Below, piece after piece: positions 1-57,270 of a stretch of DNA of 57,270 bases. Every line of letters begins with the position of its first letter. The first letter of the stretch is position 1. The notes under the pieces were generated by a model that searched no databases, had not been told where the DNA came from, and saw only the letters and a program-made list of their open reading frames with translations. Position numbers and translations under genes: made by a program. The stretch is from assembly GCF_030655615.1 (NCBI RefSeq), contig NZ_JAURVJ010000122.1, positions 1 to 57,270 of the forward strand, written 5' to 3'. This stretch comes from Nocardioides sp. (GTDB taxonomy: Bacteria; Actinomycetota; Actinomycetes; Propionibacteriales; Nocardioidaceae).

Positions 1-19
1 CGCCGCCAGCGCCAGCGCC

Positions 20-223
20 TCAGAAGACCGCCGAAGCCGCGCCGCCCGCCGCCGGGGCCGCGCCCTCCTGGCGCTGGGTGTCGGCCACCTGCTCCGGGTC
101 GAGGTTGGACCCGCACGCCGCGGCGAGCAGGCACACGGCGACGGCCAGGACGGCCGCGACGCCGGACTTCGACCTCTCGGTCAACAGTGTTGACACGCCG
201 GGGACGTTACGTTCGCAGGGCAC
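20..223 (-). CDS. Short lipoprotein N-terminus, possibly truncated by a frameshift
   Basis: The reading frame opens at a GTG (221-223) and gives 67 residues. It has a charged start, a hydrophobic stretch (GVAAVLAVAVCLLAA) and a lipobox-like AAAC followed by GSN, so the product should be an exported, lipid-anchored protein. Residues after the Cys are an Ala/Gly/Gln-rich linker typical of actinobacterial solute-binding lipoproteins. A TGA at 20-22 ends the frame inside this low-complexity linker. The sequence beyond it, up to the window edge, is still Gly/Ala-rich, so the stop may reflect a frameshift and the true gene may continue to the left. It is divergent from the TetR gene on the right. 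The internal GTG that begins VAAVL is another possible start. Function cannot be assigned. Confidence 0.45.
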   Translation of the reverse strand: MPCERNVPGVSTLLTERSKSGVAAVLAVAVCLLAAACGSNLDPEQVADTQRQEGAAPAAGGAASAVF

Positions 224-234
224 GGTGTGTCAAC
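189..234. promoter_or_regulatory. Inverted repeat in the lipoprotein/TetR divergent promoter
   Basis: GTTGACAC (189-196) and GTGTCAAC (227-234) are perfect inverted 8-mers separated by 30 bp, between the lipoprotein-like gene and the TetR gene. The left copy shares the core TTGACACG with the boxes at 9535 and 16122. Such spacing could hold two operator half-sites or simply a loop. Binding by the neighbouring TetR protein is inference. Confidence 0.3.
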
Positions 235-280
235 GATCACCCCGCCGTTGGGCTACCGTCCGGAACGTGAGGGGCGCGAC

Positions 281-889
281 GTGAGCGAGGCGGTGACGTC
301 GCGCGCCGCCTCCGCGTCGGCGACGCGGGAGGCGATCGGCACGGCCGCGCGCCAGCTCTTCAACCGTCAGGGCTACGCCGGCACGTCGGTCCGCCAGATC
401 GCCGCGCAGGCCGGCGCCGACCCGGCGCTGGTGATCCGCTACTTCGGCTCCAAGGAGCGGCTGTTCCTCGAGACGGTGCCGGTCGAGGGACGGTTCGACC
501 ACGTCACCAACGGGCCGCTCGACGGCATGGGCGGCCGGCTCGTCGCGTCGCTGCTGACCGAGTCGCCCGAGCTGACGTTCAGCATCTGGCGGGCGATGCT
601 CCGGGCCTCCGACAGCGAGCTCGTGCGCGAGCGGCTGGTCGCCGCGATGGAGCAGATGTTCATCGAGCCCCTCGCCCCGCGCCTCGTCGGTCCGCACGCC
701 GAGCTCCGGGCCCGGCTGGTAGCGGCGCAGATCTCCGGCCTGCTCGACGCGGTCGCCGTCCTCGGCGACCGGCGGATCACCGAGGCCACCCACGAGCAGC
801 TGGTCCGGTTCTACGGCGCCTCGATCCAGACCCTCGTCGACCCGCCCGACGACTCGCCCGTCGACCCCGCTCTGGACGACGGCAACTAG
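281..889 (+). CDS. TetR/AcrR family transcriptional regulator
   Basis: A 202-residue repressor-type protein with an N-terminal TetR helix-turn-helix. Visible landmarks are TREAIGTAARQLF, then GYAGTSVRQIAAQAG and the recognition segment PALVIRYFGSKERLF, followed by an all-helical ligand/dimerisation domain. I chose GTG 281 because GAGGGG lies 6 nt upstream and the protein then starts at the usual distance from the HTH. An earlier GTG at 227 would add 18 residues with no family support and would overlap the inverted repeat. The stop codon is embedded in a KstR-type box controlling the next two genes. The regulator may act on the flanking LLM/FadD17 genes or on the divergent lipoprotein; its ligand is unknown. 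Confidence 0.85.
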   Translation: MSEAVTSRAASASATREAIGTAARQLFNRQGYAGTSVRQIAAQAGADPALVIRYFGSKERLFLETVPVEGRFDHVTNGPLDGMGGRLVASLLTESPELTFSIWRAMLRASDSELVRERLVAAMEQMFIEPLAPRLVGPHAELRARLVAAQISGLLDAVAVLGDRRITEATHEQLVRFYGASIQTLVDPPDDSPVDPALDDGN

Positions 890-900
890 AACCTGTTCTA
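887..900. promoter_or_regulatory. KstR-type palindromic operator
   Basis: TAGAAC-CT-GTTCTA is a perfect palindrome with a 2-nt spacer. It matches the known motif (TnnAACnnGTTnnA) of KstR, the TetR repressor of sterol catabolism in mycobacteria and rhodococci. It lies 8 bp before the LLM gene and overlaps the preceding TetR stop codon. The downstream genes include a FadD17-like ligase, which belongs to the KstR regulon in mycobacteria, so motif and context agree. Confidence 0.65.
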
Positions 901-908
901 TTTGCTCC

Positions 909-1757
909 ATGCGCAACGGCCTCGTCCTGTTCTCGTCCGACCGCGGCATCACCCCCGCCCAGCTCGCCGTCGCGGCCGAGGAGCGGGGGTTCGACACGAT
1001 CTACGTGCCCGAGCACACCCACATCCCGGTGCGCCGCGACGCGGCCCACCCGACCGGCGGCGACACGCTGCCCGACGACCGCTACACCCGCACCCTCGAC
1101 CCGTGGATCTCGCTGGCCACCGCCGCCGCGGTCACCACGCGCATCCGGCTGTCGACCGCGGTGGCCCTGCCGGTCGAGTCCGACCCGATCACCCTCGCCA
1201 AGCAGATCGCCACCCTCGACCACCTCTCCGGCGGCCGCGTCACCATCGGCGCCGGCTTCGGCTGGAACACCGACGAGCTCGAGGACCACCACGTCCCGCC
1301 GGCCAAGCGGCGCACGGTCCTGCGCGAGTACGTCGAGGCGATGCGGTCGCTGTGGACCGAGGACGAGGCGTCCTACGACGGCGAGTTCGTGAGGTTCGGG
1401 AAGTCGTGGGCCTACCCCAAGCCCGTGCAGGCGCACATCCCGCTTGTCATCGGGGCCGGGGGCGGACCCAAGACCTTCGACTGGATCGCCCGCACGGCCG
1501 ACGGCTGGATGACGACACCGGTCGAGACCGGCATCGGCGAGAAGGCTGACGCCCTGCGCGCCGCGTGGAAGGACGCCGGCCGCACCGGCGATCCCGAGAT
1601 CCACGTGCTCATCGCGATGAGACCGACCCCCGAGCAGCTGGAGGAGTGGGCCGCCGCGGGTGCGACCGACCTGATCTGGGGCGTGCCCGACAAGTCGGCC
1701 GACGAGGTCGTCGCCTACCTCGACCGGCTCGCCGCACGGGTCGGGCTGGGTGCCTGA
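909..1757 (+). CDS. LLM-class F420-dependent oxidoreductase
   Basis: A 282-residue luciferase-like TIM-barrel oxidoreductase. Family landmarks are the N-terminal strand RNGLVLFSSDRG, EERGFDTIYVPEHTHIP, the QIATLDHLSGGRVTIGAGFGWN segment (GxGxGWN-like, typical of F420-binding LLM proteins) and the C-terminal GATDLIWG/VVAYLDRLA region. The length is normal for the TIGR03619-like subgroup. Such enzymes usually transfer hydride with F420 on small organic or acyl substrates; the substrate is not evident here. The ATG is 8 bp after the KstR-type box, and the stop (1755-1757) is almost fused to the next ATG (tgagatg), so it should be co-transcribed with the FadD17-like ligase. The pairing suggests sterol or fatty-acid side-chain catabolism, by inference. 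Confidence 0.85.
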   Translation: MRNGLVLFSSDRGITPAQLAVAAEERGFDTIYVPEHTHIPVRRDAAHPTGGDTLPDDRYTRTLDPWISLATAAAVTTRIRLSTAVALPVESDPITLAKQIATLDHLSGGRVTIGAGFGWNTDELEDHHVPPAKRRTVLREYVEAMRSLWTEDEASYDGEFVRFGKSWAYPKPVQAHIPLVIGAGGGPKTFDWIARTADGWMTTPVETGIGEKADALRAAWKDAGRTGDPEIHVLIAMRPTPEQLEEWAAAGATDLIWGVPDKSADEVVAYLDRLAARVGLGA

Positions 1758-1758
1758 G

Positions 1759-3354
1759 ATGGCCGACAACATCCAGCAGCTGCTGCGCGAGCTCGCCACG
1801 GGCGAGCACGCTGACCGGGCCGGGCTCCTCCACGAGGAGCTGGTCCTCACCTGGCGCGAGCACCTGACCGAGGCGGCCACCGAGGCGGCGGCCGTCATCG
1901 GCCTGGCCGACCCCGACCTGCCGCTCCACGTCGGCGTCCTGCTCGGCAACACCCCCGAGATGCTGCGGTCGATGGCGGCGGCCGCGCTCGGCGGCTACGT
2001 CCTGTGCGGCATCAACACGACGCGCCGGGGTCCGGCCCTCCTGGCCGACGTACGCCGGTCCGACTGCCAGGTGCTGGTCGTCAACGCCGAGCACCGCGAC
2101 CTGCTCGACGGCCTCGACCTCACCGGCGTCCTGGTCGTCGACACCGGCTCCGACGAGTGGGCCGGCCTGCTGGCCGCGGCCGCGACGACGCCCGACGACC
2201 TCGTCCCGCACCGTGAGGTCGAGGCCATGGACACCTTCATGATGATCTTCACGTCGGGCACGAGCGGCGAGCCCAAGGCCGTGCAGGTCGCCCACCTGAT
2301 GGTGCTCTTCTCGGGGCTCAACCTGGTCGAGCGGTTCGCCGTGACCGCCGACGACGTCTGCTACCTCTCCATGCCGCTCTTCCACTCCAACGCCGTGGTC
2401 GCCGGCTGGGCCGTCGCGATCGGGGCCGGCGCGGCGATGGTGCCGGCGCGCTTCTCGGCGTCGGGCTTCCTGGCCGACGTGCGGCGCTACGGGGCGACCT
2501 ACATGAACTACGTCGGCAAGCCGCTGGCCTACGTGCTGGCCACCCCCGAGCAGCCCGACGACGCCGACAACACCTTGCGCCAGGCCTTCGGCAACGAGGC
2601 CAGCGACCGTGACATCGCCGACTTCTCGCGCCGCTTCGGCACCAAGGTCATGGACGGCTTCGGCTCCACCGAGCTGGCCGTCATCGTCACCCGCTCCGAG
2701 GGCACCCCGCCCGGCTCGATCGGCGTCGGCTTCGACGGCGTCGCGATCTATGACAGCGAGACCGTCACCGAGTGCCCGGCCGCCGTCTTCGACGAGAGCG
2801 GTGCTCTCGTCAATGCCGACGAGGCGATCGGCGAGCTCGTCAACACCCAGGGTGCGGGCTACTTCCAGGGCTACTACAACGACAAGTCGGCCAACGACGA
2901 GCGGATGCGGCACGGCATGTACTGGTCCGGCGACCTGGCCTACAAGGACGCCGACGGCTGGATCTACCTTGCCGGCCGCACCGCCGACTGGATGCGCGTC
3001 GACGGCGAGAACTTCGCCGCGGCTCCCATCGAGCGGGTGCTGATGCGGCTGCCCGACCTGTCCCAGGTCGCGGTCTACGCCGTGCCGGACGGCAACGTCG
3101 GCGACCAGATCATGGCCGCGATCGTGCTCGTCGACGACGGCACGCTCACGCCCGTCGACCTCGAGAAGTTCCTCGGCGACCAGGCCGACCTGTCGCCCAA
3201 GGCGTGGCCGCGCTACGTGCGCATCGCCCGCTCGCTGCCGTCGACGGCCACCAACAAGGTGATCAAGCGCGAGCTCGCGGCGCAGGGTCCGACCGCCGGC
3301 GACGGGGTGCTGTGGACGCGCGAGGAGCGCGGGCGGTCCTACACCGCCGGCTGA
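1759..3354 (+). CDS. fadD17: Acyl-CoA synthetase, FadD17-like
   Basis: A 531-residue AMP-forming acyl-CoA ligase. The P-loop/A3 motif MIFTSGTSGEPKAV, the MPLFHSNAV segment, the A5 motif MDGFGSTE, the A7 motif YWSGDLAYKD and the hinge DWMRVDGEN are all in order, and the C-terminal Lys of the KVIKREL motif is present. The stretch around YGATYMNYVGKPLAYVLATPE closely resembles mycobacterial FadD17 from memory, a ligase of the cholesterol regulon. It should activate a carboxylic acid to its acyl-CoA in the cytoplasm. ATG 1759 is preferred over GTG 1750, which overlaps the upstream stop. The KstR-type box before the LLM gene supports the assignment. The exact substrate remains open. Confidence 0.85.
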   Translation: MADNIQQLLRELATGEHADRAGLLHEELVLTWREHLTEAATEAAAVIGLADPDLPLHVGVLLGNTPEMLRSMAAAALGGYVLCGINTTRRGPALLADVRRSDCQVLVVNAEHRDLLDGLDLTGVLVVDTGSDEWAGLLAAAATTPDDLVPHREVEAMDTFMMIFTSGTSGEPKAVQVAHLMVLFSGLNLVERFAVTADDVCYLSMPLFHSNAVVAGWAVAIGAGAAMVPARFSASGFLADVRRYGATYMNYVGKPLAYVLATPEQPDDADNTLRQAFGNEASDRDIADFSRRFGTKVMDGFGSTELAVIVTRSEGTPPGSIGVGFDGVAIYDSETVTECPAAVFDESGALVNADEAIGELVNTQGAGYFQGYYNDKSANDERMRHGMYWSGDLAYKDADGWIYLAGRTADWMRVDGENFAAAPIERVLMRLPDLSQVAVYAVPDGNVGDQIMAAIVLVDDGTLTPVDLEKFLGDQADLSPKAWPRYVRIARSLPSTATNKVIKRELAAQGPTAGDGVLWTREERGRSYTAG

Positions 3355-3367
3355 CCGGTCAGCCCGG

Positions 3368-4525
3368 TCAGCCCGACCACTCGACGAGCAGCACGGTCGC
3401 GTCGTCGCTGAGCCAGGCGTCGTCGCGGGCGAGCAGGTCGAGCCGTATCCGCCGGAGCTTCTCGGCGAGCAGGCCGCCGCGGGCGAGCTCGTCGCGGAGG
3501 ACCACGAGGAAGCCGTCGAGGCCGAGCATCCGGCCGTCGAGGCCGCGGGCCTCGGTGATGCCGTCGGTGTGCAGGACCAGGACGTCACCGGGCTCGAGGT
3601 ACTCCTCGGCCAGGTCGGGCGCGCCGCCGAGCCCCGTGCCGAGCGGCGGGGCGGCGTCACCCTCGAGCACCTCGACCGCGCCCCCGGCGCGCACGACCAC
3701 CGGGGCCGGGTGCCCGGCGCTGAGCCAGGTCAGCCGGCCGGTGCCGAGGTGCAGCTCGACGAGGAGCGCCGTGGCGTAGCGGTCGTCCCCGCCGGTGTCA
3801 CCGACGAAGCGGTCCATGACCGTCCAGGCGCCGAGCAGGTCCTCGCCCGACCGGCGGGCGCTGCGATAGGCGGCGACCCCGACCGCGCTGACGAGCGACG
3901 CGGCGAACCCGTGGCCGGTGGCGTCGAGGATCATCGCCCGCAGCACCTCGCCCTCGACGGCGTGGTCGAGCGCGTCGCCGCCCGAGGCATAGCTCGGCTC
4001 CATCACGGCCGCGAGCGCGACCCGGTCGTCGGTGTAGGTCAGCGGCGGCACGATCGAGCCGAGGAGCTCGGCCCCGACCGCCATCTCCTGCGTGCGCCGG
4101 ACCACCTCGACGCCGTCGCTGTAACCGCGGTCGGCCGCCAGGTGCAGCGCCACCGCGTCGACGAGCGCCGCCAGGTCGCCCGCGAGGGGCTCGACCTCCG
4201 CCTCGACGACCAGCACCCCGAGGCGGTCACCGCGGTGGGTCACCGGGACCCAGGTGGTGCCGCCCTCGACCACCGACTCGCCCCGGGTGAAGCACCGCCC
4301 GGCCGGACCGTCGTCCACCGCGACCGCCTGCTGGCGGGCGCCGGACCGTCCGGTCCGCGGCATCGGCACCAGCTCGGTCTGCTCGTGGGTCGCCAGCAGC
4401 AGCGCCACGTCACCGGCCTCCCACGCCTCGCGCGCGACCTCGGCCACGGCGTCGGCGAGCTCGCCCGGCGGACGTCGGGAGGCGCGCCCGACGAGCAGGG
4501 CCGCCACGTGGGGGAGGGTCGGCAC
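3368..4525 (-). CDS. PP2C-family (SpoIIE-type) protein serine/threonine phosphatase
   Basis: 385 residues from GTG 4525. The N-terminal half (about residues 1-160) looks like a degenerate GAF-type sensor domain. The C-terminal half is an RsbU/SpoIIE phosphatase: EMAVGAELLGSIVPP, then AVMEPSYASGGDALDH (metal-binding Gly-Asp), ILDATGHG (DxxGHG), WLSAGHPAPVV, VLHTDGITEAR and a final DDATVLLVEW carrying the last metal Asp. This family dephosphorylates anti-anti-sigma factors in stress and sporulation switches; no partner kinase or anti-sigma gene is adjacent. It is convergent with fadD17 with only 13 bp between stops. A larger frame reaching further upstream is a GC-rich artefact, because the domain begins at this start. 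Confidence 0.85.
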   Translation of the reverse strand: MPTLPHVAALLVGRASRRPPGELADAVAEVAREAWEAGDVALLLATHEQTELVPMPRTGRSGARQQAVAVDDGPAGRCFTRGESVVEGGTTWVPVTHRGDRLGVLVVEAEVEPLAGDLAALVDAVALHLAADRGYSDGVEVVRRTQEMAVGAELLGSIVPPLTYTDDRVALAAVMEPSYASGGDALDHAVEGEVLRAMILDATGHGFAASLVSAVGVAAYRSARRSGEDLLGAWTVMDRFVGDTGGDDRYATALLVELHLGTGRLTWLSAGHPAPVVVRAGGAVEVLEGDAAPPLGTGLGGAPDLAEEYLEPGDVLVLHTDGITEARGLDGRMLGLDGFLVVLRDELARGGLLAEKLRRIRLDLLARDDAWLSDDATVLLVEWSG

Positions 4526-4572
4526 CCGACCATTGTGGTCGATCCCGGGCGTCCGCGCGGCCCGATCCCCGA

Positions 4573-4905
4573 TCAGGCGGCCGGCAGCCCGAACGCCTCG
4601 CGCTGGTCGTCCGGCACGAGCCCGAGGTGGTCGGGGTGCTTGGCCAGCCACGACGTGACGTAGGGGCAGAACGGCAGCACCGAGGTCCCGCGCTCGGCCA
4701 TCGCGTCCATCGCGACCCGCACCAGCCGCGAGGCGAGCCCGTGCCCCTCGAGGTCGGGCTCGATCTCGGTGTGCACGAAGGCGTAGCCGTCGTGCCGCTC
4801 CTGGTAGACCGTGAAGCCGGCCAGGCGGTCGCCGTACCGGATCTCGAAGCGGTGCTCGGCCGGGTTGTCGGTGACGCTGACCGGGGTCTCGTCCTCGGGA
4901 GGCAT
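4573..4905 (-). CDS. GNAT-like N-acetyltransferase, short YidJ/Gtn-type
   Basis: 110 residues in the compact acetyltransferase-like fold. FEIRYGDRLAGFTVYQERHDGYAFVHTEIEPDLEGHGLASRLVRVAMDAM contains the acetyl-CoA loop (EGHGLASRL replaces the usual Q/RxxGxG/A). The C-terminus VLPFCPYVTSWLAKHPDHLGLV matches the family pattern in which a conserved Cys-Pro-Tyr precedes W/KHP. These single-domain proteins may acetylate small molecules or lysines; the substrate is unknown. It lies upstream of the PP2C gene on the same strand with a 47-bp gap. Confidence 0.85.
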   Translation of the reverse strand: MPPEDETPVSVTDNPAEHRFEIRYGDRLAGFTVYQERHDGYAFVHTEIEPDLEGHGLASRLVRVAMDAMAERGTSVLPFCPYVTSWLAKHPDHLGLVPDDQREAFGLPAA

Positions 4906-4975
4906 GGGCCCAGCCTAGGTCGACCTGAGTATCCGGACCCTGCGGCGGACGTCCGCGGGCGGTGAGGGTCGACCC

Positions 4976-5422
4976 ATGACCACGACCCAGCCGCTCCCGC
5001 CCGCCGTGTCCGCCCGCGAGTCCCTCGCCTCGTCCCGCCTCCTGCTGTGGCTCCCCGTCCCGGCGCTCGTCCTCGTCGGCGTGCTCCTCGTCAAGGGGTA
5101 CGCCGTCGCCATGGGCTTCGACGCCGTCGCCGAGGCCGACGAGTTCGGGTTCGGCTACCTCGCCATCGTCGCCGCCTGTGCCCCGTCGGGCCTCGTCGTC
5201 CTCGTGCTCGCCACGACCTACTCGTTCGCCGACGCGGAGTCCCGCTCGACCGGCGTCGTCGTGACCGCGGCCTGGACCGCCGTCAGCGGCGTGGCCCTCG
5301 CCGGCTTCTGCGCCCTGCCCGCCACGTCCGACGGCCACGGGACCGTCGCCTACGTCGCCGCCGGCCTCGTCGCCGCGGCCCCGCTGGCCCTGGTGGCCGT
5401 GGCCCGCTTGCGGAGCAGGTGA
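4976..5422 (+). CDS. Small four-helix membrane protein of unknown function
   Basis: 148 residues with four predicted transmembrane segments: LLLWLPVPALVLVGVLLV, YLAIVAACAPSGLVVLVLA, STGVVVTAAWTAVSGVALAG and VAYVAAGLVAAAPLALVAVA. A short cytosolic N-terminus precedes them and an Arg-rich end follows. The ATG is at 4976. No family is recognised. It ends 21 bp before the TetR gene and could share its transcript, but the operator at 5436 suggests the TetR unit has its own promoter. Confidence 0.6.
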   Translation: MTTTQPLPPAVSARESLASSRLLLWLPVPALVLVGVLLVKGYAVAMGFDAVAEADEFGFGYLAIVAACAPSGLVVLVLATTYSFADAESRSTGVVVTAAWTAVSGVALAGFCALPATSDGHGTVAYVAAGLVAAAPLALVAVARLRSR

Positions 5423-5435
5423 GGTCGCACCTATT

Positions 5436-5451
5436 CTGGACACATGTCCAG
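5436..5451. promoter_or_regulatory. Palindromic TetR operator over the start codon
   Basis: CTGGACA-CA-TGTCCAG has perfect 7-bp arms with a 2-nt spacer. The ATG of the TetR gene (5444-5446) lies inside the right arm. Placement on the start codon is typical of autorepression by TetR proteins. A related site (CTGGACA left half, weaker right half) lies at 9566 before the amidohydrolase gene. Confidence 0.6.
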
Positions 5452-6019
5452 TCAGGTGTTCAAGTCGTCGCGGTCCGGGCTGCGGAGCCGCCAGGCCGAG
5501 ACCCTGACCAAGCTCCTCAAGGCCGGTGACGAGGAGCTTCGGGCCGTCGGGCACGAGGCTCTCACGGTTCGTACCGTCGCCGCACGCGCGGGGGTGTCGC
5601 CGGCGACGGCCTACACCTACCTGGCCTCCAAGAACCACCTGTTCGCCGAGCTCTTCCTCGGCTACCTCACCGACGACGCCGACCACGCCCCCACCGGTCC
5701 CACGCCGGCCGCGCGGGTCCAGAGCGTGACCCGGCGGATGTCGGAGCGGCTGGCGGCCGCGCCCGAGCTCGCGGCCGCGGTGACGCCGGCCCTGCTGAGC
5801 TCCGACCCCGACGTCGCCCAGCTCCGGCTGCGCATCGGCGCCGTCTTCGTCCGCACCTTCGAGGGTGCGCTGGGCGAGGCCAGCACCCCCGGCCTGCTCG
5901 ACGCGCTGACACTGGCCTTCTCCGGCGCGCTGCTCCAGGCCGGGATGGGCGTCATGACCTACACCGAGATGGGCGACCGGCTCGACGGCGTCGTCGCCAC
6001 GATCCTCGAGGGCCACTAG
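5444..6019 (+). CDS. TetR family transcriptional regulator
   Basis: 191 residues. The HTH covers about 18-65: RQAETLTKLLKAGDEELRAVG, then LTVRTVAARAGVSPATAYTYLASKNHLFAELF. The rest is helical, as expected for a ligand-binding domain. It is the first gene of a tight group with an SDR and an alpha/beta hydrolase (2-bp gap, then a 4-nt overlap), so it probably senses a substrate or product of those enzymes and represses itself through the palindrome over its own start codon. A related half-palindrome at the amidohydrolase promoter (9557-9581) may extend the regulon. Confidence 0.85.
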   Translation: MSSQVFKSSRSGLRSRQAETLTKLLKAGDEELRAVGHEALTVRTVAARAGVSPATAYTYLASKNHLFAELFLGYLTDDADHAPTGPTPAARVQSVTRRMSERLAAAPELAAAVTPALLSSDPDVAQLRLRIGAVFVRTFEGALGEASTPGLLDALTLAFSGALLQAGMGVMTYTEMGDRLDGVVATILEGH

Positions 6020-6021
6020 GC

Positions 6022-6792
6022 ATGGGCAAGTACGACCGGCCCGACCGCCGCCCGACCGTCGTCACCGGTGCCTCGTCCGGGATCGGCGCGGCGACCGCGC
6101 TCACGCTGGCCGCCGCCGGCTACCCGGTGGCGCTGGGCGCCCGCCGGGTCGACAAGCTCGACGACCTCGCCGCCTCCATCCGCGAGAGTGGCGGCGAGGT
6201 CGTCGTGTCCTCCCTCGACGTCACCGACCCCGACTCGGTCAAGGCGTTCGCGGCCCACGTGACCGCCGAGCTCGGCGAGGTCGAGACGATCGTCTCCAAC
6301 GCCGGCGCGGTCGCGCCCGGCACGATCCACGAGGTCGACTCCGACCGCTTCGCCCGCGAGGTCGACCTGACGGTCACCGGCGCCCACCGGCTGGTGCGGG
6401 CTTTCGTGCCCGCGATGGTCCGACGCCGCCGGGGCGACGTGGTCTTCGTGTCGTCCGACGTCGCCGTCCGGGCGCGGCCCTTCATGTCGGCCTACGCCGC
6501 CGGCAAGTGGGGCCTCGAGGGGATGGCCCACGCGATGCAGATGGAGCTCGAGGGCACCGGTGTCCGCGCCTCGATCGTGCGCCCCGGCCCGACCTGGAGC
6601 GAGATGGGCACCGACTGGGACGTCGCCGAGGCGGCCCACGTGCTGACCCAGTGGGAGCGGTTCGGCCTCGCCCGGCACCCCCACTTCATGAAGCCGCAGG
6701 CCCTCGCCGACGCGATCGCGTTCATCGTCGGTGCGCCCCGGGGCGTCCACGTCAACCTGATCGAGGTCAACCCCGAGGCGCCGATCTCGTGA
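6022..6792 (+). CDS. SDR family oxidoreductase
   Basis: 256 residues of classical short-chain dehydrogenase/reductase. The cofactor motif TGASSGIG is near residue 15, ALGARRVDKLDDLA carries the Arg that favours NADP(H), NAGAVAPG is the NAG motif, and the catalytic set is Ser in VFVSSDVAV plus YAAGK (YxxxK). Substrate is unknown. It is 2 bp downstream of the TetR gene and overlaps the hydrolase by 4 nt, indicating translational coupling. Together they could oxidise an alcohol and hydrolyse an ester or epoxide of one compound, which is inference. Confidence 0.85.
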   Translation: MGKYDRPDRRPTVVTGASSGIGAATALTLAAAGYPVALGARRVDKLDDLAASIRESGGEVVVSSLDVTDPDSVKAFAAHVTAELGEVETIVSNAGAVAPGTIHEVDSDRFAREVDLTVTGAHRLVRAFVPAMVRRRRGDVVFVSSDVAVRARPFMSAYAAGKWGLEGMAHAMQMELEGTGVRASIVRPGPTWSEMGTDWDVAEAAHVLTQWERFGLARHPHFMKPQALADAIAFIVGAPRGVHVNLIEVNPEAPIS

Positions 6793-7670
6793 GCGCCGGC
6801 ACCCACGGGACCACCGTCGTGGCGCTGCCCTCGCACGACGTCCACGCGCTGACCTGGGGGCCCGACGACGGACCGCTGCTGCTGGCGCTGCACGGCTTCC
6901 CCGACACCGCCTGGACGTTCCGCCACCTCGGGCCGCTGTGGGCCGCCGCCGGGTGGCGGGTGGTCGCGCCGTTCCTGCGGGGCTACGGCCCCTCAGGCGT
7001 CCCGCGCGACGACGACTACACGGTCGGCGCGCTGATGGCCGACGCCGTCGCACTGCACGCCCGCCTCGACGGTGACGCGCGTGCGGTGCTGGTCGGCCAC
7101 GACTGGGGCGCGGTCACCGCCAACGGCCTCGGCGCCGATCCCGCCTCGCCCTTCGCGAGGGTCGTCGCGCTCGCCATCCCGCCGCTGCCGACGATGAACC
7201 CGGGACGCGGGCTGCTGCGGCCGTGGCTCGCCGCCGTCGTACGGCAGCCGCGGAAGAGCTGGTACGTCCTGGCCAACCAGGTGCCCGGTGTCTCGGAGCG
7301 CGTGTTCGCGCGGCTGGCAAGCAGACTCTGGCACGACTGGTCACCGGGCTACGACGCCCGGACCGACCTGGCCCACCTGCTCGAGTCCGTGCCCGACCTC
7401 GAGCGGGCCCGGGCCGTCGTCTCCTACTACCGCGCCGCCGCCCGCCCCAGCGGCCTCCGGCACCTGCGGCACGGACCGCCGCTGGTGCCGACCCTCTACC
7501 TCCACGGCGCCCAGGACGGCTGCCTCGACCGGCGCTTCTTCGACCTCGCCGCGGCCCGGCTGACCGGCGAGCACCGTGCGGTGCAGGTCGAGGACGCCGG
7601 CCACTTCCTCACCGTCGAGCAGCCCGACGTCGTGGCCGCCCACGTCCTGGCCTTCCTCGACCGACCCTGA
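6789..7670 (+). CDS. Alpha/beta hydrolase, epoxide hydrolase-like
   Basis: 293 residues starting at GTG 6789, which overlaps the SDR stop (gtga). The oxyanion-hole motif HGFPDTAW, nucleophile elbow GHDWGA with Asp as nucleophile, cap-domain tyrosines (for example VVSYYRAA) and a terminal GHFLTVEQP His are seen. An Asp nucleophile with HGFP points to the soluble epoxide hydrolase or haloalkane dehalogenase branch rather than esterases. The acid residue is probably the Asp in LHGAQDGC. It ends in a short convergent gap (16 bp) with the amidohydrolase gene. Confidence 0.8.
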   Translation: MSAGTHGTTVVALPSHDVHALTWGPDDGPLLLALHGFPDTAWTFRHLGPLWAAAGWRVVAPFLRGYGPSGVPRDDDYTVGALMADAVALHARLDGDARAVLVGHDWGAVTANGLGADPASPFARVVALAIPPLPTMNPGRGLLRPWLAAVVRQPRKSWYVLANQVPGVSERVFARLASRLWHDWSPGYDARTDLAHLLESVPDLERARAVVSYYRAAARPSGLRHLRHGPPLVPTLYLHGAQDGCLDRRFFDLAAARLTGEHRAVQVEDAGHFLTVEQPDVVAAHVLAFLDRP

Positions 7671-7686
7671 CCGGCCCCTGCGTCGG

Positions 7687-9519
7687 TCAGGCCGGCTGGG
7701 CCACGGGGACGGTGGTGGGTGCGGGGGTGGGGACGACCGGGGCGACGCGCTGGCCGATGCGCAGGAACGAGCCGGTCCGCTCGGTCCCGAGCAGGGCGGT
7801 GGGTACGCCGTCCTCGACGACGACCTGCCCGCTGATCATCACCAGCGGGACGGTCGCGGCGTTGCGGTTGACCATGCGGGGAAGGCCGTCGTACTGCTCG
7901 ACGGGCGACTCGGCGTAGGCCTCGAGCGACGTGTCGAGGCGGGTCGGGTCGACGACCACGAGGTCGGCGCGGTCGCCCTCGCGCAGGTGGCCCGCGTCGA
8001 TGCCGTACCAGTCGGCCAGCTCGCCCGTGAGGCGGTGGACGGCCTGCTCGACGGAGAGGAACGGCGTGCCGGCGACCTCGGCGTCGCGGACGTGGCGGAG
8101 CAGGCGCAGGCCGAAGTTGTAGAACGCCATGTTGCGCAGGTGGGCGCCGGCGTCGGAGAAGCCCATCTGCACGTGGGGGCTCTGCGCCATCTTCTTCAGC
8201 ACCTGCGGGCGGTGGTTGCTGATCGTCGTGCGCCAGCGGACGGCCGTGCCGTGCTCGAGGACGAGGTCGAGGAATGCGTCGACGGGGTGGACGGGGTTGC
8301 CGCGGGTGCCGCGCTCGACGCCGACCTGGCCGAACGACTTGCCGACCACCGAGGGGTCGGGGCACGCGACGATCTCGGCGTCGAAGAGGTCGCGGTGCCA
8401 GACGCGCGGGCCGTACTTGGTCTCGTAGTCCTTGCGGAACCACGCGCGATAGTCGGGGTCGCGCAGCAGGTCGTCGCGGGCGATCTTCTCGGTGAGGTGG
8501 AGGGCGGCGGCGCCCGAGCCGAACTCCTCGAAGATGACCAGGTCGATGCCGTCGGCGTAGACCTCGAAGGGCACCGGGAGGTGCTGCCAGCGGAAGTCGG
8601 CGCCGACCTTGTTGACCGCGCCCGCGAGGCCGTTCATCAGGTGGATGACGAACGGGATCGCCTTGACGTCGGCGGCCGAGAGGAGGCTGGTCTTGAGCGG
8701 CTTGCGGCGGGTGCCGGGCAGGCCGATCGACTTGAGGGCCTGGGTGAGGATCGTCTGCGGGTGGCTCGCGTCGGGCCCGGCCTGGAGCGCGCGGCCGCGG
8801 CGGCGCAGGATGCCGTTGAGCCCGCGCATCTCCTTGCCCTTGGCGTAGGTCGAGGGCAGCGTGCGCGAGCGGCAGGTGTCGCCGTCGAGCTTGTCGAAGA
8901 GCAGCTGCTGGGCCGACATGCCGACGAACCCGGCGTCGAGGGCGTCGGTGAGCATCCGCTCCATCCGGGCCTGCTCGGCCGGCGTCGGACGGACCTCGGG
9001 ACGCGTGGCGCGATCGAGCCCCATGGTCGCCGTACGCATGTCGGAGTGGCCGATGAACGCCGCCAGGTGCGGGCCGAGCGGCAGCCGCTCGAGCGCGGCG
9101 ACGTAGTCGGTCGGTGTCTTCCAGTCCTGGTGCTTGTCGACCGCCGCGATGACGTGCTGGCGCGGGATGGCCTCGACCCGACCGAACAGGTCGCCGGCGT
9201 CGACGCCGCCGACGTGGACCGTCGAGAGCGAGCACGAGCCGAGCAGGACCGTCGTCACGCCGTGGCGCACGGACTCGTCGAGCCCGGGGCCCTCGAGCAC
9301 CTCGACGTCGTAGTGGGTGTGGATGTCGACCATGCCCGGCATCACCCAGCGGCCGCGGGCGTCGACGACCCGGGTGCCGGGGCCGGGCTCGAGCGGCTCG
9401 GCCGAGACGGCGACGACGATCCCGTCGCGGAGGCCGAGGTGGCGCAGGGCCGAGGGGGCGCCGGTCCCGTCGAACCAGCGGCCGCCCTCGATGATCGTGT
9501 CGTAGGTCACGTGGCCCAT
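7687..9519 (-). CDS. Amidohydrolase, N-acyl-D-amino-acid deacylase-like
   Basis: 610 residues from ATG 9519. The metal-binding motif PGMVDIHTHYD (His 67 and 69) opens a TIM barrel, with IGHSDMR and GFSDAGAH further on; HLREGDRADLVVVDP and VISGQVVVEDGVP form the composite beta-sandwich at the end. This is the D-aminoacylase/COG3653 branch of the amidohydrolase superfamily, whose members hydrolyse N-acyl amides or related cyclic amides. A Pro/Thr-rich tail (VPTPAPTTVPVAQPA) follows the domain. An upstream in-frame start at 9540 is less likely because it would overlap the TGACACGCGTCA box. The promoter carries two operator-like palindromes shared with the neighbouring TetR units. Substrate unknown. 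Confidence 0.8.
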   Translation of the reverse strand: MGHVTYDTIIEGGRWFDGTGAPSALRHLGLRDGIVVAVSAEPLEPGPGTRVVDARGRWVMPGMVDIHTHYDVEVLEGPGLDESVRHGVTTVLLGSCSLSTVHVGGVDAGDLFGRVEAIPRQHVIAAVDKHQDWKTPTDYVAALERLPLGPHLAAFIGHSDMRTATMGLDRATRPEVRPTPAEQARMERMLTDALDAGFVGMSAQQLLFDKLDGDTCRSRTLPSTYAKGKEMRGLNGILRRRGRALQAGPDASHPQTILTQALKSIGLPGTRRKPLKTSLLSAADVKAIPFVIHLMNGLAGAVNKVGADFRWQHLPVPFEVYADGIDLVIFEEFGSGAAALHLTEKIARDDLLRDPDYRAWFRKDYETKYGPRVWHRDLFDAEIVACPDPSVVGKSFGQVGVERGTRGNPVHPVDAFLDLVLEHGTAVRWRTTISNHRPQVLKKMAQSPHVQMGFSDAGAHLRNMAFYNFGLRLLRHVRDAEVAGTPFLSVEQAVHRLTGELADWYGIDAGHLREGDRADLVVVDPTRLDTSLEAYAESPVEQYDGLPRMVNRNAATVPLVMISGQVVVEDGVPTALLGTERTGSFLRIGQRVAPVVPTPAPTTVPVAQPA

Positions 9520-9534
9520 TGGACCCGCTCGACC

Positions 9535-9548
9535 TGACACGCGTCAAC
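9535..9548. promoter_or_regulatory. TGACACGCGTCAAC box
   Basis: TGACACGCGTCAAC lies 15 bp upstream of the amidohydrolase start. The same sequence, TTGACACGCGTCAA, occurs at 16122-16135 before the flavin monooxygenase gene. TGAC/GTCA arms around a 4-nt centre make it a near-palindrome of the TetR-operator type. No other full copy was noticed in the window. Confidence 0.5.
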
Positions 9549-9556
9549 AGGTGCAG

Positions 9557-9581
9557 GACACCAGTCTGGACAGGTGTCTGA
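9557..9581. promoter_or_regulatory. Second operator-like repeat before the amidohydrolase
   Basis: GACACC (9557-9562) and GGTGTC (9573-9578) are inverted. Overlapping them, CTGGACAGGTGTCTGA (9566-9581) repeats the left half of the 5436 operator (CTGGACA). This could let the TetR protein encoded at 5444 also control the amidohydrolase. The right half-site is poor, so confidence is limited. Confidence 0.35.
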
Positions 9582-9594
9582 TCCGGCCCGCCGA

Positions 9595-9659
9595 CGATAG
9601 TCCCGGGCGAACTGGCCCCTCAAGACCCGTCTCAGGGGCCATTTCGCCCGGGACTATCG
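9595..9659. terminator. Very long hairpin after the FAD oxidoreductase gene
   Basis: A 17-bp perfect stem (CGATAGTCCCGGGCGAA with its complement), one C/T mismatch and a further 8-bp perfect stem (TGGCCCCT) enclose a 13-nt loop. The right arm contains the TAG stop of the FAD oxidoreductase (9654-9656). It separates that gene from the amidohydrolase promoter, so a terminator role is likely, although there is no U-tract. Confidence 0.6.
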
Positions 9660-11102
9660 GGCGGTGGCGGCGAGGGCGCGCTCGGCGGCGCGGAAGCCGC
9701 ACATCCCGTGGACCCCCGCGCCGGGCGGGGTGGCCGAGGAGCAGAGCCAGATGCCGGGGGCGCCGGTGGCGTAGGGGTCGGGGGCGAGGCGGGGGCGGCC
9801 GACGAGCTGGAGCAGGTCGTTGGCGCCGCCGGCGATGTCGCCGCCGACGTAGTTGGCGTTGTCGGCCTCGTGGTCGGCGGGGGTGCGCACGGCGGTCGCG
9901 ACGACGTGCTCGCGCAGGCCGGGGGCGAAGCGCTCGAGCTGGTCGAGGACGATCCGCTCGCCCTGCGCGGCGGAGCCCTCCCACCGGGCGGGGACGTGGG
10001 CGTAGGCCCAGACCGGGTGCACGCCGTCGACGGCGCGGGTCGGGTCGGCCAGCGACTGCTGGGCGACGAGGACGAACGGCTGCTCGGGCATGACGCCACG
10101 GCTCACGTCGGCCTCGGCCGCCGCGACCTGCTCGAGGGTGCCGCCCAGGTGGACGGTGCCGGCGCGGCGGGCGGCCTCGGCGGTCCACGGCACCCCGCCG
10201 CGCACGGCGAGGTCGACCTTGAACGCGCCGGGACCGTAGCGCCAGCGGCCGTAGGTCCGCTGCCGGCGGGCCGGCAGCCGGTCGCCGAGGATCTCGGCGG
10301 CCGCCTGGGGGCCGGTGTCGAGCATGGTGATCGTGGCCCTCGGCAGGTCGGCGGAGGTACGGACGGCGTGGCTCGTGACGATCTCGCCGCCGAGCTCGGT
10401 GAGCATCGACGCGAGCGCGCGGGTGATCGCAGCGGACCCGCCCTCGGGGACGGGCCAGCCGTGCCGGTGGCCGGCCGCGGTGAGCATGACCCCGACCGAC
10501 GCGGTGACCGGTCGCGAGAGCGGCCGGAACGCGTGGGCCGCGGAGCCGGCGAAGAGCGCGCGGGCCTGGGGCGTGCGGAAGCGGCGGGCCAGCACGGTTG
10601 CCGGGAGCGCGGCGCGCAGGCCGAAGCGCGCCATCGACACCGGGTGGTCGGGCCAGCGGACGATCGGGCCGAGGATGTCGCCGGCGAGGTCGTCGAAGCG
10701 GTCGACGAGGGGGCCGAACACGCCCCGCCAGGCCCGCCCGTCGACCCCGAGCCCGCGACACGTCTCGTCGAGGTCGCGCACGAGCACCCCCGCCGTACCG
10801 TCGTCGAGCGGGTGGACGAGGTCGATCTCGGGCCAGCGCCAGACGAGACCGTGGTCGGCGAGGGGCAGGGAGGCGAGGTAGGGCGACGCCAGGGCGAACG
10901 GGTGCACCGCCGAGCAGACGTCGTGGAGCAGGCCGGGGAGGGTGAGCTCCTCGGTGCGGGTGCCGCCGCCGATGGTCGCGGCCGCCTCGAGCACGGTGAC
11001 CCGGTGTCCCGCCTGGGCCAGCCGGACCGCAGCGGCCAGTCCGTTGGGGCCGGAGCCGACGACGACGGCGTCGGTGCGGGCGGCGTCGGGCGGCGGGGTC
11101 AC
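9654..11102 (-). CDS. FAD-dependent oxidoreductase, phytoene desaturase-like
   Basis: 482 residues from GTG 11102. The ADP-binding motif VVVGSGPNGLAAAVRLAQAG is followed by VTVLEAAATIGGGTRT. The C-terminal GANDLLQLVGRP and GIWLCSSATPPGAGVHGMCG are typical of the phytoene desaturase/PYROXD2-like COG1233 family. Substrate is unknown; no crtB or other carotenoid gene is near, so a carotenoid role is not supported. Its GTG overlaps the alcohol dehydrogenase stop by 4 nt, so the two were designed to be translated together. The stop codon lies inside a long hairpin. Confidence 0.8.
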   Translation of the reverse strand: MTPPPDAARTDAVVVGSGPNGLAAAVRLAQAGHRVTVLEAAATIGGGTRTEELTLPGLLHDVCSAVHPFALASPYLASLPLADHGLVWRWPEIDLVHPLDDGTAGVLVRDLDETCRGLGVDGRAWRGVFGPLVDRFDDLAGDILGPIVRWPDHPVSMARFGLRAALPATVLARRFRTPQARALFAGSAAHAFRPLSRPVTASVGVMLTAAGHRHGWPVPEGGSAAITRALASMLTELGGEIVTSHAVRTSADLPRATITMLDTGPQAAAEILGDRLPARRQRTYGRWRYGPGAFKVDLAVRGGVPWTAEAARRAGTVHLGGTLEQVAAAEADVSRGVMPEQPFVLVAQQSLADPTRAVDGVHPVWAYAHVPARWEGSAAQGERIVLDQLERFAPGLREHVVATAVRTPADHEADNANYVGGDIAGGANDLLQLVGRPRLAPDPYATGAPGIWLCSSATPPGAGVHGMCGFRAAERALAATAR

Positions 11103-12123
11103 GTCGTCAGTCTGACCTTGAGCACCTCGGCGCTCCGCGCCGCCACCGCGGCGTAGGCCTCGGCGGCGTCGGCGAGGTCGTAGGTGTGGGTGAGGATGCC
11201 CGTGGTGTCGAGGCGCCCGTGCACCACCAGCGGGACGAGGTCGCGCCAGGTGCGGTGGACGGGCGCGGTCGTCATCCGCAGGGTGATGCTGCGGTAGACG
11301 CCCATCAGCAGCGGCAGCGGGAACGGCTCGAGGTCGTGGATCCCGACGACCGAGACCGTGCCGCCCGCGCGGACCGCGGCGAAGGCGTCGGTGAGCGAGC
11401 CGTCGGTCGCGACCGCGTCGATGACCGCGTCGGCGCCGCGGCCCTGGGTGGCCTCGAGGACGGCCTCGACCGTGGGCCCGTCGACGGCCGTCGCACCCGA
11501 GGCGACGGCGCGCTCCACCCGGCCGGCCACCGGGTCGACCGCCAGCACCCGGCCCGCGCCCAGCGCGTACGCCGACCGCACCGCGCACAGGCCGACCGCG
11601 CCGATCCCGAGCACGACGACGGTGCCGCCGGGCGGGATGTCGGCGCGCTGCGCGCCTGCCCACCCGGTACCGAGGTTGTCGGTGAGCAGCAGCGCCGCCT
11701 CGTCGTCGATCTCGTCGGGCAGCACGTGCAGGTTGAAGTCGGCCGCCGGTACGGCGAGCAGGTCGCTCTGCCCGCCCCCCAGCCCGCTGCCCGAGCCGAA
11801 GACGACACCGCCCTGGGTACAGGTGACCGGGCGCCCGCGTAGCAGCCGATGCACCCACCGCAGCCGGCGACGGACGCCACCATGACCCGGTCCCCGACCG
11901 CGACCCGCCGCACGTCGGAGCCCACGCCGGCCACCCGTCCCACCACCTCGTGGCCCACGGCCACCGGGAAGAACGGCAGGTCGCCGTCGTAGAAGTGCAG
12001 GTCGGACCCGCAGATCGCCGTCGAGGTGACCTCGACGACCGCGCCGTCGAGGCCGGGCAGCGAGGGGCCCGGGACCGTGTCGACCGACACCTGCCCCGTG
12101 CCGTGGATGACCACCGAGCGCAT
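11099..12123 (-). pseudogene. Zinc-dependent alcohol dehydrogenase with one frameshift
   Basis: The N-terminal part is read in one frame from ATG 12123 (MRSVVIHGTG; catalytic-zinc motif ICGSDLHFYDG and GHEVVG; structural-zinc cysteines CGGCIGC). The rest (RPVTCTQGGVVFGSGSG, Rossmann motif VLGIGAVGLCAVRSA, to EVLKVRLTT) is read in another. The switch falls at 11833-11836, where a Gly codon is one base short. Restoring one base gives a normal MDR-family enzyme of about 341 residues with the fourth structural Cys (RPVTC) back in place. No slippery heptamer is seen, so this is a 1-nt deletion or a sequencing error. The stop overlaps the FAD oxidoreductase start. The start lies only 21 bp from the repeat-bounded cassette, which may have displaced its promoter. 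Confidence 0.8.
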
Positions 12124-12144
12124 GCTCGCGACCCTAGTGCGGCA

Positions 12145-12240
12145 GGTTGTCGCAGAACTACTGATGAAAGTCCGTCGGCGACCGACTACCCAGCCTGGGC
12201 TGGCGACGGTGGCGGCACTTTCAGCAGTAGTTGTGCGGGG
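12145..12240. repeat. Left hairpin pair of the cassette
   Basis: CGCAGAACTACTGATGAAAGT (12151-12171) pairs with ACTTTCAGCAGTAGTTGTGC (from 12217), with an additional CCGTCG/CGACGG pair (12172, 12204) inside. It sits between the divergent alcohol dehydrogenase and AbiEi/DUF559 genes, where a terminator would not be expected. Confidence 0.75.
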
Positions 12241-12322
12241 CATCAGGCTCGATCGGCGGCCGCTGCCGCGCCCTGTGGATGACGGGATGCGGCAAAGACC
12301 CACCTGGGGCAGGGTTCCGGTC

Positions 12323-13218
12323 ATGTCCCGGACCGTCGCCGAGCTGCCCGTCGAGCTCGGCGGCGTCGCGCGCTACCAGGCGCTGTCACAGGTGGTCACG
12401 CGGGCCGAGCTCGAGCTGGCGGTCGCCGGCGGTTCGGTGCTGCGCGACTCGCGAGGCATCTACGCGTGCCCGGCACGGACGAGGCGAGGCGCGTGGCCCT
12501 GCGGCTCGGGGGAGTGCTGTCCCTGACCAGTGCTGCGCTCCATCACGGCTGGGGTGTGAAGACGGAACCGGACAGGCCGCACGTGACGGTGGGTCGCGGC
12601 CGCAAGCTCGGGGCCCGCGCCGACCTCGCCCACGTGCACCGGGCCGAGCTCGGACCCGCAGGCGTCCAGGACGGCGTGACCGTTCCGGCGCTCACGCTGG
12701 TGCAGTGCCTGCGGTCGCTCCCGGAGGACGAGTCGCTGGCCATCGCCGACTCCGCCCTGCGCGAGGACGGGTGCCACCAGCTGCTGGCCAAGGTCGCGGA
12801 CGAGGCCAAGGGGCGAGGGGCGTCACGAGTCCGACTGGTCGCGTCGCGAGCGTCCGGCACGGCGTCGGGTCCGTTCGAGTCGGTGGCTCGCCACATCTGC
12901 CACGGCGTCCCTGGCTTGAAGGTCGAACCCCAGGTGACGGTGCGCAAGGGCACGTTCTCCGCCCGCGCGGACCTCGTCGACGAGAGGCTGCGCGTCGTGG
13001 TCGAGGCCGACTCCTTCGAGTGGCACGGCAACCGCGCGGCGCTGGCCAGCGACTGCCGTCGTTACAACCGGATGGTCGTCGGGGGCTGGATCGTGCTGCG
13101 CTTCGCCTACGAGGACGTCATGTTCCACCCGGACTACGTCCACGAGGTGCTCGTCGAGGCCGTCGCGCTCGCAGAACTACTGCTGAAGGTCGGCGACCTG
13201 CTGGGTCGCGCCGCCTGA
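12323..13218 (+). pseudogene. AbiEi-like HTH plus DUF559 (Vsr-like) endonuclease, frameshifted
   Basis: The N-terminal 47 codons from ATG 12323 (VARYQALSQVVTRAELELAV...LRDSRGIYA) form the winged-helix domain found in AbiEi-type antitoxins. The frame must slip back one base at 12464-12468 to continue as VPGTDEARRVALRLGG and the C-terminal domain. That domain (FESVARHICHGVPGL, ARADLVDERLRVVVEADS, EWHGNRAALASDCRRYN, GWIVLRFAYEDV) is DUF559, a PD-(D/E)XK fold related to very-short-patch repair nucleases, with Glu/Asp residues in place. Restored length is about 298 residues. A GTG at 12466 could start the second part alone. The 3' end (codons for LAELLLKVG) overlaps a copy of the flanking repeat. 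No AbiEii toxin gene is adjacent. Confidence 0.75.
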
Positions 13219-13264
13219 CGCGGTCGGGTCGAGGCGACTTTCGTCAGTAGTTGTGCGAGCAACC
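13168..13264. repeat. Right hairpin pair of the cassette
   Basis: CTCGCAGAACTACTGCTGAA (from 13168) pairs with the inverted copy at 13237-13259 (TTTCGTCAGTAGTTGTGCGA core). The left arm is inside the AbiEi/DUF559 coding sequence and the stop codon is in the loop. It lies in the convergent gap before the hydrolase stop (13279) and could also terminate transcription. Confidence 0.75.
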
Positions 13265-13278
13265 GACCTGAGCCACCG

Positions 13279-14187
13279 CTAGTCGAACGTGCGCGCCAGG
13301 AACTCGAGCTGGTGCCGCACGGTGGCGTCGTGCCAGGGCTTACCGGCGTAGACGTCGAAGTGGTCACCCGGGTAGTGGCGCACCAGCGCCCGCGCGGCGA
13401 AGGCCGCCTTCATCGACGCCTGCGGCGGGGCGCTGCGGTCGAAGTCGGCGACCTGGACGAGGGTCGGCGCGGTGACGTCCTTGGCGACCTTGGACGGCCG
13501 GTGCCTGCCCAGCTCGAGCCCGACGGTCGCGTCGACCTCGTTGACCCAGGTGGGTCCGGCCATGGCCAGGTAGTCCTCGCGCGCGCCGTCGAGGGTGAGC
13601 GCACCGAGCTCGCCGGGGGCGGCGACGACGGGCATCATCCGCGCGCCCCTGCCGACGCGCGACCGGAAGCCGAGCGCGGTGCTGCGCGCGATCGACCCGA
13701 GCGAGTGGTGCTGCAGGGCCAGGCGCCCGGCGGCCGGTCCGTCGACGAGCGGCGTCACCGCGATCACGGCGGCGACGTCGTCACGGCCCGCGGCGACCGC
13801 GAGCACGTGGCCGCCGGCGAGCGAGACGCCCCATAGCACGACCCGGGTGGGGTCGACGCCCGGCAGCTTGCGGGCCGCGTCGATCGCGGCGCGGTAGTCG
13901 GCCTGCTGGCCGGCGACGGAGACCGTCTGGCGGGGGGCGCCGCCCGAGGCGCCGAAGCCGCGGTAGTCGAAGGCGAGCACGTGGTAGCCGGCCTCGGCGA
14001 GCGGCCGCGCGAAGGCCGCGAGCCCGGAGTCCTTGGTGCCGGCCAGGCCGTGGGCCATCACCACCACCGGCCGGTCGGGCGCACCCGCGAAGTGCCAGGC
14101 GTCGATGGTGTCGCCACCGGACAGGAAGGTGACGGTCACGGGGTCGGTCAGGGGGTCGGTCAGGGGGTCGGTCACAGGTTCGGTCAT
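13279..14187 (-). CDS. Alpha/beta hydrolase
   Basis: 302 residues. VVMAHGLAGTKDSG forms the oxyanion region, VLAFDYRGFGASGG the following strand, and WGVSLAGGH the nucleophile elbow (GxSxxGG). PTLVQVADFDRSAPP holds the likely acid and HYPGDHFDVY the His. The family includes dienelactone hydrolase-like and peptidase S9-like enzymes. The ATG (14185-14187) overlaps the TetR stop, so it is the last gene of a monooxygenase-TetR-hydrolase operon; hydrolysing the ester or lactone made by that monooxygenase is a sensible inference. The N-terminus (TDPLTDPLTDPVT) comes from a 12-bp tandem repeat, so the exact N-terminal length may vary between strains. Confidence 0.8.
   Translation of the reverse strand: MTEPVTDPLTDPLTDPVTVTFLSGGDTIDAWHFAGAPDRPVVVMAHGLAGTKDSGLAAFARPLAEAGYHVLAFDYRGFGASGGAPRQTVSVAGQQADYRAAIDAARKLPGVDPTRVVLWGVSLAGGHVLAVAAGRDDVAAVIAVTPLVDGPAAGRLALQHHSLGSIARSTALGFRSRVGRGARMMPVVAAPGELGALTLDGAREDYLAMAGPTWVNEVDATVGLELGRHRPSKVAKDVTAPTLVQVADFDRSAPPQASMKAAFAARALVRHYPGDHFDVYAGKPWHDATVRHQLEFLARTFD
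14141..14174. repeat. 12-bp tandem repeat inside the hydrolase 5' end
   Basis: Nearly three copies of GGGTCGGTCAGG (units start at 14141, 14153, 14165) on the plus strand encode repeated Asp-Pro-Leu/Val-Thr on the minus strand. The unit length preserves the frame. Confidence 0.8.
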
Positions 14188-14747
14188 CGCACGTCTCCGT
14201 AGATCGAGCGGAGCCAGATCGACACCACGGTGTCGACCAGCTCGTCGCGGGTGAGGTCGCCGCCGAGCGCGAGGCGCTCGAGCATGCGGTCGTTGAGCTC
14301 GAGCAGCACCGAGGCCAGTGCGGCGGGGTGGTCGTGGCCGCCGGCGGCCTCGATGACGGTGGCGAGGTGGGGCACGAAGGACTGCCGGTCGGCGTCCCAG
14401 AGCTCCCGGACGCTGGCGTTGGTCGCCCGCGCATCGAGCATCGCGCGGAAGAGGTGCTGGTGCCGCTCCCACGCGCCGAACAGCCCGCGCACCATGGCCT
14501 CGACGCGCTTCGCCGGCGGACCGTCGCCGTCGAGGAAGGCAGCCGCGGCGAGGGACTCGTCGTACATCTCCTCCATGAGCGCCGCCGTCGCCTGCGCCTT
14601 GTTCTCGAAGTAGAAGTAGAACGCCGACCGGGTCACGCCGGCCCGCCGCGAGATGTCGGCGATGGTGATCGAGTCGAGGCTCGACTCCTGGAGCTGGAGG
14701 TCGAGCGACTCGAGGAGCGCCGTACGCCGGGCGTCGCCCTTGGTCAT
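14184..14747 (-). CDS. TetR family transcriptional regulator
   Basis: 187 residues. The HTH region is RRTALLESLDLQLQESSLDSITIADISRRAGVTRSAFYFYFENKAQATAALM, the clear TetR pattern. A helical domain follows. The ATG overlaps the flavin monooxygenase stop (atga) and its stop overlaps the hydrolase ATG, so the regulator is embedded in the operon it probably controls. The likely operator is TTGACACGCGTCAA, 23 bp upstream of the monooxygenase start, and the near-identical box at 9535 may be a second target. This assignment is inference. Confidence 0.85.
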   Translation of the reverse strand: MTKGDARRTALLESLDLQLQESSLDSITIADISRRAGVTRSAFYFYFENKAQATAALMEEMYDESLAAAAFLDGDGPPAKRVEAMVRGLFGAWERHQHLFRAMLDARATNASVRELWDADRQSFVPHLATVIEAAGGHDHPAALASVLLELNDRMLERLALGGDLTRDELVDTVVSIWLRSIYGDVR

Positions 14748-16099
14748 GCCGGCACCGCAGCGCGCCGCTTGAGACCGGCCGGGATCTCCTTGGTGCGCAG
14801 GTCGTGCTCGTAGACGAAGTAGTCGAGCTGCTGCGTGTGCCGGGGCCGGTCGAGCACGTGGCCGGTGTAGAGCTGCTGGTCGGCGTCGATCACCCGCTCC
14901 ATCTCCTCCGGCGTCGGTGGCTGGTAGGCGCCGACGGCGTAGGCGGCGAGCAGCCTGGCCTGGGCCTCGACGAACGGGAACAGCGTCGGCGTCGACTGCG
15001 CGAAGCCGATGAAGACCAGGTCGTCGACGTCGGACTTGGGCATCCGCTTGAACAGCCGGATGTGGTTGCCCGGGGCGCTGAGGAAGTCGGGGTCGAAGAA
15101 CGGGAAGGTGATGTTGTAGCCCGTGGCGTAGACGATGACGTCGAAGTCGCCGGAGGTGCCGTCCTCGAAGTGGACCGTCCGGCCGTCGAGGCGGGCGACG
15201 TTGCCCTGGGGCGTGATGTCGCCCGACCCGAGCCGCAGCGGCAGCTCGACCGACTGGGTCGGGTGGGCCTCGAAGAACTTGTGGTTGGGCGCGGGCAGGC
15301 CGTAGAGCTCGGGGTTGGAACCGGTCATGAACTGCATCTTCTGGATCACCCAGCGCTGCCAGTGCAGCGGGATGTGGGGCGAGGTGACGAAGTACTTGTC
15401 GGCCGGCAGGCCGTAGACGTACTTGGGCACGATCCAGGCGCTGCTGCGCGTCGAGAGCGTCACCTCGTTCTGCAGCGACTTGCTCGACAGCTCGACCGCG
15501 ATGTCGGCGGCGCTGTTGCCGATGCCGACCACGAGGATGCGCTTGCCGCTGAAGTCGAGCGGGTCCTTGGGGTCGATGTAGTGGTGGGAGTGGATCGACT
15601 CGCCGGTGAACTCGCCCGCGAACTCCGCCGTCCGCGGGTCCCAGTGGTGGCCGTTGGCCACGACCAGCAGGTCGAAGCGGCGGGTGTCGCCGCGCTGGTC
15701 GGTGATCTCCCAGCCGCCGCCGTCGCCGTCCTCGCCGGACGGGAGCTTGGCCGCGTGGACCACGCCGTTCTCGAACTCGATGTGCCGGCGCAGGCCGAAC
15801 GCGTCGCAGTAGTCGTCGAGGTAGGCCTTGATCTGCGTGTGGTGCGGGAAGTCGGGATAGTCCTCGGGCATCGGGAAGTCCTTGAAGGACAGCCGGTGCT
15901 TGGACGTGTCGATGTGCAGCGAGCGGTAGGCGCTGCTGTGGCCGTTGGGGTTGCCGAAGGCCCAGTTGCCGCCGACCCGGTCGGAGGTCTCGAAGACCGT
16001 GAACGGGACGCCGTAGTCGGCGAGCATCTTGGCGGAGGTGAGCCCGCTGATGCCGGCGCCGATGACGGCGACGGTGGGCGTGGACGTGGTGTGGGTCAC
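14744..16099 (-). CDS. Flavin-containing monooxygenase (FMO/Baeyer-Villiger type)
   Basis: 451 residues from GTG 16099. FAD motif VAVIGAGISGL, GGNW, the FMO fingerprint FTGESIHSHHY (FxGxxxHxxxY), NADPH motif VVGIGNSAADIAVE and YATGYNITFPFF near the C-terminus are all present. Class B flavin monooxygenases insert oxygen into ketones or oxidise N/S atoms. Because a hydrolase is coupled in the same operon, a ketone-to-ester/lactone reaction followed by hydrolysis is plausible. An earlier in-frame start (16162) would cover the operator box and is not favoured. Divergent from an SDR with an 80-bp shared promoter. Confidence 0.85.
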   Translation of the reverse strand: MTHTTSTPTVAVIGAGISGLTSAKMLADYGVPFTVFETSDRVGGNWAFGNPNGHSSAYRSLHIDTSKHRLSFKDFPMPEDYPDFPHHTQIKAYLDDYCDAFGLRRHIEFENGVVHAAKLPSGEDGDGGGWEITDQRGDTRRFDLLVVANGHHWDPRTAEFAGEFTGESIHSHHYIDPKDPLDFSGKRILVVGIGNSAADIAVELSSKSLQNEVTLSTRSSAWIVPKYVYGLPADKYFVTSPHIPLHWQRWVIQKMQFMTGSNPELYGLPAPNHKFFEAHPTQSVELPLRLGSGDITPQGNVARLDGRTVHFEDGTSGDFDVIVYATGYNITFPFFDPDFLSAPGNHIRLFKRMPKSDVDDLVFIGFAQSTPTLFPFVEAQARLLAAYAVGAYQPPTPEEMERVIDADQQLYTGHVLDRPRHTQQLDYFVYEHDLRTKEIPAGLKRRAAVPA

Positions 16100-16121
16100 A
16101 GTCGCCGAGCGTACGCGGTAT

Positions 16122-16135
16122 TTGACACGCGTCAA
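16122..16135. promoter_or_regulatory. TTGACACGCGTCAA box
   Basis: This near-palindrome lies in the divergent promoter between the monooxygenase operon and the SDR. It matches the box before the amidohydrolase (9535-9548) in 13 consecutive bases. Probable TetR operator. Confidence 0.55.
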
Positions 16136-16154
16136 CGAATTCCTTGCCCGGATC

Positions 16155-16168
16155 TGGAACAAGTTCTA
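16155..16168. promoter_or_regulatory. Second KstR-like palindrome
   Basis: TGGAAC-AA-GTTCTA fits TnnAACnnGTTnnA except for its slightly weaker left arm, and ends 11 bp before the SDR ATG. It resembles the box at 887-900. Confidence 0.5.
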
Positions 16169-16179
16169 GTTTGAGGGCC

Positions 16180-16923
16180 ATGACTCGATTGGCGGTCGTC
16201 ATCGGTGGAGCCTCCGGCATCGGCGCGGGCATCGTCACGCGGCTGAGGGCCGACGGCTACGAGGTCGTGGTGGCCGACCGGACCCCGGGGGAGGGCGTCG
16301 AGACGGTCGACGTCACCGACGAGGCCGGCGTCGACGCGCTCTTCAGCTCCGTCGTAGAGCGGCACAGCCGCCTCGACGCGGTCGTCAACGCCGCCGGCAT
16401 CAGCACCTTCGGAGCGGTCGTCGACCACGACGCCGCGGAGTTCCGCGCGGTCGTCGACGTCTGCCTGACCGGTGGCTTCCTCGTGCTCAAGCACGCCGGC
16501 CGGCGCATGGCCGACCTCGGGCAGGGCGGCTCGCTGGTCAGCCTCGCCTCGCTCAACGCCCGGCAGCCGGGTGCCGGGCTGGCGGCGTACTGCGCGGCCA
16601 AGGCGGGCCTCGTCATGCTCACCCAGGTCACCGCGCTCGAGCTCGGCCCGCGTGGCATCCGCGTCAACGCGGTCTCGCCCGGCCTGGTCGTCACCCCGCT
16701 CACCGCCCCGGCGATGGACGTGCCCGGGGTCCGCGAGGACTACCTCGACAACACCCCGCTCGGTCGCGCCGGCACGGTCGAGGAGGTCGCCGCCGCGGTC
16801 GCGTTCCTGTGCTCCGACGAGTCGTCGTGGATGACCGGCGAGACCCTCGACCTCAACGGCGGCGCGCACCTCAAGCGCTACCCCGACCTGCCGGCCCACA
16901 TCGAGCGGATGCTGGCTCCGTAG
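16180..16923 (+). CDS. SDR family oxidoreductase
   Basis: 247 residues from ATG 16180. Cofactor motif GGASGIGAG, ADRTPGEG, DVTDEAG, NAAGIS (NAG region), catalytic Ser in LVSLASLNA, YCAAK (YxxxK) and VSPGLVVTPLTAP. The final GETLDLNGGAHL is typical of classical SDRs. The Asp in VVVADRT suggests NAD(H). A KstR-like palindrome just upstream suggests steroid or alicyclic alcohol oxidation, by inference. The upstream GTG at 16144 would overlap the operator and is rejected. Confidence 0.85.
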   Translation: MTRLAVVIGGASGIGAGIVTRLRADGYEVVVADRTPGEGVETVDVTDEAGVDALFSSVVERHSRLDAVVNAAGISTFGAVVDHDAAEFRAVVDVCLTGGFLVLKHAGRRMADLGQGGSLVSLASLNARQPGAGLAAYCAAKAGLVMLTQVTALELGPRGIRVNAVSPGLVVTPLTAPAMDVPGVREDYLDNTPLGRAGTVEEVAAAVAFLCSDESSWMTGETLDLNGGAHLKRYPDLPAHIERMLAP

Positions 16924-16933
16924 GCTGGGCGTC

Positions 16934-18100
16934 GTGCAGTGCGGCTACTTCGACGCAGGACTCTGCCGCTCCTGCACCCACCTGCTGACGCCTTACGTCG
17001 ACCAGCTCGCTGCCAAGGACGCCCGCGCCCGCGCCGCGCTCGACGGCCACCCCGGCATGGCCTGGCTGCCGCCGGTCGCGAGCGCCGAGGCGGGCTTCCG
17101 CAACAAGGCCAAGATGGTCGTCGCCGGGACGGTCGAGGCGCCGACGCTGGGCATCCTCGACACCGACGGACGTGGGGTCGACCTGCGCTCGTGCGGGCTC
17201 TACTCGCCGACCGTGCACGCCCTGCTGCCGGCGCTCGCGCGGCTGGTCACGACCGCCGGCCTCACGCCGTACGACGTCCCGTCGCGCCGCGGCGAGCTCA
17301 AGCACGTCCTGGTGACCGAGTCGCCGGGCGGCGAGCTGCTCGTGCGCTGGGTGCTGCGGTCCACCGAGCCGCTGCCGCGGCTGCGCAAGCACCTCCCGGC
17401 GCTGCTCGCCGAGCACCCCGAGGTGGTGGTGGCCAGCGCCAACCTGCAGCCCGAGCACAAGGCGGTGCTCGAGGGTGACGAGGAGGTGCTGCTGACCGAG
17501 CGGACCACGCTGCGGGTGGAGGTCGACGGGATCGGGCTGCACCTCGGTCCGCGCAGCTTCTTCCAGACCAACACCGCCGTGGCGGCCGCTCTCTACCGCC
17601 AGGCGCGGGAGTGGGCCGACGAGGCGGCGCCGGCGAGCGTGCTCGACCTCTACTGCGGGGTCGGCGGGTTCGCGCTGCACCTCGCGGCGCCCGGCCGACG
17701 CGTGCACGGCGTCGAGGTGAGCGAGCAGGCCGTGGCCAGTGCGCGCACGACCGCATCCGAGCTCGGCCTGGTCGACGTGACGTTCGCGGCCGGCGACGCC
17801 ACCGGGACGGCGGGACCCGACGCCGACCTCGTCGTCGTCAACCCGCCGCGGCGCGGCCTCGGTCCCGAGCTGTGCGCGACGCTCGAGGCGTCGGCGGCGA
17901 CGACCCTCGTCTACTCGAGCTGCAACGCGACGACCCTGGCCCGCGACCTGGCGGCGCTGCCGTCGTGGTCACCGCGGCGGGCGCGGCTGCTCGACATGTT
18001 CCCGCACACCGACCACTACGAGGTGATCGTGCTGCTGGACCGGGCAGGACGGGCCGACCGGGCCGACCGGGCTCAGACCGCGGCGGGCAGCGAGAAGTAG
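16934..18100 (+). CDS. rlmC: 23S rRNA m5U747 methyltransferase RlmC
   Basis: 388 residues, GTG start. The N-terminus QCGYFDAGLCRSCTH with Cys 3, 11 and 14 and a later Cys (LRSCGLY) matches the iron-sulfur cysteines of RlmC/RumB. GFRNKAKMVVAG, RRGELKHVLVTES, GPRSFFQTN, LDLYCGVGGF (SAM motif I), VVNPPRRGLG and the catalytic YSSCNATTLARDL follow, and the enzyme ends near DMFPHTDHYEVIVLL. It resembles Escherichia coli RumB over its whole length. It should methylate U747 of 23S rRNA. The last 30 residues are a low-complexity RADRADRA tail that overlaps the convergent kinase gene by 28 bp. Confidence 0.9.
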   Translation: MQCGYFDAGLCRSCTHLLTPYVDQLAAKDARARAALDGHPGMAWLPPVASAEAGFRNKAKMVVAGTVEAPTLGILDTDGRGVDLRSCGLYSPTVHALLPALARLVTTAGLTPYDVPSRRGELKHVLVTESPGGELLVRWVLRSTEPLPRLRKHLPALLAEHPEVVVASANLQPEHKAVLEGDEEVLLTERTTLRVEVDGIGLHLGPRSFFQTNTAVAAALYRQAREWADEAAPASVLDLYCGVGGFALHLAAPGRRVHGVEVSEQAVASARTTASELGLVDVTFAAGDATGTAGPDADLVVVNPPRRGLGPELCATLEASAATTLVYSSCNATTLARDLAALPSWSPRRARLLDMFPHTDHYEVIVLLDRAGRADRADRAQTAAGSEK

Positions 18101-19362
18101 AACGCCGCGCCGACGTGCTTCTCGCCCTCGGCGCTGACCTGGCCGCCGTGCATCTCGACGATCCGGGCGACCGACGCCAGGCCCATGCCGACGCCGGGGA
18201 ACTCGTCGGCGCTGTGGAGCCGGGCCATCGGCCGGAAGAGCCGCCCGACGTCCTCGGCGTCGAACCCGTCCCCGTTGTCGCGGACCACGAAGGTGCGAAA
18301 CGCGTCGGCGCTGCCGATCCGGCCCACGCTCATGTGGCCCTGGGTGACGCTCAGCAGCTCGATGCAGGCGTCGGGCACGTCGCGGGTGTACTTGACCGCG
18401 TTGCCCAGCAGGTTCTCGATCATCAGGTAGGCGAGGTCGGGATCGGCGATGGCGTCGAGCCCGTCCTCGATCCGGATCTCGATGTGGCGGTCACCGGTGA
18501 GGGCGCCGAGCTGGTCGGCCACCTGCCGCGCGATCTCGCTCAGGTCGACGGTCGCAGGCTCGATGTCGCGGTCGGTGATGCGGTAGACGCCGAGCATGGT
18601 GTCGATCTGCTCGGTGATCCGACGACCGGACTCGACGATCGTGCGGGCGAAGGCGTGGGCGGCCTCGGCCGCCGCTGCCGCCCCCGCGGCCTCGGCGGCG
18701 GGCGCGTCGCTGACGACGTCGTCGAGGAGCTCGGCGTAGCCCAGCATGGCGATGAGCGGGTCGCGGAGGTCGTGGACGATGGTGTGGACCGCGGCCTCGA
18801 GCTCGTCGGCGCGCTGCGCCAGCTCGTCGCGCTCGTCGCTGCGCCGGACGATCGCGCCGCGCAGCTCGAGGTTCTCGATGGCGACGGCGGCGCTGTTGGC
18901 GATCACGCCCAGCAGCCGCACCTCGTCGGCGTCGGCGACGTGGTGCTCGGCCCAGTAGGCGCCGATCGCGCCGAGCGGGTCGGCGGTGCGGATGGGCACC
19001 ATGGCCAGGCTCTGCACGAACGTCGGGCGGTAGGCGTCGTGGGGGATGCGCTCGTCGGCGTAGATGTCAGGGACGACGACGGGCTCGCGGTGGAGCATCG
19101 CCCAGCCGCTGATGCAGCTGCTGAGCGGGAAGCGCGAGCCCTTCCACAGCGGGCTGATCGCGTCCTCGTCGGCGTAGTGGCAGCAGCCGTCCTCGCGCAG
19201 CACGAACGAGGCTCCGTCGCAGCCGAGGGCCGCGCGCACCGCCTCGGTGACGACGCCGGTGACCCGGTCGAGGGTCGTCGCGGTGGACAGGCGCTCGATG
19301 GTGGCGACCAGCACCTGTGCGCTGTGCTCGTTCGATCCGATGTCATGCAGTCCGAGCTGCAC
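18073..19362 (-). CDS. GAF-domain sensor histidine kinase
   Basis: 429 residues from GTG 19362. A GAF domain spans about 20-165 (GCDGASFVLREDGCCHYADED, FPLSSCISGWAM). A coiled linker leads to the phosphoacceptor helix (HTIVHDLRDPLIAMLGYAELL, His in HDLRDP). The ATPase domain carries the N box ENLLGNAVKYT, G1 DNGDGFD, F-like RLFRPMARLH and G2 GVGMGLASV. No transmembrane segment is visible, so it is cytosolic. No response regulator is adjacent, making it an orphan kinase. An Ala-rich stretch (about 215-230) interrupts the region after the H box. A palindrome resembling a CsoR box lies about 95 bp upstream. Confidence 0.9.
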   Translation of the reverse strand: MQLGLHDIGSNEHSAQVLVATIERLSTATTLDRVTGVVTEAVRAALGCDGASFVLREDGCCHYADEDAISPLWKGSRFPLSSCISGWAMLHREPVVVPDIYADERIPHDAYRPTFVQSLAMVPIRTADPLGAIGAYWAEHHVADADEVRLLGVIANSAAVAIENLELRGAIVRRSDERDELAQRADELEAAVHTIVHDLRDPLIAMLGYAELLDDVVSDAPAAEAAGAAAAAEAAHAFARTIVESGRRITEQIDTMLGVYRITDRDIEPATVDLSEIARQVADQLGALTGDRHIEIRIEDGLDAIADPDLAYLMIENLLGNAVKYTRDVPDACIELLSVTQGHMSVGRIGSADAFRTFVVRDNGDGFDAEDVGRLFRPMARLHSADEFPGVGMGLASVARIVEMHGGQVSAEGEKHVGAAFYFSLPAAV

Positions 19363-19409
19363 GGCAAGACCCCCTGTCTCGACCCCCCCAGGTCCTGCAC
19401 TCGAGCATG

Positions 19410-19427
19410 CATACCGAGGTAGGTATG
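19410..19427. promoter_or_regulatory. CATACC/GGTATG inverted repeat before the kinase
   Basis: CATACC-GAGGTA-GGTATG, with a nested TACC...GGTA, lies about 48 bp upstream of the kinase start. It could be an operator or a small hairpin. The ligand protein is unknown. Confidence 0.3.
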
Positions 19428-19454
19428 AGGGTACGTGCGAAAGCGGCGTTGAAA

Positions 19455-19470
19455 ATACCCTTGGGGGTAT
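19455..19470. promoter_or_regulatory. ATACCC-TTGG-GGGTAT palindrome (CsoR-like)
   Basis: Perfect 6-bp arms with a 4-nt spacer between selO (its TGA starts at 19470 on the plus map) and the kinase. It resembles the GTACCC...GGGTAC site before csoR at 24307. It may mark copper-linked control of the kinase or act as a small terminator for selO. Confidence 0.35.
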
Positions 19471-20963
19471 CAGGTTCCGCAGTAGGTCGTGTATTGACCG
19501 AACGTGTCAGGAGCCGCGCCAGCATATGCCTGGAAATCGGCCGATTCGCCCCACGGAGACGCTATCGCGGCGAGCAGCGGACCGAGGGGAGCGAGGTCGC
19601 CGGCGGTCGCTGCGGTGAGTGCCTCCTCGACGAGGTGGTTGCGGGGGACGCGGACCGGGTTGGTCCGCTCCATCAGGTCGCGGTCGGGACCGAGCGACTC
19701 CCAGCGCTGCTGCCAGGAGTCGAACGTGACGACGTCGAGCACGTGGTCACGGGCGGTCCCGGCGTGCAGGTGGACGAGGAACGACGTCAGGTCGGGGTGG
19801 TCGGTCTGGAGGATCGCGAGGAAGTCGTCGACGACGCCGGCCGCAGCCTCGCTCGTGGCGGCCTCGTCGGCCAGGCCGAGCTTGGCCCGCCAGCCGTCGT
19901 CCCAGGCCTGCGAGTAGCGCGGCCGGAAGCCCTGCAGGGCGGTCGTGGCCAGGGTGATCGCCTCGGCCTCGTCGTCGTGGAACAGCGGCAGCAGCGCCTC
20001 GGCGAGCCGGGCGAGGTCCCACTCGGCCATCGGCGGCTGGTTGCCGTAGGCGTAGCGGCCACCCTCGTCGATCGAGCTGAACGTGGTGGTCGGGTCGAAC
20101 GCCTCGAGGAACGCACACGGCCCGTAGTCGATGGTCTCGCCCGAGATCGTCACGTTGTCGGTGTTCATCACGCCGTGCACGAAGCCGACCAGCATCCACC
20201 GGGCGACCAGGTCGGCCTGGGCGGCGACCACGGCCTCGAACAGCGCGAGGGCGGGGCCACCCGGGCGGTCGGTGGCGTGGGCCGCGTCGGGGTGGTGGCG
20301 GGCGACCGCGTGGTCGACCAGGCGGCGCAGCAGGTCGGGGTGCCGGTCACCCTCACCGCCCGCGAGCGCCCGGGCGTACTGGAACGAGCCGACGCGCAGG
20401 TGGCTCGACGCGACGCGGGTCAGGACCGCTCCGGGCATCGGCACCTCGCGCTGCACGGTGCGCCCGGTCGCGACGACGGCCAGCGCCCGGGTCGTCGGGA
20501 CGCCGAGCGCGTGCATGGCCTCGCTGACGACGTACTCGCGCAGCATCGGGCCGACGACCGCGAGCCCGTCACCGCCGCGCGCGAAGGGCGTGCGGCCGGA
20601 GCCCTTGAGGTGGAGGTCGCGCAGCGTGCCGTCGGGGGTGGTGAGCTCGCCGAGCAGGAGCGCGCGGCCGTCGCCGAGCCGCGGTGAGTAGCCGCCGAAC
20701 TGGTGGCCCGCATAGGCCTGCGCGACCGGCCGGGCGCCCTCGGGCACGAGGTTGCCCACGAGGAACCGGACGCCGTCGTCGGTGCGCAGCCACGCGGGGT
20801 CGAGGCCGAGCTCGACGGCGAGGGGCTGGTTGAGGACGAGCAGCTGCGGCGCCGGCGCGGTCTCGGCCTGCCAGTCGAGCGCGAGCTCGGGGAGGTCGTC
20901 GGCGAACCGGTGGCTGAGGGTGACCGGCAGCGTCGGCGAGGTCGGGACGGTCTCGGCGGTCAT
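19470..20963 (-). CDS. selO: Protein adenylyltransferase SelO
   Basis: 497 residues, the usual length for SelO/YdiU (UPF0061). Landmarks: [97 protein letters not shown] (catalytic-loop and metal Asp), then [13 protein letters not shown] and a terminal YTTYCGT. SelO is a pseudokinase-fold enzyme that transfers AMP to Ser/Thr/Tyr of redox proteins. The conserved C-terminal Cys is kept (Cys, not Sec). It is a single gene with its own promoter next to the epimerase. Confidence 0.95.
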
Positions 20964-21020
20964 GCCTCCCAGGCTACTGAGTCCACGGTGCGGGCCCGGC
21001 TCGACGGGGGACGGCCGCCG

Positions 21021-21983
21021 CTAACGGAGGGCCCGCACCTGGGCCACGAGGTCGGCGGCGGCGCCCTCCCAGCTGGGGTGCTCGAACACGAAGCCCGCGT
21101 CGAGCAGCCGGCCGGGCACGACCCGGCGGCTCTTGAGCAGCAGCTCGGGGTCGGAACGCAGCGCCCACGCGCCGAGGCCGGCCATCCGCCTCGTGGCCGG
21201 GAGGGCGGGCCGGCGTCCCCAGGCGCGGCGGAGGGTGCGGGCGAAGTCGCGCTGGGGGAGCGGGTCGGGAGCGGCCAGGTTGACCGGCCCGTCGAGGTCG
21301 TCGCGCTCGAGCAGGAAGAGGACGGCCCGCACGAAGTCGTCGCCGTGGATCCACGACACGTGCTGCCCGCCGCCCGCGACCGGGCCGCCGAGCCCGAGCC
21401 GCGCCAGCCACAGCAGGTAGTCGAGGATGCTGCCCCGGTCGGGGCTCAGCACCAGCGCCGTCCGCAGCGCGACCCGCCGGGTGCGGGGCAGGTCGGCCTC
21501 GGCCTGCGCGGCCTCCCAGTGCCGGGCGATGCGGACGCTGTACTCCCAGTAGAGCGGTACGTCGGGCTCATCGCCCCCGATCACCCCGGTCGCCTCGTCG
21601 TGCGCCCGGCCGTGGGAGCGCGCGTCGGCGTAGATGGTCGCGGTGCTCATCTGGAGCCACACCCGCGGCGGCCGGTCGGCCTTCATGATGGCCTCGCCGA
21701 CCACCCGCGTCGACTCGACCCGGGAGTCCATCATCTGGCGCAGGTGGGTGTCGGTGTAGCGGCAGCTCACGCTGCGCCCCGCCAGGTTGACCACCGCGTC
21801 GGCGCCGTCGAGCTCGTCGGCCCAGGCCCCGAGCGTCCGCCCGTCCCAGACCACGTGCCTTACGCCGTCCTCCAGCGTCTCGGGTCGCCGGCTCAGCACG
21901 ACCACCTCGTGCCCCCGCTCGACGAGTGCGCGCCGCAGGACGGCCCCGACGTGCCCGGTTCCCCCGGGGATGACGATCTTCAT
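21021..21983 (-). CDS. TIGR01777-family NAD(P)-dependent epimerase (DUF1731)
   Basis: 320 residues from ATG 21983 (MKIVIPGGTGHVGAVL). The Rossmann motif is GGTGHVG; VVNLAGRSVSCRYT, STATIYADA and YWEYSVRIARHWE are typical of the family, and the C-terminal LPQRDFARTLRRAWGR...ATRRMAGLGAW...SRRVVPGRLLDAGFVFEHP is the DUF1731 domain. Members are extended SDRs of poorly known role. The apparent TTG start at 22001 overlaps a palindromic operator and is not chosen. Confidence 0.85.
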   Translation of the reverse strand: MKIVIPGGTGHVGAVLRRALVERGHEVVVLSRRPETLEDGVRHVVWDGRTLGAWADELDGADAVVNLAGRSVSCRYTDTHLRQMMDSRVESTRVVGEAIMKADRPPRVWLQMSTATIYADARSHGRAHDEATGVIGGDEPDVPLYWEYSVRIARHWEAAQAEADLPRTRRVALRTALVLSPDRGSILDYLLWLARLGLGGPVAGGGQHVSWIHGDDFVRAVLFLLERDDLDGPVNLAAPDPLPQRDFARTLRRAWGRRPALPATRRMAGLGAWALRSDPELLLKSRRVVPGRLLDAGFVFEHPSWEGAAADLVAQVRALR

Positions 21984-22002
21984 GAGGGCAGCGTACGACA
22001 AT

Positions 22003-22018
22003 TTTGAACGAGTTCAAA
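22003..22018. promoter_or_regulatory. TTTGAAC-GA-GTTCAAA palindrome
   Basis: Perfect 7-bp arms and a 2-nt spacer, about 20 bp before the epimerase ATG. It is AT-rich in a GC-rich setting. This position and form suggest a repressor operator for the epimerase gene. No candidate regulator is adjacent. Confidence 0.5.
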
Positions 22019-22048
22019 TCAGCGGGCGAGGTCAGCAGGTCGGCTGTG

Positions 22049-22110
22049 ACTCACCGTCCGTGGGACTCACCCGCCCGAATTCGGGCGGGTAAGTCGTCTG
22101 GACGGTGAGT
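22049..22110. terminator. Long hairpin between the OYE-type reductase and epimerase genes
   Basis: An outer perfect 11-bp stem (ACTCACCGTCC, 22049-22059, with 22100-22110) encloses a 4-bp stem and a perfect 22-nt palindrome (22069-22090, centre GAATTC). It follows the minus-strand reductase stop at 22145, so it probably terminates that transcript, although no U-tract is present. Confidence 0.6.
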
Positions 22111-22144
22111 TACTTGTCCGCCGGGCCCGGCACCCCCCGGCGTG

Positions 22145-23218
22145 TCACCCGACGACGAAGTCGTCCCAGTTGGTGGCGAGGTAGTCGACGAACGCCGGGC
22201 CGACGGACTCGGCCTCGAGGTGGGCACGGGTGACGGGCTGGGGGAGGCTGGCCCAGCCGGGGTCGGCGATCGCGCGGGCGGGGAAGTCGTGGTGCAGGAT
22301 GCCGCCGGTCCCGACGGTGACGAAGTCGGCGCCGCGGTCGAGGCACCAGGTCGCGTCGGCGGCCGAGAGGACCTTGCCGGCGACGCCCAGGGCGACGCCG
22401 TGGCGGGGCAGGTCGGTGAAGTGCGCCACCAGCAGGTCGTCGTCGGCGCCGCCGTGGACGGCCTTGCGGACGTCCCACAGCGACAGGTCGAGGTGGTCGA
22501 CGAGCCCCGAGGCGAGGATCTCGCCGGTCAGCGTGACGGTCTCGCCGAGGTCCATGCCGAACCGCTCGGGGGAGAGTCGCAGGCCGACCTGGAAGTCGGG
22601 GCGGGTGCTCTCGCGGATGCCGCGCAGCACCTCCCAGAGGAAGCGCGAGCGGCCGGCCAGGTCGCCGCCGTAGTCGTCGGTGCGGAGGTTCTTGCGGGCG
22701 TCGAGGAACTGGGCGGCGAGGTAGCCGTGCGCGCCGTGCACCTGGACGCCGTCGAAGCCGGCCCGGTCCGACCGCACGGCCGCGGCGACGAAGTCGTCGA
22801 CCGCCTGCCGCACCTCGGCGGTGGTGAGGGCCCGGGCGCCCTTGGCCTCGTCGTCCCAGGGCGCCACGACCTGCTCGCCCGAGGCGGCGCTGCTGGCGCG
22901 GATGCCGCCGTGGTGGAGCTGGACCGACGACACGCTGCCGGCGGCGCGGATCTCGTCGGCGAGCCGGCGCAGCGCGGGGAGCTGGCTGTCCTCGGCCACG
23001 CCGAGCTGGCCGGGCCAGGCGTTGCCCGCGCGGACGACGTACGCCGCGCAGGTCATCGTCAGGCCGAACCCGCCCTCCGCCCGCGCCACGAGCCAGCGCC
23101 GCTCGTCGTCGCCGAGCGACCCGTCGGGGTGGCTCTGCAGGTTGGTCAGCGGGGCGAGCGCGAGGCGGTTGGGCCAGGCGGGGCCGTGCGGGAGCGAGAG
23201 GGGATCGGCGAGGTTCAC
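22145..23218 (-). CDS. NADH:flavin oxidoreductase, old yellow enzyme family
   Basis: 357 residues from GTG 23218. The FMN TIM barrel shows NRLALAPLTNLQSHPDG, SVQLHHGG, GFDGVQVHGAHGYLAAQFLD (catalytic HGAH), GGDLAGRSRFLWEVL (GGxxxxRxR) and FVTVGTGGILHHDFP. Only the barrel is present, without the C-terminal FeS/FAD part of 2,4-dienoyl-CoA reductases. It should reduce activated C=C bonds with NAD(P)H; the substrate is unknown. Divergent from the thioesterase with about 190 bp of shared upstream DNA in which I see no clear operator. Confidence 0.85.
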   Translation of the reverse strand: MNLADPLSLPHGPAWPNRLALAPLTNLQSHPDGSLGDDERRWLVARAEGGFGLTMTCAAYVVRAGNAWPGQLGVAEDSQLPALRRLADEIRAAGSVSSVQLHHGGIRASSAASGEQVVAPWDDEAKGARALTTAEVRQAVDDFVAAAVRSDRAGFDGVQVHGAHGYLAAQFLDARKNLRTDDYGGDLAGRSRFLWEVLRGIRESTRPDFQVGLRLSPERFGMDLGETVTLTGEILASGLVDHLDLSLWDVRKAVHGGADDDLLVAHFTDLPRHGVALGVAGKVLSAADATWCLDRGADFVTVGTGGILHHDFPARAIADPGWASLPQPVTRAHLEAESVGPAFVDYLATNWDDFVVG

Positions 23219-23410
23219 GGCTCCATCCTCCGGGGTCGGGCCACGGCCGACCGGAGCGGCCCGTCGCTCCCCGCGACAGACCGCTCCGGGGCCGCCGGAG
23301 GGGCCACCTGTGGGGAATGGCCCCGCGGCAACGGCTCCGTGCCCCGTCCCGCGACGGCTAGCGGAGGGTCCAGACCACTTGACCGCCTGTGCCACGTCTA
23401 CGGTCTCCGG

Positions 23411-24283
23411 GTGGACCTCTCGACCGTCTCGTTCTTCACCCTCGACCCGGACCAGGCCGACGACGGGGAGGTCCTGCTGCCCACCCCGCTGGCCTGCAGC
23501 TCGTGGAGCTCCGACCAGGTCCACGGCGTCGCGATCAGCGGCGCCTTCGCCCGCGCGGCCGAGCAGGCCCTGGCGGCGCTCGGCCGCGACGACCTGCGTC
23601 CGGCGCGGCAGTCGGTCGACCTCTTCCGCCCGGCGCGGATGGCGCCGTTCCACCTGTCGACCGAGGTCGTGCGGGAGGGCCCCCGGATCTGCCTGGTCGA
23701 CGTGACCCTGCGCCAGGAGGACGAGCCCGTCGCCCGCGCGTCGGTGCTCTTCCTCCGCACCGGCGAGCCCGCCTCGGGCACCGTCTGGTCCCCGCAGGAG
23801 GAGCACGCGTCGCACCGGCCGCCGTCGGAGGACGTCGCCCCGCCGACCGACCAGCCCCGGGTGCCGTTCGTGCACAGCGACGCCGGCTGGACGCAGCGCT
23901 TCGGCGACCACCAGAACGCCTCGCGCAAGTCGTCCTGGAACTCCGCGGTCCCCGTCGTCGCCGGCGAGACGCTCACCCCGTTCCAGGCCGTCGCCGCCAC
24001 GGCCGACGGCACCAGCCTCGTCACCAACTGGGGCACCGAGGGTGTCCAGCACATCAACACCGACATCACCCTCTCCCTCGCGCGGCTGCCGCGCGGCGTC
24101 GAGGTCGGCCTGACCGCGATCGACCGGGTCGAGCACGACGGCATCGCGGTCGGCACGGCCGCCGTCTTCGACCGCGAGGGGCCGATCGGCGAGGTCGTCC
24201 TCACCTCGATCGTCAACGCCCGCAGGGCGATCGACTTCAACCGGGTCGAGTACGACGACGACGGCACCCGCCACGACTCGTGA
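23411..24283 (+). CDS. Acyl-CoA thioesterase family protein (double hotdog)
   Basis: 290 residues from GTG 23411. The N-terminal half (SSWSSDQVHGVAISGAFARAAEQAL, SVDLFRPARMAPFHLSTEVV, VARASVLFLR) and the C-terminal half (WNTAVPVVAGE-like segment, VAATADGTSLVTNWG, VQHINTDITLSLARLPRGVEVGL, GTAAVFDREGPIGE) are the two hotdog halves of a 4HBT_3/TesB-like thioesterase. It should hydrolyse acyl-CoA in the cytosol. Upstream frame extensions have no family similarity. Confidence 0.75.
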   Translation: MDLSTVSFFTLDPDQADDGEVLLPTPLACSSWSSDQVHGVAISGAFARAAEQALAALGRDDLRPARQSVDLFRPARMAPFHLSTEVVREGPRICLVDVTLRQEDEPVARASVLFLRTGEPASGTVWSPQEEHASHRPPSEDVAPPTDQPRVPFVHSDAGWTQRFGDHQNASRKSSWNSAVPVVAGETLTPFQAVAATADGTSLVTNWGTEGVQHINTDITLSLARLPRGVEVGLTAIDRVEHDGIAVGTAAVFDREGPIGEVVLTSIVNARRAIDFNRVEYDDDGTRHDS

Positions 24284-24306
24284 CGAGGACCGGCCCCTTG
24301 GGTTGG

Positions 24307-24323
24307 GTACCCTAGGGGGGTAC
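24307..24323. promoter_or_regulatory. CsoR operator
   Basis: GTACCC-TAGGG-GGGTAC lies 11 bp before the csoR ATG and overlaps the likely core promoter. G-tract palindromes of this type are the known operators of CsoR-class regulators, which release DNA upon binding Cu(I). Confidence 0.7.
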
Positions 24324-24333
24324 GGTAGTCAGC

Positions 24334-24627
24334 ATGGACCACGGGACACCCGGCTACGCCGACCGCAAGGACGACTACCTCAAGCGGATGAAGCGCATCG
24401 AGGGGCAGGTGCGCGGCATCGAGCGGATGATCGACACCGACACCTACTGCATCGACATCCTCACCCAGGTCTCGGCGGTGACGAAGGCTCTCCAGGCCGT
24501 CGCCCTCGGCCTGGTCGACGAGCACATGAGCCACTGCGTCCTCGACGCGGCGCGGACCGGCGGTCCCGAGGCCGAGGCCAAGCTCAAGGAAGCCTCGGCC
24601 GCGATCGCCCGGCTGGTGAAGTCGTGA
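24334..24627 (+). CDS. csoR: Copper-sensing repressor CsoR
   Basis: 97 residues of the CsoR/RcnR helical family. The Cu(I) ligands are in place: Cys39 (DTYCIDIL), His64 and Cys68 (DEHMSHC), preceded by RMKRIEGQVRGIERMI. This Cys-His-Cys set indicates copper rather than nickel or formaldehyde. It heads an operon with copZ, a His-rich anchored protein and copA, joined by 4-nt overlaps, and an operator palindrome lies in its promoter. Repression of its own operon in low copper is expected from the family. Confidence 0.9.
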   Translation: MDHGTPGYADRKDDYLKRMKRIEGQVRGIERMIDTDTYCIDILTQVSAVTKALQAVALGLVDEHMSHCVLDAARTGGPEAEAKLKEASAAIARLVKS

Positions 24628-24848
24628 CCGACCTCCACCCCGCCGGCCACACGGCCACCTGGACCGTCACCGGCATGACCTGCCAGCACTGCGTCGCCTC
24701 CGTCACCGAGGAGGTCTCCGAGCTCGACGGCGTCACCGACGTCAGCATCGACCTCGCCTCCGGCGCGGTCACCGTCACCAGCGACCAGCCCCTCCCCGAC
24801 GACCGGGTCCGCGCCGCCGTCGAGGAAGCCGGCTACGCCGTCTCATGA
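24624..24848 (+). CDS. copZ: Copper chaperone CopZ-like (HMA domain)
   Basis: 74 residues from GTG 24624, overlapping the csoR stop. A single heavy-metal-associated domain with VTGMTCQHCVASVTEEV (MTCxxC Cu site) and EAGYAVS at the end. It should carry Cu(I) to the ATPase. The stop overlaps the next ATG. Confidence 0.9.
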   Translation: MTDLHPAGHTATWTVTGMTCQHCVASVTEEVSELDGVTDVSIDLASGAVTVTSDQPLPDDRVRAAVEEAGYAVS

Positions 24849-25762
24849 CCACCGCGGCCCGCCTGGGCGTCTTCGTCGCCGGCCTGCTCGTCGTCTTCGC
24901 GGCCGCCGTCGGGATCGGACGCGCCACCGGACCGGTCGGTCCGATCGGACCGGCGGAGCAGACCGAGGGTGGCCGCGAGGTGCTGCACGCGAGCGACAAG
25001 CACGCCGACGTGGCGGGCGACGGCCACGACCACGGGCCCGAGGCGGCCACCGACCTGCCGGGCGGCCTCGCCACCAGCCAGGGCGGCTACACGCTCGTCC
25101 CCGACCACACGACGTACCGGCCCGGAACCCGCGAGCTCGCCTTCCGGGTCGAGGACGCCGACGGGGCGGCCGTCACCGACTACGACGTCGAGCACGACGA
25201 GCTCCTCCACCTGGTCGCCGTACGCCGTGACTTCACCGGGTTCCAGCACGTCCACCCCGAGCTCGACGCAGCACCGGAGGACGAGGACGCGGGCACGTGG
25301 CGCGTGCCGCTCGACCTGACCCCCGGTTCTTGGCGGGTGTTCGCCGACTTCGTGCCCCACGACGGCGACCCCGTCGTCCTGGGCGTCGACCTGTCGGTGG
25401 CCGGCCCGACCGACCTGGCGCCGCGGGCCGAGCCGACGCGCACCGCCGTGGTCGGCGACTACGAGGTCACCCTCGACGGCGACCTGACGGCCGGCCAGCA
25501 CTCGATGCTGTCGCTGACGATCAACCGCGACGGCGTCCCTGTCACCGACCTCGAGCCCTACCTGGGGGCCTACGGCCACCTGGTCGCGCTGCGCGAGGGC
25601 GACCTGGCCTACCTCCACGTCCACCCCGAGGACGGCGAGCCGGGGCCGAGCGTCGCGTTCGACGCCGAGGTGCCGAGCGCGGGCCGCTACCACCTCTACC
25701 TGGACTTCCGTCACGACGGCGTGGTCCGCACGGCCGGGTTCACCGTGGAGGCGGACCGATGA
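24845..25762 (+). CDS. Membrane-anchored His-rich protein of the copper operon
   Basis: 305 residues. An N-terminal signal anchor ([20 protein letters not shown]) is followed by a His/Asp-rich linker ([16 protein letters not shown]), then two related beta domains. Each contains the motif [20 protein letters not shown] (about 118-138) or [19 protein letters not shown] (about 244-262). The paired His residues and the place between copZ and copA suggest an extracytoplasmic copper-binding or copper-transfer role. I know similar unnamed proteins in actinobacterial copper loci but no tested function. It overlaps both neighbours by 4 nt. Confidence 0.75.
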
Positions 25763-27957
25763 CGACCACGACCACGACCACCGAGCTCGCCATCACCGGC
25801 ATGACGTGCGCGTCGTGCGCCAACCGCATCGAGCGCAAGCTCAACAAGCTCGACGGCGTCGAGGCGAGCGTCAACTACGCCACCGAGAAGGCCCGCGTCT
25901 CCCACGGCGACGACGTCGGCACCGACGTCCTCCTGGCCACCGTCGAGGCGGCCGGGTACGCCGCCACGCTGCCGGTCACCGAGCCCGCCGCCGACGCCGA
26001 GACCTCCCCCGACCCCACGCGCGCCCTCCGCGACCGGGTGCTCGTCTCGGCCGTCCTCACCGTGCCCGTGGTGGTGATGGCGATGTGGCCGGCCGTCCAG
26101 GTCGACGGCTGGCAGTGGCTCTCGCTGAGCCTGGCCGCGCCGGTCGTCGTGTGGGGTGCGTGGCCGTTCCACCGCGCCGCGTGGGCCAACCTGCGCCACG
26201 GCGCCGCGACCATGGACACGCTCGTGTCGGTGGGGGTGCTGGCCGCGTTCGGCTGGTCGGTCTACGCCCTGCTGTGGGGCACCGCCGGGATGATCGGCAT
26301 GACCCACCCGTTCCGGCTCGTCATCGAGCGCACCGACGGGGCCGGCGTCATCTACCTCGAGGCCGCCGCCGGCGTCACGACGCTGGTGCTGCTCGGACGC
26401 TGGATCGAGGCCCGCTCCAAGCGCCGGGCCGGGTCCGCGCTCCGGGCGCTGCTCGACCTGGGGGCGCGCGACGTCGCCGTCCTGCGTGACGGTCGCGAGG
26501 TCCGGGTCCCGGCGGCCGAGCTGGCCGTGGGCGACACGTTCGTCGTACGCCCCGGCGAGAAGGTCGCCACCGACGGCGAGGTCGTCGAGGGCAGCTCGGC
26601 GGTCGACGCCTCGATGCTGACGGGCGAGTCGGTCCCGGTCGAGGTGCGCGCCGGCGACCCCGTGGTCGGTGCGACCGTCAACGTCGGTGGGCGGCTCGTC
26701 GTCCGCGCCACCCGCGTCGGCGCCGAGACCCAGCTGGCCCGGATGGCCCGTCTCGTCGAGGACGCCCAGAGCGGCAAGGCCGCCGCGCAGCGCCTCGCCG
26801 ACCGCGTGTCGGGCGTCTTCGTACCGGTCGTGCTGGCGGTCGCCGCCGCCACCCTCGGGTTCTGGGTCGGCACCGGCGCCGGCACCGCCGCCGCGGTGAC
26901 CGCCGCCGTCGCCGTGCTCGTCATCGCCTGCCCGTGCGCGCTCGGTCTGGCCACGCCGACGGCGCTGCTCGTCGGCACCGGCCGCGGCGCCCAGCTCGGC
27001 ATCCTCGTCAAGGGGCCCGAGGCCCTCGAGCGGGCGCGCCGGATCGACGTCGTCCTCCTCGACAAGACCGGCACCGTGACCACCGGCGAGATGGCGCTGC
27101 GCCACGTCGTCGGCGACGAGCGCACGCTCGAGCTCGCCGCCAGCCTCGAGCACGCCTCCGAGCACCCGATCGCCCGGGCGATCGCGAGCGGGACCGATCA
27201 CCACCTGCCGGTGCAGGACTTCACCAACCTCGAGGGTCTGGGCGTCGAGGGACGCGTCGACGGCCTCGACGTCGTCGTCGGCCGGCCGAGCCTGCTCGCC
27301 GAGCGCGGCCTCCCTCTCCCCGTCGAGCTCCGGGACGCCGTCGACCGGGCCCACGCCGACGGCGGCACCGCCGTCGCGGTCGGCTGGGACGGCGCCGCTC
27401 GCGGCGTCCTCGTCGTCGCCGACACGGTCAAGCCCACGTCCGCCGAGGCCGTCCAGCGGCTGCGCGACCTCGGGCTGGTCCCGGTGCTGCTCACCGGCGA
27501 CCACGAGGCCGTCGCCCGTGCGGTCGCGGCCGAGGTGGGCATCGACGCCGACCACGTGGTGGCGGGGTTGCTCCCGGCCGACAAGGCGGACGTCGTACGC
27601 CGTTGGCAGGGCGACGGCCACCGGGTCGCCATGGTCGGCGACGGCGTCAACGACGCGGCCGCCCTGGCCCAGGCCGACCTCGGCCTCGCGATGGGCACCG
27701 GGACCGACGTCGCCATGGAGGCCGGCGACCTGGTCCTCGTGCGCGGCGACCTGCGTGTCGCGGCCGACGGCATCCGCCTGGCGCGGCGGACCCTCGGCAC
27801 CATCAGGGGCAACCTGTTCTGGGCGTTCGGCTACAACGTCGCCGCGATCCCGCTGGCCGCCGCCGGCCTGCTCAGCCCGATGATCGCCGCCGCGGCGATG
27901 GCGTTCTCGTCGGTGTTCGTGGTGCTCAACAGCCTGCGGCTGCGCACGTTCGTGTGA
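25759..27957 (+). CDS. copA: Copper-exporting P1B-type ATPase
   Basis: 732 residues. An N-terminal HMA domain (GMTCASC, Cys17/Cys20) precedes eight membrane helices; the transport motif CPC is at 391-393, the phosphorylation site DKTGT at 435-439, the HP motif in SEHPIARA, the TGES motif (LTGESVPVE) and [12 protein letters not shown] in the hinge. CPC plus the CsoR partner marks a Cu(I) exporter of the plasma membrane. Preceded by a poly-Thr stretch (TTTTTTT) at the very start. It is the last gene of the csoR operon. Confidence 0.95.
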
Positions 27958-27981
27958 GCCCGGGGTCGCTACGGTGGCCGT

Positions 27982-29331
27982 GTGACATCGGCCACCGCCC
28001 CCGTGCGCGACCTGCCCGACATCCGCCGCGACGACCGTGGGCTGCCGGTGCTCGGCCGCGCCATGGCCTACGCCCGTGACCCGATCGCGCTGTTCCAGCG
28101 CCAGTGGGACCACTACGGTCCGGTCGCGCCCATGCAGATCCTCGGCGACCGCTGGGTGATGCTGCTCGGGCCCGACGCCTGCCAGGCGGCGTTGACCAAC
28201 CGCGACAAGGCGTTCGCCAACGGCCCGGCGTGGACCCACCTGGTGGGGCCGTTCTTCCACCGGGGCCTGATGCTGCTCGACTTCGAGGAGCACCACCTGC
28301 ACCGGCGGATCATGCAGGAGGCGTTCGTCCGTCCGCGCCTGGAGGGCTACGCCGCGGGGATGCACCCGGCGATCGAGCGCGGCCTGGCCACGTGGCCCGG
28401 TGCCGACAGCTCGTTCAAGACCTATCCGGCCCTCAAGCAGCTGACGCTCGACGTCGCCGCCGACATCTTCATGGGCGGCGCGGAGGACTCGAGCCCCGAG
28501 GAGATGGCGCGGGTCAACAAGGCGTTCATCGCCTGCGTGCAGGCGGCCTCGGCGCTGGTGCGCAAGGACCTGCCGCTGACCCGCTGGGGCCGCGGCCACC
28601 GCGGGCGCGAGGTCCTCGAGCAGTGGCTGCGCCACTACCTGCCGTCGCGCCGCGCGCGGCTCACCGACGACCTGTTCTCGCAGCTGTGCCACATCGAGAC
28701 CGACGACGGGCAGCGCTTCACCGACGACGACGTCGTCAACCACATGGTCTTCCTGATGATGGCCGCCCACGACACCTCGACGATCACCCTGTCGACGATG
28801 CTGCAGTACCTCGGCCAGCACCCCGAGTGGCAGGACCGCTGCCGCGCCGAGTCCGACGCGCTCCCGGCCCGCGCCTCGCTCACCGAGCTCGACGGCCTGA
28901 CCTCGCTCGACCTGGTGATCAAGGAGTGCCTGCGGCTGCGTGCGCCGGTGCCCGTCGTCGTACGGCGCACCGTCAAGGACGTGGTCGTCGAGGGTGTGCG
29001 CATCCCGGCCGACACCTTCGTCACGGTCGCCGCGCAGTTCTCCCACCTGATGCCCGAGCTCTGGACGGACCCGACGTCGTTCGACCCCGAGCGGTTCTCG
29101 CCCGAGCGGCGCGAGGACAAGAGCCACCGCTTCGCCTGGGAGCCGTTCGGCGGCGGCGTGCACAAGTGCCTCGGGATGGCCTTCGCGGGCATGGAGGTCA
29201 GTGCGGTGATGCACCACCTGCTGCGGACCTACGAGTGGCGGGTCGACCCGACGTACGTCGCCCCGCTCGACAACCGGTCGCTGCCGTTCCCCAAGGACGG
29301 GCAGCCGGTCTCGCTCGTGCGGCGGCCCTGA
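27982..29331 (+). CDS. Cytochrome P450
   Basis: 449 residues from GTG 27982. I-helix MAAHDTSTITLS, ExxR in KECLRLRAP, the PERF-like FDPERFSPERRED and the heme loop WEPFGGGVHKCLGM with Cys396. No membrane anchor is seen, so it is a soluble bacterial P450 needing external redox partners, none of which is adjacent. The sequence resembles the group with YGPVAPMQILGDRWV seen near CYP51/CYP120-like families; the substrate is unknown. Starts 24 bp after copA and may be read through from it. Followed by a strong terminator. Confidence 0.9.
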   Translation: MTSATAPVRDLPDIRRDDRGLPVLGRAMAYARDPIALFQRQWDHYGPVAPMQILGDRWVMLLGPDACQAALTNRDKAFANGPAWTHLVGPFFHRGLMLLDFEEHHLHRRIMQEAFVRPRLEGYAAGMHPAIERGLATWPGADSSFKTYPALKQLTLDVAADIFMGGAEDSSPEEMARVNKAFIACVQAASALVRKDLPLTRWGRGHRGREVLEQWLRHYLPSRRARLTDDLFSQLCHIETDDGQRFTDDDVVNHMVFLMMAAHDTSTITLSTMLQYLGQHPEWQDRCRAESDALPARASLTELDGLTSLDLVIKECLRLRAPVPVVVRRTVKDVVVEGVRIPADTFVTVAAQFSHLMPELWTDPTSFDPERFSPERREDKSHRFAWEPFGGGVHKCLGMAFAGMEVSAVMHHLLRTYEWRVDPTYVAPLDNRSLPFPKDGQPVSLVRRP

Positions 29332-29353
29332 GGACGCGAGGCCCTGAGACGCA

Positions 29354-29387
29354 GGACAGCCCGTCGACTCGCGTCGACGGGCTGTCC
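29354..29387. terminator. Bidirectional terminator between the P450 and dps genes
   Basis: A perfect 15-bp stem (GGACAGCCCGTCGAC with its complement) with a TCGC loop lies between the convergent genes. Confidence 0.85.
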
Positions 29388-29403
29388 GGGTGAGCGGGTG
29401 GGG

Positions 29404-29988
29404 TCAGGCCGTGGTGGCCTCGTGGTGGTCGCTGCTGCTCGCGGCGGCGGCGGCCTCGCCCTCGGTGGTGGCGCCGGTGGTGCTGAGGTTGCCGCCCTTG
29501 TCCTCGAGGTGGGCGCGGATGAACCAGTGGAACAGCTCGAGCGCGTCGGTCTGCCCGATGAGCATGTCCTGGGTCACCAGGTCGAGGTCGTCGAGCTCCT
29601 GGATCGCCTCGCGATAGCTGGTGATGACACCCTGGTAGACGAGGTCGAGGGCACCGAGGTGCTCCTGGGTGGTCGCCCGCCCGATCGAGTACTCGTCCCA
29701 CGCGCGCTGCTCGACGAGAGCGCCCGGCGTACCGACCGGCGAGCCACCCAGGGTGGCGATGCGCTCGGCGATGGCGTCGGAGAAACCGCGCACGGCGTCG
29801 ACCTGCGGGTCGATCATCTCGTGCACGGAGATGAAGTGCGGGCCGACGACGTTCCAGTGCACGTGCTTGAGCGTGAGGTGCAGGTCGGTCGTGGCGTTGA
29901 GCCGGTCCTGGAGGAGGGCGACGACGCGCTCGGCGTCGGCGGTCTCGATGCCGGGGGTGGTGTAGCGGAGCTTGCCGTTGGTAGCCAT
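29404..29988 (-). CDS. dps: Dps family DNA-binding ferritin-like protein
   Basis: 194 residues. The ferroxidase region LKHVHWNVVGPHFISVHEMID has the His and Asp/Glu ligands, and GFSDAIAERIATLGG and the final helix DALELFHWFIRAHLED match Dps. A disordered Ala/Ser/Thr/His tail follows (about 175-194). It should sequester iron with peroxide and protect DNA. It is transcribed alone and diverges from the holin-X gene. Confidence 0.9.
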   Translation of the reverse strand: MATNGKLRYTTPGIETADAERVVALLQDRLNATTDLHLTLKHVHWNVVGPHFISVHEMIDPQVDAVRGFSDAIAERIATLGGSPVGTPGALVEQRAWDEYSIGRATTQEHLGALDLVYQGVITSYREAIQELDDLDLVTQDMLIGQTDALELFHWFIRAHLEDKGGNLSTTGATTEGEAAAAASSSDHHEATTA

Positions 29989-30073
29989 GCTTCGAACGTA
30001 GCCACGCGCGCGTGACGGGACGTCACCACAAGGGGTGGACCCCCGGGGTGACCCGGCTCATAGCGTCAGGAGC

Positions 30074-30481
30074 ATGGCCGACCCAGTCCGCCCGTCCGGG
30101 GCCGAACCCAGCACCGCCGAGCTGTTCACCCGCCTCACCGACCAGTCGCGGCAGCTCGTGCGCGACGAGATCCGGCTCGCGCAGGCCGAGACCACCCAGA
30201 AGGTCAAGCACGGGATCATGGGCGTCGCAGAGTTCGGTGTCGCCGGGGTGCTCGCGCTCTACGGCGTCGGGCTGCTGCTGGCCACGATCGTGCTCGGCCT
30301 CGCCGAGGCGCTGCCCGCCTGGCTGGCCGCCCTCATCGTCACCGTCGTGGTGTTCGTGATCGTCGGCATCCTCGCGCTGCTCGGCAAGAAGCAGGTCGGC
30401 GAGGCCACCCCGCCGGCGCCCGAGAAGGCGGTGGCCGGGATCAAGCAGGACGTCGACACCCTGAAGGGGAACCAGTCATGA
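30074..30481 (+). CDS. Putative actinobacterial holin-X family membrane protein
   Basis: 135 residues from ATG 30074. STAELFTRLTDQSRQLVRDEIRLAQAE is the amphipathic N-terminus of Phage_holin_3_6/DUF1469 proteins, followed by two membrane segments (VAGVLALYGVGLLLATIVLGL and WLAALIVTVVVFVIVGILALL). Despite the family name this is a chromosomal envelope protein; no phage genes are near. It overlaps the DUF3618 gene by 4 nt. Confidence 0.8.
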   Translation: MADPVRPSGAEPSTAELFTRLTDQSRQLVRDEIRLAQAETTQKVKHGIMGVAEFGVAGVLALYGVGLLLATIVLGLAEALPAWLAALIVTVVVFVIVGILALLGKKQVGEATPPAPEKAVAGIKQDVDTLKGNQS

Positions 30482-30726
30482 GCGACTCGAGCCCGTCGAG
30501 CCAGTCCGAGGACGAGGCCGCGGCCGCGTCGCAGACGCCCGAGGAGATCCAGGCCGACATCGAGAAGACCCGCGCCGACCTGGCCGACACCGTCGACCAG
30601 CTCGGCCAGCGCCTCGAGGAGCGCAAGCAGCAGGCCAAGACCGGCGCCACCTACGCGGGCGCCGCCATCGGCGGCCTCGTCGCCGTCCTCATCATCGTCA
30701 GGATCGTCAAGAAGGTGCGCTCGTGA
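30478..30726 (+). CDS. DUF3618 family protein
   Basis: 82 residues. TPEEIQADIEKTRADLADTVDQLGQRL is the DUF3618 signature, followed by a C-terminal membrane segment (AAIGGLVAVLIIVRIV). It forms a conserved actinobacterial trio with the holin-X and DUF4235 genes, coupled by 4-nt overlaps. Function unknown; a role in envelope organisation is a guess. Confidence 0.8.
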   Translation: MSDSSPSSQSEDEAAAASQTPEEIQADIEKTRADLADTVDQLGQRLEERKQQAKTGATYAGAAIGGLVAVLIIVRIVKKVRS

Positions 30727-31034
30727 CGCAGAACAGGGCCAAGGTCGAGGACCGGACCAGCAAGTCCGCCAAGATCCTCTACAAGCCGTGGGGGATCGTC
30801 GGCAGCATCGTGTCGGCGCTGATCGCCCGCCAGGTCTTCCAGGCGATCTTCACCAAGTTGGTCCCGGTCGACAGCGACGACCCGCCCAAGCCGCTCGAGT
30901 CGGAGTACTCCCTCAAGGAGGTGCTCATCACCGCCGTCGCCCAGGGGGCGATCTTCGCGGTGGTCAAGGCGCTGTTCCAGCGCGGCTCCGCGCGGGCGTT
31001 CCAGCGGTGGACGGGCGAGTGGCCGGGCGACTAG
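30723..31034 (+). CDS. DUF4235 family membrane protein
   Basis: 103 residues, GTG start. KILYKPWGIVGSIVSALIARQVFQAIF is the DUF4235 start; a second hydrophobic segment (VLITAVAQGAIFAVVKALFQR) precedes a short tail ending WTGEWPGD. Third member of the coupled envelope trio. Function unknown. Confidence 0.85.
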   Translation: MTQNRAKVEDRTSKSAKILYKPWGIVGSIVSALIARQVFQAIFTKLVPVDSDDPPKPLESEYSLKEVLITAVAQGAIFAVVKALFQRGSARAFQRWTGEWPGD

Positions 31035-31071
31035 CCGGTCGGCCGGCGGCTGTGGTCCTGGGGTCGGCGGC

Positions 31072-32352
31072 GTGACGCTCACGCAGCTGCCCGCCGGTGA
31101 CCACGGACTGCTCTCAGCCCGACCCGAGCCGGATCTCGGGGCCGTCGGCTACGAGGAGTCCGAGCACCTGCTCACCACGGAGCGCGGCACCACCCGTGTC
31201 GTCGTACGCCGTCCGCTCCCTGGGCTGTCCCGCTCCGTGAGTGGCACCCTGCTGGTCGAGTGGCTCAACGTCAGCAGCGGCAGCGACGCCGCACCGGACT
31301 GGACGTTCGCCGCCGACGAGATCCTGCGGGCCGGGCACGCGTGGGCCGGGGTGTCGGCGCAGCACGTCGGTGCCATGGGCGGCGTCGCCGCCGTCGCCAT
31401 CGACGCGGCGCCCACCGGCGGTCTCCGCGGCCGCGACCCGGAGCGGTACGCCGCCATCGACCACCCGGGTGACACCCACTCCTACGACTTCTTCACCGCC
31501 GCGGCGCTCGCCGTCCGCGCCCTCGTCGGCGCCGACGTCGTGCTGGCGGTCGGCGAGTCCCAGTCGGCCGCGCTGCTGACGACGTACGCCAACGAGGTGC
31601 AGCCGCGCACCGGCACCTTCGACGGCTTCCTCGTCCACAGCCGACCCGCCGTCGCGGCGCCCCTGGTGCTGGCCGACGAGCAGGGCCCGGCGATGCGGAT
31701 GGACGAGATGCTGGGTGGCGGGCCGGTGCTGTTCCGCGACGACCTCGGCGTGCCGGTGCTGGTGGTGCAGACCGAGGGCGACCTGTTCGACCGGATCGGC
31801 TTCCTCCCCGCGCGCCAGCCCGACACCGACCGGTTCCGGCTCTGGGAGGTCGCCGGCGCGGCCCACGCCGACGGCTACGTGATCGGCGAGTTCGAGTCGT
31901 TCCTGGGCTGCGTCGTACCCGTCAACCGTGGGCAGCAGTGGGTCGTCGTCCGCGCCGCCGTGCGCGCGCTCGACCAGTGGGTCCGCGACGGCGTCGCCCC
32001 GCCCGCCGCCGACCGGCTCGAGGTCGACGCCGACGGCACCGACTTCGTCCGCGACGAGCACGGCCTGGTGCGCGGCGGCGTCCGCACGCCCGCCGTCGAC
32101 GCCCCGGCCGACGTCGTGTCCGGCCGACCGTGGCCGGACTCGACCTCGGCCTGCCGCCTCTTCGGCTCGACGACCCCCTTGGCGGCGCCGGCCTTCGCGT
32201 CCCACGCCGACTACCTCGCGGCCTACGAGGCCGCGACCGACGCGATGGTCGCGGCGGGCTTCGCCTGCCCCGAGGACCGCGACGCCCTGCTCGCCGAGGC
32301 CCGCCCCGACCGGTCCGACCTGGCCGACGACCCGGTTAGCCTGACGACATGA
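31072..32352 (+). CDS. Alpha/beta hydrolase domain-containing protein
   Basis: 426 residues from GTG 31072. VVVRRPLPGLSRSVSGTLLVEWLNVSSGSDAAPDW and HAWAGVSAQHVG lead to the nucleophile motif VGESQSA (GxSxS), with VQTEGDLF (acid) and VAGAAHADGY (His) later. This fits the Abhydrolase_10 family (PF20091), whose members are poorly characterised esterase-like proteins. No signal peptide. It overlaps the following small gene by 4 nt. Confidence 0.8.
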   Translation: MTLTQLPAGDHGLLSARPEPDLGAVGYEESEHLLTTERGTTRVVVRRPLPGLSRSVSGTLLVEWLNVSSGSDAAPDWTFAADEILRAGHAWAGVSAQHVGAMGGVAAVAIDAAPTGGLRGRDPERYAAIDHPGDTHSYDFFTAAALAVRALVGADVVLAVGESQSAALLTTYANEVQPRTGTFDGFLVHSRPAVAAPLVLADEQGPAMRMDEMLGGGPVLFRDDLGVPVLVVQTEGDLFDRIGFLPARQPDTDRFRLWEVAGAAHADGYVIGEFESFLGCVVPVNRGQQWVVVRAAVRALDQWVRDGVAPPAADRLEVDADGTDFVRDEHGLVRGGVRTPAVDAPADVVSGRPWPDSTSACRLFGSTTPLAAPAFASHADYLAAYEAATDAMVAAGFACPEDRDALLAEARPDRSDLADDPVSLTT

Positions 32353-32495
32353 AGACACTGCTGCGCTGCCCCTGTGGCGAGGAGATCCGAGGCGTCGACG
32401 AGGACGAGCTCGTCGAGAAGGCCCAGTCCCACCTCGCCGCCCAGCACCCGGGTCGGGAGTACGAGCGGGAGATGATCCTGTTCATGGCGACCTGA
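32349..32495 (+). CDS. DUF1059-like small protein
   Basis: 48 residues from ATG 32349, overlapping the hydrolase stop (atga). LLRCPCGEEIRGVDEDELVEKAQSHLAAQHPG contains a CPCG start and the His pair typical of DUF1059 small zinc-finger-like proteins. Function unknown. Confidence 0.75.
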   Translation: MKTLLRCPCGEEIRGVDEDELVEKAQSHLAAQHPGREYEREMILFMAT

Positions 32496-32537
32496 GCGGC
32501 CGGGGCGGCAGGGTCGTGTGCCTCCCGACCTACCCGG

Positions 32538-32963
32538 TCACCGGAGCGGCTTGACCCACCGCCGCCAGTCGTCCTGCGGGGCGTAGCCCGCGGCGGCCCA
32601 GATCGCCTGCCCGAGCGCGTTGCCCTCGAGCACCATCGCGTCGACCCGGGTCGCGCCGAGGGCGGTGAACCGTGCCTCGACGTGCTCGAGCAGCAGCCGT
32701 CCGAGGCCGCGCCGGCGGGCGTCGGGGTGGACGGCGAGGCGGTAGACGTGGGCGCGCCAGCCGTCCCAGCCCGCGATGACGGACCCGACGATCCTGCCGT
32801 CGAGCTCGGCGACCACCAGGGCCTCGGGGTCGCGCTCGAGCTGACGGCGCACGGCGTCGGCGGAGTCGGCGGGGCGGGAGTCGTTCTCGCCGGCCTCGAG
32901 CCAGAACCCCAGCAGGGCCTGGACGTCCGCGGTCGTCGCCGGACGCAGCAGCGGGTGGCTCAT
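32538..32963 (-). CDS. GNAT family N-acetyltransferase
   Basis: 141 residues. LRPATTADVQALLGFW, VVAELDGRIVGSVIAG, VYRLAVHPDARRRGLGRLLLEHVE (acetyl-CoA motif RRRGLG) and NALGQAIWAAAGY give a complete GNAT fold. The length and the GY...WVKPL end resemble the RimI/YpeA-like subgroup. Its ATG overlaps the stop of the preceding binding-protein gene. Substrate unknown. Confidence 0.85.
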   Translation of the reverse strand: MSHPLLRPATTADVQALLGFWLEAGENDSRPADSADAVRRQLERDPEALVVAELDGRIVGSVIAGWDGWRAHVYRLAVHPDARRRGLGRLLLEHVEARFTALGATRVDAMVLEGNALGQAIWAAAGYAPQDDWRRWVKPLR

Positions 32964-33694
32964 GCCAGCATCGCCGCCTCGACCAGCGACGGGCCGTACC
33001 ACGTGACGAGCCGCCCGCTCACGAGCTCGGTCGGCGTGCGGGTGAAGGCCTCGGGGCCGTCGTCGGCGGTGAACACGTAGGGCTCGTCGGGCAGCAGCAC
33101 GACGTCGGCCCCGGCCGCGTCGAGGTCGGCGAGGTCGACGGCCGGGTAGCGGTCGGTGTGCTCGGCGTAGGCGTTGGCCCAGCCGAGCCGCCGCAGCAGG
33201 TCGGTGGTGAACGTGCGCGCGCCGACCACCATCCACGGGTCCCGCCAGATCGGTACGACGACCGTACGCGTCACGGGCGGCAGCGGGCCGCACCACAGCG
33301 CGCGCGCCTCGGCCAGCCAGGCGGGTCGGGACCAGCCGCAGGCGTCGAGCAGCCGCTCCATCGACGCGACGGAGTCGGGCACGGTCTCGATGTCGGTGAC
33401 CCACACCGGCACGCCGGAGTCGCGTAGCCGGCGTACGTCGAGCTCGCGGTTCTCCTCCTTGTTGGCGACCACCAGGTCGGGCGCCAGCGCTCGGATCGCG
33501 GCCAGGTCGGGGTTCTTGGTGCCGCGGACGCGGGCGACGGCGAGGTCGGCGGGGTGGGTGCACCAGTCGGTGGCGCCCACGACCGCGCCGGGCTCGACCG
33601 AGACCAGGGCCTCGGTCAGCGACGGCACGAGCGACACGACGCGACGTACGGGCGCCGTGAGGTCGACGGCCACGCCGAGGTCGTCGGCCGTCAT
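32960..33694 (-). CDS. Helical-backbone metal receptor (BtuF-like) without signal peptide
   Basis: 244 residues. RRVVSLVPSLTEALVSVEPGAVVGATDWCTHP, LDLVVANKEENRELDVRRL and WRDPWMVVGARTFTTDLLRRLG are typical of the cobalamin/iron-siderophore binding-protein fold. There is no signal peptide or lipobox, and no permease or ATPase gene is adjacent, so it is likely cytosolic or a stand-alone homologue, a form known in actinobacteria. It is coupled by 4-nt overlaps to a thioesterase upstream and an acetyltransferase downstream. Function unclear. Confidence 0.8.
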   Translation of the reverse strand: MTADDLGVAVDLTAPVRRVVSLVPSLTEALVSVEPGAVVGATDWCTHPADLAVARVRGTKNPDLAAIRALAPDLVVANKEENRELDVRRLRDSGVPVWVTDIETVPDSVASMERLLDACGWSRPAWLAEARALWCGPLPPVTRTVVVPIWRDPWMVVGARTFTTDLLRRLGWANAYAEHTDRYPAVDLADLDAAGADVVLLPDEPYVFTADDGPEAFTRTPTELVSGRLVTWYGPSLVEAAMLA

Positions 33695-34182
33695 CGCCGC
33701 AGGGTCAGCCCGGTGGCGGCGCCGAGGGCCCAGGTGCGCTCGGCGATCTCGCCGTCGAGCCCGGCCGCGACGTCGTCGGGGATCTCCACCGAGCGCCGCG
33801 TCTCCATCGAGACGTGCACGTAGAGGACCTCCATCGTGCAGGCGATCTTGTCGCGGCTCTCGTCGATGACGAACGCGATCGCGTGCAGGGCCTTGCCGGT
33901 GCGTGCCACCAGCGCCGGCCGCACTGACAGCGGCTCACCCAGGCGCAGCTCGCCGAGGTAGCGGATGTGGTGCTCGACGGTGAAGAACGACAGGGCGCGC
34001 TCGGTGATGTAGTCCTCGCCCGCGCCGAGCTCGCTGATCCGCTGCCACGGCGCCCAGGCGCCGAGCTCGAAGTACTTCGTGATGTTCATGTGGCCGTTCT
34101 CGTCGATGTAGTCGTCGGGAACGGTCATCTCGAAGTGGGCCGGGAGGCTCCGGACCTGGTCGATGTCGGGGAGTGAGGTCAC
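33691..34182 (-). CDS. Hotdog-fold acyl-CoA thioesterase
   Basis: 163 residues from GTG 34182. FEMTVPDDYIDENGHMNITKYFELGAWAPW carries the ENGHMN motif with the catalytic-region Asp/His of 4HBT-like thioesterases. TVEHHIRYLGELRLGEPLSV and AFVIDESRDKIACTMEVLYVHVSME follow. It should hydrolyse acyl-CoA thioesters. It is the first gene of a three-gene operon, with a large cruciform-forming sequence in its upstream region. Longer frames upstream run through that palindrome and are not credible. Confidence 0.8.
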   Translation of the reverse strand: MTSLPDIDQVRSLPAHFEMTVPDDYIDENGHMNITKYFELGAWAPWQRISELGAGEDYITERALSFFTVEHHIRYLGELRLGEPLSVRPALVARTGKALHAIAFVIDESRDKIACTMEVLYVHVSMETRRSVEIPDDVAAGLDGEIAERTWALGAATGLTLRR

Positions 34183-34235
34183 GCCGCCGACGCTATCCGG
34201 GCGCGGTCCTGGCGTCGCGGTGCGGCATGCCCCGG

Positions 34236-34337
34236 CGGTGGCGGATTCCCCGGCTGGCCGGGGAATCTGACCCTTGTCAGGGGTTGCAACCCCTGACAAC
34301 GGTCGGAATCCCCGGCCGACCGGGGATTCCGCCACCG
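34236..34337. repeat. Three-hairpin cruciform-forming palindrome
   Basis: Left hairpin 34244-34267 (GATTCCCCGG, CTGG loop), central perfect 26-nt palindrome 34274-34299 (centre TTGCAA) and right hairpin 34305-34330 (GGAATCCCCGG, CCGA loop) are perfect. The outer arms also pair with each other: 34236-34253 with 34320-34337, 18 bp with one mismatch. Alternative single-cruciform or triple-hairpin folds are therefore possible. It lies downstream of the gene at 34357 and upstream of the thioesterase; it may be a terminator or a palindromic intergenic repeat. Confidence 0.8.
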
Positions 34338-34356
34338 TGGGGCCGGGGGAGAAAAC

Positions 34357-34668
34357 TCAGGGGCGGGACTGCTGCTCGCGACGCTCGTGCAGCCGCTGCT
34401 GGGCGGCGGGGAGGTAGGCGAGGCAGGGGGCGTCGGTGAGGCGGTGGGTCTCGTGGAGGTGGAAGGTCCAGCGGTCCATGGCGGCGAGGTAGCCGTTGTC
34501 GCCCCCGGGGCGGTAGGCCGACCACGCCTTGTCGCCCTTGGCCGTGCACTCGGCGCAGGCGATCTTGTAGACGAACGACTTGTCGGCGCCGACCTCGATC
34601 TTGACGCGGGCGAGGGGACCGCCCTCGATGGCGGCCTTCCGCTCGCGGGCGGAGCGGCTGGCGGTCAT
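34357..34668 (-). CDS. Small Cys/His protein of unknown function
   Basis: 103 residues. A basic start (MTASRSARERKAA) leads to VKIEVGADKSFVYKIACAECTAKGDKAWSAY, with a CAEC pair, then WTFHLHETHRL and DAPCLAYL with a third Cys. One CxxC, several His and a later Cys could bind zinc, but no family is recognised. The Arg/Gln-rich tail ends at the large cruciform. It lies downstream of the IclR gene on the same strand with a 52-bp gap. Confidence 0.6.
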   Translation of the reverse strand: MTASRSARERKAAIEGGPLARVKIEVGADKSFVYKIACAECTAKGDKAWSAYRPGGDNGYLAAMDRWTFHLHETHRLTDAPCLAYLPAAQQRLHERREQQSRP

Positions 34669-34720
34669 GGGAGGAACCTACCGAGGCGCGCGAGCGCACC
34701 CGGGATCCGGTCGTGACCGG

Positions 34721-35536
34721 TCACCGCACCATGCTGTTGTCGCGGATCGGCGCGAGCCGGGCGCTGACGCTGAGCAGGGTCTCGATGATGAAGTCCTCGC
34801 GGCCGCCCTGGAGCCGGCTGATCGGCACCGCGACGCTGAGGGCGTCGACGGCGTCGTGGGTGAACGGCAGCGCGACGCCGAAGCACCGCACGCCCATGCA
34901 CGACTCCTCGCTCTCGACGGCGTAGCCCATGAGCTCGGCGCGGTCGATGATCTCGAGCACGGCCGCCTTGTCGGTGGTGGTGTGCGGGGTCATCGCGGCG
35001 ATCTCGTCGGGGACCAGGTCGCAGCGCACGTCGGCGGGCTGCTTGGCGAGGATGGCGCGCCCCAGCGAGGTGGCGTACGCCGGGAGGCGGCGGCCGACCG
35101 CGGAGTGCATGCGCAGCGGGTGGACCGACTCGCGCTTGGCCGTGTAGATCACGTGGTCGCCGTCGAGGCGGCCGAGGTGCACGGTCTCCTCGGTCGCGGC
35201 GGCGACCTCCTCCATCACGGGCGTGGCACGCGACAGGATCGGGTCGCCGTCGAGGTAGGCCGAGCTGACCACGAGGGAGTGGATGCCCAGCATGTAGACG
35301 CTGCCGGTCGGGTCGGTCTGCAGCCAGCCCCGGTCGAGCATCGTGCGGAGCAGCGCGTGGAGGCTGCTCTTGGGGATGCTGAGGCGCTGCGAGAGCTGCA
35401 GCTGGGTGCCGGGACCGTGGGCCGCGATCTCGTCGAGGAGGTCCAGCGCGCGCGCCGCGGACTTCACCGGACCGGCGGCGACCGCCGTCGCGTTGGCGCC
35501 GTTGGCTGAGCCGTTGGCGCTCGTCTGGTCCTGCAT
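34721..35536 (-). CDS. IclR family regulator of the uronate genes
   Basis: 271 residues from ATG 35536, with GGGAG a few bases upstream. An Ala/Asn-rich leader is followed by the winged HTH (SAARALDLLDEIA, LQLSQRLSIPKSSLHALLRTMLDRGWL) and the IclR effector domain (TEETVHLGRLDGDHVIYTAKRES, GRRLPAYATSLGRAILA, CMGVRCFGVALPF, ALSVAVPISRL). Divergent from kduI with 176 bp between starts. IclR proteins named KdgR control the KDG pathway in other bacteria, so this is its likely functional counterpart, sensing KDG or a related uronate. The candidate operators are GTTCAC-N4-GTGAAC-like sites in this gap and before the 45.6-kb gene. Confidence 0.85.
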   Translation of the reverse strand: MQDQTSANGSANGANATAVAAGPVKSAARALDLLDEIAAHGPGTQLQLSQRLSIPKSSLHALLRTMLDRGWLQTDPTGSVYMLGIHSLVVSSAYLDGDPILSRATPVMEEVAAATEETVHLGRLDGDHVIYTAKRESVHPLRMHSAVGRRLPAYATSLGRAILAKQPADVRCDLVPDEIAAMTPHTTTDKAAVLEIIDRAELMGYAVESEESCMGVRCFGVALPFTHDAVDALSVAVPISRLQGGREDFIIETLLSVSARLAPIRDNSMVR

Positions 35537-35602
35537 GCGGGAACTCCCTTGGTCGGATAGATGGACCACGAGTTCCATCGTTCAGCGGCCATCCTACCTG
35601 CG

Positions 35603-35618
35603 TTTCACATATATGGAC
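35603..35618. promoter_or_regulatory. Operator-like site 1 in the IclR/kduI gap
   Basis: TTTCAC-ATAT-ATGGAC differs at three positions from GTTCAC-N4-GTGAAC, the perfect palindrome seen at 45427. It is nearer to the IclR gene and could mediate autoregulation. Confidence 0.4.
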
Positions 35619-35664
35619 TAGTTTCAGGTTCTTGACCGTGACCCCGGTCACGTGTACGTTCCTG

Positions 35665-35689
35665 GTTCACATAGACGAACGTAGTTCAC
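35665..35689. promoter_or_regulatory. Operator-like site 2 before kduI
   Basis: GTTCAC-ATAG-ACGAAC (35665-35680) keeps the left half and most of the right half of GTTCAC-N4-GTGAAC, and a second GTTCAC follows at 35684-35689. The site ends 24 bp before the kduI ATG. At 45427 the perfect palindrome is likewise followed by an extra GTTCAC. Confidence 0.5.
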
Positions 35690-35712
35690 AAGACCGAGGA
35701 GCGGCCCCCACC

Positions 35713-36531
35713 ATGATTCAGGTTCGATATTCGACCTCCCCGTCGAGCGTGGAGACCGCCCACGCCGCGGACCTGCGCGACAACTTCCTCGTGCCGGACC
35801 TCTTCGAGACGGGCGAGGTGCACGGGGTCTACACCCACGACGACCGGCTCGTCGTCGGCGGCGCGGTGCCCGGTGACGAGCAGCTGAGCCTGCCCGCCTG
35901 GGAGGACGTCCTCGGCGGCGCCAGCCACCTCGAGCGCCGCGAGCTCGGCGTCATCAACGTCGGCCAGGCCGGCCACGTGCTGGTCGACGGCGAGAAGTTC
36001 GAGCTCGAGCACCTCGACGGCCTCTACGTCGGCCGCGGCAGCGAGGTCGTCTTCGCCGGACCCGACGCCGCCTTCTACTTCGTGTCGGGCCCGGCCCACG
36101 CGACCTACCCCGCGACGGCCCTGACCCACAAGGACGTCGAGCCGGTGCAGCTCGGCTCGGGTCAGTCGGCCAACGAGCGCAGCCTCTACCGCTACGCCTG
36201 GGGCCAGGAGCTCGAGACCGCCGCCCTCCAGTTCGGCGTCACGGTCATCGCCGACGGCTCGGTGTGGAACACGTTCCCGCCCCACCTGCACGACCGTCGT
36301 ACGGAGATCTACTGCTACGTCGACCTCGCCGAGACCGACCGGGTCTTCCACCTGATGGGCCAGCCCGGCGCGACCCGTCACCTGGTCGTCGCCAACCGCC
36401 AGGCCGTCATCTCGCCGCCGTGGTCGATCCACAGCGGCGCGGGCACCGGCTCCTACGCCTTCATCTGGGCGATGAGCGGCGAGAACAACTGCTACACCGA
36501 CCTGTCGGCCGTGGCGGTGGAGGACCTGTGA
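35713..36531 (+). CDS. kduI: 5-dehydro-4-deoxy-D-glucuronate isomerase KduI
   Basis: 272 residues from ATG 35713. SPSSVETAHAADLRDNFLVPDLF, VHGVYTHDDRLVVGGAVPG, RRELGVINVG, GQSANERSLYRY and the metal-binding cupin stretch TFPPHLHDRRTEIYCYVDL, then PPWSIHSGAGTGSYAFIWAM, match KduI along its full length. It interconverts 5-keto-4-deoxyuronate (DKI) and 2,5-diketo-3-deoxygluconate in the cytosol. First gene of the operon, under the IclR-type operator; coupled to kduD by a 4-nt overlap. Confidence 0.95.
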   Translation: MIQVRYSTSPSSVETAHAADLRDNFLVPDLFETGEVHGVYTHDDRLVVGGAVPGDEQLSLPAWEDVLGGASHLERRELGVINVGQAGHVLVDGEKFELEHLDGLYVGRGSEVVFAGPDAAFYFVSGPAHATYPATALTHKDVEPVQLGSGQSANERSLYRYAWGQELETAALQFGVTVIADGSVWNTFPPHLHDRRTEIYCYVDLAETDRVFHLMGQPGATRHLVVANRQAVISPPWSIHSGAGTGSYAFIWAMSGENNCYTDLSAVAVEDL

Positions 36532-37289
36532 GCGCCTCCTCGCCGTTCGACCTCGCCGGACGCACCGCCGTCGTCACCGGCGCGGGCCGCGGCCTCGGCC
36601 AGGGTGTCGCGCTCGGGCTGGCCCAGGCCGGCGCCGACCTCATCCTCGTCGGACTGCCCGGCAGCCAGGACGAGAGCGCCAAGATGATCGTCGACCTCGG
36701 CCGCGACGCCCAGGTGGTCGACCTCGACATGTCCGACCACGACGCGGTCGCCCGCGTCGGCGCCGAGATCTCCGGCAGCCGCCAGGTCGACATCCTGGTC
36801 AGCAACGCCGGCATCATCGAGCGCGAGGACACCGTCGACCTGACCCCCGAGTCGTGGAACCGGGTCGTCGACATCAACATGTCCGGCCTCTTCTTCCTCA
36901 CCCAGGCGCTCGGCCGCCCGATGGTCGAGCGGGGCAGCGGCAAGATCGTCAGCATCGCGAGCCTGCTCGCCTTCCAGGGCGGCATCCGGGTCATCTCCTA
37001 CGCCGCCAGCAAGCACGGCGTCGCCGGCATCACCAAGGCGCTGGCCAACGAGTGGGGCGGCGCCGGCGTGCAGGTCAACGCCATCGCCCCCGGCTACATG
37101 GCCACCGACAACACCACCGCACTGCGCGAGGACCCCGAGCGATCCAAGGCGATCCTCGACCGGATCCCCGCGGGGCGCTGGGGCACCCCGGAGGACGTGG
37201 CCGGAGCGGCCGTCTTCCTGAGCTCCTCCGCCGCCGACTACGTCAACGGCCACGTCCTGGTCGTCGACGGGGGCTGGATGGCCCGCTAG
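36528..37289 (+). CDS. kduD: 2-deoxy-D-gluconate/2,5-diketo-3-deoxygluconate dehydrogenase KduD
   Basis: 253 residues from GTG 36528. SDR motifs TGAGRGLGQGVALGLAQAGAD, NAGIIEREDTVDL (typical of KduD), Ser in IVSIASLLAFQGG, YAASKHGVAGITKALANEW (YxxxK) and APGYMATDNTTALR. It reduces 2,5-diketo-3-deoxygluconate to KDG with NAD(P)H, following KduI. The KduD-type phrase IIERED and the neighbours support the symbol. Confidence 0.9.
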   Translation: MSASSPFDLAGRTAVVTGAGRGLGQGVALGLAQAGADLILVGLPGSQDESAKMIVDLGRDAQVVDLDMSDHDAVARVGAEISGSRQVDILVSNAGIIEREDTVDLTPESWNRVVDINMSGLFFLTQALGRPMVERGSGKIVSIASLLAFQGGIRVISYAASKHGVAGITKALANEWGGAGVQVNAIAPGYMATDNTTALREDPERSKAILDRIPAGRWGTPEDVAGAAVFLSSSAADYVNGHVLVVDGGWMAR

Positions 37290-37377
37290 CACCACCGCGC
37301 ACGACAGCTCCACCAACTTCTCGGACCCCATCTCGGACCACACCGCCTCCCGGCATCAAGAAAAAGAGGATCGAACG

Positions 37378-38475
37378 ATGAAGTTCACATCACGTCCCGC
37401 TGTTGTCCTGGCCAGCCTGTCGCTGGCTGCGGTCGCCCTGGCGGGCTGCAGCGAGGAAGCCGCCGGCGGCGGCAACGACGGCGGGGACGGCGACGCCGCT
37501 GCCGCCTGCGCCCCGGGCGACGTCAAGCTCGTCGGCCAGGTCCGCAACGAGTCCAACCCCTACGAGGCCTCCTGGCTCGACGGCGGCGACGCCTTCGCCG
37601 AGATGGTCGACCTCGAGCAGGACCGCCTGACCTACGACGCCGACTCCACCAAGCAGCAGGAGCAGATCAGCCAGCTCCTCGCCGGCGACACCGAGTGCCT
37701 CGTCATGAACATCCTGCCCAACGGCGACTCCGACACCCCGCCGATCGTCGAGCAGGCCCAGGAGGCGGGCGCCTACCTCGTCACGCAGTGGAACAAGCCG
37801 GCCGACCTCGACGTCGCCGACTACGACCACTGGGTCACCCACCTCACCTACAACGGCGAGGAGTCGGGCAAGCAGATCGGCGACGCCCTCGTCGAGGAGA
37901 TCGGTGGCTCGGGCGGCATCATCGCCCTGCAGGGCATCCTCGACACCGCCGCCGCCAAGGACCGCTTCGCCGGTCTCGAGGCCTCGCTCGCCGAGAACCC
38001 CGACGTGGAGCTGCTCGACCAGCAGACCGCCAACTTCTCCCGCGCCGAGGCGCTCGAGGTCACCAAGACCCTGCTCGCCAAGCACGGCGACGACATCAAG
38101 GGCATCTGGACGGCCAACGACGACATGGCCCTCGGGGCGCTCGAGGCCCTCAAGGCCGCCGGCAAGGAGGGTGAGGTCGCCGTCGTCGGCATCGACGCCG
38201 TGCCCGACGCCCTCACCGCCATCCAGGACGGCACCATGACCGCGACCGTCTCCAGCGACGGCCCGTGGCAGGGCGGCATCGGCCTGGCCATCGGCTACTG
38301 CGTCGCCACCGGCGAGCTCGCCGTCGAGGACATCCCGACCGAGGACCGTGCCTGGTACGCCGAGCAGTTCCTGATCGACGCCGACAACGTCGCCGACTTC
38401 ATCGACCCGGCGACCGACGAGTCCGACTTCGCCTGCGACAACGTCTTCAGCCGTTCGCAGGGCGCGATCTCGTGA
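37378..38475 (+). CDS. CUT2-type sugar ABC transporter substrate-binding lipoprotein
   Basis: 365 residues. A lipoprotein signal (VVLASLSLAAVALAGCSEE, lipobox LAGC) and a Gly/Asp-rich linker precede a type-1 periplasmic fold (RbsB-like): QEQISQLLAGDTECLVMNIL, GGSGGIIALQGILDTAAAKDRFAGLEA, GIWTANDDMALGALEALKAAGKEGEVAVVGIDAVPDAL. AAGAG-rich RBS AAGAGGA is upstream of the ATG. It should deliver a monosaccharide-sized ligand, presumably a uronate or unsaturated uronate, to the permeases encoded next; ligand is inferred from context. Confidence 0.9.
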   Translation: MKFTSRPAVVLASLSLAAVALAGCSEEAAGGGNDGGDGDAAAACAPGDVKLVGQVRNESNPYEASWLDGGDAFAEMVDLEQDRLTYDADSTKQQEQISQLLAGDTECLVMNILPNGDSDTPPIVEQAQEAGAYLVTQWNKPADLDVADYDHWVTHLTYNGEESGKQIGDALVEEIGGSGGIIALQGILDTAAAKDRFAGLEASLAENPDVELLDQQTANFSRAEALEVTKTLLAKHGDDIKGIWTANDDMALGALEALKAAGKEGEVAVVGIDAVPDALTAIQDGTMTATVSSDGPWQGGIGLAIGYCVATGELAVEDIPTEDRAWYAEQFLIDADNVADFIDPATDESDFACDNVFSRSQGAIS

Positions 38476-39485
38476 CCCTGACATCCCCTGCCGAGGACGT
38501 CGAGGTCGTCGCGGCGCCCCCCCAGCCTCGGCGGGGGGTGTCGTTCCGGGACGCCGGTCCGCCGGTCGCCCTGGTCGTGATCTTCCTGGTCTTCTCCGCC
38601 CTGAGCAGCGACTTCCGCACCTTCGCCAACGTCCAGAACATCATGGACACGGCCGCGGTCCTCGCGGTCGTCACGGTCGGCATCACCTTCGTGCTGATGA
38701 TGGGGTCGATCGACCTCTCGGCACCGGGGGTCATGGGCACGTCCGCCATCGCGGTCGCGCTGCTCGTGGCCAACAACCGCAACGACAACGACCTGGGTCT
38801 CATCGGGATCCTGGTGGCGGTCCTCGTGGCCGCCGCGCTGGGCTGCGTCAGCGGCCTGGCCCTGGTGCTGCTCAAGGTGCCGTCGTTCATGACCACGCTC
38901 GGCATGTCGGCGGTCGGCCTCGGCCTCGCGACGCTGCTGTTCAACGGCGTGCAGCCCAACATCACCGACGAGACGCTCGCCAGCTGGGCCGTCGACCGCT
39001 TCCTCGGGTTCTCCCTGCTGACCTGGATCGCCGTCGGCTGCGTGCTCGTCGGCTGGCTGGTCCAGCGCTACTCGCGGCTCGGGCGCTACGCCTTCGCGAT
39101 CGGCGGGGCCGAGGAGGTCCTGGCGCTCTCGGGAGTCAAGGTCGCGCCCTACAAGGTCGCGGTCTTCACCCTGGCCGCCGCGTTCTACGGCCTCGCCGGC
39201 GTGATGGTGACCAGCCAGCTCAGCGCCGGCCTGGTCCAGGCCGGCAAGGGCTACGACTTCGCCGCCATCACCGCCGCCGTCGTCGGTGGCACCCTGCTGA
39301 CCGGCGGGCGCGGTGGTGTCCTCCACTCGGCCGTGGGCGTCCTGCTCGTCACGGTGCTCACCAACGGCCTGGTCCAGGTGGGCGTGAGCCCCTACTGGCA
39401 GGGCGGCGTGCAGGGCCTCATCGTCGTGGCCGCCGTGGCCGCCGCCGTCCTCCCTCAACGTCGAAGGAACCAGGTGACCAAGTGA
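38472..39485 (+). CDS. Sugar ABC transporter permease (RbsC family) 1
   Basis: 337 residues from GTG 38472, overlapping the binding-protein stop. Eight to ten membrane segments (VALVVIFLVFSALSS, AAVLAVVTVGITFVLMMGSIDLS, GLALVLLKVPSFMTTLGM) and the family phrases IDLSAPGVMG and AVVGGTLLTGGRGG are seen. It pairs with the second permease at 41049, so a heterodimeric channel is likely. The stop overlaps the ATPase GTG. Confidence 0.9.
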   Translation: MTLTSPAEDVEVVAAPPQPRRGVSFRDAGPPVALVVIFLVFSALSSDFRTFANVQNIMDTAAVLAVVTVGITFVLMMGSIDLSAPGVMGTSAIAVALLVANNRNDNDLGLIGILVAVLVAAALGCVSGLALVLLKVPSFMTTLGMSAVGLGLATLLFNGVQPNITDETLASWAVDRFLGFSLLTWIAVGCVLVGWLVQRYSRLGRYAFAIGGAEEVLALSGVKVAPYKVAVFTLAAAFYGLAGVMVTSQLSAGLVQAGKGYDFAAITAAVVGGTLLTGGRGGVLHSAVGVLLVTVLTNGLVQVGVSPYWQGGVQGLIVVAAVAAAVLPQRRRNQVTK

Positions 39486-41044
39486 GCATCGACCTCCAGA
39501 AAGAGGCCGAGGCACGGCCCACGGCGCCGGTCCTCGCCCTCGAGGTGCGCGGCCTCGTCAAGCACTACCCCGGGGTCAAGGCCCTGGACGGGGTCGACTT
39601 CACGGTCCGCCAGAACGAGGTGCTCGGCCTGGCCGGCGAGAACGGTGCCGGCAAGTCCACGCTCCTCAAGGCGCTCGTCGGCCTGGTCAAGCCCGACGCG
39701 GGCGACATCTACGTCCGCGGCGAGAAGGTCAAGCTGCGCAGCGTCGTCGACGCCGCCGGCAAGGGCATCGGGATGGTGTTCCAGGAGCAGTCGCTGGTCC
39801 CCAACCTGACCGCGGCGGAGAACATCGTGCTCGGGTCCGAGGGCCGCGGGGTCCGCGGCGGCATCTACCGCTGGGAGACCATGCGTCGCCTCGCGCAGGA
39901 GCAGCTCGACAAGATCGGCTCCGACATCAACCCGCTGGCCCGCACCGACACGCTCACCTTCGCCGAGCGGCAGATGGTCGAGATCGCCAAGGTGCTGCGG
40001 ATCGAGCAGCGCAGCCAGCACGCGCCGGTGATCATCCTCGACGAGCCCACCTCGGTGCTCGAGTCCAAGGAGATCGAGACCCTCTTCGAGCAGGTACGCC
40101 GGCTGCGCGAGTTCGCCTCGGTCGTCTTCGTGTCGCACCGCCTCGACGAGGTGCTCGACGTGTGCGACCGAGTGACCGTGCTCCGCGGCGGCCAGTCCGT
40201 CGGCGAGGTCGCCACCGCCGGTGCCGCCCCGGCCGACCTGCACCGCATGATGATCGGCTCCACCGGCTCCGACGACCACTACCACGACACCGAGGCCGTG
40301 CGCTCCGAGGAGCCGCTGGCCCCCATGCTCACCGTGCGCGGCCTCACCGGCAAGACGTTCCGCGACGTCGACCTCGACGTCCACGCGGGTGAGATCGTCG
40401 GCATCGTCGGCGTCCACGGCTCCGGCCGCGAGGACGTCTGCCGCGCCCTGTTCGGCGCCGAGCCGATCACCGCCGGTGAGGTCACCCTCGACGGCAAGAA
40501 GCTCGACCTGTCCGGCACCCGCGCCGCCTGCGCCGCCGGCGTCGGCTACGTGCCCGCCGAGCGCAAGATCGAGGGCATGGTCGGCCCGATGTCGGTGGCC
40601 GAGAACATGACCCTCACCAAGCAGAAGTCGCGCTGCTCCGGCCCGCTCGTCGTGCCCAAGAAGCAGGCCACGCTGGTCGACAGCTGGATCGAGCGACTCT
40701 CGATCCGCACCCCCCACCGGGGCACCGCGATCCAGCGGCTCTCTGGCGGCAACCAGCAGAAGGTCGTCCTGGCCCGGTGGCTCGTGGCCGGCGACATCCG
40801 GCTGCTGCTGCTCGACCACCCGACCCGCGGCCTCGACATCGGGGCGCGCTCGGAGGTCTACAGCCTGATGCGCGAGCTCGCCAACAGCGGCGTCGCCACG
40901 GTGCTCCTCGCCGACAGCCTCGAGGAGGCGATCGGCATGTCCGACCGGATCGTCGTGATGAGCGACGGGCGCGCCACCCAGGAGGTCGCGTGCCCCTCCG
41001 GCAGCAAGCCGACCCCGCTCGACCTCGTCAAGGAAATGGTCTGA
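39482..41044 (+). CDS. Sugar ABC transporter ATPase with two nucleotide-binding domains
   Basis: 520 residues, RbsA/XylG-like. Domain 1 has GENGAGKST, Q-loop FQEQSLVP, a weak signature (LTFAERQMVEIAKVL in place of LSxGxxQ) and ILDEPTSVLE. Domain 2 has a degenerate Walker A (GVHGSGREDV), a full signature LSGGNQQKVVLARWL and Walker B LLLLDHPTRGLDIG. RbsA-type second domains usually have DEPTRG, so the His replacing the catalytic Glu is unusual and suggests that domain 2 does not hydrolyse ATP. Sits between the two permease genes. Confidence 0.9.
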   Translation: MSIDLQKEAEARPTAPVLALEVRGLVKHYPGVKALDGVDFTVRQNEVLGLAGENGAGKSTLLKALVGLVKPDAGDIYVRGEKVKLRSVVDAAGKGIGMVFQEQSLVPNLTAAENIVLGSEGRGVRGGIYRWETMRRLAQEQLDKIGSDINPLARTDTLTFAERQMVEIAKVLRIEQRSQHAPVIILDEPTSVLESKEIETLFEQVRRLREFASVVFVSHRLDEVLDVCDRVTVLRGGQSVGEVATAGAAPADLHRMMIGSTGSDDHYHDTEAVRSEEPLAPMLTVRGLTGKTFRDVDLDVHAGEIVGIVGVHGSGREDVCRALFGAEPITAGEVTLDGKKLDLSGTRAACAAGVGYVPAERKIEGMVGPMSVAENMTLTKQKSRCSGPLVVPKKQATLVDSWIERLSIRTPHRGTAIQRLSGGNQQKVVLARWLVAGDIRLLLLDHPTRGLDIGARSEVYSLMRELANSGVATVLLADSLEEAIGMSDRIVVMSDGRATQEVACPSGSKPTPLDLVKEMV

Positions 41045-41048
41045 CCTC

Positions 41049-42041
41049 ATGAGCACCCCCGTCATCACCAAGCCCGCCTCGGAGGCCGCCATCCGGCGCG
41101 GCCCCACCCCGGCCCAGCGGCTCACGTCGTTCATGCCGGTCATCGCCCTCGTCGCGCTGCTCGCCGCCCTGACGCTGGCCGACTCGAGCTTCCTCACGCA
41201 GAAGAGCCTCACCGCCGCGGTGCGTACGTCGGCCCCGCTGGTGGTGCTGGCGGCGGGCGCGACGCTCGTGGTCCTCTGTGGCGGCATCGACCTGTCGATC
41301 GCCGCCCTCTGCTCGCTGTCGACCGTCTTCTTCGCGATGTGGCTGCCCGACCTCGGCGCCCTCACCACGCTGGCGGTCATCATCGGCGCCGGCCTGGTCG
41401 GCGCCCTGCAGGGCATCGTCCACGTCGTCCTGCGCATCCCGTCGTTCATCGTGACGCTGGGCGGGATGAGCATCTTCTCCGCCGTCGCGCTCGTCGTCTC
41501 CGACGCCGGGCCGATCCGGGTCGTCGACCGCGAGGCCACCAGCTGGCTGACGACCTACGTCGGCGGCTACGTGCCGATGGCGTTCGCCGTCGCCGTGATC
41601 GTCGTGGCCGTGGTCGCGCTGGTCCTCAAGCTCACGCCGCTGCAGAGCTACGTCCACGCCACCGGCTACTCCGAGTCGGCGGCCCGGCTGGCCGGCACGC
41701 CGGTCGACCTGGTCAAGATCGGCGCGTTCACCGTCTCCGGCGCCTGCGCCGGCCTGGCCGCCGTCATGCTCGTGTCGCGCAACTTCAGCGGCAGCCCCAC
41801 GATGGCCGACAACCTGCTGCTGCCCGCCGTCGCGGCCATCGTGGTCGGTGGCACCGCGATCACCGGGGGCCACGGCTCGCTGTGGCGCTCGCTCGTGGGC
41901 GCCCTCGTCATCACCCTGCTCCGGGTCGGCCTGCCCATCGTCGGCGTCCCGTCGGCCTACGAGCAGATCCTCTACGGCGCGATCATCGTCGTCGCCGTGG
42001 CGCTGACGCTCGACCGCTCGAAGGTGCTGGTCATCAAGTAG
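41049..42041 (+). CDS. Sugar ABC transporter permease (RbsC family) 2
   Basis: 330 residues from ATG 41049, 4 bp after the ATPase stop. Membrane segments and the motifs VVLAAGATLVVLCGGIDLSIAAL, IPSFIVTLGGMSIFSAVAL, AVAAIVVGGTAITGGHGSLW identify the RbsC/BPD_transp_2 family. It complements the first permease. Confidence 0.9.
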   Translation: MSTPVITKPASEAAIRRGPTPAQRLTSFMPVIALVALLAALTLADSSFLTQKSLTAAVRTSAPLVVLAAGATLVVLCGGIDLSIAALCSLSTVFFAMWLPDLGALTTLAVIIGAGLVGALQGIVHVVLRIPSFIVTLGGMSIFSAVALVVSDAGPIRVVDREATSWLTTYVGGYVPMAFAVAVIVVAVVALVLKLTPLQSYVHATGYSESAARLAGTPVDLVKIGAFTVSGACAGLAAVMLVSRNFSGSPTMADNLLLPAVAAIVVGGTAITGGHGSLWRSLVGALVITLLRVGLPIVGVPSAYEQILYGAIIVVAVALTLDRSKVLVIK

Positions 42042-42111
42042 CTGCTCCCGACCGGCCCCACCCCACCCCCTCAGCACGACTCCTGACGAACACCCCGCCA
42101 AGGAAGGCACC

Positions 42112-43623
42112 ATGACCACCACTGTCGGCTCCACCACCCACCGCGCCGAGCTCCTCCCCGCCGTCCGCGACTTCCTCTCCTCGCCCAAGCAGCTGCTCAT
42201 CGGCGGCGAGTGGGTCGACGCTGCCGACGGCGGGCTGTTCGACACCGTCGACCCCGCCACCGAGGAGGTGCTGGTCCAGGTCGCCCAGGGTTCTGCGGTC
42301 GACGCCGATCGCGCCGTCCAGGCCGCCCGCCTGGCCTTCGAGTCGCCGTCGCCCTGGTCGCAGTTCACCCCGCGCGAGCGCTCCCACCTGCTGTGGCGCA
42401 TCGGCGACCTCATCGACGAGCAGTCCGAGGAGTTCGCCCAGCTCGAGTCGCTCGACAACGGCAAGAGCCTCGAGTCGGCCCGGGGCGACGTCGGCGTCGC
42501 CGCCGAGCTGTTCCGCTACTTCGCCGGCTGGGCCACCAAGATGGAGGGCACCACCATCCCGATGTCGGTGCCCGGCCGCGAGTTCCACGCCTACACCCGC
42601 CGCGAGGCGATCGGCGTCGTTGCCGGCATCGTGCCGTGGAACTTCCCGCTGACGATGGCCGCCTTCAAGATCGTCCCGGCGATCACCGCCGGCAACACCG
42701 TGATCCTCAAGCCGGCCGAGCAGACCCCGCTCACCGCGCTGCGCCTGGGCCAGCTGCTGCTCGACGCGGGCCTGCCCGCGGGCGTCGTCAACATCCTGCC
42801 GGGCTTCGGCGACGCGGGTGCCGCGCTCGTCGACCACGCCGGCGTCGACAAGGTCGCCTTCACCGGCAGCACCGAGGTCGGCAAGAAGATCGCGGCCGGC
42901 GCGTCCAAGAACCTCAAGAAGGTCTCGCTCGAGCTCGGCGGCAAGGCCCCCAACATCATCTTCGCCGACGCCGACCTCGACGCCGCGATCGCCGGTGCCG
43001 CCCTGGCCGCCTTCTTCAACGAGGGCCAGTGCTGCGTCAACGGCTCGCGCCTCTACGTCCAGCGCTCGGTCTTCGACCAGGTCGTCGAGGGCGTCGCGGC
43101 CGCTGCCCGCAAGATCACCGTCGGCAACGGCTTCGACTCCACCACCACCATGGGCCCGCTCGTCTCGCAGGAGCAGCACGAGAAGGTCATCGGCTACGTC
43201 CGCGGCGCCGTCGCCGACGGCGCGACGCTGGCCGCCGGCAGCGCCGAGCCCGCGGCCGACCAGGGCTACTTCTTCGCCCCGACCGTCATCACCGACGTGA
43301 CGGAGGAGATGGCGATCCAGACCGACGAGATCTTCGGCCCGGTCGTCACGGCCATCCCGTTCGACACCGAGGACGAGGTCGTCGCGGCCGCCAACAACAC
43401 CGTCTACGGCCTCGCCGCCGGCGTCTGGTCGCGCGACCTGGGCACCGCCCACCGCGTGGGCTCCAAGCTCCGCGCCGGCACGGTCTGGCTCAACACCTGG
43501 CACGCCGACGACGTCACCCTCCCGCGCGGTGGCTTCAAGCAGTCCGGCTGGGGTCGCGAGCTCGGCTCGTTCGGCCTCGACGACTACACCGAGCTCAAGA
43601 CCGTCATCGCCGAGCTCCGCTGA
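42112..43623 (+). CDS. Aldehyde dehydrogenase of the uronate operon
   Basis: 503 residues. Rossmann-region PWNFPLTMAAFKIVPAITAGNTVILKPAEQTP, FTGSTEVGKKI, the general base in LELGGKAPN and the catalytic Cys308 in NEGQCCVNGSRLYV, with EIFGPVVTAIPF near the end. NAD(P)-dependent oxidation of an aldehyde to acid. A poly-C spacer (42055-42075) and a strong AAGGAAGG RBS precede it. In this operon it could oxidise a dialdose, a 2,5-dioxovalerate-like intermediate or glyceraldehyde; a link to the copper oxidase at 45.6 kb is discussed in the findings. Coupled to the aldolase by tgatg. Confidence 0.9.
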   Translation: MTTTVGSTTHRAELLPAVRDFLSSPKQLLIGGEWVDAADGGLFDTVDPATEEVLVQVAQGSAVDADRAVQAARLAFESPSPWSQFTPRERSHLLWRIGDLIDEQSEEFAQLESLDNGKSLESARGDVGVAAELFRYFAGWATKMEGTTIPMSVPGREFHAYTRREAIGVVAGIVPWNFPLTMAAFKIVPAITAGNTVILKPAEQTPLTALRLGQLLLDAGLPAGVVNILPGFGDAGAALVDHAGVDKVAFTGSTEVGKKIAAGASKNLKKVSLELGGKAPNIIFADADLDAAIAGAALAAFFNEGQCCVNGSRLYVQRSVFDQVVEGVAAAARKITVGNGFDSTTTMGPLVSQEQHEKVIGYVRGAVADGATLAAGSAEPAADQGYFFAPTVITDVTEEMAIQTDEIFGPVVTAIPFDTEDEVVAAANNTVYGLAAGVWSRDLGTAHRVGSKLRAGTVWLNTWHADDVTLPRGGFKQSGWGRELGSFGLDDYTELKTVIAELR

Positions 43624-44267
43624 TGTCCGGCGTCATGGGCCACCGGGTGATCCCGGTGGTCGTCCTCGACGACCCCGGTCGTGCCGACGACCTCGGGGCG
43701 GCGCTGGTCGCCGGCGGGCTGCCGGTGGCCGAGGCCACCTTCCGCTCGCCCGAGGCCGTGGCCGTCCTGCGCCGGCTCGCCACCAACCGTGACCTGCTCG
43801 TGGGGGCCGGCACCGTGATCACCGCGGCCCAGGTCGACCTCGCGCACGACGCGGGAGCGCGCTTCGTGGTCTCCCCGGGTCTCAGCGCGGCCGTCGTACG
43901 CCGGTGCCAGGAGCTCGGGCTGCCGGTGTTCCCCGGCGTCAGCTCGGCGACCGAGATCATCACCGCGCTCGACCTCGGCCTCGACACCGTGAAGTTCTTC
44001 CCGGCCGAGGCCAACGGTGGCCTCGCGAGCGTCAAGGCCCTGGCCGCGGCGTTCCCGCAGGTCCGCTTCATCCCGACCGGCGGCATCACCGCCGACACGG
44101 CCCCGACCTACCTCGCCCACCAGGCCGTCGCCGCCGTCGGCGGCAGCTGGATGGTCGCGCCCGACCTGCTCGCCTCCGGGCAGTGGGACGAGGTGACCGC
44201 GCGGTGCGCCGCGACGGTCGCCGCCACCTCCACCGACAGCCCCGTCCTGCAAGGAGCACCCGCATGA
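43623..44267 (+). CDS. eda: KDPG/KDG aldolase
   Basis: 214 residues from ATG 43623. GHRVIPVVVLDDP, VAEATFRSPEAV (catalytic Glu), LLVGAGTVITAAQV, FVVSPGLSAAVV, FPGVSSATEII, the Schiff-base Lys124 in TVKFFPAEANGG, and FIPTGGITADTAPTYL make up a class I 2-keto-3-deoxy-6-phosphogluconate aldolase. With the kinase that follows it splits KDPG to pyruvate and glyceraldehyde-3-phosphate, the last step of this pathway. Confidence 0.9.
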   Translation: MSGVMGHRVIPVVVLDDPGRADDLGAALVAGGLPVAEATFRSPEAVAVLRRLATNRDLLVGAGTVITAAQVDLAHDAGARFVVSPGLSAAVVRRCQELGLPVFPGVSSATEIITALDLGLDTVKFFPAEANGGLASVKALAAAFPQVRFIPTGGITADTAPTYLAHQAVAAVGGSWMVAPDLLASGQWDEVTARCAATVAATSTDSPVLQGAPA

Positions 44268-45361
44268 TCGAGACCCGTCCCGTCGAGGAGTGCGAGCTCG
44301 ACATCGTCGCCCTCGGCGAGGTGATGCTCCGCCTCGACCCCGGCGAGGGCCGGATCCGCACCGCGCGCCGGTTCGAGGCGTGGGAGGGCGGCGGCGAGTA
44401 CAACGTCGCCCGCGGCATGCGCAAGGTCTTCGGGCTGCGGGCCGGCGTCGTCACCGCCCTGGCCGACAACGAGATCGGCCGGCTGGTCGAGAACCTCATC
44501 ATGCAGGGCGGTGTCGACACGTCGATGATCCGCTGGGCGTCCTACGACGGCATCGGCCGCTCGGTCCGCAACGGGCTCAACTTCACCGAGCGCGGCTTCG
44601 GCGTGCGCGGGGCGGTCGGGGTCTCCGACCGTGCCCACACGGCCATCAGCCAGCTCGCGCCGGGCACCGTCGACTGGGACGACCTGTTCGGCCGCCGCGG
44701 GGTGCGCTGGCTGCACACGGGCGGCATCTACGCCGCACTGTCCGAGAACGCCGCCGCCGTCGCCGAGGAGGCCATGGCGGCCGCGCAGAAGCACGGCACC
44801 GTCGTGTCGTTCGACCTCAACTACCGGCCCAGCCTCTGGGCCGGGATCGGTGGCCAGGAGTTCGCCCGCGACGTCAACACGCGCCTCGCGAGCCACGTCG
44901 ACGTGATGATCGGCAACGAGGAGGACTTCACCGCCTCGCTCGGCTTCGACGTCGAGCACGTCGACGAGCACCTGCGCGAGCTGCCCATGGACAGCTTCGC
45001 CGCGATGGTCGGCACGGTCGCCGAGAAGATGCCATGGTTCAAGGTCGTCGCGACCACGCTGCGGGGCGTCCACAGTGCCAGCGACAACGACTGGCAGGCC
45101 ATCGCCTGGTCCCCCGAGACCGGGGTCCTCCAGTCGACCGCGCGCGACCACCTCGCGGTCTACGACCGGGTCGGCGGTGGCGACGGGTTCGCCTCGGGCC
45201 TCGTCTACGGCCTGCTCGAGGGCGAGGAGCTCCAGACCTGTCTCGACTACGGCGCCGCCCACGGCGCCCTGGCGATGACGACCCCCGGCGACACCTCGAT
45301 GGCCTCACGGGCCGAGGTCCTCGCGCTCGCCGGCGGCGGAAGCGCGCGCGTGCGTCGCTGA
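44264..45361 (+). CDS. kdgK: PfkB-family sugar kinase, probable 2-keto-3-deoxygluconate kinase
   Basis: 365 residues from ATG 44264 (RBS AAGGAG). ALGEVMLRLDPGEGRIRTARRFEAWEGGGEYNVARG is the N-terminal PfkB signature with the KdgK-type GGxxxNVA. VVSFDLNYRPSLW and the catalytic DRVGGGDGFASGLVYGL (Asp of GGGD) follow. The position after eda and kduID argues for KDG as substrate. It is the last gene before a strong terminator, so the operon ends here. Confidence 0.85.
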   Translation: MIETRPVEECELDIVALGEVMLRLDPGEGRIRTARRFEAWEGGGEYNVARGMRKVFGLRAGVVTALADNEIGRLVENLIMQGGVDTSMIRWASYDGIGRSVRNGLNFTERGFGVRGAVGVSDRAHTAISQLAPGTVDWDDLFGRRGVRWLHTGGIYAALSENAAAVAEEAMAAAQKHGTVVSFDLNYRPSLWAGIGGQEFARDVNTRLASHVDVMIGNEEDFTASLGFDVEHVDEHLRELPMDSFAAMVGTVAEKMPWFKVVATTLRGVHSASDNDWQAIAWSPETGVLQSTARDHLAVYDRVGGGDGFASGLVYGLLEGEELQTCLDYGAAHGALAMTTPGDTSMASRAEVLALAGGGSARVRR

Positions 45362-45373
45362 CCCCCCAAGACC

Positions 45374-45408
45374 GCCCGGCCGGTGAGAGGCACTCTCACC
45401 GGCCGGGC
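45374..45408. terminator. Terminator of the kdu operon
   Basis: A perfect 16-bp stem (GCCCGGCCGGTGAGAG with its complement) with a GCA loop, 12 bp after the kdgK stop. Confidence 0.9.
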
Positions 45409-45426
45409 GCTGCCATGCCCGAGCCA

Positions 45427-45472
45427 GTTCACTGATGTGAACCAATTCATCGATCAGTTCACAAACTCGGAC
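45427..45472. promoter_or_regulatory. Perfect IclR-type operator before the large secreted oxidase
   Basis: GTTCAC-TGAT-GTGAAC (45427-45442) is a perfect palindrome. A second site, GTTCAC-AAAC-TCGGAC, follows at 45457-45472. Both resemble the sites before kduI. They lie between the kdu terminator and the gene that starts at 45585, about 110 bp upstream of it. Confidence 0.65.
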
Positions 45473-45584
45473 GAAGTTCTTGACTCTGATGTGACGCTCG
45501 CCATACGTTCGTCGGAGCGAGGGGAGTGCCCCGGCGGTCTCCGCCGGCCCCCGAGTCGACCCGAGCCCAACCCAAGGGATGTTC

Positions 45585-48500
45585 ATGAACGTGCTTCGCA
45601 GGTCTGTCCGCGTGCGTGTCGCCAAGCGCTTCCGGCGCTCGGCCACGCACCTCCTCGCCCTGGTCGTCGGCCTGGTCGTGGCGCTCCCGGTGCTCGCCAC
45701 CGTGACCGCCACGCCGGCCTCGGCGGCCCCCGCCGACGACGGGATCCTCCGGGTCCTGCTCTTCTACAAGCCCAACTTCCACGCCTCCAACGTCCAGGCC
45801 CGTCAGGCCATCCGCGACCTCGCCGCCGAGTTGGGCACGCAGTACGCCCAGCCCGTCGAGATCCAGGAGACCGACGACCCGGCCGTGTTCACCCCGGCCA
45901 ACCTCGCCACCAAGGACACGCTGGCCTTCGCGCAGACGGGCGGCGTGCTCTTCAACGAGGAGCAGCGCACCGCGCTCGAGGCCTACATCCGCGGCGGCGG
46001 CGGCTTCATGGGCATGCACTACACCGGCTGGTCGGTCGGGCAGAGCGAGCACGACGTCAACCCGTTCTACAACCGCCTCGTGGGCGCCGTCTCCGAGGGC
46101 CACCCCGAGAACCCCGCCGTCCGGCCGGGCCGGGTGTTCGTCAAGGACACCGCGAGCCCGCTGACGCAGGGCATCCCGGCCGAGTTCACGCGCAGCGACG
46201 AGTGGTACGACTGGGTGGTCAACCCGGCCCCCAACGTCCACACGCTGCTCGAGGCCGACGAGTCGTCCTACGTCACCGACGCCAGCGGCGGCCGCAACGG
46301 CACCTCGCACCCAGTCACCTGGTGCCAGACGATCGACGCCGGCCGCTCCTGGTACTCCGGCATGGGCCACGAGGGCACCGCGTTCTCCGAGCCCAACATC
46401 CGCACCCAGCTGCGCCTCGGCCTCGCCTACTCCGCGGGCCTCCTCGCGGCCGACTGCTCGCCGCCGGCCAAGGACGTCGCCGGCGGCTGGAGCGGCGTGA
46501 CGCCGTGGCCCCTCGTCGCGATCAACGCCTCGCTCACCGCTGACGGCATGGTCCAGACCTTCGGCAGCACCCCCACCACCTGCAACGACACCACCCCCTA
46601 CGACTGGACCGGCAACGGCTGCGTCTCGCAGGGCGGCCAGTTCGAGTTCGACGTGTGGGACCCCGCGACCCCGCGCACCCTCGCCAACGTCAACCAGGGC
46701 CGGCACCCCAACAACACCTACACCGACATGTTCTGCTCGATGCAGGTGCAGAACCCCCGTCGCCGCACGGTGATGACCGTCGGCGGTGACGACGGCCTGG
46801 GCGAGAACGCCCCCAACGACGCCGCCATCGGCGTCACCAGCTACTCCAAGAACAAGGGCCTGCAGAACGAGGCCCCGATGAACTTCCCGCGGTGGTACCC
46901 CACCGGCACGACCATGCCCAACGGCGACATCGTCGTCCAGGGCGGCAGCAGCCGCGGCGGCCCCGGTGGCCCCGGCGTGCTCACCCCCGAGATCTTCACC
47001 CCCGACGCCGGCTCCGGCTGGCGGCTGCTCAACGGCGCCACCAGCTCGGCGGCCTACGGCGACGGCGGTGCCGACCACCCCGGCGCCGACGAGAATCGCT
47101 GGTGGTACCCCCGCGCCTTCGTCACCCCGGGCAGCGGCACCCTCTTCAACATCACCGGCACGCAGATGTACGAGCTCGACCCGGCCGGCAACGCCGGTGA
47201 GGGCGCGCTGACCCTGCGCGGCACCCTGCCGACCAACGTGTCCAACCAGGGCGCGCTCGGCAACCCGGTCGGCGCCACGTCGACCGCCGCGATGTACGCC
47301 CCCGGCAAGATCCTCCAGGTCGGTGGCGGCTGGTGGGCCAACGGCGGCGGCCCCGCCGGTGCCAAGGCCGGCTTCACCGTCGACATCACCGGCGGCACGG
47401 CCAACCCCGTCGTCACGCCGATCGCGCCGATGAAGTTCGCCCGGCACTGGCCGACCGCGACCGTCCTCCCCAACGGCGAGGTCCTCGTGACCGGCGGCAG
47501 CCGTGACAACAACGGCAACGGCGGCTACGTCACCACGGCCGAGATCTGGAACCCCGACAGCGGCCAGTGGCGCACCGTCGAGGCGCCCTACGAGCACGCG
47601 CGGCTCTACCACTCGACCGCCCTGCTGCTGCCCGACGGTCGTGTCATGGTCGGCGGTGGCGGTGCCCCCGGCCCGCGCAACTACACCGACGTCGAGTACT
47701 ACTCCCCGTCCTACCTCTACGACGGCAACCAGGCCGCCGCCCGGCCCGAGATCACCTCGGCGCCCAAGAAGATCGGCTACAACGGCACCTTCGGCATCCA
47801 GGCCTCCGGTCCGGTCGCCAAGGTCACCCTCGTCCGCAACGGCTCGGTGACCCACGGCTTCAACAACGACCAGAACTTCCAGCAGCTCGACTTCACCCAG
47901 TCGGGCAACAACCTGACGATCAAGGCCCCCACCGACGGCACCTACGCCCCTCCGGGCGCCTACATGCTGTTCGTCTGGAACGCCGACGGCACCCCGTCGG
48001 CCGCCAAGATCCTCGACATCGACCCCGCGGTGAAGACCGACGACCACGCGCCCAAGCTCGTGGACCAGTTCGAGTACCCCCGCATCCCGGCCGACTGGCG
48101 CGGCGGCAACCCCGCTGCTCTCGTCGACGTCGCCGCCGGCGGCGGCCGGATGGCCCCCTGGACCGTCAAGAACCCGGTCCAGCTGGTCCGCAGCACCGGC
48201 GCCAGCCAGGGCGGGCTCGGCCAGGTCGGCTACCACCTCGGCCTGGGCGCCTCCGGCAGCCTGGAGCGCAGCATCACCGGTCTCGACCCGGGTCGCTCCT
48301 ACCGGATCTCGCTCAAGTACGCCCGTGACAGCCGCTCCGCCGGCACCGTCGACGGCAAGGCTGCCGTCAAGGTCGGCAGCCTCGACGCCACCCTCACCGC
48401 CACGACGGCCAACCCGTCCCAGAACGGCAACGGGCGGCTCACCACGTTCAAGACCTACGTCGACACGTTCACCGCGTCGGCCCGGTCCGAGACGCTCACC

Positions 48501-51500
48501 CTCTCCGCGCCCGGCGGCGCCCCCGGCGTGATGATCGACGACCTCGTCATCACCGCCGTCGACCCGGGCCTGTCCGACGTGCCGATCCACTACGAGCTCG
48601 ACGAGGGCACCGGCACGACGGCCGCCAACACCGGCACCGACTCCTCCGTCGGCCCGGCGGTCCTGACCGGCACCACCGGCTGGTCCGACAACGGCATCTT
48701 CGGCACGTCGGTCAACCTGCCCGGCGGCTCCAACGCCAGTGCCGTCGACCTGCCCGACAACCTGCTCCAGACCGCGACCGACTTCACCACGTCGTTCTGG
48801 GTCCGCCCCGACACCAAGGGCAACTGGATCGGCATGTTCCACCTCGGCGACGGCCTCGGCGACGCCGGCAGCTTCTTTCAGATCCAGATGCAGACGCAGG
48901 CGGCCGGCGCCACCGGCGTGGCGGCGACCTTCAAGAAGAAGGGCAGCAACGTCCAGGAGCGCGTCTTTGCGACGCCGGTCAAGGACGTGACCGCCAACCA
49001 GTGGAACCACGTGGTCTTCACCCGCTCCGGCGCGACCGGGACGCTCTACCTTGACGGCGTCCAGATCGCGAGCCGCAACAACCTGACGATCACCATGGCC
49101 GACCTCGGCCCGACGGCCAACAACTGGCTGGGTCGCAACGGCTACCCCGACCCCGCCTACGACGGCCTGATGGACGACGTGCGCCTCTACACCTCGTCGC
49201 TGACCGCCGCCGACGTCGCGGCGCTCTACGCCGACGGCACGGCCAAGCGCACGACCACGACCGTCACGGTCTCCCCGGCGTCGCCGTCCCCGTTCGCCGA
49301 GCCGCTCACGGTCTCGGGCACGGTCCGCGACGAGGCCATCCAGCCCGCCACGGGCACCGCCGAGCTCTGGGTCGACGCGGCCCGCGTCGGTGAGCCCGTC
49401 GCCCTGGTCGCCGGCAACGTCTCCTTCCCGGCGCTGACCCTGCCCCCGGGCCCGCACCAGATCGAGATCCGCTACCTCGCCGCCGCCGGCTTCCGCAGCT
49501 CGACGGCCACGGTGACCCACACGGTCTCGCGTCCGCCGCCGGGCAGCGGCGTACCGATCCGCTACGCCTTCGACGAGGGCACCGGGACGACGGCGGCCAA
49601 CACCGGCTCCGACACCTCGGTCGGGGCGGCCACGCTCCAGGGCGCGACCACCTTCACCCCCACGGGCAAGTTCGGGCCCGGGATCAACCTGCCCGGCGGC
49701 GCTTCGACGACCAACAACCAGGTCCGCCTGCCCGACAACATCGAGGCCGGCATGGACGAGGAGTTCTCGGTCTCGGTCTGGGCCCGTCCGGACGCGCTGC
49801 CCAACTGGGTGCCGCTCCTCCAGATCGGCAGCAGCACGGACACGTTCTTCCTGCTGCAGTCCTCCACCCAGGCTGCCGGCGCCACCGGCTTCGCGGCCAC
49901 GTTCAAGGCGCCCGGCAACGCGGCGCAGGAGCGACTGACCCTCGGTGCGGGCAACGACCTGCCCCTCAACGAGTGGACGCACGTCGTCTTCACCATGAGC
50001 GGCAGCACCGGCCGTCTCTACTTCGACGGCGAGCTGGTCGGCACCCGTGCCGACTTCACGCTGGGCATCGGCGACGTCGGGGTCGGTGGCAACACCACCG
50101 CCAACTTCCTCGGCGGCACCAGCTGGCCCGACCCGCGGTTCGACGGCATGGTCGACGACTTCCGGATGTACGGCTACGAGCTGACCGGTGACCAGGTCGA
50201 CGAGCTCTACGCCGGCCCGCCGGTCACCAACGCCGCACCGGTCGGCGTGGCCGACGCCTACAGCACCGACCAGGACGAGGCCCTCACGGTCGTCGCCCCG
50301 GGCGTGCTGACCAACGACACCGACGCCGACGCCGACACGCTGACCGCGACCGGGCTCACCCAGCCCGCCCACGGCGTCGTGACCCTGGCCCCGACCGGGG
50401 CGTTCACCTACACCCCGACCGCGGGCTACTCCGGCACCGACACGTTCACCTACAAGGCCAACGACGGCACCGTCGACTCCGCCGCGACGACGGTCACCAT
50501 CACCGTCGCCGAGGTCACGGGTCCGACCAACGCCACGCCGGTCGCGGTCTCCGACACCTTCGTCACCGACGAGGACGTGGCCCTCACGGTCGCGGCCCCG
50601 GGTGTCCTCACCAACGACACCGACGCCGACGGCGACGACCTGACGGCTGCGGCTGTGACCCAGCCGGCCCACGGCGACGTGACCCTCGGTGCCGACGGGG
50701 CGTTCACCTACACCCCCGACGCCGGGTTCGTCGGAGTCGACAGCTTTACCTACGCCGCCGACGACGGGACGGTCGACTCCGCCCCGGCCACGGTGAGCAT
50801 CACGGTCGAGGAAGCCGGGCAACCGTCACCCAACCAGGCCCCGACGGCTGTCGCCGACGTCTTCCTGACGCAGCAGGACGTGCCGCTGACGGTCGCCGCC
50901 CCCGGTGTGCTCGGCAACGACGCCGACCCCGACGGGGACGTGCTCACCGCCGTCGCCGCCAACCAGCCGGCCCACGGACAGGTGGTGCTGAGCGGGAACG
51001 GGTCGTTCATCTACACCCCTGACCGCGGCTTCAGCGGCTACGACATGTTCCTCTACAAGGTCAACGACGGCACCGTCGACTCCGGCCTCACCACGGTGAC
51101 CATCGCGGTCGACGCGGTGCCGCCGGCGGCGACGGCGGTCGCGGCAGCGATCGCGCCGTTCACCTACGGTCAGCGCGGCGTCCTCTCCACGGCGATGGCC
51201 CCGGCCACCGCCACCGGTGAGGTCACCGTGCTCCTCGGCACCCGCACCATCGCCGGAGGCACGCTGACCGACGGCCAGTCGCGCATCGTCCTGCCGGTGG
51301 GCTCGGTCCCGCCGGGTGCCCAGGTGCTCACGCTGCGCTACGCCGGCGACGACGACCACGCGGCCTCGACGACGACCGTCCCGGTCACCGTTGCCAAGGC
51401 AGCACCGACCCTCAAGGTCACCGCACCCAAGCAGGTGCGCAAGGGTCAGCGGCCCACGGTCCGGGTGCAGCTCACCGCACCCGGTGGCGTGCCCGTCACC

Positions 51501-51680
51501 GGTCGGGTCTCGGTCAAGGTCGGTGGGGTCACGCTCACCGGTACCGTCCGCAACGGTGCGGTGGCCCTCCAGCTGCCGAGGGCCGCCAAGGTCGGCTCCC
51601 TCAAGGTGACCGTGACCTACCTCGGCAGCACCCTGGCGAGGACGGCGACCAAGACGGTCACCGTCCGCGTCACCCGCTGA
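45585..51680 (+). CDS. Large secreted ThuA-copper radical oxidase-LamG mosaic protein
   Basis: 2031 residues. ATG 45585 is chosen because AAGGG lies 6 nt before it; ATG 45579 abuts AAGGG. Signal peptide to about 50 (LLALVVGLVVALPVLA...ASA). ThuA-like domain about 52-285 (ILRVLLFYKPNFHASN, GGGGFMGMHYTGW, MGHEGTAF). Galactose-oxidase-like propeller about 300-710 and DUF1929 domain about 718-815. All expected copper ligands of this AA5-type fold are visible: Cys384 (DMFCS), Tyr438 (RWYPT), Tyr675-His676 (RLYHS), His757 (VTHGF); the stacking Trp of galactose oxidase is Ser (GGSS). Then a galactose-binding-like region (about 820-990), LamG about 1000-1215, Ig-like about 1220-1315, LamG about 1322-1545, three cadherin/VCBS-like repeats (about 1548, 1648, 1749) and two Ig-like domains to the end. 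No sorting signal. It should oxidise an extracellular carbohydrate or aldehyde with O2; substrate unknown. Confidence 0.9.
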   Translation: MNVLRRSVRVRVAKRFRRSATHLLALVVGLVVALPVLATVTATPASAAPADDGILRVLLFYKPNFHASNVQARQAIRDLAAELGTQYAQPVEIQETDDPAVFTPANLATKDTLAFAQTGGVLFNEEQRTALEAYIRGGGGFMGMHYTGWSVGQSEHDVNPFYNRLVGAVSEGHPENPAVRPGRVFVKDTASPLTQGIPAEFTRSDEWYDWVVNPAPNVHTLLEADESSYVTDASGGRNGTSHPVTWCQTIDAGRSWYSGMGHEGTAFSEPNIRTQLRLGLAYSAGLLAADCSPPAKDVAGGWSGVTPWPLVAINASLTADGMVQTFGSTPTTCNDTTPYDWTGNGCVSQGGQFEFDVWDPATPRTLANVNQGRHPNNTYTDMFCSMQVQNPRRRTVMTVGGDDGLGENAPNDAAIGVTSYSKNKGLQNEAPMNFPRWYPTGTTMPNGDIVVQGGSSRGGPGGPGVLTPEIFTPDAGSGWRLLNGATSSAAYGDGGADHPGADENRWWYPRAFVTPGSGTLFNITGTQMYELDPAGNAGEGALTLRGTLPTNVSNQGALGNPVGATSTAAMYAPGKILQVGGGWWANGGGPAGAKAGFTVDITGGTANPVVTPIAPMKFARHWPTATVLPNGEVLVTGGSRDNNGNGGYVTTAEIWNPDSGQWRTVEAPYEHARLYHSTALLLPDGRVMVGGGGAPGPRNYTDVEYYSPSYLYDGNQAAARPEITSAPKKIGYNGTFGIQASGPVAKVTLVRNGSVTHGFNNDQNFQQLDFTQSGNNLTIKAPTDGTYAPPGAYMLFVWNADGTPSAAKILDIDPAVKTDDHAPKLVDQFEYPRIPADWRGGNPAALVDVAAGGGRMAPWTVKNPVQLVRSTGASQGGLGQVGYHLGLGASGSLERSITGLDPGRSYRISLKYARDSRSAGTVDGKAAVKVGSLDATLTATTANPSQNGNGRLTTFKTYVDTFTASARSETLTLSAPGGAPGVMIDDLVITAVDPGLSDVPIHYELDEGTGTTAANTGTDSSVGPAVLTGTTGWSDNGIFGTSVNLPGGSNASAVDLPDNLLQTATDFTTSFWVRPDTKGNWIGMFHLGDGLGDAGSFFQIQMQTQAAGATGVAATFKKKGSNVQERVFATPVKDVTANQWNHVVFTRSGATGTLYLDGVQIASRNNLTITMADLGPTANNWLGRNGYPDPAYDGLMDDVRLYTSSLTAADVAALYADGTAKRTTTTVTVSPASPSPFAEPLTVSGTVRDEAIQPATGTAELWVDAARVGEPVALVAGNVSFPALTLPPGPHQIEIRYLAAAGFRSSTATVTHTVSRPPPGSGVPIRYAFDEGTGTTAANTGSDTSVGAATLQGATTFTPTGKFGPGINLPGGASTTNNQVRLPDNIEAGMDEEFSVSVWARPDALPNWVPLLQIGSSTDTFFLLQSSTQAAGATGFAATFKAPGNAAQERLTLGAGNDLPLNEWTHVVFTMSGSTGRLYFDGELVGTRADFTLGIGDVGVGGNTTANFLGGTSWPDPRFDGMVDDFRMYGYELTGDQVDELYAGPPVTNAAPVGVADAYSTDQDEALTVVAPGVLTNDTDADADTLTATGLTQPAHGVVTLAPTGAFTYTPTAGYSGTDTFTYKANDGTVDSAATTVTITVAEVTGPTNATPVAVSDTFVTDEDVALTVAAPGVLTNDTDADGDDLTAAAVTQPAHGDVTLGADGAFTYTPDAGFVGVDSFTYAADDGTVDSAPATVSITVEEAGQPSPNQAPTAVADVFLTQQDVPLTVAAPGVLGNDADPDGDVLTAVAANQPAHGQVVLSGNGSFIYTPDRGFSGYDMFLYKVNDGTVDSGLTTVTIAVDAVPPAATAVAAAIAPFTYGQRGVLSTAMAPATATGEVTVLLGTRTIAGGTLTDGQSRIVLPVGSVPPGAQVLTLRYAGDDDHAASTTTVPVTVAKAAPTLKVTAPKQVRKGQRPTVRVQLTAPGGVPVTGRVSVKVGGVTLTGTVRNGAVALQLPRAAKVGSLKVTVTYLGSTLARTATKTVTVRVTR
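50230..51120 (+). repeat. Three tandem cadherin/VCBS-like repeats (about 300 bp each)
   Basis: Units begin near 50230, 50530 and 50833 with N-A/T/Q-A/T-PV/T-x-V-A/S-D and contain APGVLTNDTDAD and QPAHGxVTL. High DNA similarity between the units indicates recent duplication inside the secreted oxidase gene. Confidence 0.8.
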
Positions 51681-51719
51681 CCTCCCCTCCCCGCACCACA
51701 CGACAGAAGGACGAACCAC

Positions 51720-51959
51720 ATGCCCAACATCACCGTCGAGCTCCTCAAGGGCCGCACGATCGACCAGCGCCGCGCGTTCGCGGCGGCCGTGGCCGAGAGC
51801 GCGGTGGAGATCCTCGGCGCTCGCCGTCAGGACGTCCGGATGGTCTTCACCGAGATCACCGCCGACATCGTCGCCAACGGCGGCGTGCTCGCCAGCGACG
51901 ACGACAGCCGGGCCGGGGTCGTGGCCGCCCTGGCCGACTCCTCGGCCGAGAGGGTCTGA
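51720..51959 (+). CDS. Tautomerase family protein (4-oxalocrotonate tautomerase-like)
   Basis: 79 residues. Pro follows the initiator Met (MPNITVELLKGRTIDQRRAF), giving the catalytic N-terminal proline of the family; Arg residues at about 11 and 36-40 fit the active site. The length is close to short tautomerases with a small extra tail. RBS AGAAGGA is upstream. It starts 39 bp after the oxidase gene. It could isomerise an enol/keto product; role inferred only from position. Confidence 0.85.
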   Translation: MPNITVELLKGRTIDQRRAFAAAVAESAVEILGARRQDVRMVFTEITADIVANGGVLASDDDSRAGVVAALADSSAERV

Positions 51960-52006
51960 CGCTGAACCACGACGAGCACCGGCGTGCGCCCTCGCGGCGC
52001 ACCTCG

Positions 52007-53623
52007 GTGCTCGTCCTCGTCCTCGTCGTGGTGGCGCTCGTGCTCGGGCTGGCCCCGCCGGCGAGCGCGCACGCCTCGGTGGTGTCGACCGACCCCGCCG
52101 CCGGCGCCGTGCTCGCCGACGCCCCCGAGCGGGTCCGGTTCACGTTCAGCGAGCCGGTCGCCACGGTGCCCGACGGGGTCAAGGTCTATGACGCCGCCGG
52201 CGAGCTCGTCGCCTCGTCGGCGACCGCCGACGGGGTCGAGCTCGCCATCGCCCTCGAGGGCGAGGTCGGCGACGGCACGCTGATCGTCACCTACCGGATC
52301 GTCTCCAAGGACGGCCACCCCGTCAGCGGGTCGCTGATCTTCTCGGTCGGCGCACCCAGCCCGACCGTCGAGGAGCCCCCACGCGACGACGCCGCCTCGA
52401 CCGCGGTGCCGCGCACCCTCAGCCTGGTCCGCTTCGTCGGCTACGTCGGACTGTTCCTCGGAGCCGGTCTCCTGTGGTTCGCCGTGCTGTTCCTGCCGTC
52501 CGACCGGGCCGCCGACACGTCGCGCCGCCGCGTGGTGCTCGGCGCCCGTCTGGGCGGCGGCGTCGCACTGGTCGGCTGGCTGCTCGCCCTGCCCGTCACG
52601 GCGTCTTACCAGGTGGGCGGGGGAGTGACCTGGTCCGCCCTCGCCGCGACCGAGTACGTCGTCGCCGCGGCGGTCGCGGTCGGGCTCGTCGTGGCCCTGG
52701 TGCTGCTCGGGTCCGGCGCGCCGGGACGACGGCGGGGCTGGGTGGCCTTGGCCGCAGCGGTCGTCGCGACGACCGCCCCCGCGCTGACCGGTCACACCCG
52801 CGCGGCGACGCCCGAGGTCCTGGCCGTCGCCGCCGACCTCGTGCACCTGCTCGCCGGCAGCGTCTGGCTCGGCGGTCTCGTCGGGCTCGGCCTCGTGCTC
52901 GCCGACCTGTCGGGCCGCGGGACGATGGCGGGTGAGGTGCTGGCCCGCTTCTCCGGGGTGGCGGCCGGGATCCTGGCGGTCCTCGTGGTCACCGGGTCGC
53001 TGCTCGCGTGGCGCGTCCTCGGCTCGTGGAGCGGCCTCGTCGACACCACCTACGGCAAGCTGCTGCTCGTCAAGATTGGTGCGGCCCTCGTCGTCATCGC
53101 GATCGCCGCGTTCAACCGCTTCCGGCTGCTGCCGCGCCTGCAGGCGGCCGCCCACCGCAAGGACCGGCGTGCGGGCGCCGGCCTCGTCGTCCGCTCGGTC
53201 GTCGCCGAGAGCGCGGTGCTCGTGGTGGTCCTGCTCCTGACCGGCTTCCTCGTCGACCGCAACCCCGAGGGCGACCCCGTCGTCCAGGCCTCCGCGACGG
53301 CGCGCCCCACCTCGCGCACCGCGCAGCTCGACGCCATCGAGGTGCGCGCCACCCTCGGCCGACAGACCCCCGGCCCGACCAGCGTCACCCTCGAGCTGCT
53401 CGACCCGGCCGGCGAGCCGACCGAGGGCTACGCCGCCCCGCAGGCGACGTTCGCGTCCGACGACGTCGACCTCGGCGAGGTCCCGCTCCGCAACATCGGG
53501 CCGGGCGTCTACACCGCCGAGGTTGTCGTACCGGCTCCCGGCGACTGGCGGCTCAAGGTCGTGCTGCCGACCAGCGAGGTCGACGTACCGACGTCGACGC
53601 TGGAGTTCGACGTCCTCGGCTGA
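52007..53623 (+). CDS. CopC-CopD-YtkA-like fusion, copper import/resistance protein
   Basis: 538 residues from GTG 52007. Signal peptide, then HASVVSTDPAAGAVLADAPERVRFTFSEPV (CopC; the mature N-terminal His of AHAS and the His of SKDGHPVSG are the copper ligands). About 130-440 is CopD with eight membrane helices, and the last 110 residues (LDAIEVRATLGRQTPGPTSVTLEL...GPGVYTAEVVVPAPGDW) form a YtkA/CopC-like extracytoplasmic domain. A CTG at 51962 would give a longer Arg-rich start (NHDEHRRAPSRRTS) and is possible but unusual. CopC/CopD proteins move copper inward, so it may load copper for the adjacent oxidase. Confidence 0.9.
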   Translation: MLVLVLVVVALVLGLAPPASAHASVVSTDPAAGAVLADAPERVRFTFSEPVATVPDGVKVYDAAGELVASSATADGVELAIALEGEVGDGTLIVTYRIVSKDGHPVSGSLIFSVGAPSPTVEEPPRDDAASTAVPRTLSLVRFVGYVGLFLGAGLLWFAVLFLPSDRAADTSRRRVVLGARLGGGVALVGWLLALPVTASYQVGGGVTWSALAATEYVVAAAVAVGLVVALVLLGSGAPGRRRGWVALAAAVVATTAPALTGHTRAATPEVLAVAADLVHLLAGSVWLGGLVGLGLVLADLSGRGTMAGEVLARFSGVAAGILAVLVVTGSLLAWRVLGSWSGLVDTTYGKLLLVKIGAALVVIAIAAFNRFRLLPRLQAAAHRKDRRAGAGLVVRSVVAESAVLVVVLLLTGFLVDRNPEGDPVVQASATARPTSRTAQLDAIEVRATLGRQTPGPTSVTLELLDPAGEPTEGYAAPQATFASDDVDLGEVPLRNIGPGVYTAEVVVPAPGDWRLKVVLPTSEVDVPTSTLEFDVLG

Positions 53624-53681
53624 CATCCCCCTGGGGGTGAAGGACCTCCGCGATCGTCGCGGGCCCTGGCAGGCTCGCCCG

Positions 53682-54824
53682 GTGAGCCCCACCCCAGAGT
53701 CCCGCGCCGACCGACCGCAGCGTCCGGAGGTGATCGGCGACGGCGTCGCCTGGGTCGCCCTGTGGAGCGGCCGGTGGATCCTCATCGCCCTCGCGGCCGT
53801 CGTCCTCGGGCTGCTGGTCGGGCAGCTGTGGAGCATCGTGCTGCCGGTCGCGCTGGCCCTGGTCCTCGCCAGCGTCCTGGAGCGGCCGGCCCGCGCGCTC
53901 GAGCGACGGCTGCACCTGCCACCGGCCGCCGCGGCGGCGAGCGTCCTGCTCGGTGGGATCGCCGTGCTCGTCGGCCTCGGCTTCGCGATCGCCCCGCTCA
54001 TCGGGGGGCAGGTCGACGACATCGTCGACGACGCCTCGTCCGGGCTGCAGGAGGTCCAGGACTGGGTGCAGGGCCAGGACTTCGTGTCGCGCGACCAGAT
54101 CGACTCCGGCATCCAGGCCGTCCAGGACCGGCTCGGCGACAGCGGCTCGGCGATCGCCTCCGGCGTCCTGTCCGGCGTGGGCGCGGCGACCTCGGCGACC
54201 GTCACGGTCGTCATCACCCTGATCCTCACGTTCCTGTTCCTCAAGGACGGCCGACGCTTCCTCCCCCTGGTCGAGCGCATGGCAGGCGCCTCGGCGGGCG
54301 GGCACCTCGCGGAGGTGCTGCGCCGCTCGTGGACCACGCTCGGTGGCTACATCCGGACGCAGGCCGTCGTCAGCGCCGTCGACGCCGTCCTCATCGGCAT
54401 CGCCCTGGTGGTCGTCGGCGTACCGCTCGCGATCCCGCTGGCCCTGCTCACCTTCGTCGGCGGGTTCGTCCCGATCGTCGGGGCGTTCGTGGTCGGGGCG
54501 GCGGCGGTCCTGGTCGCGCTGGTCTCCAACGGACCGACCGGCGCGCTCGTCATCCTCGTGGTGATCGTGCTGGTGCAGCAGCTCGAGGGCAACGTGCTTT
54601 CGCCATGGCTGCAGGCCAAGAGCATGCAGCTCCACGCCGCCGTCGTGCTGCTGTCCGTCACGCTCGGCTCCACGCTCTTCGGCATCACCGGTGCCTTCCT
54701 CGCGGTGCCGGTCGTGGCCGTCGTGGCCGTGGTGATCCGCTACCTCGACGAGGTGGTCGCGGCGCGGGCCGGCGAGGTCCAGGAGCCGGAGCGGGCTGAG
54801 GAAACGGTCGACGAGGAGAAGTAG
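53682..54824 (+). CDS. AI-2E family transporter (PerM-like permease)
   Basis: 380 residues from GTG 53682. Two N-terminal helices, an extracytoplasmic helical part (QVDDIVDDASSGLQEVQDWV), then VTVVITLILTFLFLKDGRRFLPL and FVGGFVPIVGAFVVGAAAVL, QQLEGNVLSPWLQAKSMQLHAAVVLLSVTLG. These are typical of the AI-2E/PerM family, which includes signal exporters and Na+/H+ antiporters. Substrate unknown. Convergent with the EcsC gene. Confidence 0.85.
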   Translation: MSPTPESRADRPQRPEVIGDGVAWVALWSGRWILIALAAVVLGLLVGQLWSIVLPVALALVLASVLERPARALERRLHLPPAAAAASVLLGGIAVLVGLGFAIAPLIGGQVDDIVDDASSGLQEVQDWVQGQDFVSRDQIDSGIQAVQDRLGDSGSAIASGVLSGVGAATSATVTVVITLILTFLFLKDGRRFLPLVERMAGASAGGHLAEVLRRSWTTLGGYIRTQAVVSAVDAVLIGIALVVVGVPLAIPLALLTFVGGFVPIVGAFVVGAAAVLVALVSNGPTGALVILVVIVLVQQLEGNVLSPWLQAKSMQLHAAVVLLSVTLGSTLFGITGAFLAVPVVAVVAVVIRYLDEVVAARAGEVQEPERAEETVDEEK

Positions 54825-54841
54825 CGCGAAGCCTCCCGCGG

Positions 54842-55525
54842 TCAGCCGCGCGGCAGGTCGCGGGCAGCGTCGCGCCCGAGCCGCCGGGTGGCCCGCGCGT
54901 CGGTGGCCGCACCGACGACGCCGCCGAAGAGCGGCACCCGCTTGCCGATCATCGACGCGAGCTGCTTGCCGCCCAGGAAGCCGACCAGCGTCGCGGCGAC
55001 CTGTGCGGACACCCGCTGGATCGTCTCCTGACCGTGGTCGCCGCCGCCGGCGAGCCAGGCCGCGTTGCCGGGCAGCTCCTTCTTGCGCACGAGCTTCTCG
55101 GTCTCGTCGTGGCCCAGGAGCGTCACGAGCACGGCCGCACGCACGCCCGGGTCGGCGAGGTCGAGGCCGTGGACCTTCGCGATCGCGGCGTGCAGGCGGA
55201 GCTCGACCATGACGAGGCCGGTCACGTTGGCGGGCACCGTGACCACCGCGGTCACGAGGCCGCCGATGTTGGTGAGGAACCCCTGGGCGCCGGCGAGCCG
55301 GGTGTGCGAGGAGACCAGCGCGTCGACCGCCTCGTCGACGTCACCCTTGGCGTCGGCCAGCGCCTTGTCGGCGACGGTGGCCGCGCTGTCGAAGGGCCCG
55401 GTGCCCGAGACGGCCCTGTCCAGCACCTTCTGCAGGAACCCCGCGGTGAAGCCGGGCGCGATCTTGCCGATCCGCGGAGCCGCGAACCTGCCGCCGCGCT
55501 TGGTCAGGAAGCTGAGGACGCCCAT
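54842..55525 (-). CDS. EcsC family protein
   Basis: 227 residues. AVSGTGPFDSAATVADKALADAKGDVDEAVDALVSSHTRLAGAQGFLTNIGGLVTAVVTVPANVTGLVMVELRLHAAIAKVHGLDL is the EcsC core, with one or two hydrophobic stretches; the Arg-rich end is short. Role unknown; EcsC proteins are often membrane-associated. The ATG is at 55525. Confidence 0.8.
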   Translation of the reverse strand: MGVLSFLTKRGGRFAAPRIGKIAPGFTAGFLQKVLDRAVSGTGPFDSAATVADKALADAKGDVDEAVDALVSSHTRLAGAQGFLTNIGGLVTAVVTVPANVTGLVMVELRLHAAIAKVHGLDLADPGVRAAVLVTLLGHDETEKLVRKKELPGNAAWLAGGGDHGQETIQRVSAQVAATLVGFLGGKQLASMIGKRVPLFGGVVGAATDARATRRLGRDAARDLPRG

Positions 55526-56235
<710 letters not shown>

Positions 56236-56276
56236 GCACCACCACCCGGACGTCGCAGGCTCCGTCCGGGTCGCGC

Positions 56277-57270
56277 TCAGACGTTGCGCCGGTACTGGCC
56301 GCCGACCTCGAAGAACGCCTCGGTGACCTGACCGAGCGAGCACACCCGCGCGGCGTCCATCAGGACGGCGAACACGTTGTCGTCCGAGACGGCCGCGGCC
56401 TTGAGCCGGGCGATCGCCTCCTCGGCCTCCTGGGTGTGCTCGGCCTGGAACTCGTGCACCTTGCGGAGCTGGCCGGCCTTCTCGTCGTCGGTGGCGCGGG
56501 CGAGCTCGACGTGGGTCGGGGTGCCGTCGCCGGAGTCGGGCTTGACGAAGGTGTTGACGCCGACGATGGGCAGCGAGCCGTCGTGCTTGCGGTGCTCGTA
56601 GAGCATCGACTCGTCCTGGATGCGGCCGCGCTGGTAGCCGGTCTCCATCGCGCCGAGCACGCCGCCGCGCTCGCTGATCGCCTCGAACTCCGCCAGCACG
56701 GCCTCCTCGACGAGGTCGGTGAGCTGGTCGACGATGAAGGAGCCCTGGAGCGGGTTCTCGTTCATCGCCAGCCCCCACTCGCGGTTGATGATCAGCTGGA
56801 TGGCGAGCGCCCGGCGTACGGACTCCTCGGACGGGGTCGTCACGGCCTCGTCGAAGGCGTTGGTGTGCAGGCTGTTGGCGTTGTCATAGATGGCGATCAG
56901 AGCCTGCAGCGTGGTGCGGATGTCGTTGAAGTCCATCTCCTGTGCGTGCAGCGAGCGCCCGCTCGTCTGCACGTGGTACTTCAGCTTCTGCGACCGGTCG
57001 GAGGCGCCGTAGCGGTCGCGCATGGCGACCGCCCAGATGCGGCGCGCGACGCGGCCGATCACGGTGTACTCAGGGTCCATGCCGTTGGAGAAGAAGAACG
57101 ACAGGTTGGGCGCGAAGTCGTCGATGTCGAGGCCGCGCGCGAGGTAGGCCTCGACGTAGGTGAAGCCGTTGGCCAGGGTGAAGGCCAGCTGGCTGATCGG
57201 GTTCGCCCCGGCCTCGGCGATGTGGTAGCCGGAGATCGACACCGAGTAGAAGTTGCGCACCTGCTTCTCG
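56277..57270 (-). CDS. icmF: Fused isobutyryl-CoA mutase, C-terminal part (runs off the window)
   Basis: The 3' 331 codons, still open at the right edge. [119 protein letters not shown] and [18 protein letters not shown] form the substrate-binding barrel. The NGMDPEY phrase is typical of the fused GTPase-mutase IcmF rather than of methylmalonyl-CoA mutase. It uses adenosylcobalamin to interconvert isobutyryl- and butyryl-CoA. The terminal VGGQYRRNV matches the family end. Confidence 0.9.

Follow-up and report, generated by a model that had tools for sequence, protein, structure and literature searches.

Copper radical oxidases (CROs) supply H2O2, and we know of few roles for bacterial AA5 enzymes other than that of GlxA. 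Several described systems resemble parts of the Nocardioides locus studied here, which lies in a window of 57,270 nucleotides (the whole stretch of DNA that was analyzed) and encodes a ThuA-CRO multidomain protein. Galactose oxidase (GO; AA5_2, 1gof; bacterial 9g43/9g8h) shares with the CRO its fold (Z 41-42 over about 457-461 residues at 2.4-2.5 Å), all copper and crosslink residues, and 28 to 30% identity over the aligned part, but the CRO has a nonaromatic residue at the position of GO Trp290 and an N-terminal ThuA domain. Like the CRO, FgrAldOx (9n3u) has its second-sphere Trp in the position just preceding the crosslinked Tyr, according to the accessible text of PMC13094651. Streptomyces GlxA (4unm) has the WYPT motif in common with the CRO, which scored far below the GlxA equivalog cutoff. 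Unlike the CRO, both GlxA and FgrAldOx are free of ThuA and have other roles in the available parts of their descriptions.

Two further comparisons concern the partner domain and the pathway. In five of the six ThuA paralogs scanned, all Nocardioidaceae ThuA-GSDH proteins, ThuA likewise precedes a sugar oxidoreductase, but GSDH, in some also PKD domains, stands where the query has the CRO, and the ThuA domains are 29 to 38% identical; the sixth paralog (L026) is ThuA alone. The kduI-kduD loci for glycosaminoglycans and pectin use the same enzymes from 4-deoxy-5-keto-uronate (DHU) to 2-keto-3-deoxygluconate (KDG) as the CRO loci, but have a lyase and GH88/105 where the CRO loci have the CRO and an aldehyde dehydrogenase (ALDH). 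UGL, OGL, and YteR are given as DHU sources in the accessible part of PMC12838403. The levoglucosan pathway (oxidation, elimination, hydration, and reduction), as far as the available text of PMC7676230 describes it, includes elimination from an oxidized sugar, as does the route proposed below, but starts with a dehydrogenase instead of a CRO. Among the matches listed, literature searches returned neither a description of the ThuA-CRO domain order, in line with the initial annotation, which had not recognized the architecture as described, nor a settled reaction for the ThuA family. Of the 17 papers matched by a search on galactose oxidase and KduI, none treated both.

Domain architecture of the ThuA-CRO protein

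The initial annotation read the gene as a ThuA domain fused to a galactose-oxidase-type CRO with LamG and Ig/cadherin repeats, and this fusion was confirmed by Pfam, phmmer, and AlphaFold2 superpositions (Table 1). The ThuA domain matched PF06283 at residues 58-284 (158 bits; cutoff, 33.4), and the N-terminal part of the model superposed on the ThuA-like structure 4jqs (Z 21.7, 3.4 Å, 226 residues), so that both gathering score and fold place it in the ThuA family. For the CRO, phmmer against the PDB matched galactose oxidases (1gof, 3e-32), and GO-like_E_set matched residues 722-813 (81 bits; cutoff, 25); Glyoxal_oxid_N remained below its cutoff (31.9 versus 37.5 bits). Residues 51-818 were modeled with AlphaFold2 (pLDDT 81.8, pTM 0.80); the model superposed on 1gof with a Z of 41.2 (2.4 Å, 461 residues), and the predicted structure contains the propeller and E-set fold of galactose oxidase that marks AA5 copper radical oxidases.

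Table 1. Features of the ThuA-CRO protein and its neighborhood in the window
Feature	Positions	Strand	Basis
IclR-type regulator	34721..35578	-	Pfam, NCBIfam
KduI, 5-dehydro-4-deoxy-D-glucuronate isomerase	35719..36531	+	NF002091, 362 bits (cutoff 250)
KduD, 2-dehydro-3-deoxy-D-gluconate 5-dehydrogenase	36546..37289	+	TIGR01832, 343 bits (cutoff 339)
Sugar ABC substrate-binding protein (SBP), RbsB/YtfQ-like	37378..38475	+	Pfam, NCBIfam; no equivalog
ABC permease, ATPase, permease (38490-39485, 39482-41044, 41049-42041)	38490..42041	+	ORFs; families named from sequence
Aldehyde dehydrogenase (ALDH)	42112..43623	+	PF00171, 575 bits
KDPG/KHG aldolase	43641..44267	+	PF01081, TIGR01182 over cutoff
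PfkB-type sugar kinase	44300..45361	+	PF00294; under KDG-kinase equivalog cutoffs
ThuA-CRO multidomain protein, 2033 aa	45579..51680	+	ORF list/translation, Pfam
N-terminal export-type segment (basic, then hydrophobic, Ala-rich), RR motif	45579..45728	+	Read from sequence
ThuA domain (PF06283)	45750..46430	+	Pfam; fold match 4jqs
Copper radical oxidase: kelch propeller and E-set domain	46467..48020	+	phmmer, Pfam, alignment, structure match
Cys386, predicted crosslink Cys	46734..46736	+	Motif DMFC as in GO
Trp439-Tyr440, predicted second-sphere Trp and crosslink Tyr	46893..46898	+	Alignment to GO/GlxA
Ser458 at GO Trp290 position	46950..46952	+	Alignment
Tyr677-His678, predicted Cu ligands	47607..47612	+	Alignment; 62/62
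His759, predicted Cu ligand	47853..47855	+	Alignment; 62/62
CBM-like beta-sandwich	48033..48593	+	Model pLDDT 80.9; Foldseek
LamG domain 1	48606..49244	+	Pfam
Ig-like Big_3_5 domain	49266..49526	+	Pfam
LamG domain 2	49542..50213	+	Pfam and sequence search
Three cadherin/tandem-95 repeats, optional in family	50223..51128	+	Pfam, NCBIfam, locus survey
C-terminal Ig-like repeats	51156..51677	+	Bounds read from sequence
CopC-CopD copper protein	52007..53623	+	PF04234, PF05425

Pfam also recognized two Laminin_G_3 domains, three cadherin/Big_9 repeats, and Big_3_5 in three stretches, the first of which was placed at coordinates. The CBM-like domain had no Pfam match in the protein scan; the Foldseek matches to its model included CBM4/16/22/35/61, with an insecticidal Cry protein domain ranked at the top. 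The protein is probably secreted, judging by its export-type segment, and among the 53 loci whose core start was located, 43 have an RR motif ahead of the core. The start codon annotated initially (45585) is an in-frame ATG two codons after the ORF start.

The architecture defines a conserved actinobacterial family of 64 loci, whose sequence identity (64 to 78%) excludes a chance origin. The family core is ThuA-CRO-CBM-like-LamG-LamG. The ThuA/AA5 pairing, the frequency of which the initial annotation had left to a survey, was found in at least 62 of the 64 loci, and the His/Glu/Trp core of ThuA was conserved in all 25 ThuA domains compared. Cadherin/Big repeats are optional (41/64 loci), and the cadherin array was found in none of 20 short-form relatives. 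The annotated reading of a probably secreted AA5-type CRO with ThuA and carbohydrate-binding-type modules was therefore upheld, but the weight it had placed on the cadherin array was not.

Residues of the predicted copper site

Cys386, Tyr440, Tyr677, His678, and His759 (P0001 numbering) do not vary across the 62 aligned sequences, the query being one of them. The Cys-Tyr crosslink pair, axial Tyr, and two His predicted for an AA5 site are thus intact, as had been annotated; Cys386 was assigned by motif and the others by alignment. Tyr440 aligned with GO Tyr272 in a strong profile alignment, the query WY falling on GO GY272.

The residue at the GO Trp290 position is Leu in 53, Val in 4, Ser in 3 (including Ser458 of the query), and Ile in 2 of the 62 sequences; the aromatic residue of AA5_2 galactose oxidases was found in none of them. 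The annotated replacement of the stacking Trp by Ser is therefore correct for this position, but a loss of the Trp is not the likelier reading. The Trp is probably supplied by Trp439, adjoining the crosslinked Tyr, as in GlxA; it is invariant in the family alignment (62 sequences) and aligned with GlxA Trp288, which is Ala in the W288A structures. The PRWYPT segment aligned with WYPT of GlxA and AYPT of the W288A mutants at weak local scores (11.9 and 5.6 bits), and this repeat-rich segment also aligned elsewhere in GlxA, so that the assignment of Trp439 to the GlxA Trp rests on the motif. The predicted second sphere, with Trp directly before the crosslinked Tyr, is of the GlxA/FgrAldOx type. 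Orthology to GlxA was rejected, since the GlxA model (NF052501) covered residues 577-814 with 130 bits, far below its cutoff of 800.

Uronate operon beside the CRO

The main clue to function is a uronate operon directly upstream of the CRO, which was absent from the initial annotation. The predicted KduI and KduD both exceeded curated cutoffs, pointing to a DHU (kduI-kduD) pathway, and the PfkB-type kinase is a probable KDG kinase. The ALDH had no NCBIfam equivalog over cutoff among the 25 matches listed. A dehydratase for the hexuronate route was not among the genes that Pfam and NCBIfam identified in the operon.

The fetched flanks of 57 of the 64 CRO loci contained the complete set of seven genes (kduI, kduD, SBP, two permeases, ATPase, and ALDH), and those of 61 contained at least two genes of the kduI-kduD-ABC-ALDH operon; the ABC permease and ATPase genes were each found in 59 to 61. 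Among the three exceptions, the contig of L070 starts inside the operon, with ALDH, aldolase, and kinase left, while L042 and L093 have the CRO without the operon, the flanks of L042 holding no operon gene. The aldolase lies beside the CRO in 31/64 loci, the kinase in 30/64, and CopC-CopD in the fetched flanks of 39/64. The link between CRO and kduI survives rearrangement, since the gene order takes at least four forms: the CRO may follow the ALDH or the kinase, lie upstream of IclR and kduI, or sit on the far side of IclR in divergent orientation to kduI. In G214, CopC-CopD carries a fused KduI fragment, and the genes that separate the two in relatives are missing from the 20-kb stretch.

An ALDH was located near KduI in 6 of 6 CRO loci versus 0 of 9 GH88-adjacent kduI loci, as expected if the CRO route alone yields a C6 aldehyde. 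The ALDH as a strict marker of the CRO is weakened by G492, which has a kduI-to-ALDH operon of the CRO-locus type but a genome in which the CRO part finds no match. The large ORF adjoining that operon resembles a GH92-type mannosidase, and no substitute oxidase was identified on reading it.

Co-occurrence of the CRO, KduI, and GH88/105

Co-occurrence was examined in genome samples that were not selected by operon (98 of the genus and 325 of the class). KduI over cutoff was present in 11/11 CRO genomes of the genus sample (Fisher 1e-13) and 8/8 of the class sample (Fisher 3e-10), both values being uncorrected for relatedness. In each CRO genome of both samples, the two genes share a contig and lie no more than 9.5 kb apart.

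GH88/105 (PF07470) was found in 0/11 CRO genomes of the genus sample, nor was it detected in the genome of the window itself (94.9% complete, 235 contigs). G154, the only other genus-sample genome with KduI over cutoff, has GH88 3 kb from KduI, and the same contig also encodes a heparinase-type lyase. Hepar_II_III (PF07940), PL22 (PF14583), and pectate lyase (PF00544) were found in 0/17 CRO genomes. For these families and PF07470, a lyase-fed kduI in CRO genomes is disfavored. Two of the eight class-sample CRO genomes (G283 and G352) hold GH88, megabases from KduI, and the presence of GH88 in KduI-positive genomes of this sample was not significantly related to that of the CRO (P = 0.19). Six of the 16 KduI-positive, CRO-negative genomes in the class sample also lack GH88, indicating that KduI has other sources or uses. 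Among six genomes with KduI that lack both CRO and GH88 (L100-L105), the RNase J and DHDPS-like neighbors in L102 and the scanned frames of L101 gave no clue.

Proposed oxidative route and alternatives

We give an even chance to the reading that sugars enter the DHU/KDG pathway by an oxidative route and that the secreted ThuA-CRO protein catalyzes its first step. To the architecture, intact site residues, operon conservation, and genome co-occurrence observed above, it adds substrates, reactions, and a ThuA role that we infer. The CBM-like and LamG domains would hold the protein on a glycan, where the CRO would convert the C6 hydroxyl of a hexose with gluco or galacto configuration into an aldehyde, releasing H2O2. 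The C6 carbonyl would make H5 acidic, so that the O4 group would leave by beta-elimination to give a 4,5-unsaturated C6-aldehyde sugar, and the fused ThuA domain would most likely help this step. After import of this sugar by the ABC transporter, the ALDH would convert the C6 aldehyde to the carboxylate, and the product would open to DHU, which KduI, KduD, the sugar kinase, and the KDPG aldolase would turn into pyruvate and glyceraldehyde-3-phosphate. The CRO would fill the place of the polysaccharide lyase and GH88/GH105 in other kduI loci.

Several observations stand against this route: the operon without CRO in G492, the GH88 results of the class sample, the CRO without operon in L042, the kinase score below the KDG-kinase cutoffs, the aldolase and kinase beside 31 and 30 of the 64 loci, and ThuA-only paralogs (L095-L097) with no kduI operon in their flanks. 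In addition, aldehydes may be the true substrate of the CRO, because its Trp-Tyr arrangement is common to glyoxal/aldehyde oxidases and GlxA.

The role of ThuA within the oxidative route may also differ. ThuA may bind or isomerize oxidized sugars, or act on 3-keto sugars, with elimination being spontaneous or intracellular; we rate this variant somewhat short of even. It is consistent with the ThuA-GSDH fusions and with the link of thuAB operons to 3-keto derivatives of disaccharides in the accessible text of PMC4765114. In the available part of PMC3388858, the C6 aldehydes that galactose oxidase produces are converted chemically to the alpha,beta-unsaturated aldehyde, but this takes heat and alkali, so that a catalyst for the elimination would be useful; the conserved ThuA core and its near-constant pairing with the CRO also argue against the variant. 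The most specific form of the oxidative route, in which a single secreted polypeptide acts as an oxidative lyase, with the CRO introducing an aldehyde at C6 of a neutral glycan and ThuA eliminating the O4 substituent to feed kduI-kduD, is tentative and rather doubtful.

It is unlikely that the CRO takes the C6 alcohol through the aldehyde to the carboxylate, yielding an extracellular uronic acid, with ThuA as a uronate lyase or KduI as a hexuronate isomerase and the ALDH serving another step. The Trp-Tyr second sphere suits this reading, some galacturonic acid arises in galactose oxidase reactions (PMC3388858, accessible text), and Escherichia coli KduI has been proposed to convert galacturonate and glucuronate (PMC3578941, accessible text). 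However, the hexuronate route needs a dehydratase, postulated but unnamed in the available portion of the E. coli paper and not among the identified genes of the operon, and CRO loci typically have an ALDH close to KduI. A GlxA-like role, in which the CRO modifies the cell's own glycan or wall and the operon recycles products or is unrelated, is quite improbable: the partial GlxA match, the shared Trp-Tyr motif, and the large surface modules are consistent with it, but the score is far below cutoff, and catabolic operon genes adjoin 61/64 loci, with KduI co-occurring in 11/11 genomes. Production of H2O2 as the main function (for peroxidases, lignin, or antagonism), with merely coregulated neighbors, accords with the general capacity of CROs and with the frequent CopC-CopD neighbor but is very improbable, as it leaves the kduI-kduD-ALDH link and the G214 gap unexplained.

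Implications

Because the conserved operon ties the CRO and ThuA to the known steps from DHU to KDG, direct tests of both functions would need just a few purified proteins. The operon suggests a lyase-free route from neutral hexoses into the uronate pathway. If the protein is an oxidative lyase, it would represent a new mode of glycan opening, parallel to that of polysaccharide lyases and with no need for a uronic acid, and the ThuA family would gain a defined chemistry, carbonyl-activated elimination.

The ThuA-CRO protein and its copper site

The open reading frame proposed in the initial annotation is real and is as described there. By Pfam, its product contains a ThuA domain (residues 58 to 284), a galactose oxidase-type E-set (residues 722 to 813), two LamG domains, and cadherin/Ig repeats. 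The model of residues 51 to 818 matches galactose oxidases (Z, 41 to 42; about 457 to 461 residues) and the ThuA-like structure 4jqs (Z, 21.7; 226 residues). Residues 819 to 1005 had no match in the Pfam scan of the protein. The model of this stretch shows moderate-scoring similarity to carbohydrate-binding modules (families 4, 16, 22, 35, and 61). Beta-sandwiches of other kinds scored similarly, including the best-ranked hit of all, an insecticidal Cry protein.

The Cys-Tyr pair, tyrosine, and two histidines claimed for the copper radical oxidase part (CRO) correspond to Cys386, Tyr440, Tyr677, His678, and His759. This set is intact, and none of the five residues varies among the 62 sequences aligned (query included). 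The claim that serine replaces the stacking tryptophan held only in part. Ser458 does occupy the position of galactose oxidase Trp290 (Leu in 53 of the 62 aligned sequences), but GlxA Trp288 probably has its counterpart in Trp439, because the PRWYPT segment pairs with WYPT in GlxA and AYPT in the W288A mutant structures, although the local alignment scores are weak. In the profile alignment, Gly-Tyr272 of galactose oxidase corresponds to Trp439-Tyr440. The same order is seen in FgrAldOx, where, according to a passage in PMC13094651, Tyr510 is directly preceded by the stacking Trp509. Judged from these alignments, the second sphere of the ThuA-CRO family is of the aldehyde oxidase/GlxA type and not of the galactose oxidase type.

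Distribution and architecture of the family

The survey of ThuA/AA5-like fusions suggested in the initial annotation indicates that the fusion is no isolated case. From GTDB contigs, 67 loci were retrieved, 64 of them with a CRO (identity, 64 to 78%), in Nocardioides, Cellulomonas, Promicromonospora, Actinoplanes, Catellatospora, Asanoa, Blastococcus, Kribbella, Nonomuraea, Herbidospora, and other genera. When domains were assigned by matches to those of the window protein, the order ThuA-CRO-CBM-like-LamG-LamG was found in all 20 short forms (1,300 to 1,500 aa) and all 41 long forms (over 1,700 aa), and the first Big and cadherin modules were seen only in long forms. The remaining loci, L095 to L097, encode ThuA (identity, 74 to 77%) without CRO. 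L095 has ThuA and two LamG domains, the end of L096 resembles that of L095, and no kduI operon genes were found in the flanks of either. Two genomes (G205 and G117) carry two ThuA-CRO copies each.

Coordinates of the ThuA-CRO gene and of related or neighboring features
Source	Positions	Feature
Window	45579-51680	ThuA-CRO open reading frame
Window	31072-32352	Abhydrolase_10 (PF20091) protein, 349 bits
Window's own genome (G000), contig C105	11249-12376	Second CRO-like match, 36% identity, 1,029-aa frame, only query residues 384-764
L095	9536-12070	ThuA 76-77% identical, CRO absent
L096	9668-12064	ThuA 76-77% identical, CRO absent
L049	16126-17304	Protein ahead of CopC-CopD, downstream of CRO; gap of ~1.2 kb there in other loci
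L118 (genome G492)	9029-17748	kduI-kduD-SBP-ABC-ALDH operon
L108 (genome G214)	8171-10354	One 727-aa frame, truncated KduI fused to CopC-CopD

Gene neighborhood

Upstream of CRO in the window are genes for IclR, KduI (362 bits; cutoff, 250), KduD (343 bits; cutoff, 339), a sugar ABC system, an aldehyde dehydrogenase (ALDH), KDPG aldolase, and a PfkB kinase; CopC-CopD lies downstream. In the fetched flanks, all seven of kduI, kduD, substrate-binding protein (SBP), two permeases, ATPase, and ALDH were present at 57 of the 64 CRO loci, and at least two of them at 61. KDPG aldolase, the kinase, and CopC-CopD were found at 31, 30, and 39 of the 64, respectively. Gene order varies by lineage, with CRO following either ALDH or the kinase, lying upstream of IclR and kduI, or standing beyond IclR in divergent orientation; at four of the divergent loci (L107 and L119 to L121), the seven operon proteins are only 51 to 67% identical to those of the window. 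Because the link was kept through so much rearrangement, it is unlikely to be passive, and the neighborhood is a clue to ThuA-CRO function. The L049 protein is presumably YcnI-like. The Abhydrolase_10 protein of the window had no match in the 67 related loci.

Co-occurrence with KduI, GH88, and lyases

Among 98 Nocardioides genomes, CRO was found in 11 and KduI over the cutoff in 12, which include all 11 CRO genomes. In the remaining one, G154, GH88 lies 3 kb from KduI and the contig also encodes a heparinase-type lyase; GH88 was found in none of the 11 CRO genomes. KduI of G214 is partial and below the cutoff. It is fused to CopC-CopD, and the genes that separate the two in relatives were not found in its 20-kb stretch. 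Among 325 genomes of the class, CRO was found in 8 and KduI over the cutoff in 24, with KduI close to CRO in all 8. GH88 was present in ten of the 16 KduI genomes without CRO (within 7.1 kb of KduI in eight) and absent from six, and in two of the eight CRO genomes, distant from KduI; this difference was not significant (P = 0.19). PL22 and pectate lyase models had no match in 20 genomes, 17 of them CRO genomes, and Hepar_II_III matched only G154 among these. The genome sampling agrees with the CRO-kduI link.

Within up to 20 kb of sequence surrounding KduI, ALDH homologues were found at 6 of 6 CRO loci, 0 of 9 GH88-adjacent loci, and 0 of 6 loci with neither; G412, in which GH88 and KduI are on different contigs, had none. 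ALDH discriminates CRO loci from other kduI loci with one exception, G492, which has GH88 367 kb away, an operon of the same type as at CRO loci, and no CRO match in its genome. L100 to L105 are kduI-kduD loci without CRO or ALDH nearby, in genomes without a GH88 match.

Proposed route and role of ThuA

The C2 and C3 configuration of glucose- and galactose-type sugars is retained in 4-deoxy-5-keto-uronate (DHU), and the CRO substrate is therefore probably gluco- or galacto-configured. CRO would oxidize C6 to the aldehyde, rendering H5 acidic, and the O4 group would then be lost, giving a 4,5-unsaturated aldehyde. Such elimination is known for galactose oxidase products and is described in a passage of PMC3388858 as chemical, with heat and alkali. 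Oxidation of this aldehyde to the acid would yield the unsaturated uronate, DHU, so that one ALDH and the kduI-kduD-kinase-aldolase set would be enough, as in the window.

A candidate eliminase for the loss of O4 is the ThuA domain fused to CRO. ThuA residues His97, His125, Glu158, Tyr160, Asp177, Glu178, His194, Trp198, and His214 (P0002 numbering; positions in the full protein, P0001, are higher by 50) are conserved in all 25 ThuA domains compared. A role on oxidized sugars would be in line with related ThuA domains, which are fused ahead of a glucose/sorbosone dehydrogenase (GSDH)-type domain in five of six ThuA paralogs scanned (L014, L015, L017, L019, and L030).

Among the matches listed from the open-license literature, none described a ThuA-CRO fusion or a CRO feeding DHU. 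In the excerpts available, PMC4765114 mentions ThuA and galactose oxidase in unrelated places, PMC12838403 gives UGL, OGL, and YteR as DHU sources with no match for copper, and PMC3543389 and PMC11267884 treat GlxA and AA5 phylogeny. Two further papers containing both ThuA and galactose oxidase deal, judging by their titles, with deer antler peptides and tea polyphenols. ThuA-CRO represents a known enzyme class in a new architecture, and strong genomic evidence ties it to a known pathway via a putative route.
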